Made by a program: the position numbers and the translations under genes
Source: Bacteroidota bacterium
Lineage (GTDB): Bacteria > Bacteroidota > Bacteroidia > Bacteroidales > UBA12077
Assembly (NCBI GenBank): GCA_020049295.1
Contig: JAIFLC010000070.1
Coordinates: forward strand, 1 to 36,181
Length of the DNA: 36,181 bases
Reading direction: 5' to 3'
Notes under the pieces: model-generated
The model's input: only the letters and a program-made list of their open reading frames with translations
The model's database searches: none
What the model was told of the DNA's origin: nothing
Shown here: positions 1 through 36,181 of the stretch, in pieces
Numbering within the stretch: the stretch's first letter is position 1
How the letters are laid out: the number at the start of each line of letters is the position of its first letter

Positions 1-359
1 ACGCTCGTCGTGAAGTATTTAGTCATCTTCAAAGTAAAGAAGCTGTTACTGAGTTATTCAGAGAAATAAGTGTAAAAGTTGCCGAACGACCAGGTGGCTA
101 TACAAGAATTTTAAAAACAGGTTTTCGCTTAGGTGATAACGCAGATATGTGTATTATTGAATTAGTTGACTTTAATGAAAACTTATTAGCAGCAAAAACA
201 GATACTAAAACTAAATCTTCAACACGAAGAAAAAGAACTAGTACTAAAAAGGCTGATAAAGTTAAGACAACAGAACCTGTTGCAGAAACTGCTAAAGTTG
301 TTGAAAACAAAGTTGAAGAAGCACAGACAGACAGTTCTGAAGAGAAAAAAGAAGAATAA
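1..359 (+). CDS. rplQ: 50S ribosomal protein L17 (C-terminal part)
   Basis: Partial gene that enters from the left edge; the reading frame is open from base 3. L17 is a structural protein of the large ribosomal subunit. The visible part begins [19 protein letters not shown] and contains the diagnostic L17 block with [19 protein letters not shown] followed by CIIELV. After the core there is a tail of about 50 residues, first basic ([11 protein letters not shown]) and then acidic and low in complexity, ending SEEKKEE. As far as I recall, such tails are common on Bacteroidota L17. L17 is normally the last gene of the rpsM-rpsK-rpsD-rpoA-rplQ operon, which fits the hairpin terminator 25 bases downstream. 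The ATG at 147 is internal and is not the start. Confidence 0.95.
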
Positions 360-383
360 AATTCTTATTTTATGGATATATAA

Positions 384-408
384 AGCGGGTTTTTACTCGC
401 TTTTTTTA
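384..408 (+). terminator. Rho-independent terminator after rplQ
   Basis: Stem AGCGGG/CTCGCT (384-389 with 396-401, one G-T pair), loop of six bases, followed by a run of seven T. It probably ends the ribosomal protein operon. Confidence 0.75.
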
Positions 409-452
409 TGTTTATAAATTTCATGAGACTATTATTTTTCTTCAGAATATGT

Positions 453-460
453 TAATTTTG
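453..460 (+). promoter_or_regulatory. Candidate -7 element for eno
   Basis: TAATTTTG matches the Bacteroidota -7 consensus TAnnTTTG, 38 bases before the eno start codon and downstream of the rplQ terminator. No clear TTTG -33 box sits about 20 bases upstream, so the call rests on the -7 match and its position. Confidence 0.4.
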
Positions 461-498
461 ATAGGTAGATTTTAATGGTAAACTAACAATAGATAATT

Positions 499-1785
499 AT
501 GGGACAAATAGCAGGTATACATGCAAGACAAATTCTTGATTCGAGAGGAAATCCTACTGTTGAAGTTGAAATAGTAACCAGTGATGGAATAATAGGGCGA
601 GCTTCCGTACCATCAGGTGCATCAACAGGTATTCACGAAGCTGTTGAATTAAGAGATGGCGACAAAACTCAGTATATGGGAAGAGGTGTTACAAAAGCTG
701 TTGAAAATGTTAACACAATTATTAATGATGAATTACAGGGATTATTTGTTGATGAGCAAGGTTTAATAGATAAAGCACTTATTGACCTCGATGGAACTGA
801 AAATAAACGAAACTTAGGTGCTAATGCAATTCTGGGTGTTTCATTAGCTGCTGCACGTGCCGCATCTATTGAATATGGGATGTCGTTATATCGCTATATT
901 GGTGGAGTTAATGCTAACACATTACCTATTCCAATGATGAATATTTTAAATGGAGGACAACATGCAGATAATAAAATAGATATTCAGGAATTCATGATAA
1001 TGCCTGTTGGAGCTGAAAAGTTTAGTGATGCTCTAAGAATGGGAACAGAAGTTTTCCACAATTTAAAATTAGTTCTAAAATCAAAAGGACATTCTACAAA
1101 CGTTGGCGATGAAGGTGGATTTGCACCAAATTTATCGTCGAATGAAGAAGCTATTGAGGTTGTTCTTGAAGCAATTAAAAAAGCTGGTTATAAAGCAGGA
1201 AGAGATATTTATATTGCTTTAGATCCTGCAGCATCATCGTTTTATAATAAACAAAAAAAAGTTTATCATTTCGAGTCAAACAATAAAGACTATTCTTCTT
1301 CTGAAATGGTTGATTACTGGAAAAAATGGGTTAAAGATTATCCGATTTTATCAATAGAAGATGGTATGGACGAAGACGACTGGACTGGTTGGAAAGAATT
1401 AACAAAAGAACTTGGTCATAAGATCCAGATAGTTGGTGATGATATTTTTGTAACCAATGTTAAGAGACTGGAAAAAGGGATAAAAGAAAAAACAGCCAAC
1501 TCAATCCTTATTAAGGTAAATCAGATTGGAACACTAACTGAAACAATTAATGCTGTTCGCTTGGCATCAGAAAATGCTTTTACATCAATCATAAGCCATC
1601 GCTCTGGCGAAACAGAAGATACCACCATTGCTGATTTAGCTGTTGCATTAAATACAGGACTAATCAAAACGGGCTCAGCTTCACGTTCAGACAGAATTGC
1701 AAAATACAATCAATTACTTAGAATAGAATCAACATTAGGCGATTCAGCTAAATATCTTGGTCGTAATTTTAAATTTATTAAGTAG
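499..1785 (+). CDS. eno: Enolase (phosphopyruvate hydratase)
   Basis: Cytoplasmic glycolytic enzyme that interconverts 2-phosphoglycerate and phosphoenolpyruvate. At 428 residues it has the usual full length. The start [20 protein letters not shown] is the conserved enolase N-terminus. The SGASTG loop lies at 39-44. The catalytic glutamates are E164 (DIQEF) and E205 (NVGDEGG). The Mg2+ region [11 protein letters not shown] and the GDDIFVTN block are present. The catalytic lysine is K339 ([10 protein letters not shown]), and the C-terminal signature [18 protein letters not shown] is intact. The gene stands alone between two hairpin terminators, with a candidate TAnnTTTG promoter in the upstream gap, so it is probably monocistronic. 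Confidence 0.97.
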
Positions 1786-1804
1786 AATAAATTTCCATAT
1801 ATGT

Positions 1805-1833
1805 AAAAAGGCTGGCATTTTGCCAGCCTTTTT
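1805..1833 (+). terminator. Strong hairpin terminator after eno
   Basis: Perfect 13-bp stem AAAAAGGCTGGCA/TGCCAGCCTTTTT with a three-base loop. It lies 20 bases after the eno stop codon and separates eno from the UbiD-family gene. The A-run and T-run on either side would let it work on both strands. Confidence 0.9.
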
Positions 1834-1872
1834 AATATTTTTACATATTCTGTTTAATACCGGAGAATTAAT

Positions 1873-3774
1873 ATGCCATACAGTTCATTGCATCATTTCA
1901 TTAAAACTCTTGAAGTCAATAAAGAACTGATAAGAGTTAAAGAATATGTGAATCCAGAATTGGAAATCACAGAAATTGTCGATCGGTTTTCAAAAAGTTT
2001 TAATGGAGGAAAAGCTCTATTATTCGAAAACAATGGTACTGATTTTCCTGTATTGATAAATGCCTTTGGCTCGGAAAGAAGAATGTGTATTGCGCTTGGT
2101 ATTGATGATCTTAATGATATAGGTAAGAATATTCGTAAGTTATTTGGAGAATTAACCGAACCCAAAAAGGGAATATTGGATAAACTGAGAGTTTTACCAA
2201 CACTTTCGAATGTAGCTTCATGGATGCCCAAAATAAAAAAAGGCAAAGGATCATGTCAGGAGGTTATACATTATGATCCAGACCTTAATATATTGCCAAT
2301 ACTAAAATGCTGGCCCGAAGATGGTGGTCGGTTTGTAACTTTACCAATGGTTATTACAAAAGATCCTGTAACTGGATTGCGAAATGTTGGAATGTACCGA
2401 ATGCAAGTATTTAATAAATCATTAACTGGTATGCACTGGCATATGCATAAAGTAGGAGCTCGTCATTATTCAGAATATAAGAGGTTGGAACAAAAAATGC
2501 CCGTGGCAGTTGCATTGGGAGGCGATCCGGTATATACTTATTCGGCAACAGCCCCATTGCCAGATAATATTGATGAATTTGTGTTCGCAGGATTTTTGCG
2601 TAAAAAAAGAGTAGAGCTTGTTAAATGTATAACCCAAGATATTGAAGTTCCGATAGATGTGGATATTATTATAGAGGGATTTATAGATACTAAGGAAGAT
2701 TTTATTCTTGAAGGTCCATTTGGAGATCATACAGGTTTTTACTCTCTCGCCGACATGTATCCAAAACTTCATGTAACATGCATAACTCATCGCAAAAATG
2801 CAATTTATCCTGCAACGATTGTAGGTATTCCTCCTATGGAAGATGCATGGATTGGAAAAGCAACTGAACGAATATTCCTTACCCCAATTAAAATATCAAT
2901 GCTTCCCGAAATAATCGATTTTTGCCTTCCTTTTGTTGGTGTTGCTCATAATCTGGTTATTGTTAAGATAAAAAAATCTTATCCTGGTCATGCTATTAAA
3001 GTGATGAACTCACTTTGGGGAGCAGGCCAAATGATGTTTAATAAAGTTTTAATTGTTGTTGATCAAGAGGTAGATATTCATAATTATAATGAAGTCATTA
3101 ATATCATGGCAAAAAACGTTGATATTTTATCTGATCTACATTTTAGTATGGGACCATTAGATATTCTGGATCATGCATCAACGAATTACGCTTATGGAAG
3201 CAAACTTGGTATAGATGCAACCACAAAGTTTAACGAAGAGATTAAAGGGAACAATAACTTAGAAATTAGTAAGTCCAAATTTCTTATAAAAGAACTACTC
3301 CAAAATCAATTTCCGGAAATAACTGATATATATTGTCTTAAAGAATTATTAAATCTAACAATAATTGCAATCGATAAAACCAAGGTAAATAATATGGCTG
3401 ATTTTATTGGTAATCTTGGAAAAATCGATAATTTAAGAAGGGAAATGAAAATAGCTTTAATTATTGATAAAGAAGTCGATATTAATGATCTAAATATGAT
3501 CGTTTGGCTGACATTAGGAAATATTGATCCGAAGAGAGATACGATTATTGTTAAAGACGAAGCAGGCACATCATTGTTTATTGATGCAACAAGAAAATCA
3601 TTTAGTAAAGATAAATTTGATAGAGATTGGCCTAATATTATTGTTTCTGATGATGAAACAATTACTAAAATTGATGAATCGTGGGCAAAATTGGGATTAG
3701 GAGATTTTATTGGTTCTCCATCCTTAAAATACAAAAAGTTATTTCAAGGTAAAGGACCAAAGATCGAATTTTAA
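1873..3774 (+). CDS. UbiD-family prenyl-FMN-dependent decarboxylase
   Basis: A (de)carboxylase of the UbiD family, cytoplasmic, expected to need prenylated FMN made by a UbiX-type enzyme; no ubiX is in the window. Recognisable blocks are RNVGMYRMQVF (R176, the conserved active-site arginine), GMHWHMHK, ALGGDPV, the acidic pair in EGPFGDHTGFY (E280 and D285, spaced as in the family's E-x4-E/D motif) and YPATIVGIPPMED. With 633 residues it is longer than E. coli UbiD (about 500); a C-terminal extension of roughly 130 residues follows the core. Long forms like this are common in Bacteroidota, where they are often annotated as menaquinone biosynthesis decarboxylases. The substrate cannot be read from the sequence, and an aromatic-acid decarboxylase outside quinone synthesis is possible. 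Confidence 0.85.
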   Translation: MPYSSLHHFIKTLEVNKELIRVKEYVNPELEITEIVDRFSKSFNGGKALLFENNGTDFPVLINAFGSERRMCIALGIDDLNDIGKNIRKLFGELTEPKKGILDKLRVLPTLSNVASWMPKIKKGKGSCQEVIHYDPDLNILPILKCWPEDGGRFVTLPMVITKDPVTGLRNVGMYRMQVFNKSLTGMHWHMHKVGARHYSEYKRLEQKMPVAVALGGDPVYTYSATAPLPDNIDEFVFAGFLRKKRVELVKCITQDIEVPIDVDIIIEGFIDTKEDFILEGPFGDHTGFYSLADMYPKLHVTCITHRKNAIYPATIVGIPPMEDAWIGKATERIFLTPIKISMLPEIIDFCLPFVGVAHNLVIVKIKKSYPGHAIKVMNSLWGAGQMMFNKVLIVVDQEVDIHNYNEVINIMAKNVDILSDLHFSMGPLDILDHASTNYAYGSKLGIDATTKFNEEIKGNNNLEISKSKFLIKELLQNQFPEITDIYCLKELLNLTIIAIDKTKVNNMADFIGNLGKIDNLRREMKIALIIDKEVDINDLNMIVWLTLGNIDPKRDTIIVKDEAGTSLFIDATRKSFSKDKFDRDWPNIIVSDDETITKIDESWAKLGLGDFIGSPSLKYKKLFQGKGPKIEF

Positions 3775-3848
3775 TTTTCGAGTAATTTGCTTAAACTTTT
3801 TTAAATACTTTGGATTAAGACTTAGAAATAGTAAATTAGCTTAATAAG

Positions 3849-6800
3849 ATGAAGCAAAAGATATACATATTATCCTTTTTTTTATTTATTATACCTTTTT
3901 TGGATAATCATATTTTTGCGCAAGGTCAGATCATTAATGCAGAGCTCTTTACTATTGAAAATGGGTTATCTCAAACGAGTATTCATTGTGTTATACAGGA
4001 TAGTAAAGGTTTTCTTTGGGTTGGAACGCAGGATGGTTTGAATAAATATGATGGATATTCATTTAAAACCTTTAAAAATGAACCCCACGACACTAACAGT
4101 ATTTCAAATAATTATATTCACTGTATTTTTGAAGATTCTCAAGGCGAAATTTGGGTAGGTACAAACTTTGGCCTAAATAAATACGATAGATTTTCCAATA
4201 CATTTACACATTTCTTGGCCGATCCTTCAGATCCTGATAAACTTAAAGAAAATGAGGTTTATACGATTTATGAAGATTCAAAAGGACTTTTATGGATTAA
4301 AACAATCAATTATCTTACCCGCCTTAATCCGAAAACGTTAAAATTTAGACACTATAGTCATTACAATGATGTTTTTAACTTTGTAGCCGTTAATACCAAA
4401 TTCGCGATTATGGAGGATGAAGATGAGGTATTATGGGTTGGAACAAAAGATGGACTTAACTTCTTTGATCAAAAACTTGAGATTTTTAAACGCTATGCTC
4501 ATGATTTGTCAGACGATAATAGTATCAGTGATAACAGAGTAAAAATGATTTATTTGGATTCCAAAGGGAATTTCTGGATTGGTACCGAGAACGGATTAAA
4601 TAAATTTGATAGGAAAAGAGAAACCTTTAAAAAATATTATAGTGACCCAGATAGGCCTAATAGTCTGTTAAATAGTAATATTAATGTAATTTTTGAAGAT
4701 AAATCTGGCGATTTGTGGATTGGTACTGATAATGGATTAAATAAATACATTTCAGCCATTGATGGATTTGAATCCTTTACTGCCCTAACCCACCAAAATC
4801 AAAATAAATTAATCACATCCATTACCTCTATCATACAGGATAACTCAGATATTATATGGATTGGTTCTTTGCAGGGATTAATTAAAATGGAACAGCGAAA
4901 GCAAAGCTTTAGGTTGTATGATAATAGTAAGGATAATTCTCCTCTTTTTTCAAATAATTATATTTCAGCAATTTTAAAGGATTTTAGAGCAAGAATTTGG
5001 GTAGGAACCTGGGGTACAGGGTTACATCTGTACAATAGAAAAACAAATCATATTGAAAAATTTAATGCTGCGAATAGTAATTTAAAAAATGATTATATAC
5101 ATAAAATATTCCAAGACAAATCTGGGAAAATATGGGTAGGAACTCAGAATGGTATTTATTTCTATGATGAAAATAAAAATGCCTTTTATTCATTTGAAAA
5201 TAAGAAATTGTTGAATATTTTTCGGACAAATCGTGTATACGATATTATGCAAGATTCAAAAGATAATATTTGGGTTGCTTGTAGAAACGGATTGCATAAA
5301 GTTTCTGGAGATTCTCTTAAAAGTTATTACAATAATTCAAACGATATCAACTCACTTAGCTCAAACCTTGTATATTGTATTGTTGAAGATAGGCATGGTA
5401 AAATATGGATTGGTTGTGAGTACGGATTTAATTGTCTTGATACTAATGCAGATTCGATAAAGCGTTTTGTTAGAAATGAGTATTCGTGCACTAATTGTCT
5501 GAGCAGTAATGAAATAATCAATATTTTTGAAGATAAAAAGAATGATTGTTTATGGATTGGAACCGTTAATGGATTAAACAAGTTTACACCCGAAAACGAA
5601 TCATTTAAAACGTATACAGAAAAAAATGGCTTACCTAACAATATAATTTATGCAATTCTACAGGATAACTCAGGTAATTTATGGATGAGCACTAATCGTG
5701 GAATATCTAAGTTTGACCCATCTAAAGAAGAGTTTTATAATTTTGGAATGTCGGACGGATTGCAAAACTACGAATTTAATATTGGTGCTTATTATAAGTC
5801 TTTCGATGGTGAGATGTTTTTTGGTGGAATTTCAGGTTTTAATAGCTTTTATCCCGACTCTGTTAAAAAAAGACAATATATTCCAAATATTGAGATTACC
5901 TCAGTCGAGCTTTTGATGGATAAAACAAACAAGCTAATAAATATTGGAAGAGATAGAATCATTAAGATCCCTTATGACAATAACCTTATTACAATTGAAT
6001 TTTCAGCGCTTGATTTTTCGATGCCTGAAAAAAATAATTATGCTTATAAATTAGAGGGACTTGAAGAAGAGTGGATTGCTTTAGGAAACAGAAGATATGC
6101 TACGTTTTCTCTACCTTCGGGCAAGTATATATTCAAGGTAAAAGGTTCTAATAGTGATTTTGTTTGGAATGAAGCAGGGGCAGAACTTCAAATGATTGTC
6201 GAAACACCTTTATGGAAACATCCGCTTGCATATGTTTTTTATGTTTTATTAGCTATTTTTTCAGTTTTTCTGCTTATTCAATACAGAACAAGAAGTTTAC
6301 GAAAATCCAATTTTGAATTAAAAGAAAAAGAACTAATTGCTGAACAAATTGCTCTACAGAAAGAGGAATTGACGTTAAAAAATAAAAGTATTACAGATAG
6401 TATCATTTATGCAAAAAGAATTCAGGAAGCATTAATGCCATCAATGAATTTGTTTAGCCGCTTGCTTCCCGATTCATTTTTGCTTCACAAAGCCAAAGAT
6501 ATTGTAAGTGGGGATTTCTATTGGGTGAATGAGAAAAATAATAAAACATTTTTAGCTATAGTTGATTGCACCGGACATGGAGTTCCTGGAGCATTTATGT
6601 CAATAATTGGCTTTGAGTTGTTAAGAAAAATCACTGATGACCAGGGGATTGAGAATGCTGACCAAATCTTAAATGATTTAAATAAAGGAATTGCTCTTAC
6701 TTTTGGTAAGGATAGTAGCAATATAAGGTTGAAAGATGGAATGGATATAGCCATGTGTGTATTAGATAAAGATAAGAAAGAGCTTGAATTTGCCGGTGCA

Positions 6801-7157
6801 TTTAGACCAATGTATTTTGTGCGAGACAATAAAATTGAGGAAATCAGGGGAGACCGTTTTTCTGTTGGGCTGTTAGATAATTCAGAAGAAATTCAGATAA
6901 CTAAAACAACAATTAAGCTTAAAAAAAATGATGTCTTTTACTTTTTTTCTGATGGGTACGCAGATCAATTTGGGGGCCCTGAAAGCAAGAAATACAAATA
7001 CCGCCGGTTCCGTCACCTTTTACTTACAATACATAAACTACCTTTAGATCAACAGAAAGCGATCCTCGAAAAAAGTTTTGACGAATGGAAAGGGAACTTA
7101 GAACAAGTTGATGATATTCTTATTGTTGGATTAAGACCTGGATTAGGAGAACTCTAA
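3849..7157 (+). CDS. Propeller sensor with Y_Y_Y domain and SpoIIE/PP2C phosphatase output
   Basis: One-protein signalling receptor of 1102 residues. A signal peptide (about 1-25, ending FAQ) is followed by about 14 repeats of the type lWvGTxxGLNkYD (residues about 30-690), which would make two seven-bladed Reg_prop propellers outside the cytoplasmic membrane. Then come a Y_Y_Y Ig-like domain (about 712-785), one membrane helix (about 790-813), a charged coiled coil (about 820-865) and a SpoIIE-type PP2C serine/threonine phosphatase (about 874-1098). Its metal-binding blocks are present: DIVSGDFYW, DCTGHGVPGAFMS, DGMDIAMCVLD, FFSDGYADQFGG and DDILIVG. The family logic is ligand sensing by the propeller and dephosphorylation of a cytoplasmic partner such as an anti-sigma antagonist or an RR/STAS protein; ligand and partner are unknown. 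It converges on the histidine kinase gene with five bases between stop codons. Confidence 0.88.
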   Translation: MKQKIYILSFFLFIIPFLDNHIFAQGQIINAELFTIENGLSQTSIHCVIQDSKGFLWVGTQDGLNKYDGYSFKTFKNEPHDTNSISNNYIHCIFEDSQGEIWVGTNFGLNKYDRFSNTFTHFLADPSDPDKLKENEVYTIYEDSKGLLWIKTINYLTRLNPKTLKFRHYSHYNDVFNFVAVNTKFAIMEDEDEVLWVGTKDGLNFFDQKLEIFKRYAHDLSDDNSISDNRVKMIYLDSKGNFWIGTENGLNKFDRKRETFKKYYSDPDRPNSLLNSNINVIFEDKSGDLWIGTDNGLNKYISAIDGFESFTALTHQNQNKLITSITSIIQDNSDIIWIGSLQGLIKMEQRKQSFRLYDNSKDNSPLFSNNYISAILKDFRARIWVGTWGTGLHLYNRKTNHIEKFNAANSNLKNDYIHKIFQDKSGKIWVGTQNGIYFYDENKNAFYSFENKKLLNIFRTNRVYDIMQDSKDNIWVACRNGLHKVSGDSLKSYYNNSNDINSLSSNLVYCIVEDRHGKIWIGCEYGFNCLDTNADSIKRFVRNEYSCTNCLSSNEIINIFEDKKNDCLWIGTVNGLNKFTPENESFKTYTEKNGLPNNIIYAILQDNSGNLWMSTNRGISKFDPSKEEFYNFGMSDGLQNYEFNIGAYYKSFDGEMFFGGISGFNSFYPDSVKKRQYIPNIEITSVELLMDKTNKLINIGRDRIIKIPYDNNLITIEFSALDFSMPEKNNYAYKLEGLEEEWIALGNRRYATFSLPSGKYIFKVKGSNSDFVWNEAGAELQMIVETPLWKHPLAYVFYVLLAIFSVFLLIQYRTRSLRKSNFELKEKELIAEQIALQKEELTLKNKSITDSIIYAKRIQEALMPSMNLFSRLLPDSFLLHKAKDIVSGDFYWVNEKNNKTFLAIVDCTGHGVPGAFMSIIGFELLRKITDDQGIENADQILNDLNKGIALTFGKDSSNIRLKDGMDIAMCVLDKDKKELEFAGAFRPMYFVRDNKIEEIRGDRFSVGLLDNSEEIQITKTTIKLKKNDVFYFFSDGYADQFGGPESKKYKYRRFRHLLLTIHKLPLDQQKAILEKSFDEWKGNLEQVDDILIVGLRPGLGEL

Positions 7158-7162
7158 ATAAC

Positions 7163-8836
7163 CTAATTCACACTCTTCGATAATTGTTGTTCCATCTTTT
7201 TAATTAAAGTATCAATCTGAAAAGGTTTACTTATATAATCATCCATTCCGGCTGCTAAACACTCTTCTTTATCTCCAAGCAATGCATTGGCTGTAATTGC
7301 AATAATAGGTGTATGTGTATTTGTGCTTTTTTCAATGCTACGAATTTTTTTGGTTGTAACAATACCATTCATAATTGGCATTTGAATATCCATTAAAATC
7401 AGATCATATTTTACCAAACCAAATTTGTCGAGTGCTTCCTTACCGTTATTAGCAATATCTACGTTTTTTACAGATTTCTTTAAGCTTAGAAGAACAATCT
7501 TCTGATTAATTAAATTATCTTCAACCAATAAAACATTTGCATCCTTTAAAACGATTCTATTCCCTAGATCAACAATAGGTATAACAATTTCTGATTCATT
7601 AATATCTTTAGGATCAGGGATTTCATCACCTTTTTTAAAGGTCAGAACAAAAACAAACTCGAATTTTTCTGATGTTAATTCAATATCAATAGAACCACCA
7701 ATCGATTCAATTATTCTGTATGCAATATTTAAATCGAGAAGCTTAATAAAAGCATTGTTACGGAGTTTTTTATTTTTTTCAATTCCAATAATTCTCTGCG
7801 CTTCAGGAATATGTACAAAATCTTTTGTGGTAACTTTAAATGCAATATCAACAGTATCTATATTTTCAGTATGTTTTTTTACTTCAATAGCAATTGTTTT
7901 TTTACCACTCTTCGAATTTTTCAGAATATTCTCAATCAGATTCAGAAAAACTTGCTTTACTTTAACAGGATCACCATAAAGCTGGTATTTCAGTTCATCT
8001 TTAATATCAATAGGGAAAGAAATATCATTTGCGTCTTCACCAGCAAACAGGTTGATTGTGTTTTTAATTATGGAATCTAAATTAAAGTTTTGGTTAAAAA
8101 CCTGGCTTTGAAGGATATCCACTTTTGACAATTCGGCAATATTGTTAACCAAGTTTACAAGGTTATTGGTCGAAGCCTGAATCGTATCAACATAATCTTT
8201 TTGTTTTTCATCAAGTTGTGAGTTGGTAATCATATTTGTGACTACAACAATATTATTCAATGGGGTTCTTATTTGATGAGAAATTTTAGAGATAAACTCT
8301 TCCTTTGATTGGATTTCTGTTTCTGCTTGTTTCAGTTCAATTTCGTAAACAGTAATTTTATTGTTTCTTAATTTTTCGAAAATAGTTATAAGAACAAAAA
8401 ATCCCAGGTAAAACAAAACAAACAGGATTTGATCGAAAAGGTTAAATGAAGTTTTTAGTCCAAGAGTCTCAAATAAAAACAATGGAATTACAGTTGCAAT
8501 AAACAAAATACCCTGGTTTGAAATGAACCCTAAAAATATCAACAATAGAAAAAACAATGAGAAAAGGATAGTAAAAGTTAATGAAGCTTTAATAAAATCT
8601 CCTGTTTTTCTTAAAACCATGTAATTGATTAGTATTAGTAAAGAAAAAACCAACAAAATTGTAGAAAATATAAGTTGGGTTTTAATCAGCATTATAATCG
8701 AAAACACTAATAATACGGCTATGAGAAAAAAACTCAGAAAACTAAGTAATATCGCTTTAGAATAGAATTTGTTTTTAAGTTCAATTTTTTCAGTGCTAAT
8801 TGAGCAGATTGAAATTATGTTATCAATAAAATTCAT
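7163..8836 (-). CDS. Membrane hybrid histidine kinase/response regulator with degenerate ATP lid
   Basis: 557 residues. Five or six hydrophobic segments (about 27-155) form a membrane sensor without a recognised ligand domain. A short coiled coil leads to a HisKA domain with the phospho-acceptor box SHQIRTPLN (H187). The HATPase region keeps an N-box (LNLIENILKNS, N303). Where the G1 box (DxGxGI) and G2 box (GxGLGL) belong, residues 336-343 and 366-372 read TTKDFVHI and LLDLNIA, so the glycine-rich ATP-lid motifs are missing. A canonical REC domain follows (about 433-552) with acidic pair E439/D440, phospho-acceptor D483 (LMDIQMPIMNG), T515 and K537. Receiver function looks intact, while autokinase activity is doubtful. 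It might work as a phosphatase or dimerise with an active kinase. No DNA-binding output is present. Confidence 0.88.
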   Translation of the reverse strand: MNFIDNIISICSISTEKIELKNKFYSKAILLSFLSFFLIAVLLVFSIIMLIKTQLIFSTILLVFSLLILINYMVLRKTGDFIKASLTFTILFSLFFLLLIFLGFISNQGILFIATVIPLFLFETLGLKTSFNLFDQILFVLFYLGFFVLITIFEKLRNNKITVYEIELKQAETEIQSKEEFISKISHQIRTPLNNIVVVTNMITNSQLDEKQKDYVDTIQASTNNLVNLVNNIAELSKVDILQSQVFNQNFNLDSIIKNTINLFAGEDANDISFPIDIKDELKYQLYGDPVKVKQVFLNLIENILKNSKSGKKTIAIEVKKHTENIDTVDIAFKVTTKDFVHIPEAQRIIGIEKNKKLRNNAFIKLLDLNIAYRIIESIGGSIDIELTSEKFEFVFVLTFKKGDEIPDPKDINESEIVIPIVDLGNRIVLKDANVLLVEDNLINQKIVLLSLKKSVKNVDIANNGKEALDKFGLVKYDLILMDIQMPIMNGIVTTKKIRSIEKSTNTHTPIIAITANALLGDKEECLAAGMDDYISKPFQIDTLIKKMEQQLSKSVN

Positions 8837-8987
8837 AATTATTCAAGATTTAGGTTGTTTGAATAAAAATGGGAAAAATGCCATTTACTTTGTAAATTTA
8901 CTAAATATAACGTTTTTATTTCCATATAAAATAAAAAATAAGATTTTTTTTGTGTTTTTAAATGGTTTGATTTTTGAAAGGGATTAC

Positions 8988-9038
8988 GAAATAGAAATTT
9001 TATTAAGAGAAATACGTTAAATAGAAATAGAAATTTTA
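8988..9038. repeat. 15-bp direct repeat upstream of the 9093 gene
   Basis: GAAATAGAAATTTTA occurs perfectly at 8988-9002 and 9024-9038, a 36-base period, in the divergent gap between the hybrid kinase and the exported protein gene. It could be a regulator site or chance in A/T-rich sequence. Confidence 0.35.
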
Positions 9039-9092
9039 CAAGGATATATTATCTTAGATTTTTAATTATAAAATAACTTAAAACAAATTATA

Positions 9093-9950
9093 ATGAAGAA
9101 AATACTATTTGCTTTAGTTTTTGTTTGCTCATTGACAAACATTAATGCACAGGACTATGTTCCTAGCGATGCCGACCTGAACCAGTTTTTAAATTCGAAA
9201 CTCTATGTAGTATTAGAATCAAATCCAATTGCTGAATACAATTTCAAAATTCAGGAATCAATAAAAAATGAATGGACATTAACACCTTACGAATTTATTT
9301 CGGTTAAGGATTTTGAAAGCATGTTTACGGATCCAAGTAAATCTTTTTTAATGATGACTCAGGTGGTTTTTGAGAAGGATCAAACAAAAGTTCGATATAA
9401 TTTTCTAAGCATGTTCTTGGGTAAACAGGACGCAAAGCTAATTAGAGAATTACATGATATTGCTGCAATTCCTTTGTCATATACCGAGGTTGACGAAGAA
9501 TACTGGGTTTATAAAATGGATGCATTGGTTCGATTTATGCAAAACCATATTATAAATATGAGAGATAATCCGGATATGATAAAAAAGAATATTTTTCAAT
9601 ACTATAATCAAAACATGAAAGATATTAAACAAAAAACACTTTATCTGATTAAGGAAGAGGTAGCTCCATCATTAAATACTGAAGATAAAATAAAAAAGAT
9701 ATATCCATACAATGTTAAATTTGTGACCTCAAAAGAAGTTGAGCAAGCAATTAATGATCGTGATCCGAATGTTGTGTTTTTGCATAAAGTAGGACCTCAG
9801 GGAACAAGGTTTAAAGCACGTTGTTATAAAATTATTGTTGGTGCTGCTGATGCAAATTTTTATTATTTTGATTACCATTGGGTCGAAAAGGATAAAAAAA
9901 CAGATGGCTTGCTCGATAAGGATTTTAAAAAGATGGCTAAGAAAAAATAG
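9093..9950 (+). CDS. Exported protein of unknown function
   Basis: I do not recognise this 285-residue protein. It starts with a clear Sec signal peptide, MKKILFALVFVCSLTNINAQ, with cleavage expected before or after Q20. No lipobox cysteine and no further membrane helix is visible, so a soluble periplasmic or secreted protein is likely. The mature part is mixed alpha/beta in appearance, rich in Lys, Asp and Tyr, and ends with a basic tail (KKMAKKK). No T9SS sorting domain, repeat or catalytic motif could be identified. It is transcribed away from the hybrid kinase and closed by a strong hairpin, so it is probably monocistronic. A 36-base-period direct repeat lies in its upstream region. Confidence 0.75.
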   Translation: MKKILFALVFVCSLTNINAQDYVPSDADLNQFLNSKLYVVLESNPIAEYNFKIQESIKNEWTLTPYEFISVKDFESMFTDPSKSFLMMTQVVFEKDQTKVRYNFLSMFLGKQDAKLIRELHDIAAIPLSYTEVDEEYWVYKMDALVRFMQNHIINMRDNPDMIKKNIFQYYNQNMKDIKQKTLYLIKEEVAPSLNTEDKIKKIYPYNVKFVTSKEVEQAINDRDPNVVFLHKVGPQGTRFKARCYKIIVGAADANFYYFDYHWVEKDKKTDGLLDKDFKKMAKKK

Positions 9951-9970
9951 ATAACCAATATTTTTAACTG

Positions 9971-10016
9971 GATGGATGACTCCTTTAATCAATTAGGAGT
10001 CATCCATCTTTGTTTT
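9971..10016 (+). terminator. Hairpin terminator after the 9093 gene
   Basis: Perfect 14-bp stem GATGGATGACTCCT/AGGAGTCATCCATC (9971-9984 with 9995-10008), ten-base loop, followed by TTTGTTTTT. It separates the exported protein gene from the hisS promoter. Confidence 0.88.
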
Positions 10017-10020
10017 TAAC

Positions 10021-10056
10021 TTTTGCATAGTCCCTTTATTTTTTGTTCTATATTTG
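10021..10056 (+). promoter_or_regulatory. Bacteroidota-type promoter for hisS
   Basis: TTTTG at 10021-10025 (-33 type) and TATATTTG at 10049-10056, an exact match to the -7 consensus TAnnTTTG, are separated by 23 bases. The -7 box ends 26 bases before the hisS start codon. This is the best promoter match in the window. Confidence 0.65.
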
Positions 10057-10082
10057 CAAAAACAAAAATCAGAATGATTTAA

Positions 10083-11447
10083 ATGGCTGCACAAAAACCA
10101 TCGGTTCCTAAAGGCACAAGAGATTTTTCACCAATTGAAATGGTGAAACGAAATTTTATTTTCGATACCATAAAAGATGTGTTTAAACGATATGGTTATT
10201 TGCCTATTGAAACACCATCGATGGAAAATTTATCTACTTTATTGGGTAAATATGGTGAAGAAGGTGATAAACTTTTATTTAAGATTTTAAATTCGGGTGA
10301 TTATCTCGAAAAAGTTGATAAAAGCCTTTCTAACATTGATTCAAATAAACTTGCATTGCAGATTTGTGAAAAAGGTCTTCGTTACGATCTTACTGTTCCT
10401 TTTGCTCGCTTTGTTGTGCAACATCTAAATGAAATTACATTTCCATTTAAACGCTATCAGATACAGCCTGTTTGGCGTGCTGACAGACCTCAGAAAGGAA
10501 GATACAGAGAGTTTTACCAATGCGATGTGGATGTTATTGGAAGTAACTCGCTTTTGAATGAAGTAGAACTTATTCAGATTATGGATGATATTTTTCAAAA
10601 ACTAAATATCAATACAGTAATAAAATTTAATAACCGTAAAATATTAGCCGGAATATCAGAAATAATTGGTGCACCTGACAAAATTATCGATATTACAATT
10701 GCTATTGATAAACTCGAAAAAATTGGCAAAAAAGGCGTATACGATGAACTTATTGGAAGAGGAGTGAGTTCTGGTTCTGTTTCTTTGTTAGATCCAATTT
10801 TAGAACTTGCTGGAGATAATTTTGCAAAGCTTAGTAGTTTAAAAGAGATCCTAAAAAATTCAGAAATTGGAATAAAAGGAATTACCGAAGTTGAAACGGT
10901 CTTAAACTATTTTAATACGCTTACATTAAAAACCGAGTTAGAGATTGATTTAACGTTGGCTCGTGGCCTTAATTATTATACCGGAGCCATTATTGAGGTA
11001 AAAGCAAAAGATGTTGAAATGGGTAGTATTTGTGGTGGTGGACGCTACGACGATTTAACCGGTGTTTTTGGTTTAAAGGATGTTTCGGGTGTTGGTGTTT
11101 CATTTGGTGCCGATCGAATATACGATGTAATGCAGCAACTCGATATTTTTCCAAAGGAGATTGTTTCTTCAACAAAAGTATTATTTGTGAATTTTGGAGA
11201 AAAAGAAGTGAGATATTGTTTGCCATTACTTAAAGTTATGAGAGATAATAATATCAATTCGGAAATTTATCCCGATTCAGCCAAGATGAATAAACAAATG
11301 ACTTATGCAAATAATAAGAATATTCCATTTGTATTATTGGTTGGCGAAAATGAAATGCAAAAAGGTCTATTAACCGTAAAAAATATGGTTAGTGGTGAAC
11401 AAAGTGAAATAAAGTTTGATGAATTACTTCAGAGATTAAATAAATAG
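10083..11447 (+). CDS. hisS: Histidine--tRNA ligase
   Basis: Class II aminoacyl-tRNA synthetase that charges tRNA-His; cytoplasmic. Its 454 residues are within the family's range. The start [17 protein letters not shown] carries the conserved GTRDF. Motif 1 is at [14 protein letters not shown], and motif 2 is [19 protein letters not shown]. The HisRS-specific histidine loop reads [11 protein letters not shown], and motif 3 contains GGGRYDDL. The last 100 residues or so form the alpha/beta anticodon-binding domain ([10 protein letters not shown] to LLVGENE). It has its own promoter and lies directly upstream of two histidine ammonia-lyase family genes, in the same direction. Confidence 0.96.
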
Positions 11448-11448
11448 T

Positions 11449-11532
11449 ATGGGGTATAAAAGCCAAATATCAAACATAACAAATCGTAGACGACCTGTTC
11501 ATTTTGCAGGTGGGGATACCCGTTTTCCTTGA
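11449..11532 (+). other. Possible 27-codon ORF and weak hairpin between hisS and hutH
   Basis: Two bases after the hisS stop codon an ATG opens a 27-codon frame (MGYKSQISNITNRRRPVHFA, then seven more residues, then TGA). It has no recognisable homologue and only one His codon, so it is not an evident histidine attenuator. The segment is richer in G+C than its surroundings. It contains two small inverted repeats, ACCTG/CAGGT (11493-11511) and GGG-ATA-CCC (11513-11521), followed by GTTTTCC. These may form a weak hisS terminator. Coding status is doubtful. Confidence 0.2.
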
Positions 11533-11670
11533 GTTTATTTTTCATAAAAAATCAATCAAATTAAATTAACTACAAATTTGATGAATGGCTTATAACCATA
11601 TTGTTGTGGTTAGTAATCTAATAATCGGTATTTCCTTTACATTCAAAACAAATAAAAAATCAAATTTAAA

Positions 11671-13176
11671 ATGGAAAAGATTCATTATATATCAAATGAT
11701 CAATTAACATTCGACCGCATAGATCAGATTTTAAAGCAAGGATTTAAACTTGCTTTGTCAGAGCAGTCGAAAAATAATATTATTAAATGCCGCGAATATC
11801 TTGATCATAAAATGAAAAATCAGGATGAGCCTATATACGGCATAAATACAGGGTTTGGTGCATTGTACGATAAACTTATTTCGCGTGAAGATCTGGGGAG
11901 TTTACAACGTAATTTAGTTATGTCGCACGCATGTGGAACCGGTGACGAAGTGCCTCATGAGATTGTTAAAATTATGATTTTGCTTAAAATACAGTCTCTT
12001 TCGTATGGTCATTCGGGAGTTCAGTTGAGCACGGTTGAACGTCTTATCGATTTTTTTAATCATGGTGTTTTACCCGTAATTTACCAGTTTGGTTCGTTAG
12101 GAGCATCAGGCGATTTAGCTCCTCTTGCTCATATGTGCTTGCCGATGTTGGGCATGGGCGAAGTTTATTTTGAAGGAGAAAGAATGACGGGCGAAAAAAT
12201 GCTTAAAAAGCTAAATTGGAAACCTGTTGATTTGCAATCTAAAGAAGGATTAGCTTTATTAAATGGAACTCAATTTATGAGTGCCTATGGTGTTTTTTTA
12301 ACATTAAAAGTCTGGAAACTTTCACAACTAGCTGATGTAATAAGTGCAGTTTCTCTTGATGCTTTTGATGGGAGAATAGAACCATTTCATGATTCAGTAC
12401 ATCAAATTCGTCATCATTTGGGTCAGATTAAAACTGCTCGCCGAATAAGATTTTTACTCGAAGGAAGCGAGTTGATAAACCGCCCAAAAGTGCATGTTCA
12501 GGATCCTTATTCATTTCGTTGTATTCCACAAGTACATGGTGCATCGAAAGATTCGATAAATTACGTTTCGTATGTGTTTAATAACGAAATTAATGCAGTA
12601 ACCGATAATCCAACTATTTTTCCTGATGAAGATCTGATTATTTCTGCTGGTAATTTTCATGGACAACCATTAGCACTGGCTTTAGATAATCTTTGTATTG
12701 CAATGGCCGAGTTAGGAAGTATTTCTGAACGCAGAACTTATCAATTACTTGCTGGTAAGCGAGGATTACCGCATTTTTTGGTAGCTAATCCAGGATTAAA
12801 CAGTGGGTTTATGATACCACAATACACTGCAGCATCGATTGTAAGCCGAAATAAACAATTATGCACACCTGCTTCGGTTGATACCATTGAATCATCGCAG
12901 GGACAGGAAGACCATGTTAGTATGGGAGCCAATGCAGCAACCAAAGCTTACCAGGTAGCCTTGAATTTAGAGAGAATTCTTGCTATTGAATTGTTTAATG
13001 CAGCTCAGGCATTGGAATTCCAGCGTCCTGCGAAGTCATCTCCATTTATTGAGAAATTTATTGCGGGATATCGTAAAAAGGTAAAATTTATTCAGAATGA
13101 TAAAACCATGTATGATGATATGGCACGATCAGTTGAATATTTGCAGGAAGTAAAATTAGAATTACCCGAAAAATAG
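11671..13176 (+). CDS. hutH: Histidine ammonia-lyase
   Basis: MIO-dependent lyase that removes ammonia from L-histidine to give urocanate, the first step of histidine breakdown; cytoplasmic, tetrameric in the family. It has 501 residues. The MIO cofactor would form from A145-S146-G147 (GSLGASGDLAPL). Residues matching the HAL active site are Y56 (YGINTGFG), H86 (MSHACGTGD), N198 (LLNGT), Q277, Y280 and R283 (QDPYSFR), F329 and H330 (GNFHG) and E413 (QEDHVSMG). The SH pair and the QEDH motif favour histidine over phenylalanine or tyrosine. No hutU, hutI, hutG or ftcD gene is nearby, so the rest of the pathway, if present, is encoded elsewhere. Confidence 0.9.
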   Translation: MEKIHYISNDQLTFDRIDQILKQGFKLALSEQSKNNIIKCREYLDHKMKNQDEPIYGINTGFGALYDKLISREDLGSLQRNLVMSHACGTGDEVPHEIVKIMILLKIQSLSYGHSGVQLSTVERLIDFFNHGVLPVIYQFGSLGASGDLAPLAHMCLPMLGMGEVYFEGERMTGEKMLKKLNWKPVDLQSKEGLALLNGTQFMSAYGVFLTLKVWKLSQLADVISAVSLDAFDGRIEPFHDSVHQIRHHLGQIKTARRIRFLLEGSELINRPKVHVQDPYSFRCIPQVHGASKDSINYVSYVFNNEINAVTDNPTIFPDEDLIISAGNFHGQPLALALDNLCIAMAELGSISERRTYQLLAGKRGLPHFLVANPGLNSGFMIPQYTAASIVSRNKQLCTPASVDTIESSQGQEDHVSMGANAATKAYQVALNLERILAIELFNAAQALEFQRPAKSSPFIEKFIAGYRKKVKFIQNDKTMYDDMARSVEYLQEVKLELPEK

Positions 13177-13199
13177 AACAGATTCTAAGAATTATTAAG

Positions 13200-13229
13200 A
13201 ATGCATCCATATTTTTGGATGCATTTTTT
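13200..13229 (+). terminator. Hairpin terminator after hutH
   Basis: Perfect 10-bp stem AATGCATCCA/TGGATGCATT (13200-13209 with 13216-13225) with a six-base loop and a run of T. It suggests that the two lyase genes are transcribed separately. The following 200 bases up to 13435 hold no recognisable gene or promoter match. Confidence 0.85.
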
Positions 13230-13435
13230 GTTTGCTAAATTGTGATATGCTATAGGAAGTTTAAATCGCTTTTCATAAATTGGGTAATCAAACTTTTACA
13301 ATTATGATTAGCTGGATTCTTGATTTTCTTGTTAAAATAAACCGCACAGCGCTCTGCTGATTAAATTCATACCATAGATTTCAGTATTTTTTAGCAAACC
13401 TAAATTGTTTAATTTTTTAAATAACCGGATAAATT

Positions 13436-14962
13436 ATGAATACCCTAATAATTACAGGTAATGACCTGAAAATTGAAGATGTTGTTAATGTTGCCCGCAA
13501 TGGACAAAAAGTTGAATTACATCCAGATGCTGTTACAAGAATAAATAAATGCCGTGCAATGTTGGAAAAAAAGGTAGCAGCGCATGAAATAATGTATGGT
13601 GTAAATACAGGAATAGGAGAGTTTTCTGAAGTGGTTTTAAATGATGACCAGGTCCAAGATTTTCAAAAATATTTGATTTATAATCATGCTGCAGGTATTG
13701 GCGATCCTGCTCCAATCGAATATGTTCGTGGTGCTATGCTTGGTCGTATTAACGTTCATGCCCACGGAAATTCAGGTAGTCGTCTTGAGATAACTCAAAC
13801 CTTTGTTGATATGCTCAATAAAGGAGTTACTCCATTTGTTTGTCAAAAAGGTTCAGTTGGTGCCAGTGGTGATTTGGCTCCTATGTCGCAGATTGCTCTT
13901 TTATTAATGGGTGAAGGACAGGCATATTACAAAGGTGAATTACTCGAAGGTAAAGATGCAATGAAAAAAGCAGGTATTCCAATACCAGGCTTGAAAGCTC
14001 GCGATGGATTAGCTGCCATAAATGGTTCAAATGTTTTGACTGCTATGAGTGCCATAATGCTTTTTGATGCAAACAACTTTTTAAAACAGGCTGAAATAGC
14101 AGCTGCTATGTCACTTGAAGCATTAAAAGCAAATATGCGACCTTACGATGTTCGATTGCATAAGGTAAGAGGGTTTAGCGGAGCTATAAGAAGTGCTGCT
14201 GCTATTAACAAAATGGTTGCCGGAGGTGATTTAAAAGAAGGTAAAGTAAAATGCAAAGTTCAAGATGCCTATTCAATGCGTTCAACTCCTCAGGTTATTG
14301 GTGCCGCCCACGATAGTCTTGCTTGGGCTCGCTCACAAGTTGAAATTGAATTAAACGGTGTTGGTGATAACCCAATTTTCTTTCCTGATGAAGGTATTCA
14401 GCTTACAGGAGCTAACTTTCAGGGAACCCCCGTTTCATTACCTATGGATATGGTAGGAGTAGCTATTACAATGGTTTGTGTTATGTCAGAAAGAAGAATG
14501 AACCGACTTAATAATCCGGCACTTAGTGTTGGGTTACCAGCCTTCTTAACAAAAGGTGCAGGTATGTTCTCAGGATTAATGCTTAGTCAGTATACTGCAG
14601 ATATGCAGATTGTTGAGCAACGAATACTTTCAATGCCTGCATCTATTCAATCGATACCTGCTGCTGCTGATCAGGAAGATTTTGTTTCGATGGGTATGAA
14701 TACAGCTATTAAAAATTTCCAGATTATGGATAATGCTTACGGTGTTTTGGGTATTGAAATAATGGCTGCTGCTCAAGCCCTAGATTTTCGTGAATATAAA
14801 TTTGGTTCAGGTGTGACCAAGGCAAAGGAAGTAGTACGTAAACATGTTAAGTTTCTTGATATTGACAGACCATTATATCCAGATCATACAACAATGAAGG
14901 AATTAGTAAAATCTTGCGAAATTCTTCATGAAGTTGAAAAAGCTATTGGAAACCTAGAATAA
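13436..14962 (+). CDS. HAL/PAL-family aromatic amino acid lyase, divergent paralogue
   Basis: Second MIO-type lyase, 508 residues, 259 bases after hutH. The MIO triad is A143-S144-G145 (GSVGASGDLAPM). Catalytic positions are kept: Y54 (YGVNTGIG), H84 (YNHAAGIGDP), N196 (AINGS), Q276, Y279 and R282 (QDAYSMR), F328 and E414. Two neighbours of the active site differ from HutH: GNFHG becomes ANFQG (Q329) and QEDH becomes QEDF (F416). The substrate pocket may therefore differ. The enzyme is expected to be an active ammonia-lyase or aminomutase; histidine remains the default guess because the HAAG block resembles HutH more than TAL/PAL. It is closed by a strong terminator shared with the convergent operon. 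Confidence 0.82.
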   Translation: MNTLIITGNDLKIEDVVNVARNGQKVELHPDAVTRINKCRAMLEKKVAAHEIMYGVNTGIGEFSEVVLNDDQVQDFQKYLIYNHAAGIGDPAPIEYVRGAMLGRINVHAHGNSGSRLEITQTFVDMLNKGVTPFVCQKGSVGASGDLAPMSQIALLLMGEGQAYYKGELLEGKDAMKKAGIPIPGLKARDGLAAINGSNVLTAMSAIMLFDANNFLKQAEIAAAMSLEALKANMRPYDVRLHKVRGFSGAIRSAAAINKMVAGGDLKEGKVKCKVQDAYSMRSTPQVIGAAHDSLAWARSQVEIELNGVGDNPIFFPDEGIQLTGANFQGTPVSLPMDMVGVAITMVCVMSERRMNRLNNPALSVGLPAFLTKGAGMFSGLMLSQYTADMQIVEQRILSMPASIQSIPAAADQEDFVSMGMNTAIKNFQIMDNAYGVLGIEIMAAAQALDFREYKFGSGVTKAKEVVRKHVKFLDIDRPLYPDHTTMKELVKSCEILHEVEKAIGNLE

Positions 14963-14976
14963 TAGGTGTTGAAAAC

Positions 14977-15010
14977 AAAAAAGCTCCAGAAATTTTTCTG
15001 GAGCTTTTTT
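14977..15010. terminator. Bidirectional hairpin terminator
   Basis: Stem of 16 bp, AAAAAAGCTCCAGAAA/TTTCTGGAGCTTTTTT (14977-14992 with 14995-15010). It lies between the lyase stop codon (14962) and the end of the convergent seven-gene run (15016). A- and T-runs on both sides fit use from either strand. Confidence 0.9.
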
Positions 15011-15015
15011 AGTAT

Positions 15016-15477
15016 CTATTCGCTTTCTTTACCGCTATCTTTTATTTTCAGCAACAGATAGGTTTTAAATTCATAATCAGCCTGGTAAATTTTCATTACC
15101 TTTTCAATTGGCAAAATCATTTTGAATTTAACATGATATTCACTCAGCAATTCTGCCAACTGGCCTTCGTACTTAATATATTTATCAGCATATTCGGTCA
15201 ATTCAGCTTGCGACATTTTATTGCTGTTCTCAGCAAAATAGGTCATTTTTTCTTTACGTTCGGCAATAATTTTATTTTTAATTGACCAATAATCATTATA
15301 TACAGGCCAGAATTTTTCAGCCTCAGCAGGAGTTAATCCAATTTTTTCGGTAAAAAATGCAATTCGTTGGGATTTTATTAGTTGTTCTTTTTCGGTTTTA
15401 TTTTCCTGAGCTTCAATTTTTCCAATCATGGAAATAAGAAGAATAAAAACAAAAGCAGCTTTAAATATTTTATTCAT
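15016..15477 (-). CDS. Exported Spy/CpxP-like small protein
   Basis: 153 residues with a signal peptide (about 1-23, ending IEAQ) and a helical mature part. It carries the motif GLTPAEAEKFWPVYNDY (residues 47-63), the LTxxQ-like/FWPVY block seen in Bacteroidota periplasmic proteins that sit behind ECF sigma genes and are often annotated as Spy/CpxP-like or as sensors of ECF-type sigma factors. It is the last gene of the run, nine bases after the probable anti-sigma gene, so it is likely part of the same envelope-stress module: it could sense or bind unfolded protein in the periplasm. This role is inferred from neighbours and the motif. Confidence 0.72.
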   Translation of the reverse strand: MNKIFKAAFVFILLISMIGKIEAQENKTEKEQLIKSQRIAFFTEKIGLTPAEAEKFWPVYNDYWSIKNKIIAERKEKMTYFAENSNKMSQAELTEYADKYIKYEGQLAELLSEYHVKFKMILPIEKVMKIYQADYEFKTYLLLKIKDSGKESE

Positions 15478-15486
15478 AACGTAGGT

Positions 15487-15975
15487 TTAAAGTTCGTCAA
15501 TTAATGTAGTATAGTCGATATTTTCATCAACCAAAAAATCAATATAACAGTCTGAATTCTTTTTATTATCAATTGATTTCTTATTTTCATCCAGTAAAAC
15601 ATCAATAAAATGTTGTTCGGTAAATTCAGATGCATCAACCTCAATAATTCTTGTATAAACCCCAGTTGATGCAGGTAATTTGGTTTTATCTTTAAATATA
15701 TACTCTAAAGTAGTGACCGCTATTAAAGCAACAGCAATAAATGCAGCAGCAAAGGCTAATTGAGGCTTAATAACTAACCTGATTTGCGAGAAAATACTCT
15801 GTCTATTTTCATTAGTTGCAATACGATCTTGTATTCTGGTAGGTAATGAATCGAAATAACCTTCCGGAACTTTAAAAGGATTTGATTTGGTTTCCTTTAA
15901 ACTCTCTAATTTTTCTAAAAATTTATCCATAATATAATCTTCCCTAATAATTCTGTCTTCCCATGTTTTTGACAC
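15487..15975 (-). CDS. Probable anti-sigma factor, single membrane helix
   Basis: 162 residues as drawn, but the ATG at 15930 (residue 16, MDKFLEKLESL) is the more likely start, because the first 15 residues look like read-through of the intergenic gap. An N-terminal cytoplasmic segment contains NPFKVPEGYFDSLPTRI (about 32-48), a motif common in Bacteroidota proteins encoded just behind ECF sigma genes. One membrane helix (about 71-93) follows, then an acidic C-terminal domain of about 65 residues. No zinc-binding HxxxCxxC motif is present. Position between an ECF sigma gene and a Spy-like gene, and the topology, support an anti-sigma or sigma-associated role. No direct family match is claimed. 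Confidence 0.65.
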   Translation of the reverse strand: MSKTWEDRIIREDYIMDKFLEKLESLKETKSNPFKVPEGYFDSLPTRIQDRIATNENRQSIFSQIRLVIKPQLAFAAAFIAVALIAVTTLEYIFKDKTKLPASTGVYTRIIEVDASEFTEQHFIDVLLDENKKSIDNKKNSDCYIDFLVDENIDYTTLIDEL

Positions 15976-15992
15976 AAAAATGAATGTAAAGT

Positions 15993-16541
15993 TTAATTTT
16001 CATTGAAATATTTTTCGATTTTTTTTACTGCATGATGATACGATGCCTTTAAAGCACCTACTGATGTATCTAAAATAGCTGACATTTCTTCGTATTTTAT
16101 TTCATCAAAATATTTCATATTAAATACAATGCGTTGTTTTTCAGGTAATTCGAGTATGGCTTTTTGTAGCTTTAACTGGATTTCATCTCCATTAAAACTT
16201 ACATCGCTTTCTAATGTTTCTTTAAGTTGATTCTCGTAATCAGCAATGGGTAATAGATATTTAGTTTTTTGCTGTTTTAAAAAGGTTAATGATTCGTTTG
16301 TTGCAATGCGATAAAGCCATGTATATAACTTTGAATCTTCACGAAAGCCATCCAGGCCTTTCCACACTTTAATAAACGTATTTTGCAGAATGTCATCAGC
16401 ATCATCGTGTTTAATAACCATCTTACGAATATGCCAATATAATTTTTGCTGATATTTTTTGATAATCAGGTTGAAAGCGAAATTTTTCCTCTCTGTATCC
16501 CTAAAAAGGATCAATAATTCTTTATCGCTGTATTCTGACAT
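15993..16541 (-). CDS. ECF-type RNA polymerase sigma factor
   Basis: 182-residue sigma-70 family protein with only regions 2 and 4. Region 2 (about 22-90) includes DDADDILQNTFIKVWKGL and the helix ending TWLYRIATNESLTFLK. A variable acidic linker follows, then region 4 (about 126-180) with LPEKQRIVFNMKYFDEIKYEEMSAILDTS read in two adjoining pieces and a closing ASYHHAVKKIEKYF helix. It would direct RNA polymerase to a small regulon, held in check by the membrane protein encoded next. It begins 35 bases after the transketolase C-half and may share its transcript; no separate promoter could be assigned. Confidence 0.9.
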   Translation of the reverse strand: MSEYSDKELLILFRDTERKNFAFNLIIKKYQQKLYWHIRKMVIKHDDADDILQNTFIKVWKGLDGFREDSKLYTWLYRIATNESLTFLKQQKTKYLLPIADYENQLKETLESDVSFNGDEIQLKLQKAILELPEKQRIVFNMKYFDEIKYEEMSAILDTSVGALKASYHHAVKKIEKYFNEN

Positions 16542-16576
16542 TTAAAATACCAACAGGTTAAAATGATAATTAAGTT

Positions 16577-17530
16577 TTATTTTCTTGTTAATACTTTTTG
16601 TACAGCTTCAACAATATTTTTTGTATCAATTCCATACTTAGCCAATAGATCCTCTGGTTTACCGCTTTCACCAAATTTATCGTTAACAGCAACCATTTCG
16701 ATAGGAGTTGGTAATTCTCTACCTAAAAGTTGAGCAACAGAATCACCTAAGCCACCATTCATGAGATGTTCTTCGGCTGTTACTACTGCCTTGGTTTTTC
16801 TTACCGATGCCAAGATAGCCTCCTCATCGAGTGGTTTAATTGTATGGATATTGATTATTTCTGCGGAAATCCCTTTCTCTTCAAGTATTTGAGCTGCTTC
16901 AATTGATTTCCAAACTAAATGTCCGGTAGCAATTATCGTTACATCAGTACCTTCATTTAAAAGAATAGCTTTACCGATTTCAAATTTTTGATCAACTGGG
17001 GTGAAATTAGGAACAGCAGGTCTTCCAAATCGCAAATAAACAGGTCCGACATGATCGGCAATAGCTATAGTAGCTGCTTTTGTTTGATTATAATCGCAAG
17101 GATTAATAACTACCATTCCGGGTAACATTTTCATCAAACCAATATCTTCCATTATCTGATGTGTTGCACCATCTTCACCCAAAGTAAGTCCGGCATGTGA
17201 TGCACAAATTTTTACGTTTTTACCCGAATAAGCCACAGATTGTCGAACCTGGTCGTATACACGCCCAGTAGCAAAATTTGCAAAAGTGCCAGCAAACGGA
17301 ATTTTGCCACCAATAGTTAATCCGGCAGCAACACCAATCATATTAGCTTCGGCGATACCACACTGATAAAAACGATCAGGAAATTCTTTAATAAAAGCAT
17401 CCATTTTAAGTGATCCAACTAAATCTGCACACAAGGCAACTACATTTTTGTTTTTTCTGCCAAGTTCAAGTAATCCTGCTCCAAAACCTGATCGTGTATC
17501 TTTTTTCTCGGTATATTCGAATTTTTTCAT
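16577..17530 (-). CDS. Transketolase, C-terminal subunit
   Basis: 317 residues covering the pyrimidine-binding (Pyr) and C-terminal domains of transketolase, the second half of a split enzyme of the non-oxidative pentose phosphate pathway. Seen: the catalytic glutamate in [17 protein letters not shown] (E61), [20 protein letters not shown], the substrate-side histidines in [15 protein letters not shown] (H112, H124), and the C-terminal block ending in [15 protein letters not shown]. It should pair with the N-terminal subunit encoded at 19401-20246. In most genomes with split transketolase the two halves are adjacent; here two other genes lie between them. A C-half of a DXS- or PDH-type enzyme is less likely, because the length and motifs match transketolase. 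Confidence 0.93.
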
Positions 17531-17538
17531 TATTTAAA

Positions 17539-18921
17539 TTATAAAAGAATTATTGTATTTGATGATCCTGATTTTATAGTAAATCGTTTTTTTACGGTAT
17601 AAATTGATTCCTTAATGTTTTTTGGCTTGTAAATAATTCTGTAATCTCCGGGCTGCAATATTAATGAAGGACGCGTATTTTGTGGTTCAAAGTTATAAAT
17701 CCATTTTAGAGTATCGCTAGTCTCTTGGTACAAACTTGCAAATCCTGACGATGGAATTGATACATTTGCAATACCTGGTTTTGGTATTTCTATTTTGGTT
17801 GTAGTGCTCTGATCAATTCTAACATCTTTTAAAATCAATCGGGGTAGGGTAAGTACTTCCAGATCATAATTGCCAACAATGTACTTTTCCGTTTGAAAAC
17901 AGTTTTGAATATTTAGTATTTCCGATTTGCCCGGTTCCCTTACGAGAATCTTTAAATCCTTATATTGATTTGATCCTGGGCTAAAAACATATAACGAACC
18001 TTGTGGTGCATCGATGCCAATCATGTTATGTTTACCTTCGGTAAGCAAAATATCTTTTTTAATTACAGCAGGCAATGTTTGTACAACGATATTATAGGTT
18101 GCCAAAGGATCAATAAATAATGTGTCGGGATTACCCTTATAATTTATGCTATGGACAAAATTATATCTAACTTTCCCCGAATAACTATCGAAAAAGGTCA
18201 TGTTTACATCGGTTTCGGTAGGGTTACCATAAATGTCAAGAAGGTTTACCTGTGCTGTAGTAGAATTTAATGCCCGGGTAATCACAATCTCTAACACTTC
18301 ACTAAACTTCTGTTCATTTGGGGTATTATAAAACTGACCAACGCATTCGAAGGTTTTCTCAAAATTAGGATCTATACCTATTCCGATGATAAATGGTTTT
18401 AAAATAATACCTTTCTTTTGAAGGTTCTGCGAAGCTTGACATGGATCTCCATCGCAAGCCTCGACACCATCAGTTATCAGAATAATAATATTTCGGCAAT
18501 TGTCGCATGGAGGGAAATCATTTTCTGCAAGAGTTAACGAATTTGCTATAGGAGTAGTTCCACGAGGAATCAGAAATCTTAATTTCTGTCTTATTTCTCC
18601 AGCATTATTATCCTTAAATGGTACTTCGAGCTTTGTATCGTTGCAATCTTGAGGCGGAACATCTTTCTGGTGCCCATAAACACGAAGAGCCAGTTTAACA
18701 TTGTCTATTTTTTCGAGACTGTCGATTAACTGTGTAAGGTATTTTCGGGCAATGTTTATTTTTTTATCACTCTCCCAGTTGCCGTGCATACTTAGTGATG
18801 CATCAAAAATGAATAAAATATGATTTTCAGGAGGAGCCGGTTTTTCTTTAGTTTGCGACCATCCCTGAAAGATTAATCCACAGTTTAAGAGGATTATTAA
18901 TAGAGCTTTAATTAGTTTCAA
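17539..18921 (-). CDS. Exported von Willebrand factor A domain protein
   Basis: 460 residues with a signal peptide (about 1-23, ending GWSQ). A vWA domain spans about 33-210 with a complete MIDAS metal site: D40-A-S42-L-S44, T123 (RGTTPIANSL) and D151 (LITDGVEACDGDPC). Cysteines are frequent around it (C93, C139, C142, C156, C161), which could form disulfides in the periplasm. The remaining 250 residues are beta-rich without a recognised domain, possibly Ig-like or SpaA-like modules. No C-terminal membrane helix or T9SS signal was seen. vWA domains bind protein partners through the metal; the partner here is unknown. It lies eight bases before the transketolase C-half, so the two are co-transcribed although they act in different compartments. 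Confidence 0.82.
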   Translation of the reverse strand: MKLIKALLIILLNCGLIFQGWSQTKEKPAPPENHILFIFDASLSMHGNWESDKKINIARKYLTQLIDSLEKIDNVKLALRVYGHQKDVPPQDCNDTKLEVPFKDNNAGEIRQKLRFLIPRGTTPIANSLTLAENDFPPCDNCRNIIILITDGVEACDGDPCQASQNLQKKGIILKPFIIGIGIDPNFEKTFECVGQFYNTPNEQKFSEVLEIVITRALNSTTAQVNLLDIYGNPTETDVNMTFFDSYSGKVRYNFVHSINYKGNPDTLFIDPLATYNIVVQTLPAVIKKDILLTEGKHNMIGIDAPQGSLYVFSPGSNQYKDLKILVREPGKSEILNIQNCFQTEKYIVGNYDLEVLTLPRLILKDVRIDQSTTTKIEIPKPGIANVSIPSSGFASLYQETSDTLKWIYNFEPQNTRPSLILQPGDYRIIYKPKNIKESIYTVKKRFTIKSGSSNTIILL

Positions 18922-18970
18922 AAGAAGTAGGTTGTATTCAGATTATTATTAACAACTATTTATGAGTAAC

Positions 18971-19369
18971 TTACTCTGTAGTCTTCATTCGTTCGTAATC
19001 TTCCTTTTTTATTAAACCCAGAATTACCAATTCTGCTGTTGCATAATTAGTAGCTAATGGAATATTATGTAAGTTACATGATTCAAGCAATGTCTGAATA
19101 TCTTCGTGATGTCCTTGCTTAATAAGTGGATCGCGTAAAAAGATTACTATATCAACTTCTTTTCGCTTAATCATGTCGGTAATTTCAAGATATCCACCAG
19201 ATTTTCCCGGGCTTAGATGTTGTACCTTAATACCTTGTGATTCAACAAATTCAGCAGTTCTTCCTGTTGCAATTAAGTTTACCCCGTAAATCCATTCTCT
19301 CCTGTCGTTAAGAAATTGAACCATTTCAGGTTTCTTAATGTCATGCGCAATAATTACAATGTTTTTCAT
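18971..19369 (-). CDS. Methylglyoxal-synthase-fold protein lacking the catalytic Asp
   Basis: 132 residues, clearly of the MGS-like fold, which also occurs in MgsA, the CarB allosteric domain and PurH. Compared by eye with E. coli MgsA (numbering recalled): H19 is H9 (IIAHD), K23 is K13, T45/T48 are T35/T38 (ATGRT), D91 is D80 (FLRDPL), H98 is H87 and D101 is D90. The catalytic base D71 in GPMGGD is replaced by tyrosine (KSGGY, Y60), and the spacing to D80 is exactly conserved, so the substitution is not an alignment slip. True methylglyoxal synthase activity from dihydroxyacetone phosphate is therefore doubtful. A ligand-binding or regulatory role is possible. It lies between the halves of transketolase, 31 bases after the N-half. 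Confidence 0.78.
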   Translation of the reverse strand: MKNIVIIAHDIKKPEMVQFLNDRREWIYGVNLIATGRTAEFVESQGIKVQHLSPGKSGGYLEITDMIKRKEVDIVIFLRDPLIKQGHHEDIQTLLESCNLHNIPLATNYATAELVILGLIKKEDYERMKTTE

Positions 19370-19400
19370 ATCCTTAATTAATATTTAATACTATTCTTTT

Positions 19401-20246
19401 TTAATAATCACCCAAGGTTTCCTGCAATTGGCCGAGTGCTTTCTGCAATTGTTCATCATTTGGAGCTGAGCCATGCCATTTATGTGTTCCCATCATAAAA
19501 TCAACACCCATTCCCATTTCTGTTTTCATTAAAATAACAATTGGCTTTTGTTTTCCTGTTAACGTTTTTGCATGATTAATTGTTTTAATGACATCTTCCA
19601 TATCGTTACCATTCATATGTAGAACAAGCCATCCAAAACTTTCCCATTTTGCAGCAAGGTTACCTAACGACATAACTTCATCCACAGGTCCATCAATCTG
19701 TTTTCCATTATAATCGACTGTTGAAATAATATTATCTATTTTATGATGTGCAGCAAACATTGCCGCTTCCCAGTTTTGGCCTTCCTGAAGTTCACCATCA
19801 CCGTGCAGGGTATATATAATTTTAGGGTCGTTATTTAATTTTTTTGATAAGGCTGCACCACAAGCTACTGATAATCCCTGACCGAGAGATCCAGATGCTA
19901 CTCGTATTCCCGGTAATCCTTCTTTGGTAGTTGGATGCCCTTGTAATCTTGAATTTAAAACCCTGAAGGTTTTTAGTTCGTCAATGGCAAAATATCCTGA
20001 TCGTGCTAATACACTATACCACAAAGCCGACAAGTGACCATTTGAAAGAAAAAATAAATCTTGTTGGGTTCCATCCATCTCGAATTTTTTTGGATTGTGA
20101 TCCATAATTTCAAAATACAAGGCGGTTAAAAAATCTGCACAACCTAATGAACCTCCTGGGTGACCTGAGTTCTGAGCATGAACCATGCGTACTATGTCGC
20201 GACGAACTTGTGAAGCAATTGTTTTGAGTTTTTGAATATCTGCCAT
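19401..20246 (-). CDS. Transketolase, N-terminal subunit
   Basis: 281 residues forming the thiamine-diphosphate (PP) domain of transketolase; it moves two-carbon units between sugar phosphates together with the C-half at 16577-17530. Motifs: NSGHPGGSLGCADFL (H29), LSNGHLSALWY (H71), QGHP (H104), GSLGQGLSVACG, and the ThDP/Mg2+ motif GDGELQEG with the Asn at its end in STVDYNGKQIDG (D149, N180). It is the first gene of the minus-strand run, divergent from ychF across a 210-base A/T-rich gap, so the operon promoter should lie within about 20250-20400. I could not find an exact TAnnTTTG match there on the minus strand. Confidence 0.94.
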   Translation of the reverse strand: MADIQKLKTIASQVRRDIVRMVHAQNSGHPGGSLGCADFLTALYFEIMDHNPKKFEMDGTQQDLFFLSNGHLSALWYSVLARSGYFAIDELKTFRVLNSRLQGHPTTKEGLPGIRVASGSLGQGLSVACGAALSKKLNNDPKIIYTLHGDGELQEGQNWEAAMFAAHHKIDNIISTVDYNGKQIDGPVDEVMSLGNLAAKWESFGWLVLHMNGNDMEDVIKTINHAKTLTGKQKPIVILMKTEMGMGVDFMMGTHKWHGSAPNDEQLQKALGQLQETLGDY

Positions 20247-20414
20247 TTTTATTTTTTATAATTGTTTTTAAATCAATACTTTCTTAAAAAGAAAACAAGA
20301 CGTAAAATTAAGGATTTTACTTATAAACAACGGATATAAATATAAATTCTTTTAAACATCTTATAAAGAAATTAGTATTTTATCATAATATCTTTTTAAA
20401 AACCTTAAAAAGTG

Positions 20415-20422
20415 TAATTTTG
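20415..20422 (+). promoter_or_regulatory. Candidate -7 element for ychF
   Basis: TAATTTTG matches TAnnTTTG, 34 bases before the ychF start codon. A weak T-rich stretch (TCTTTTT, 20391-20397) lies at about the -33 distance, but no TTTG is present. Confidence 0.4.
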
Positions 20423-20456
20423 AAGCATTGAAAAATTAATTAAACATTACATTTTT

Positions 20457-21554
20457 ATGGGACTGCAGTGCGGAATTATTGGAATAACAAATGTTGGAAA
20501 ATCGACTCTATTCAATTGTATGTCAAGTACCAAAGTTGAAACGACCACCTTTGCTTTTAGCTCAAGTAAATCAAATATTGGTATTATAAATGTGCCTGAT
20601 AGCAGGCTTTTTGAGTTGGAAAAACTTCAACCTACAGAAAAAGTAGTTCCGGCAACTGTCGAAATTGTTGATATTCCCGGGCTAACAAAAGGAGCAAATC
20701 AGGGTGAGGGTGTAGGGAATAAATTTCTTGCCGATATTCGAAATACTGATGCCCTTATTCATGTTTTGAGATGCTTTGATGATCCAAATCTCCCACACGT
20801 GGATGGTTCTGTTAATCCGGTTCGCGATATTGAAACGATTGATCTTGAATTACAAGTAAAAGATTTGGAATCGGTTGATAAAAAAATTACACGGTTAGAG
20901 AAAATGGTGAAAATTGGTGATAAGGATGCAAAGCATGGTGTTGATTTCTTAACTGGCTTAAAAGATCACCTCGAACAAATGAAGAATGTTCGTGATTACC
21001 ATATCTCCGATAATGATAAAAAGTATCTTGATGATCTTTTCCTGCTTACTGCTAAACCCATAATTTTTGTTTGCAATGTTGATGATAAATCAGCGATAAA
21101 TGGAAATAAATATGTCGAGAATGTAAAAGAGGCATTAAAAAATCAGAAAACGGAAATTCTTGTAATTGCAGGTAAGCTCGAAGCTGAAATCGCCGATCTG
21201 GAGGACATGAATGACAGAAAAGTATTTCTTGAAGATGCAGGACTTGCGGAGCCTGGTGTTAATAAGCTAATTCGAAGTGCTTATTCACTTTTAAATTTGC
21301 TGTCATTTTTTACTGTCGGTCCAAAAGAAATAAAAGCATGGACAATTAAAAAGGGAATGACTGCACCACAGGCTTCAGGTGCAATACACAGTGACCTTGA
21401 ACGTGGTTTTATTCGTGCTGAAGTAATGAAATATAATGATTTTATTACACTCGGCACTGAAAATAAGGTTAAAGAAGCCGGAAAATTTCATGTCGAAGGT
21501 AAGAATTACATTGTAGAAGATGGTGATATTATGCATATTAGGTTTAATGTATAA
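20457..21554 (+). CDS. ychF: YchF/OLA1-family P-loop NTPase
   Basis: 365-residue cytoplasmic Obg-related NTPase; family members usually hydrolyse ATP, bind ribosomes and respond to oxidative stress. Motifs: P-loop GITNVGKST (usually GLPNVGKST), switch region DIPGLTKGANQGEGVGNKFL, HVLRCFDDPN, and the C-terminal TGS domain with the closing block KNYIVEDGDIMHIRF. Compared with typical YchF as I recall it, the block after the P-loop is divergent: the common NFPFCTIEPNVG is here TFAFSSSKSNIG, and the switch DIAGL is DIPGL. This may be a lineage variant or a second paralogue. It is probably monocistronic. Only a weak A/T-only hairpin (21561-21584) follows it. Confidence 0.9.
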   Translation: MGLQCGIIGITNVGKSTLFNCMSSTKVETTTFAFSSSKSNIGIINVPDSRLFELEKLQPTEKVVPATVEIVDIPGLTKGANQGEGVGNKFLADIRNTDALIHVLRCFDDPNLPHVDGSVNPVRDIETIDLELQVKDLESVDKKITRLEKMVKIGDKDAKHGVDFLTGLKDHLEQMKNVRDYHISDNDKKYLDDLFLLTAKPIIFVCNVDDKSAINGNKYVENVKEALKNQKTEILVIAGKLEAEIADLEDMNDRKVFLEDAGLAEPGVNKLIRSAYSLLNLLSFFTVGPKEIKAWTIKKGMTAPQASGAIHSDLERGFIRAEVMKYNDFITLGTENKVKEAGKFHVEGKNYIVEDGDIMHIRFNV

Positions 21555-21981
21555 TTCAGTTTTTAATTTTAAAATCAATTAAAATAGTATATAGATTAAA
21601 TTGAAATTGAGGGAAACTAAACAGATTTTCTTTGATTATTATTTACAATAATCTTAAAAACTTAAATCTTTCAAGTATTTATTTCGTGTTTTAAATCTCC
21701 TAAAAAATATTTTTACTCTTTAAGGTTTGATTTGCAGTGTTTTGCGCTGTTAAGGTTTGGTTTGGTAATTTCTTCATTTAGTTCGATTTTATTCAATTGG
21801 ATAAAATGAAAAAAAACAATCATATCAATATTTTATAATTTAAATCGTACATTTACTATTGCATTTTTTTTTTAAGACTTTTAACTGCTTTAAAAGACAA
21901 AACAGTTTGGTTTTATTATTCAAATTTTATTAAAAAATATTTTAGCAAATCAAAAAAATATAATAACTAATAAACCTAATT
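21555..21981. other. Long A/T-rich intergenic region before the giant T9SS gene
   Basis: 427 bases without a supportable ORF or RNA gene. Contents: an A/T-only inverted repeat TTTTAATT/AATTAAAA (21561-21584), possibly a weak ychF terminator; the 30-base-period direct repeat described separately (21720-21764); several homopolymer runs; and TTTG at 21906-21909. No convincing TAnnTTTG box could be placed before the 21982 start, so the promoter is unassigned. Confidence 0.6.
21720..21764. repeat. Direct repeat upstream of the giant T9SS gene
   Basis: TTAAGGTTTGATTTG (21720-21734) and TTAAGGTTTGGTTTG (21750-21764) match at 14 of 15 positions with a 30-base period, about three helical turns. The spacing would place two bound proteins on the same face of the DNA. 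It could be an operator; function is unproven. Confidence 0.45.
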
Positions 21982-24900
21982 ATGAAGAAAATTTACACTG
22001 TATTATTTTTTATTTTGTTTCTGGCGAATAGTTTGTATAGTCAAATTTTATCAGAAAATTTTAATACAACAACTCCTGACCAGAATATTAACATTATTGG
22101 ATGGAGTAATTATGCAGAAAAAGGAACAGCCGTTTTCCAAGGTAAATATGATGCAACCGAGGACAACTATTATGCGCAAATGAGTGCTTTTGGCTCAGGT
22201 GAAGATAGTAATTTTGTTTGGCTGGTTACACCACCGGTTTATTTAACCCCTGGGAATGTTTTAAATTTTAGAAGCAAATCAGGCAATACAGATTTAGATG
22301 TATTCAGTTTATGGATTTCCACCAATTATGCAGGTAATGTTGAAACAGCAAGTTGGACAGAACTAACATTTACAAAGCCAACAGATGATGGAGCCTCTTT
22401 TGGAGATTGGCAAAATTCAGGTTCTATTAATCTTGATGGATATACCGGTTCAAATGTAAATATTGCTTTTAAATATATGGGTAATGATACTATTGCAACA
22501 GTATGGCAAATTGATGATGTTATTATTATAAACAAACCAATTGTTGCAGTAAGTCCTGCCTTTTTTGCTGAAAAGGTGATTGCAGGTAACTTAAGTACAA
22601 AATCTATTACCATCTCGAATATTGGTGGATTAGTATTAAGCTGGGATAGAGATGAAAAATCATTTGAAAAAATAAATTATGCAGATTGGAATTTGGAAGA
22701 AAACCAATTGAAATTTGATGAAGATGTTTTAATTACTAGAAAGAATTCCCAAGGTATTTTTAATATTGCACAAGAAGGATCTTATAATAGCCCTGTTTCG
22801 CCACTTGGAACAGAGTGGTCGTATGGATTAACAGCAGATTTAGCTCCTGAAGATTATGAGGTTTGGGTTGAGGCAATTAATTGGAATCCTCCTAGTCAGG
22901 TTGGAGAGAACCTGTCAATGCATATTATTGATAAAGACATCTATTTTGATATTGTTTTCAAATCATGGACAGATAATGCTAATGGAGGTGGATTTAGTTT
23001 AGATTATAAACCTGTATTTCCTCATTGGTTAAGTGTTTCATCAGAAAAAGGAGATACAGAATCTGGTCAGTCCACAACAATTAATGTTACATTCGATGCA
23101 ACAAACTTAGTTGCTGGAACCTATTATTCAACAATAAGTTTCTTTACAAACGATCCGTTGAATCCTTGTATTTATATCCCTGTAGAGCTAATAGTAACAG
23201 GTGAACCCGAAATTAATGTAACTCCAACAACTTATAATTACAATGATGTTTTTGTTAATGGTAGTGCTAGTGTTGATTTTGAAATTGAAAATTTAGGTAC
23301 AGATACACTTAATATAAGTAGTATTAGTTTAAGCGAAGGTGCTTTTGTGCCAGATATGACATCATTTTTGGTTCTCCCAGGTGAATCACAAATTGTTGAG
23401 GTTAGTTTTAATCCAACTGCCGTACAGGCATATACTGGTGTTTTATCAATTTTAAGTAATGATGCAGATGAAGATTCTATTGCTGTTATACTTACGGGCC
23501 AAGGTATTACAGGGCCGGCAATTGAAATTGATTCAGCTTCTTTCAGTGTTTCAGTTACAGGCTGTAACCAAACAGAAAACAGATCATTAAAAATAACAAA
23601 TACAGGGGGACAACCATTAAACTGGGAAATTATAACAGGCTTGGGTTATCCTAGAAATAAATCAGTTCTGGTAATTCAGGAAACAGATGAATGGGGTGTT
23701 TATATGGATAATTTTGTCTTGACAAATTTTGGAATTACACCAACAGTAATAAGCTCTTCGCAAATAACATCGACTGATTTTAAACAGTTTGATCTGATTA
23801 TAACTACCGGCAGTCAAAGTAGTACATACTACAGTAACATATCAGCCAATGTTGCAAAATTTGAAGATTTTGTTGATGGTGGTGGTGTTGTTCAATATCA
23901 GGCTGCTACACAAGGCGACAATGTTAGTATTGTTGGAGGCGTAAATATTATAAATGGAAATCATGAAAACGTTAATACAAACTTATTACCTACGCATCCT
24001 ATTACTGATGGTTTACCTATCAATTTAGAAGGTAATTCAGCTAATCATGGTTATCTCACTAATCTACCTATAGATGCTGTAATTATTACCGAAACCCAAT
24101 TTTCGCGTGTGCCAACTACCGTTGAGTATAATTATGGTGAAGGCAAAGTAATTGCTACAGGGATGACATGGGGCTATTTATATACCAATAGTTACAACTC
24201 AGGTCCGATGCTTTATAATGCCACTAATTATTCACTTTCATTAATTGGAGGTTTTCCAATATGGCTTACAGCATCTTCATTAACTGGCTCAGTTGAAGCA
24301 GGAAATAATGTAACTGTTGATTTTCAGTTTAGTTCCGCTGAATTAGATGAAGGTATTTATACGGGTAGTTTAAAGCTTAAAAATAATAGTATCGAGGATC
24401 CTAATATAGATATTCCACTCACATTTACGGTAAATACAGTTCCAATTATTGAATTATCAGCTTCCACAATAGATTTTAAAAATATTGCGGTAGATGCACA
24501 GGGAAACAAAATATTAAACATTCTAAATTCAGGCTGTGATACACTTATTATTACAAATATCACAAGTTCATTACCCGAATTTGGGTTTGATGTTATCCCT
24601 CCTCTTAGCATTGTTCCAAATGACACAATCGATATTCGACTTACTTTTAGTCCTATAGCTCTTGAAACATACAATGGAACATTAACGATTACAAATAACG
24701 ATACCGAAAAGATAGTGAATTTAACAGGGATTGGCAGCGAAGCTCCTGTAATTGAGGTTTCTCCGGATACATTTTCTGTGACAATGAATGGATGCGATGT
24801 AGTTCAGACCTATCCCGTTAAAATTTCAAATAAAACAGGGTTGTCTAATCTAAATTATGAAATTGTTGAAGAACAGGATGGATCTATTGTTACTCTATTT

Positions 24901-27900
24901 GAAGGGGCTATTGTTCCGGGTGATTCAATAGTAAACAATATTGAATTAGATGCAACAGGTTTAAATTCTGGCTTATATTCGAATGAATTAGTAATTAACT
25001 CGAATGATACAATCAATCCAGTAATCACATTGCCTTATGCACTAGTCGTAAATGGATTACCTGATATCGTTTTATCATTATCGAATTTGGATTTTGGAAG
25101 TATTCTGGTAAATGATGATTCTACTAAACTATTTACTGTTAAAAACAATGGTTGTGATACGCTTAAAGTAACTAATATTACAAGTTCATTACCTCAATTT
25201 ACAATTGATACCACGAATTTCCCAGTTTTACCAGGTGATAGTCTCAATGTAAATGTAAAATTTATTCCAACAGATTCAGTAACATATAATGGTGTACTTA
25301 CTATAGTTAATAACGATGCAGAACAAACTATTGACCTTACAGGTATAGGATTGGCCTCTGCTATAGCAGAAGTTGTTCCTGATACGTTGGAATTAATTAT
25401 TGCTGGTTGTGATGTAATCCAGAACGAAACCATTACAGTAAATAATAAGGGTACGGCTGTTCTTAATTGGGAGATTGCTACTTACCAGCAGGACCAAATT
25501 TCTACTACAATGGCTGCAGGAAACAGCCAAAATGGGAATATGTTTGATATTTATGCGAAACAGACCATAAATATTGAGAGTTTTGAAATAAATACAACTG
25601 ATCTAGGAAGTTATGGTATTGAAGTTTATTATAAGGTTGGTACTTATGTTGGATCAGAAACTGCTGCTGGTGATTGGACACTCTTTGGAACAAAAACAGT
25701 ATCAGCACTTGGTACAGGGAACTATACATTAGTTGATTTTGGAGATATATTAACCGTTCCTCAGGGCCAAACCTATGGTATTTATATCACAACAAATGAT
25801 GGTAATTCTATTAATTATACTAATGGAGCCAATACATATTCTGATGATAATATTACTATTACAACGGGTGTTGGTAAATCCTATCCTTTTGGTGGTACCT
25901 ATACTCCTAGAACATGGAATGGACGAATTACTTATTCAATGGGTGTTGAATGGGCTGATTTTACTCCAGCAATTGGAACTATTGATCCAGGAAGTTCTAC
26001 AAATGTAAATGTAGAAATTAATACTACTGGATTAGTTGAGGGTGAATACAATGGATCATTCCAGGTTAATTCTAACGATCCTGCAAATCCATCGATCAAT
26101 GTGCCAATAAAATTAGAAATTCAAGGTATCCCTCAGATTGAACTATCTGTTGATTCAATTAATTTTGGTGATGTATTTAAGGGTGATAAAAAACTCCAAA
26201 CTATATCTGTTATAAATACAGGATGTGATACACTTTTTATATCTGATATCACAAATACAATTCTCGAATTTTCAGTTGATAATATTTTATTTGAAGTTTT
26301 ACCAAAAGATACTTTTGATTTGCAATTTACATTTGCCCCATCAGCTATAGCTGCTTACACCGATACATTTACAATTATTAACGATGATGAAGAAATAAAA
26401 ATTCCTGTTAAAGGAAATGGTACAGGTGCTCCTGAAATAACAATTTCTCCATTAAGTTTCGATGTAACTGCAAATGGTTGTGATGTAGTTCAAACCTTGC
26501 CATTAACTATTTATAATACTGCTGGTTTGGCAGATTTAACATATAACATTGCAGAAAGCAATGATTATTACTTTGTAAGTAATATAAATTATGCAAATAC
26601 TGGCGAAAATACAACGCATGTTTTTACAGATCTAAGCACTAATACATACGAGATCACTCTCGAAGTTACATTAAATGGCGATTATACAAGTTCGAGTGAA
26701 TATGCAGATTTATATGTTGATGGTGACTTTATTGGAAGAATCAATGAAACAACTTTTCCTGATGGAACAGATTTTGTCAGAAGTTATACTTTTAATGGTG
26801 TTCAAGTGGAACAATGGGTTGCTGACAACAATATTATTGTTGTAGTTGATAATAGTGATGAAGTTGATCCAGGATATGGTCTTGACTTTAATAAAGTTGA
26901 ATTTTATGGCAGTTCCTATAAAGCTTTTACTTCAGGAACCATTACTCCTGGTGGAAACAAAGCAGAAGATATAGAGTTTGATGCTACAGGTTTAAATACA
27001 GGAATTTATGCGTATGAGTTTATGGTGTATTCAAACGATCCTGTTAATCCATCCATTACAGTTCCTTATACTTTAACGGTTAATGGTACACCCGAAATAA
27101 GTTTATCTTCATCTGTTATAGATTTTGGTGAAGCTTATAACGGATCAACAACCTCAAGAACTTTTACTGTTGCTAACAATGGATGTGATACACTTAAAAT
27201 AACTAATATTGTTTGCGATATAACTGATTATTACCCTGATATTACAAGTCTTGAAATACTTCCTGGAGAAACTGCAGATATTGTGATTACTTTTGCGCCT
27301 TCAATATTGGGCACAATTGCAGCTGAGCTTACAATCTCAAACAATGATGAGGAAAAAATAGTAAATCTTACTGGTGAGTCAATAACTCCTGGAATACCTT
27401 TGATTCAATTAAATATGAGTCAAATTGATTTTGGGGATATTTATTTAGGACAAATTTCGGATGAGCAGGAATATATTGTTTCAGGTTCGGGATTAACAGA
27501 AAACATTAGTATTTCGGTACCATACGGATTCCAAATATCTACATCTAGTGGTTCTGGATTTACAAATTCATTATCGCTACTTCATGTTGGAGGCAATGTT
27601 TCTGCAACTACTATTTATGTTCGATTTATTCCTACTGCTAAGAGAGTTTACAATGAATCGATTGTGCATATAAGTACTGGTGCAACTCAAAAAAGTATTT
27701 CTATAACAGGAGAAGGGATCGTTCCTCCAGAAATTATCACATCTAAACAAAAACTTGCTTTTGAGGATGTTTATAATGGGTTTATGTCTGCAGAGCAATC
27801 TTATACAATTTCTGCTGATGGATTAAGTGATGATATTATTGTTTCAGCACCTACTGGTTTTGTAATATCAAAAAGCTCTGGTAGTGGTTTTAACAACATA

Positions 27901-28782
27901 CTTAATTTTACTCCTGTGAATGGAATTGTTTCTACAACAACAATATACGTAAAATTTGCACCAGTTTCAGTATTAACTTATTTAGCTAATATTGACCATT
28001 CAAGTACAGGAGCTACTAAAAGATTTGTTGAGGTTTCAGGAACTTCATTGGAAAATTATTTAGTAACCTTTAATGTTGGTAACGGAACAAGTTCTATAGA
28101 CGGAGCGGTTATTACTATTGATGGACACAACATTACAACTGCGGGTGGTGGTATTGCTAGTATTAATCTGCTTGTAGGAAATTATAACTTTGAAGTTACT
28201 TCTACTGGATACGATAATTATTCTGGCGAAGTTAATGTTGTTAACCAAAATGTTACACAAAATATTATTCTATCATTAACTACTTATGATGTTCAGTTTA
28301 TAGTTAGTTCAGGTTTAAATCCAGTTGTTGGAGCAACTATAGCATTAACAGGATATGGGACTCAGTACACGAATGCATCGGGCTTGGCAACTTTCACCGA
28401 TGTAGCACCTGCAACTGGAATAGCATATACTGTTGTAGCAGCAGGATACAATAATGCAACAGGAAATATAACAGTAGTTAATGCTAATGTTTCAGAAAAT
28501 GTTTCAATGTCACTTAATACTTCTGTCGATGAAGAAATTCATCTTCAGAATAAAGTGGAAGCTTTTCCAAATCCATTTACAAATAGTATAACAATTAAGA
28601 GTACAATTGGTGTCAATCAGGTTGTTATAACAAATATGGTTGGTCAAAAAGTTATGGAGATCGATTTGAATGGTTCTGAATCTAAAACAATTCAAACTAC
28701 TAATTTAGCAAATGGAATTTATCTTGTTAAATTCAGTACTAGCGATAATAAAGTTATCATACAAAAAATGGTAAAAGAGTAA
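21982..28782 (+). CDS. Giant modular secreted protein with T9SS type A sorting domain
   Basis: 2266 residues. Signal peptide about 1-21 (SLYSQ), then a choice-of-anchor/cleaved-adhesin-like jelly roll (about 25-185). Two module types then alternate. Type A has a strand with GCDVVQT followed by DATGLNTGIY, SNDPxNPSITVPY and a closing VNG. Type B is ASH/choice-of-anchor-D-like (IDFGxxxxG, NxGCDTLxITNI, VLPGDS, YNGxLTIxNND, LTGxG) at about 408-512, 821-918, 1027-1123, 1385-1482 and 1704-1803. Unrelated domains are inserted in most A modules, including a ThuA-like one (about 555-745). Two tandem ASH-like copies (about 1808-2022), two carboxypeptidase-regulatory-like Ig folds (about 2025-2172) and a type A sorting domain (about 2189-2266, AFPNPF to LANGIYLVKF) finish it. 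The export route is outer-membrane T9SS; adhesion or matrix function is inferred. No catalytic triad was seen. Confidence 0.88.
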   Translation: MKKIYTVLFFILFLANSLYSQILSENFNTTTPDQNINIIGWSNYAEKGTAVFQGKYDATEDNYYAQMSAFGSGEDSNFVWLVTPPVYLTPGNVLNFRSKSGNTDLDVFSLWISTNYAGNVETASWTELTFTKPTDDGASFGDWQNSGSINLDGYTGSNVNIAFKYMGNDTIATVWQIDDVIIINKPIVAVSPAFFAEKVIAGNLSTKSITISNIGGLVLSWDRDEKSFEKINYADWNLEENQLKFDEDVLITRKNSQGIFNIAQEGSYNSPVSPLGTEWSYGLTADLAPEDYEVWVEAINWNPPSQVGENLSMHIIDKDIYFDIVFKSWTDNANGGGFSLDYKPVFPHWLSVSSEKGDTESGQSTTINVTFDATNLVAGTYYSTISFFTNDPLNPCIYIPVELIVTGEPEINVTPTTYNYNDVFVNGSASVDFEIENLGTDTLNISSISLSEGAFVPDMTSFLVLPGESQIVEVSFNPTAVQAYTGVLSILSNDADEDSIAVILTGQGITGPAIEIDSASFSVSVTGCNQTENRSLKITNTGGQPLNWEIITGLGYPRNKSVLVIQETDEWGVYMDNFVLTNFGITPTVISSSQITSTDFKQFDLIITTGSQSSTYYSNISANVAKFEDFVDGGGVVQYQAATQGDNVSIVGGVNIINGNHENVNTNLLPTHPITDGLPINLEGNSANHGYLTNLPIDAVIITETQFSRVPTTVEYNYGEGKVIATGMTWGYLYTNSYNSGPMLYNATNYSLSLIGGFPIWLTASSLTGSVEAGNNVTVDFQFSSAELDEGIYTGSLKLKNNSIEDPNIDIPLTFTVNTVPIIELSASTIDFKNIAVDAQGNKILNILNSGCDTLIITNITSSLPEFGFDVIPPLSIVPNDTIDIRLTFSPIALETYNGTLTITNNDTEKIVNLTGIGSEAPVIEVSPDTFSVTMNGCDVVQTYPVKISNKTGLSNLNYEIVEEQDGSIVTLFEGAIVPGDSIVNNIELDATGLNSGLYSNELVINSNDTINPVITLPYALVVNGLPDIVLSLSNLDFGSILVNDDSTKLFTVKNNGCDTLKVTNITSSLPQFTIDTTNFPVLPGDSLNVNVKFIPTDSVTYNGVLTIVNNDAEQTIDLTGIGLASAIAEVVPDTLELIIAGCDVIQNETITVNNKGTAVLNWEIATYQQDQISTTMAAGNSQNGNMFDIYAKQTINIESFEINTTDLGSYGIEVYYKVGTYVGSETAAGDWTLFGTKTVSALGTGNYTLVDFGDILTVPQGQTYGIYITTNDGNSINYTNGANTYSDDNITITTGVGKSYPFGGTYTPRTWNGRITYSMGVEWADFTPAIGTIDPGSSTNVNVEINTTGLVEGEYNGSFQVNSNDPANPSINVPIKLEIQGIPQIELSVDSINFGDVFKGDKKLQTISVINTGCDTLFISDITNTILEFSVDNILFEVLPKDTFDLQFTFAPSAIAAYTDTFTIINDDEEIKIPVKGNGTGAPEITISPLSFDVTANGCDVVQTLPLTIYNTAGLADLTYNIAESNDYYFVSNINYANTGENTTHVFTDLSTNTYEITLEVTLNGDYTSSSEYADLYVDGDFIGRINETTFPDGTDFVRSYTFNGVQVEQWVADNNIIVVVDNSDEVDPGYGLDFNKVEFYGSSYKAFTSGTITPGGNKAEDIEFDATGLNTGIYAYEFMVYSNDPVNPSITVPYTLTVNGTPEISLSSSVIDFGEAYNGSTTSRTFTVANNGCDTLKITNIVCDITDYYPDITSLEILPGETADIVITFAPSILGTIAAELTISNNDEEKIVNLTGESITPGIPLIQLNMSQIDFGDIYLGQISDEQEYIVSGSGLTENISISVPYGFQISTSSGSGFTNSLSLLHVGGNVSATTIYVRFIPTAKRVYNESIVHISTGATQKSISITGEGIVPPEIITSKQKLAFEDVYNGFMSAEQSYTISADGLSDDIIVSAPTGFVISKSSGSGFNNILNFTPVNGIVSTTTIYVKFAPVSVLTYLANIDHSSTGATKRFVEVSGTSLENYLVTFNVGNGTSSIDGAVITIDGHNITTAGGGIASINLLVGNYNFEVTSTGYDNYSGEVNVVNQNVTQNIILSLTTYDVQFIVSSGLNPVVGATIALTGYGTQYTNASGLATFTDVAPATGIAYTVVAAGYNNATGNITVVNANVSENVSMSLNTSVDEEIHLQNKVEAFPNPFTNSITIKSTIGVNQVVITNMVGQKVMEIDLNGSESKTIQTTNLANGIYLVKFSTSDNKVIIQKMVKE

Positions 28783-28805
28783 CTTTAAGTACTTAAATTA
28801 TTATT

Positions 28806-28855
28806 AGATCCGAAGTTTCCAGAGGAAAAACCAATGGGCTTCGGATCTTTTTTTG
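28806..28855 (+). terminator. Hairpin terminator after the giant T9SS gene
   Basis: Perfect 10-bp stem AGATCCGAAG/CTTCGGATCT (28806-28815 with 28839-28848), loop of 23 bases, then a run of seven T. It lies 24 bases after the stop codon. Confidence 0.82.
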
Positions 28856-29017
28856 GCAAATATTGAATTTTAAAAGGATTGCATTTCAAGCTATTTTGAA
28901 GCAAGAAAAACATGGTATTAAATTGTCATTTAAGAAATTCAATAAAAATTTATCATTAAATTATTTTGATTGCTTGAGTTTTAATTATTTTAGCTTAGGA
29001 AAAAAATATTTTGCATT

Positions 29018-30694
29018 ATGATTATTAATTACAAAACACGAATTTGGCTTTTTCTTCTTTTTATTTTTCAATATCAATTAGTAGGAGCTCAGAACCATCC
29101 CGAAAGTTTTAGAAATAAAACTCCAAAATTGGTTGTGGGCATTGTAATTGAAGAGATGCGTTACGAAATGTTGCTGCGCTATTGGGATTCATTTGGGAAT
29201 GACGGTTTTAGAAAGATTATTGATAATGGTAGCTTATGTACGAATGCAAAGTTTAATTATTTAATTACTCAAAATAGCGTAGGCCATGCTACGATAGTTA
29301 CAGGAACAAATCCTGCGTATCATGGAATAATAGCCAATACATGGTTTAACAGGTTAACAGATAAAGTAGTTTATAGTACCGATGATACTAAGTTTAGTAT
29401 TGTAAATGGAAATATATCTTTAAGTAATTATTCCCCTCAAAACATAATGGTATCGACTATTGGTGATGAAATAAAGATTGCTTATAACGAAAAATCGAAA
29501 GTGATTTCAGTTGCTTTAAATCCTATTTCATCGGTTATCTCTGGTGGGCGCTTTGCTGATTATGCTTTTTGGTTTAATGATAATGATGGATCATTCATAA
29601 CAGGCAGTTATTACTCTGATTCGTTACCAGATTGGGCTAAGGAATTTAACCAGAAAAATTTTCAGGATATTTATTTGAATAAATCATGGTCAACCATAAA
29701 TTCTCTTTCTGAAAATTACAAAGCTAGTTTGCCCGATAATTGTGCTTTTGAGATTGGATTTAAAAATTACCGCAATACTTTTCCATATGAATTGTCATTT
29801 CTTAAATCAAAATCAGGGAATTACAAATATTTAAAATATACACCCTATGGCAATACGTATACAAAGGATTTTGCTGCTTCAGTAATAATAGGAGAGAGCC
29901 TTGGTAAAGATGAATTTCCCGATTTTTTATCTGTAAGTTTTTCAGCAACAAATTATGTCGGAGAACTTTTCGGTCCCAGGTCTGTTGAGATGGAAGATAC
30001 GTATTTAAGGTTAGATAAAGACATAGCGCATTTTATTGATTTTCTTGATCAGGAAATTGGAATTGAGAATGTATTAATTTATATAACATCTGATAGAGGT
30101 GTTTCTGATGTCCCTGATTATCTTATATCAAAAAAGCAAAATGCTGGAGTCTTTGATGGACAGCAATGTGTAACATTATTGAATAGCTACCTAAGTATTT
30201 TATATAGTGAAGGTGAATGGATTAAAATGTACTATTCACGACAGTTTTATATAAACCAAAAACTACTTGATCAAACCGGTATTCTTGCGAGTGAAATTCA
30301 ATCAAGAATTGCCGATTTTGTTGTTCAGTATGCTGGTGTGGCAAATGCAATACCTGCATCAGTATTATTATCTACAAATTTCGAATCAGGAATAAATAAA
30401 AAGATTCAAAATAGTTTTAACCAAAAACGATCTGGAGATGTATTAGTCAATTTAGAACCAGGATGGATTGAGAAAAATGGAAATATTGCTGCTTCAGGCT
30501 CTGCTTATAACTATGATACACACGTTCCTCTTATTTGGTATGGCAGCAATATATCAAAATCGCGCATTGACTATGAAATAGATATGACTGATATTGCACC
30601 AACAATTTCATGGATTCTTAAAATTAACTCTCCGAATTCATCAACGGGTAAACCTATTGTAGAGATAATACATAAGAATGGAAAAATTCAATAA
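29018..30694 (+). CDS. PafA-family alkaline phosphatase homologue, probably catalytically dead
   Basis: 558 residues with a signal peptide (about 1-24, LVGAQ), collinear with Bacteroidota PafA phosphatases over its whole length (KLVVGIV to MTDIAPTISWILK). Positions compared with Elizabethkingia PafA, recalled from memory: D38 is E45 (VIEEMR), nucleophile T79 is N85 (QNSVGH), K162 is N168 and R164 is I170 (ALNPISS instead of SLKDRAS), D305 is N312 and H309 is E316 (TNYVGE instead of TDYVGH), and H353 is R360 (SDRG instead of ADHG). N107, D359 and H502 are retained. Nearly every metal ligand and the nucleophile are lost while the fold signatures stay, so it should be periplasmic or surface-exposed and non-hydrolytic, perhaps a binding protein. 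It is encoded 235 bases after the giant T9SS gene, behind that gene's terminator. Confidence 0.82.
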   Translation: MIINYKTRIWLFLLFIFQYQLVGAQNHPESFRNKTPKLVVGIVIEEMRYEMLLRYWDSFGNDGFRKIIDNGSLCTNAKFNYLITQNSVGHATIVTGTNPAYHGIIANTWFNRLTDKVVYSTDDTKFSIVNGNISLSNYSPQNIMVSTIGDEIKIAYNEKSKVISVALNPISSVISGGRFADYAFWFNDNDGSFITGSYYSDSLPDWAKEFNQKNFQDIYLNKSWSTINSLSENYKASLPDNCAFEIGFKNYRNTFPYELSFLKSKSGNYKYLKYTPYGNTYTKDFAASVIIGESLGKDEFPDFLSVSFSATNYVGELFGPRSVEMEDTYLRLDKDIAHFIDFLDQEIGIENVLIYITSDRGVSDVPDYLISKKQNAGVFDGQQCVTLLNSYLSILYSEGEWIKMYYSRQFYINQKLLDQTGILASEIQSRIADFVVQYAGVANAIPASVLLSTNFESGINKKIQNSFNQKRSGDVLVNLEPGWIEKNGNIAASGSAYNYDTHVPLIWYGSNISKSRIDYEIDMTDIAPTISWILKINSPNSSTGKPIVEIIHKNGKIQ

Positions 30695-30695
30695 G

Positions 30696-30726
30696 AATAA
30701 AGCCACTTTTTTAGGGTGGCTTTATT
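30696..30726. terminator. Bidirectional hairpin terminator
   Basis: 11-bp stem AATAAAGCCAC/GTGGCTTTATT (30696-30706 with 30716-30726) with a nine-base loop, followed by TTTT on the plus strand. It sits between the convergent ends of the PafA-like gene and the antiporter gene (stop codon at 30728). Confidence 0.78.
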
Positions 30727-30727
30727 T

Positions 30728-33640
30728 TTATTCTATTTTATTGCAGATCAGCAATCTGCTTTCGCGACTCAGAGTTATTGAATTTTCCTTAATAATACAT
30801 GGAGCATCAATTGCAACATCGTTTTGCTGAATAGCTTTGCCTGCAATTAAAATACCAATTTTATTTACAAGATCAATATTTCTAACTTTCTTTGCAGTAA
30901 TAAGCTCTCCCTTTGCTAACCATCTTCGAAGTTCATTTTGTTGCAGATTTTTGAACTCTTGTGCTTCTTGAATAATGTTTTCTCCTAACCGTGGTGCAGC
31001 AATTTGCCAAAGCTTATCTTCAAGAGTATTGTTTTCGTGAACAACTTGCTGCATACTTACAGAAGTTAATCTTAAAACGGTAACTGGTGATTCTGCTGTA
31101 ACTGTTGCAGTACGAGGGATGCTGGTTAAAACTGAAATTTCGCCTATAACACTGCCTTTGCCAAGAATATCGATTAATTTATTATTAATAGTTACTTTAA
31201 CCGAACCTCTTGCAATTACATATAGTCCGTCAACCTGACCATGCTCCTTAATAATTTTTTCTCCAACAGCATAAATTCGTTCTTGAAATAAGTTTACAAT
31301 TTTATTAAAAGTAGATTTGTCGAGTTCGGCAAGCCATGAGATTTCTTGCAAAAGAATGCCTTTCTCAAGAGGTTTTACTTCTGGTGGCGAATCAATGAGT
31401 CGTTTCATTCTTTCCTCAATACTTTCAATCATTTTGTCTGCTTCATCTTCACCTATTTGACCTTTTTTAAGTAAACGCTCAACAATTTTATGCTCACTGT
31501 TTAGTGTTGATCGTATAGCCTGACGAGTGGCGATTGAATCGTAAATCTCTGGATAAGTGTTTTTTAGATTACGTAAAAAGGTTAATCCATGAATACGATT
31601 TTCATTTATTTCAGCCTCAATAGTTGCCAAATCCTGATCAAGAGTAAGTTCATCTGATGATGAGCTTAATATCATTCCCTCAAGCAGTTTTAATGATTCG
31701 TATTGTGCTTCAACAAATCCTCTTGCAGCATCATAACTTGTAACCAGGCGATCGAAGAAGAATTGTTGTGTAATTTTACCTATTATTGGAACAGATTGAA
31801 GTTTACCTAAGAACTTTGGCGTGTACCATAGTTGTTCGAGATCTTTTCGTTCCGATAACGGTATTTTCCCATCCTGATCAATAATTTCATTAATTGCATC
31901 TGTAAGATTTTTAACGGCGATAGGGCCTAACATTCCTTCTTTAAATTGATTCCAGTAACTACTTTTTTCTTTTTCTAATACCCTTCTTCTGGTTTCGTAC
32001 AAATTTGCATTTTTACCTTCATTAAGATCAATATCAATTTCTTCAATCTCTTCTGGTAAATACATTCTTACACTATCCCAATTGGCCCGATTTAGAAAAC
32101 GATCCTCTTTTAATTTATCAATTGTTGTTTCAGTACTCTGACGTAAATAGCTTTTAGCATTTTGCATCATTTTTTGTTTTGCGGGTGGAATATCTGCCAT
32201 ACCTAATTTTACTAACAAAACTTTAATTGTAGTAGCATTTATTAATAAAGTTAAAGTTACCAATCCAGCAGTATAAAATAAAAATTGATTTCTAATATTA
32301 GCATCAATGCTTTCTTCACCTGCAACAATTAAAGCTAAAACCAATGCAATACCTCCTCTTAAAGCACCCCATAGCAAAATATAAGTATCTTTTATATTCA
32401 TTCCATAACCAGATCTTTTCATAATTGGAAACAGCGAACCAATAACACCAACTCTTGCTATGTTAATTCCAATATAAAGTAAGATAAGAATTAGAAAATC
32501 AGTAGCAGTAAAAACGACTCTGTTAGCGATGACTACTCCAACAATTACAAAGATTAAAGTATTAGCAATAAAAGCAAAAAGTTCCCAAAATTCATGTAGA
32601 AAATGTTCTACTTGAGGACTCAATCGTGTTCGACCAACACCAGCCATCATAATTCCAAAAGTTACTAATCCAATAACACCTGACACATGTAAAAAGTGCT
32701 CAGCTGCAAAAAATGTAATAAATGCAGCACCAATTAAAATACTGATTTCTACTAAAGCATCATTAAATACCTTTTTAACCCATGTGATAGTGATCCATGC
32801 AATGGTTAGACCCACTAAAGCTCCTCCTAATGAAACTCTAAAGAAATCCATAACAGGAGAGCTTTCTCCACCAGCGCCAGTAATTCCTGCAAAAAATACC
32901 ATAAAGAACACGATAGCTGTTCCATCGTTAAGCATTGATTCTGATTCAATCACAGTAACCAGCTTTTTGCTTGCTCCTAATTCTTTAAGAATTGCAGTAA
33001 CAGCAACTGGGTCAGTGGCACTAACTACTGCACCAAACATTAATGCCATTTGCCAGGTCCAATTAGGTATTCCAATTCCACTAAGTTTTATTAAAATTAC
33101 GATAGCAGCTGTAATGACCAGGGCAATTAAAATACCAGGAACTGCAAGAAGGGTTGCATTAACAAATGTTTTTTTAAATATATGTACATCGAGAGCAAAC
33201 GCTGCATCAAAAACCAAGATGGGCAAAAATACATATAAAATTATATGTGGATTAATATTTCCAGCCCATTGTATCGATTCACTTAAAAAACCTAAGTTTA
33301 ATTTTTCCATATGTCCTAACCGGGATAATAATCCTAGCCCAAGCCCAATTACAAGAAGTAAGACAGTATATGGAACAGGTATCTTTTTAAGAAAATGTCT
33401 GGTGGCTGCGCCAATGAAAATTGCCATAATAAGGAAGAAAAGTGGACTCATATCTCCTGAATGGCTTTCTTCCTGATGTTGTGCAGCAACTTCAGCGTTT
33501 TCGGAATGTGTAACTAAAATAGTATCTGCATTAGATACTTGTACATGTCCATAAAGACTTGAATATGAGCATTGAAGTAAGCTGAAGAAAATAAAAGGAA
33601 TAATCAGGTGCGAACTCCAGTGTAATAATTTATTAACCAT
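30728..33640 (-). CDS. SOS1-like Na+/H+ antiporter with cyclic-nucleotide-binding domain
   Basis: 970 residues. An N-terminal hydrophobic segment (about 10-30) and a His-rich outside loop precede a CPA1/NHE exchanger domain (about 66-480, 12 or so helices). Its signatures are SATDPVA (208-214), ESMLNDG with the ion-binding N238/D239, and WGALRGG (424-430). A helical cytoplasmic linker of about 290 residues (485-775) leads to a cyclic-nucleotide-binding domain (about 778-872). The phosphate-binding cassette looks competent: GEISVL (G833, E834) and PRTATVTA (R843). About 95 further residues close the protein. The order NHE, long helical linker, CNBD matches plant SOS1. It would exchange Na+ (or K+) for H+ across the inner membrane, perhaps gated by a cyclic nucleotide; whether cAMP, cGMP or neither binds is unknown. 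Confidence 0.88.
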   Translation of the reverse strand: MVNKLLHWSSHLIIPFIFFSLLQCSYSSLYGHVQVSNADTILVTHSENAEVAAQHQEESHSGDMSPLFFLIMAIFIGAATRHFLKKIPVPYTVLLLVIGLGLGLLSRLGHMEKLNLGFLSESIQWAGNINPHIILYVFLPILVFDAAFALDVHIFKKTFVNATLLAVPGILIALVITAAIVILIKLSGIGIPNWTWQMALMFGAVVSATDPVAVTAILKELGASKKLVTVIESESMLNDGTAIVFFMVFFAGITGAGGESSPVMDFFRVSLGGALVGLTIAWITITWVKKVFNDALVEISILIGAAFITFFAAEHFLHVSGVIGLVTFGIMMAGVGRTRLSPQVEHFLHEFWELFAFIANTLIFVIVGVVIANRVVFTATDFLILILLYIGINIARVGVIGSLFPIMKRSGYGMNIKDTYILLWGALRGGIALVLALIVAGEESIDANIRNQFLFYTAGLVTLTLLINATTIKVLLVKLGMADIPPAKQKMMQNAKSYLRQSTETTIDKLKEDRFLNRANWDSVRMYLPEEIEEIDIDLNEGKNANLYETRRRVLEKEKSSYWNQFKEGMLGPIAVKNLTDAINEIIDQDGKIPLSERKDLEQLWYTPKFLGKLQSVPIIGKITQQFFFDRLVTSYDAARGFVEAQYESLKLLEGMILSSSSDELTLDQDLATIEAEINENRIHGLTFLRNLKNTYPEIYDSIATRQAIRSTLNSEHKIVERLLKKGQIGEDEADKMIESIEERMKRLIDSPPEVKPLEKGILLQEISWLAELDKSTFNKIVNLFQERIYAVGEKIIKEHGQVDGLYVIARGSVKVTINNKLIDILGKGSVIGEISVLTSIPRTATVTAESPVTVLRLTSVSMQQVVHENNTLEDKLWQIAAPRLGENIIQEAQEFKNLQQNELRRWLAKGELITAKKVRNIDLVNKIGILIAGKAIQQNDVAIDAPCIIKENSITLSRESRLLICNKIE

Positions 33641-33796
33641 AACCTTAAATTAAATTTAACTCCAAGTTACAAAAAAATAGATTAATTAGCTTAATTCATT
33701 AAACAAAAAAAAATTGCCTTAAGTAGATTGTTTTTAGAGTCTTTAGAAGTCAGAAGTTGCAGATTACAGGAATTATATTTTGAGATTAATGCTAAA

Positions 33797-34528
33797 TTAA
33801 AGAGAGTGTGTTATTTGTACCAACTTTTTAAGGATTTTTGGATTTTGTTCTATAGCTGTTCCAATTACTACGATATCAGCGCCTGCTTTTACTGTCTGTT
33901 CAATATCATTTTCTGTTTTTATTCCGCCACCAACAATTAATGGAATATTAATATTTTTCTTAACTCCGCTTATTAAATCAAAAGTAATATGATTTTTAGC
34001 CCCACTGCCAGCTTCAAGATAAATGAGTTTAAGACCAAGCATTTCGCCAGCCATGGCTGTTGCAATCGCAATGTCAGTTTTTTCGGCAGGTATTGGACGG
34101 GTATTGCTCATATATTCCACTGAAGTTGATTTTCCCCCTTCAACTAAAACATAACCTGTTGGAAGGACTTCTAACCCACTTCTCTTAATATAAGCTGATG
34201 CAATTACGTGATTCCCGATTAACAGATCAGGATTTCGCCCCGAAATTAATGATAAAAGCAAAATGCCATCTGCATTAGGTGTAATTTGCAACGGACTTCC
34301 GGGAAATAATAACAAAGGTATTTTTGTGTTATTCTTTATAAGAGTTGCAGAATGATCGATATGATTGTTCAGCAAACTACCTCCGATTAAGATCAAATCT
34401 ACATGTGAATCGTTGGCATTATTAACAACCTTCAATAACGATTTTTCTGAGTGATTATCAGGATCAACTAATAATGCAAATAGTTTTTTGCCGTTTTTTA
34501 TTTTTTTTAGGATATCGTTATAAATCAT
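33797..34528 (-). CDS. Geranylgeranylglyceryl/heptaprenylglyceryl phosphate synthase
   Basis: 243-residue TIM-barrel prenyltransferase of the PcrB/GGGPS family, joining sn-glycerol-1-phosphate to a polyprenyl diphosphate to form an ether lipid precursor. Motifs: FALLVDPDNH (D22, D24, the Mg2+/diphosphate side), LIGGSLL, LLFPGSP, the glycerol-1-phosphate pocket YLEAGSGA (170-177), VGGGI (199-203) and GTAIEQN. The family is best known from archaea (ether lipids) and Bacillus PcrB, but a Bacteroidota group has also been characterised. The product chain length cannot be told from sequence. It is the last gene of the gldE-gldD-PPTase operon, 23 bases after the PPTase gene. Confidence 0.9.
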   Translation of the reverse strand: MIYNDILKKIKNGKKLFALLVDPDNHSEKSLLKVVNNANDSHVDLILIGGSLLNNHIDHSATLIKNNTKIPLLLFPGSPLQITPNADGILLLSLISGRNPDLLIGNHVIASAYIKRSGLEVLPTGYVLVEGGKSTSVEYMSNTRPIPAEKTDIAIATAMAGEMLGLKLIYLEAGSGAKNHITFDLISGVKKNINIPLIVGGGIKTENDIEQTVKAGADIVVIGTAIEQNPKILKKLVQITHSL

Positions 34529-34551
34529 TATTACAATAGTTTAATAAAAAA

Positions 34552-35184
34552 CTACTTATAACACCAAACTATGGCGTAATTCTTAAGTGTAAAGTAGTTT
34601 AAAGTAAATTTTTCGTTCATGTAACTATTATTTACCACTCCAATAATTAATCCTTTATCTTTTGGTTTAAAGGGTTCAATCTTAAGGTTTGTAACGAAAT
34701 TAATATCAACTTTATCACAAATCTTATATAAAGCTTCTTTTGCGCACCAATGCAAATACAGGTGATATATTTCTTGCGTTTTATCTATAGAATCAATCTC
34801 TTCGGGACGCATAAATTTTTCGGCAATACGCAACACTTTATCCGTCATAAATTCAAGGTCGAGACCAACTCTGCGTTTTTTATTAATAAGTATTGATGTT
34901 AGGTTTTTGGAGTGAGAAATGCTTATGTTATGCGAATTGTTATGAAGATATGGCTTTCGTTCGGGCCCATAAACAATTCTGGAATCTTTATCAGTTAATG
35001 AGTTTAATAAAACACGAACACTTAGCCATTCTAATTTTCGTTGATGATTTTTAAAACTATCAAGACGTTCGATGTCTTTATCATCAAGGGTTACCATTGA
35101 CCGCAAATTTTCAAAATCTTCGGTAATTTCCCAAATTCCTAATTTTCCATCTTCATTAAACGATTCATTCAATATTATAGCCAT
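34552..35184 (-). CDS. 4'-phosphopantetheinyl transferase superfamily protein
   Basis: 210 residues of the Sfp/Gsp-like transferase superfamily, which moves phosphopantetheine from CoA to a serine of acyl or peptidyl carrier proteins. Motifs in order: YGPERKPYL, ISISHSKN (H91), the Mg2+-binding VGLDLEFM (D109, E111) and HWCAKEALYKI (E150, K153). The length is in the Sfp-type range rather than the short AcpS type. It lies 12 bases after gldD, an order I recall from several Bacteroidota genomes. The target carrier protein is not encoded here. Confidence 0.88.
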   Translation of the reverse strand: MAIILNESFNEDGKLGIWEITEDFENLRSMVTLDDKDIERLDSFKNHQRKLEWLSVRVLLNSLTDKDSRIVYGPERKPYLHNNSHNISISHSKNLTSILINKKRRVGLDLEFMTDKVLRIAEKFMRPEEIDSIDKTQEIYHLYLHWCAKEALYKICDKVDINFVTNLKIEPFKPKDKGLIIGVVNNSYMNEKFTLNYFTLKNYAIVWCYK

Positions 35185-35196
35185 AGTTTAACTATA

Positions 35197-35793
35197 TTAT
35201 TTCCATTCAAACGATTCGATCATAATAATAATATCATCCTTAATAAATCGAATAACCGGTGCTAATGAGTCTTTGTTTGGCTCAACGCTAAAATATAAAG
35301 CTCCTCTTACATAATGTTTAACACTATCGGTAACATAGAATTGCACCGATGAAGCAGCATTTCCCTCAATCTCATATAAGATTCCATAAATTTTACGATC
35401 GGGTCTTATAAATACTTGCTCATGGATCGCATCGGCCTTAATTGAATGTTTATATGCAAGTTTTCTTGAATCTTCTAGTATTTGTCCAAGATTGTTGTCC
35501 ACATTTTTATAACTAATATGCAGTCGACCGCCAATTTTTTTGAAATCCATATTAATCCAGCATGGTTCAGTGTTATTGTCAGTATCAAAAAGAATCGTTG
35601 CATAAACTGGATAATCGAATGAATAAGGACAATCTGAAACAAACTTTTGATATTCTTTTTGAGGCAGATCGATTCTGAAATATCCTCTGGGCTTGGGAGT
35701 AGTATTATCTCGGCAACTATTAAGTATTAAAAACAACAAAATAGATACAATAACAATAACAATAGGATATTGTGAAATACTACTTCTATACAT
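35197..35793 (-). CDS. gldD: Gliding motility lipoprotein GldD
   Basis: 198 residues. The N-terminal membrane segment ends in a lipobox-like LNSC (C27), so it is probably a lipoprotein. The mature start TPKPRGYFRIDLPQKEY is the hallmark of GldD, and the rest (CPYSFDYPVYA, the PCWINMDFKK block, and the C-terminal FIKDDIIIMIESFEWK) agrees with it. GldD is required for gliding in Flavobacterium johnsoniae; its molecular role is not settled, and it also occurs in non-gliding Bacteroidota. The gene follows gldE by 17 bases and precedes the PPTase gene by 12, so all are probably on one transcript. Confidence 0.92.
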   Translation of the reverse strand: MYRSSISQYPIVIVIVSILLFLILNSCRDNTTPKPRGYFRIDLPQKEYQKFVSDCPYSFDYPVYATILFDTDNNTEPCWINMDFKKIGGRLHISYKNVDNNLGQILEDSRKLAYKHSIKADAIHEQVFIRPDRKIYGILYEIEGNAASSVQFYVTDSVKHYVRGALYFSVEPNKDSLAPVIRFIKDDIIIMIESFEWK

Positions 35794-35810
35794 TTTTATG
35801 ATTAACAGGT

Positions 35811-36181
<371 letters not shown>

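Follow-up and report, generated by a model that had tools for sequence, protein, structure and literature searches.

The window, i.e., the whole 36,181-nucleotide stretch of contig JAIFLC010000070.1 that was analysed here, contains a complete open reading frame of 558 aa (29018-30694, + strand), with an ATG start and without an internal stop, which encodes a homologue of the PafA-type alkaline phosphatases. The gene, its predicted signal peptide, and the neighbours that serve as syntenic markers are the following:

29018..30694, + strand: putative PafA-like pseudophosphatase gene, 558 aa (ORF, phmmer, Pfam, NCBIfam, pairwise alignment)
29018..29092, + strand: predicted Sec-type signal peptide, residues about 1-25 (by eye from the sequence)
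20457..21554, + strand: ychF, upstream syntenic marker (neighbourhood comparison, Pfam)
33797..35793, - strand: GGGP synthase (PcrB family), phosphopantetheinyl transferase (PPTase), and gldD, downstream syntenic markers (neighbourhood comparison, Pfam)

The homology with PafA runs from end to end, as the initial annotation had proposed. A phmmer search against the PDB chains returned PafA (5tj3; E 3.3e-98, spanning residues 34-552), the pairwise alignment with EmPafA (5tj3) gave 171 identical positions of 516 (33%), and the alkaline phosphatase superfamily model PF01663 was passed with 109.4 bits against a cut-off of 23. The PafA equivalog model NF042991 was not passed, with 568.2 bits against a curated cut-off of 650. 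This cut-off is no clean divider, given that three degenerate proteins of the order (from genomes G199, G114, and G269) exceed it, as alkaline phosphatase. A Pfam scan of the protein up to E 1 returned no T9SS sorting domain (Por_Secre_tail), and a PHROGs search returned no match. An AlphaFold model built from 19 sequences (mean pLDDT 56, pTM 0.53) is too poor for surface mapping, and a structure search with this model placed 5tj3 first. The signal peptide, which was spotted by eye, suggests export to the periplasm.

The genes of the locus were named by Pfam, except for the vWA and sigma factor genes, which were named by eye. Genomes of the genus usually carry, in this order, a sigma factor gene, the transketolase C half, vWA, an MGS-like gene, the transketolase N half, ychF, in some cases crcB, and the PafA-like gene, followed downstream by an antiporter, GGGP synthase, PPTase, and gldD. 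The split of the transketolase (window 16577-20246, - strand; C half of 317 aa, N half of 281 aa), with the vWA and MGS-like genes between its halves, is genus-wide, and a single transketolase gene of 680-690 aa lies near the same place in L059, L069, L074, and L097. Farther upstream, the window carries tandem aromatic amino acid lyase genes of about 500 aa each (11671-13176 and 13436-14962, + strand; PF00221, 620 and 530 bits).

The conserved neighbourhood which the initial annotation had proposed to look for was found in many genomes. By reading of 151 stretches, ychF precedes the gene in 30 cases outside the genus, where an M14 peptidase often lies in between, and GGGP synthase, PPTase, and gldD lie downstream in many stretches outside the genus; many others are without any of these markers, some of them through contig ends. 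Among the neighbours in these 151 stretches, no partner proved to be conserved across the whole subfamily. The upstream neighbour in the window (21982-28782, + strand) is a T9SS-exported protein of 2266 aa with repeated Hydin/ASH-type Ig domains and a Por_Secre_tail, which, among the stretches compared, adjoins the PafA-like gene in the window genome only; the 151 stretches yielded no full homologue of it and one partial 58-bit match in an M14 protein (L178). The earlier suggestion that the PafA-like protein is the partner of this neighbour thus finds no backing, given that the neighbour is not conserved and the PafA-like protein is without a sorting domain.

The ten catalytic residues of PafA are taken here to be D38, T79, N100, K162, R164, D305, H309, D352, H353, and H486, of which D38, D305, H309, D352, H353, and H486 are presumably the zinc ligands and T79 the nucleophile, with N100, K162, and R164 as the others. 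This numbering was anchored by the mutant 5too (T79S, N100A, K162A, and R164A according to its title), which differs from 5tj3 at exactly the four expected places. The window protein has the following residues at these positions:

29150..29152, + strand: E45 at zinc ligand D38 (pairwise alignment)
29273..29275, + strand: N86 at nucleophile T79 (pairwise alignment)
29336..29338, + strand: N107 at N100, retained (pairwise alignment)
29519..29527, + strand: N168 and I170 at K162 and R164 (pairwise alignment)
29951..29965, + strand: N312 and E316 at zinc ligands D305 and H309 (pairwise alignment)
30092..30097, + strand: D359 (retained) and R360 at zinc ligands D352 and H353 (pairwise alignment)
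30494..30496, + strand: S493 at zinc ligand H486 (multiple alignments)

Two of the ten residues are therefore retained (N100 and D352), i.e., one of the six zinc ligands (D359) and one of the set formed by T79, N100, K162, and R164. The H486 column falls on S493 in the multiple alignments and on G494 in the pairwise alignment, with no His nearby. In this region, the intact orthologue L099, which is identical to the window protein at 240 of 546 positions, has SATNHNSPYAYDTH against NIAASGSAYNYDTH, gap-free. H502 is the His of YDTH, a residue that EmPafA has in addition to H486. Given that H486 corresponds to S493 and not to H502, five of the six zinc ligands are lost, together with the nucleophile and the K/R pair. 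The ten readings given in the initial annotation are thus upheld at eight sites and corrected at T79 (N86, not N85) and at H486 (S493, not H502), and its claim that almost all the catalytic residues are replaced becomes stronger after the latter correction, with eight of the ten gone. The alignment with PafA did not relocate the canonical ligands elsewhere in the protein.

This loss is concentrated at the catalytic sites. Among the 38 columns with one letter in at least 98% of 48 intact PafA rows, the window protein keeps 27 of the 29 non-catalytic ones against one of the nine catalytic ones (nine, as N100 falls short of the 98% cut), and the loss at the catalytic columns is therefore beyond chance. 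The same contrast was obtained in 60 degenerate rows, where the canonical letter is kept at a rate of 0.24 at the nine catalytic columns versus 0.89 at the 29 others (Mann-Whitney p 1e-5).

The gene was found in all 20 genomes of the genus, including the window's own, with the same inactivated pattern. In the sequence of sites given above, the 20 rows read E, N, D/N, N, V/I, N/K/H/G, E/D/Q, D, R, and S. E38, N79, N162, V/I164, D352, and R353 are common to all 20, and S486 to 19 of 19, given that G003 is cut off before the H486 position and the other 19 rows are full-length; these site readings cover all 20 rows, including L106 and L107, which an earlier 17-row genus set was without. Each genome of the genus has one PafA-like locus, except for extra fragments in G003 and G014. 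Within the genus, the gene is under purifying selection, with a dN/dS of 0.06-0.10 in the four pairs of lowest dS, all from one close cluster (L039-L042), on which the estimate rests, as saturation is nearly reached in the majority of the other pairs (mean pS 0.68). Seven neighbouring genes have dN/dS values from 0 to 0.21 in the four lowest-dS pairs. The dN/dS comparison and the substitutions common to the whole genus both bear out the earlier claim of an intact, non-catalytic frame under selection. A role as decoy or regulator of an active paralogue was also considered and is rejected for the genus, given that no second, canonical PafA was found in its 20 genomes (six of them less than 85% complete), which makes a decoy for an active twin unlikely there.

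At the level of the order, 183 of 247 genomes have a match to the PafA model with an E-value of at most 1e-3, 152 have a match below E 1e-30, and 15 lie above the NF042991 cut-off, where the proteins read by site are intact in 12 cases and degenerate in the three named above. The order count comprises 139 rows from 134 genomes, of which 121 have degenerate copies only, five have both kinds (the intact-looking copy of one of them, G031, being truncated), and eight have intact copies only. The initial annotation had suggested looking for a clade with a shared loss, and a degenerate copy is seen in 126 of the 134 scored genomes, and in 55 of the 59 families having scored rows; a further 14 rows left out of the count, ten of them from the genus (G001, G002, G003, G006, G010, G011, and G016-G019), are all degenerate. 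Outside the order, the sample comprised the top 30 matches, 20 from the middle of the ranking, and, in a second step, 20 from the weak end of the strong matches, with 17 listed matches above the cut-off left out of the scoring. The copies were intact in 47 of 47 scored genomes; of 20 additional weak matches, 18 were intact and two were truncated without ligand loss in the remaining part, so that ligand loss was seen in none of 67 scored genomes. Weak similarity is not the cause of the loss, given that, outside the order, matches scoring about 300 bits are intact, and inside it relatives scoring 500-600 bits are not. The distribution of retained zinc ligands has two peaks, with 0, 1, 2, 3, 4, 5, and 6 ligands in 6, 84, 37, 11, 3, 1, and 63 of 205 rows, a set that includes EmPafA, and the window protein twice; 141 rows keep four or fewer, and the single five-ligand row is the truncated L094. 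Comparison of these sequences establishes a PafA subfamily within the order, found at one locus in many genomes, most of whose members are without the two-zinc residues while the gene and the predicted fold are retained.

A few members of the subfamily are still intact. For example, the intact copy of G198 is preceded by ychF and an M14 gene, and that of G179 is followed by an S8 peptidase, GGGP synthase, PPTase, and gldD, while the intact copies of G089 and G181 are preceded by M14 and crcB, and by crcB, respectively. The M14 peptidase of G198 (L250) comes as three frame pieces of 237, 256, and 479 aa, for which a broken gene or assembly errors are possible. Five intact orthologues of the order are 44-46% identical to the window protein. 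The intact copies at the ychF/GGGP locus look like orthologues of the degenerate ones, rather than the canonical PafA of the phylum, and catalysis would therefore have been lost within the subfamily.

The number of losses was approached with a careful tree, built with the catalytic columns removed, in which a 66-row clade of 60 degenerate and six intact rows is set apart, with 100/100 support, from five canonical PafA rows. The window protein lies within a 52-row group that is all degenerate (89/95), the degenerate L124 is sister to the intact L114 (100/94), and seven further degenerate rows are mixed with five intact ones (94/86). The 60 degenerate rows form one group in 0% of 200 bootstrap trees, and the AU test for a single clade gave p 0.067 in the careful tree and p 0.53 in a quick tree, where the likelihood was better for one clade; a clade of the 59 degenerate rows without L124 was rejected (p 0.003). 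In a wide FastTree tree of 146 rows, dereplicated at 66%, a branch at 99 separates the 43 canonical intact rows from all others. If there was no regain of catalysis, the shape of the careful tree implies at least two losses, and probably three or more. Catalysis was thus probably lost more than once within the subfamily, with mixed evidence on a single origin.

The degenerate members also share residues that are uncommon in PafA. Twelve residues are conserved in at least 90% of the degenerate rows and in less than 60% of intact PafA, and 11 of these fall within residues 365-515, a range picked after the residues were seen, which makes its p-value descriptive:

30152..30541, + strand: C-terminal stretch, residues 379-508, with 11 of the 12 subfamily-conserved residues (F379, Y391, Y396, W401, Y411, Q428, F434, G440, G482, W483, Y508; column conservation)

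The five intact orthologues carry 11-12 of the twelve, and the mean score is 8.8 in the lnb-secA branch (see below) and 4.2 in the 43 canonical rows, four of which reach 8-11. This pattern is thus not exclusive to the subfamily and may be of ancestral origin. In a split-half test, the residues picked from half of the degenerate rows were kept at 88% in the other half, at 94% in the intact orthologues, at 56% in the lnb-secA branch, and at 42% in the unused canonical rows. Such a distribution is as expected if a non-catalytic property of the C-terminal part preceded the loss of catalysis; alternatively, the twelve residues, which are mostly aromatic, could reflect the packing of the subfamily.

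Given the loss across the clade and the purifying selection, the initial annotation's reading of a conserved pseudophosphatase is well sustained, with its export to the periplasm resting on the signal peptide seen by eye. The PafA-like protein would no longer hydrolyse phosphate esters, and that it is a pseudoenzyme, without PafA-type catalysis and with a selected function, can be held with high confidence. It may bind another molecule, most likely an envelope protein, via the conserved residues at about 379-508, although its role as a protein-binding scaffold acting through the C-terminal part is put forward more tentatively. The second, non-catalytic role probably came first, which would have made catalysis dispensable, given that the C-terminal part is already present in the intact orthologues of the same locus. 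Taken as a whole, the explanation of a periplasmic pseudoenzyme that binds another molecule through its C-terminal part, in an older second role, stands at an even balance of probability.

The rival that survives best comes from a divergent branch in which the gene lies between lnb and secA, and where the pseudophosphatase might hold or regulate Lnb or its substrates, as an accessory of lipoprotein maturation or of Sec export. Lnb is described in the excerpt of PMC13103446 as adding the third acyl chain in Bacteroidota, and the Pfam names also served as a basis. A gene of the Lnb family (lipoprotein N-acyltransferase) lies upstream in 17 of the 151 stretches, and secA downstream in 18, with Pfam confirmation on one example each, and one 925-aa frame of genome G065 (L091, 7140-9917, - strand) combines Lnb_N, 5TMH_Lnb, and a degenerate PafA-like domain. 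In the 247 order genomes, both proteins are found in 107, the PafA-like protein only in 45, Lnb only in 14, and neither in 81 (by family, 50 of 65 versus 7 of 44), but these counts ignore shared ancestry, which may explain them. Furthermore, no Lnb match was found in the window's own genome (78.6% complete), nor in its nearest relative, G002, and given that the latter is listed as 100% complete, Lnb is not a required partner in the genus. Of the 20 genus genomes, 13 have Lnb and 18 have Lnt, and Lnb was not seen as a neighbour of the gene there. It is unlikely, if worth stating, that the pseudophosphatases of the whole order are an unrecognised non-catalytic periplasmic subunit working with Lnb in lipoprotein maturation and Sec export, a role which the window's branch would keep from a separate locus.

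The initial annotation had proposed a phosphate-ester or glycan receptor, in which the emptied pocket would bind a phosphorylated or sugar ligand without hydrolysis. E45, N86, N168, D359, and R360 are invariant in the 20 genus rows, and S493 in 19, but many other columns are likewise invariant there, and T79, K162, and R164 have been replaced. Across the 60 degenerate rows, the ten catalytic columns have entropies of 1.5-3.7 bits (median column, 1.99), with seven of the ten more variable than the median and the D38, N100, and D352 columns somewhat below it. The receptor is thus unsupported and rather improbable, though less clearly so within the genus.

A re-tooled enzyme or a structural metal site is doubtful to a slightly greater degree. 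The acids at positions 38, 100, 162, and 352, which occur in 49, 33, 27, and 40 of the 60 degenerate rows, might form a new single-metal site, and 41 of these rows have at least three acids among 38, 100, 162, 305, and 352. On the other hand, no column is invariant among these positions, those at 38 and 352 go back to PafA, and the window protein has acids at E45 and D359 only of the five.

Just as doubtful is a role linked to T9SS, in which the PafA-like protein would help the T9SS-exported M14 peptidase, or T9SS cargo generally, to cross the periplasm. In other families, an M14 peptidase is found at the PafA-like locus, often upstream, in 26 of the 151 stretches, and seven of ten scanned M14 proteins pass the Por_Secre_tail cut-off, with that of L097 just below it and two showing none; the L058 M14 peptidase is likewise just below. 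In addition, gldD lies downstream in many PafA-like loci, and SprA is present in 144 of the 152 genomes with the PafA-like protein. SprA is, however, equally common without this protein (91 of 95; 235 of the 247 order genomes in total), no M14 peptidase adjoins the gene in the window's genus, and 8 of the 12 SprA-less order genomes keep the PafA-like protein, although the five of these read by site all fall outside the window's 66-row clade.

Finally, a decaying gene on its way to loss would account for the missing catalytic residues, but this is contradicted by the full-length frames, the retention across the order, and the occurrence of the same inactivated form in all 20 genomes of the genus, with dN/dS at 0.06-0.10 in the lowest-dS pairs, which together leave it hardly any probability.

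PafA is regarded as a source of constitutive phosphatase activity in Bacteroidetes. In the order sampled here, most PafA-family genes would be unable to encode PafA-type phosphatases, and counts made without a check of the residues may therefore be inflated there. A 2020 study puts, in its excerpt, the phylum-wide share of genomes with PafA genes at 78.7% (PMC8115612), and a 2022 survey dropped, according to its excerpt, every sequence with a key-residue change before tree building (PMC8812569). Sequences of the kind removed by that survey appear to include a coherent, selected family. The titles and abstract openings of the literature among the matches listed describe no such clade. PafA itself was already known, and what is new here, and well supported by the site readings, is a PafA pseudoenzyme subfamily across most of the order families examined. 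The intact, partly lost, and fully lost forms at one locus provide a natural series for studies of the passage from enzyme to non-enzyme, and two leads into envelope biogenesis are offered.

Among the known systems, the closest is PafA (NF042991; 5tj3), to which the window protein is homologous over its full length, but from which it differs in keeping two of the ten catalytic residues, in scoring below the 650 cut-off, and in its subfamily-specific C-terminal residues. PhoK/SPAP (3q3q, 5xwi) belongs to the same superfamily (E 2e-35) but is more distant than PafA, and is an alkaline phosphatase according to the PDB title. By analogy only, YejM/PbgA of the enterobacteria also has a periplasmic hydrolase-like domain with a role in the envelope; it is reported in the abstract of PMC7576196 to be a magnesium phosphatase whose active site is intact and, unlike the window protein, it is an inner membrane protein.
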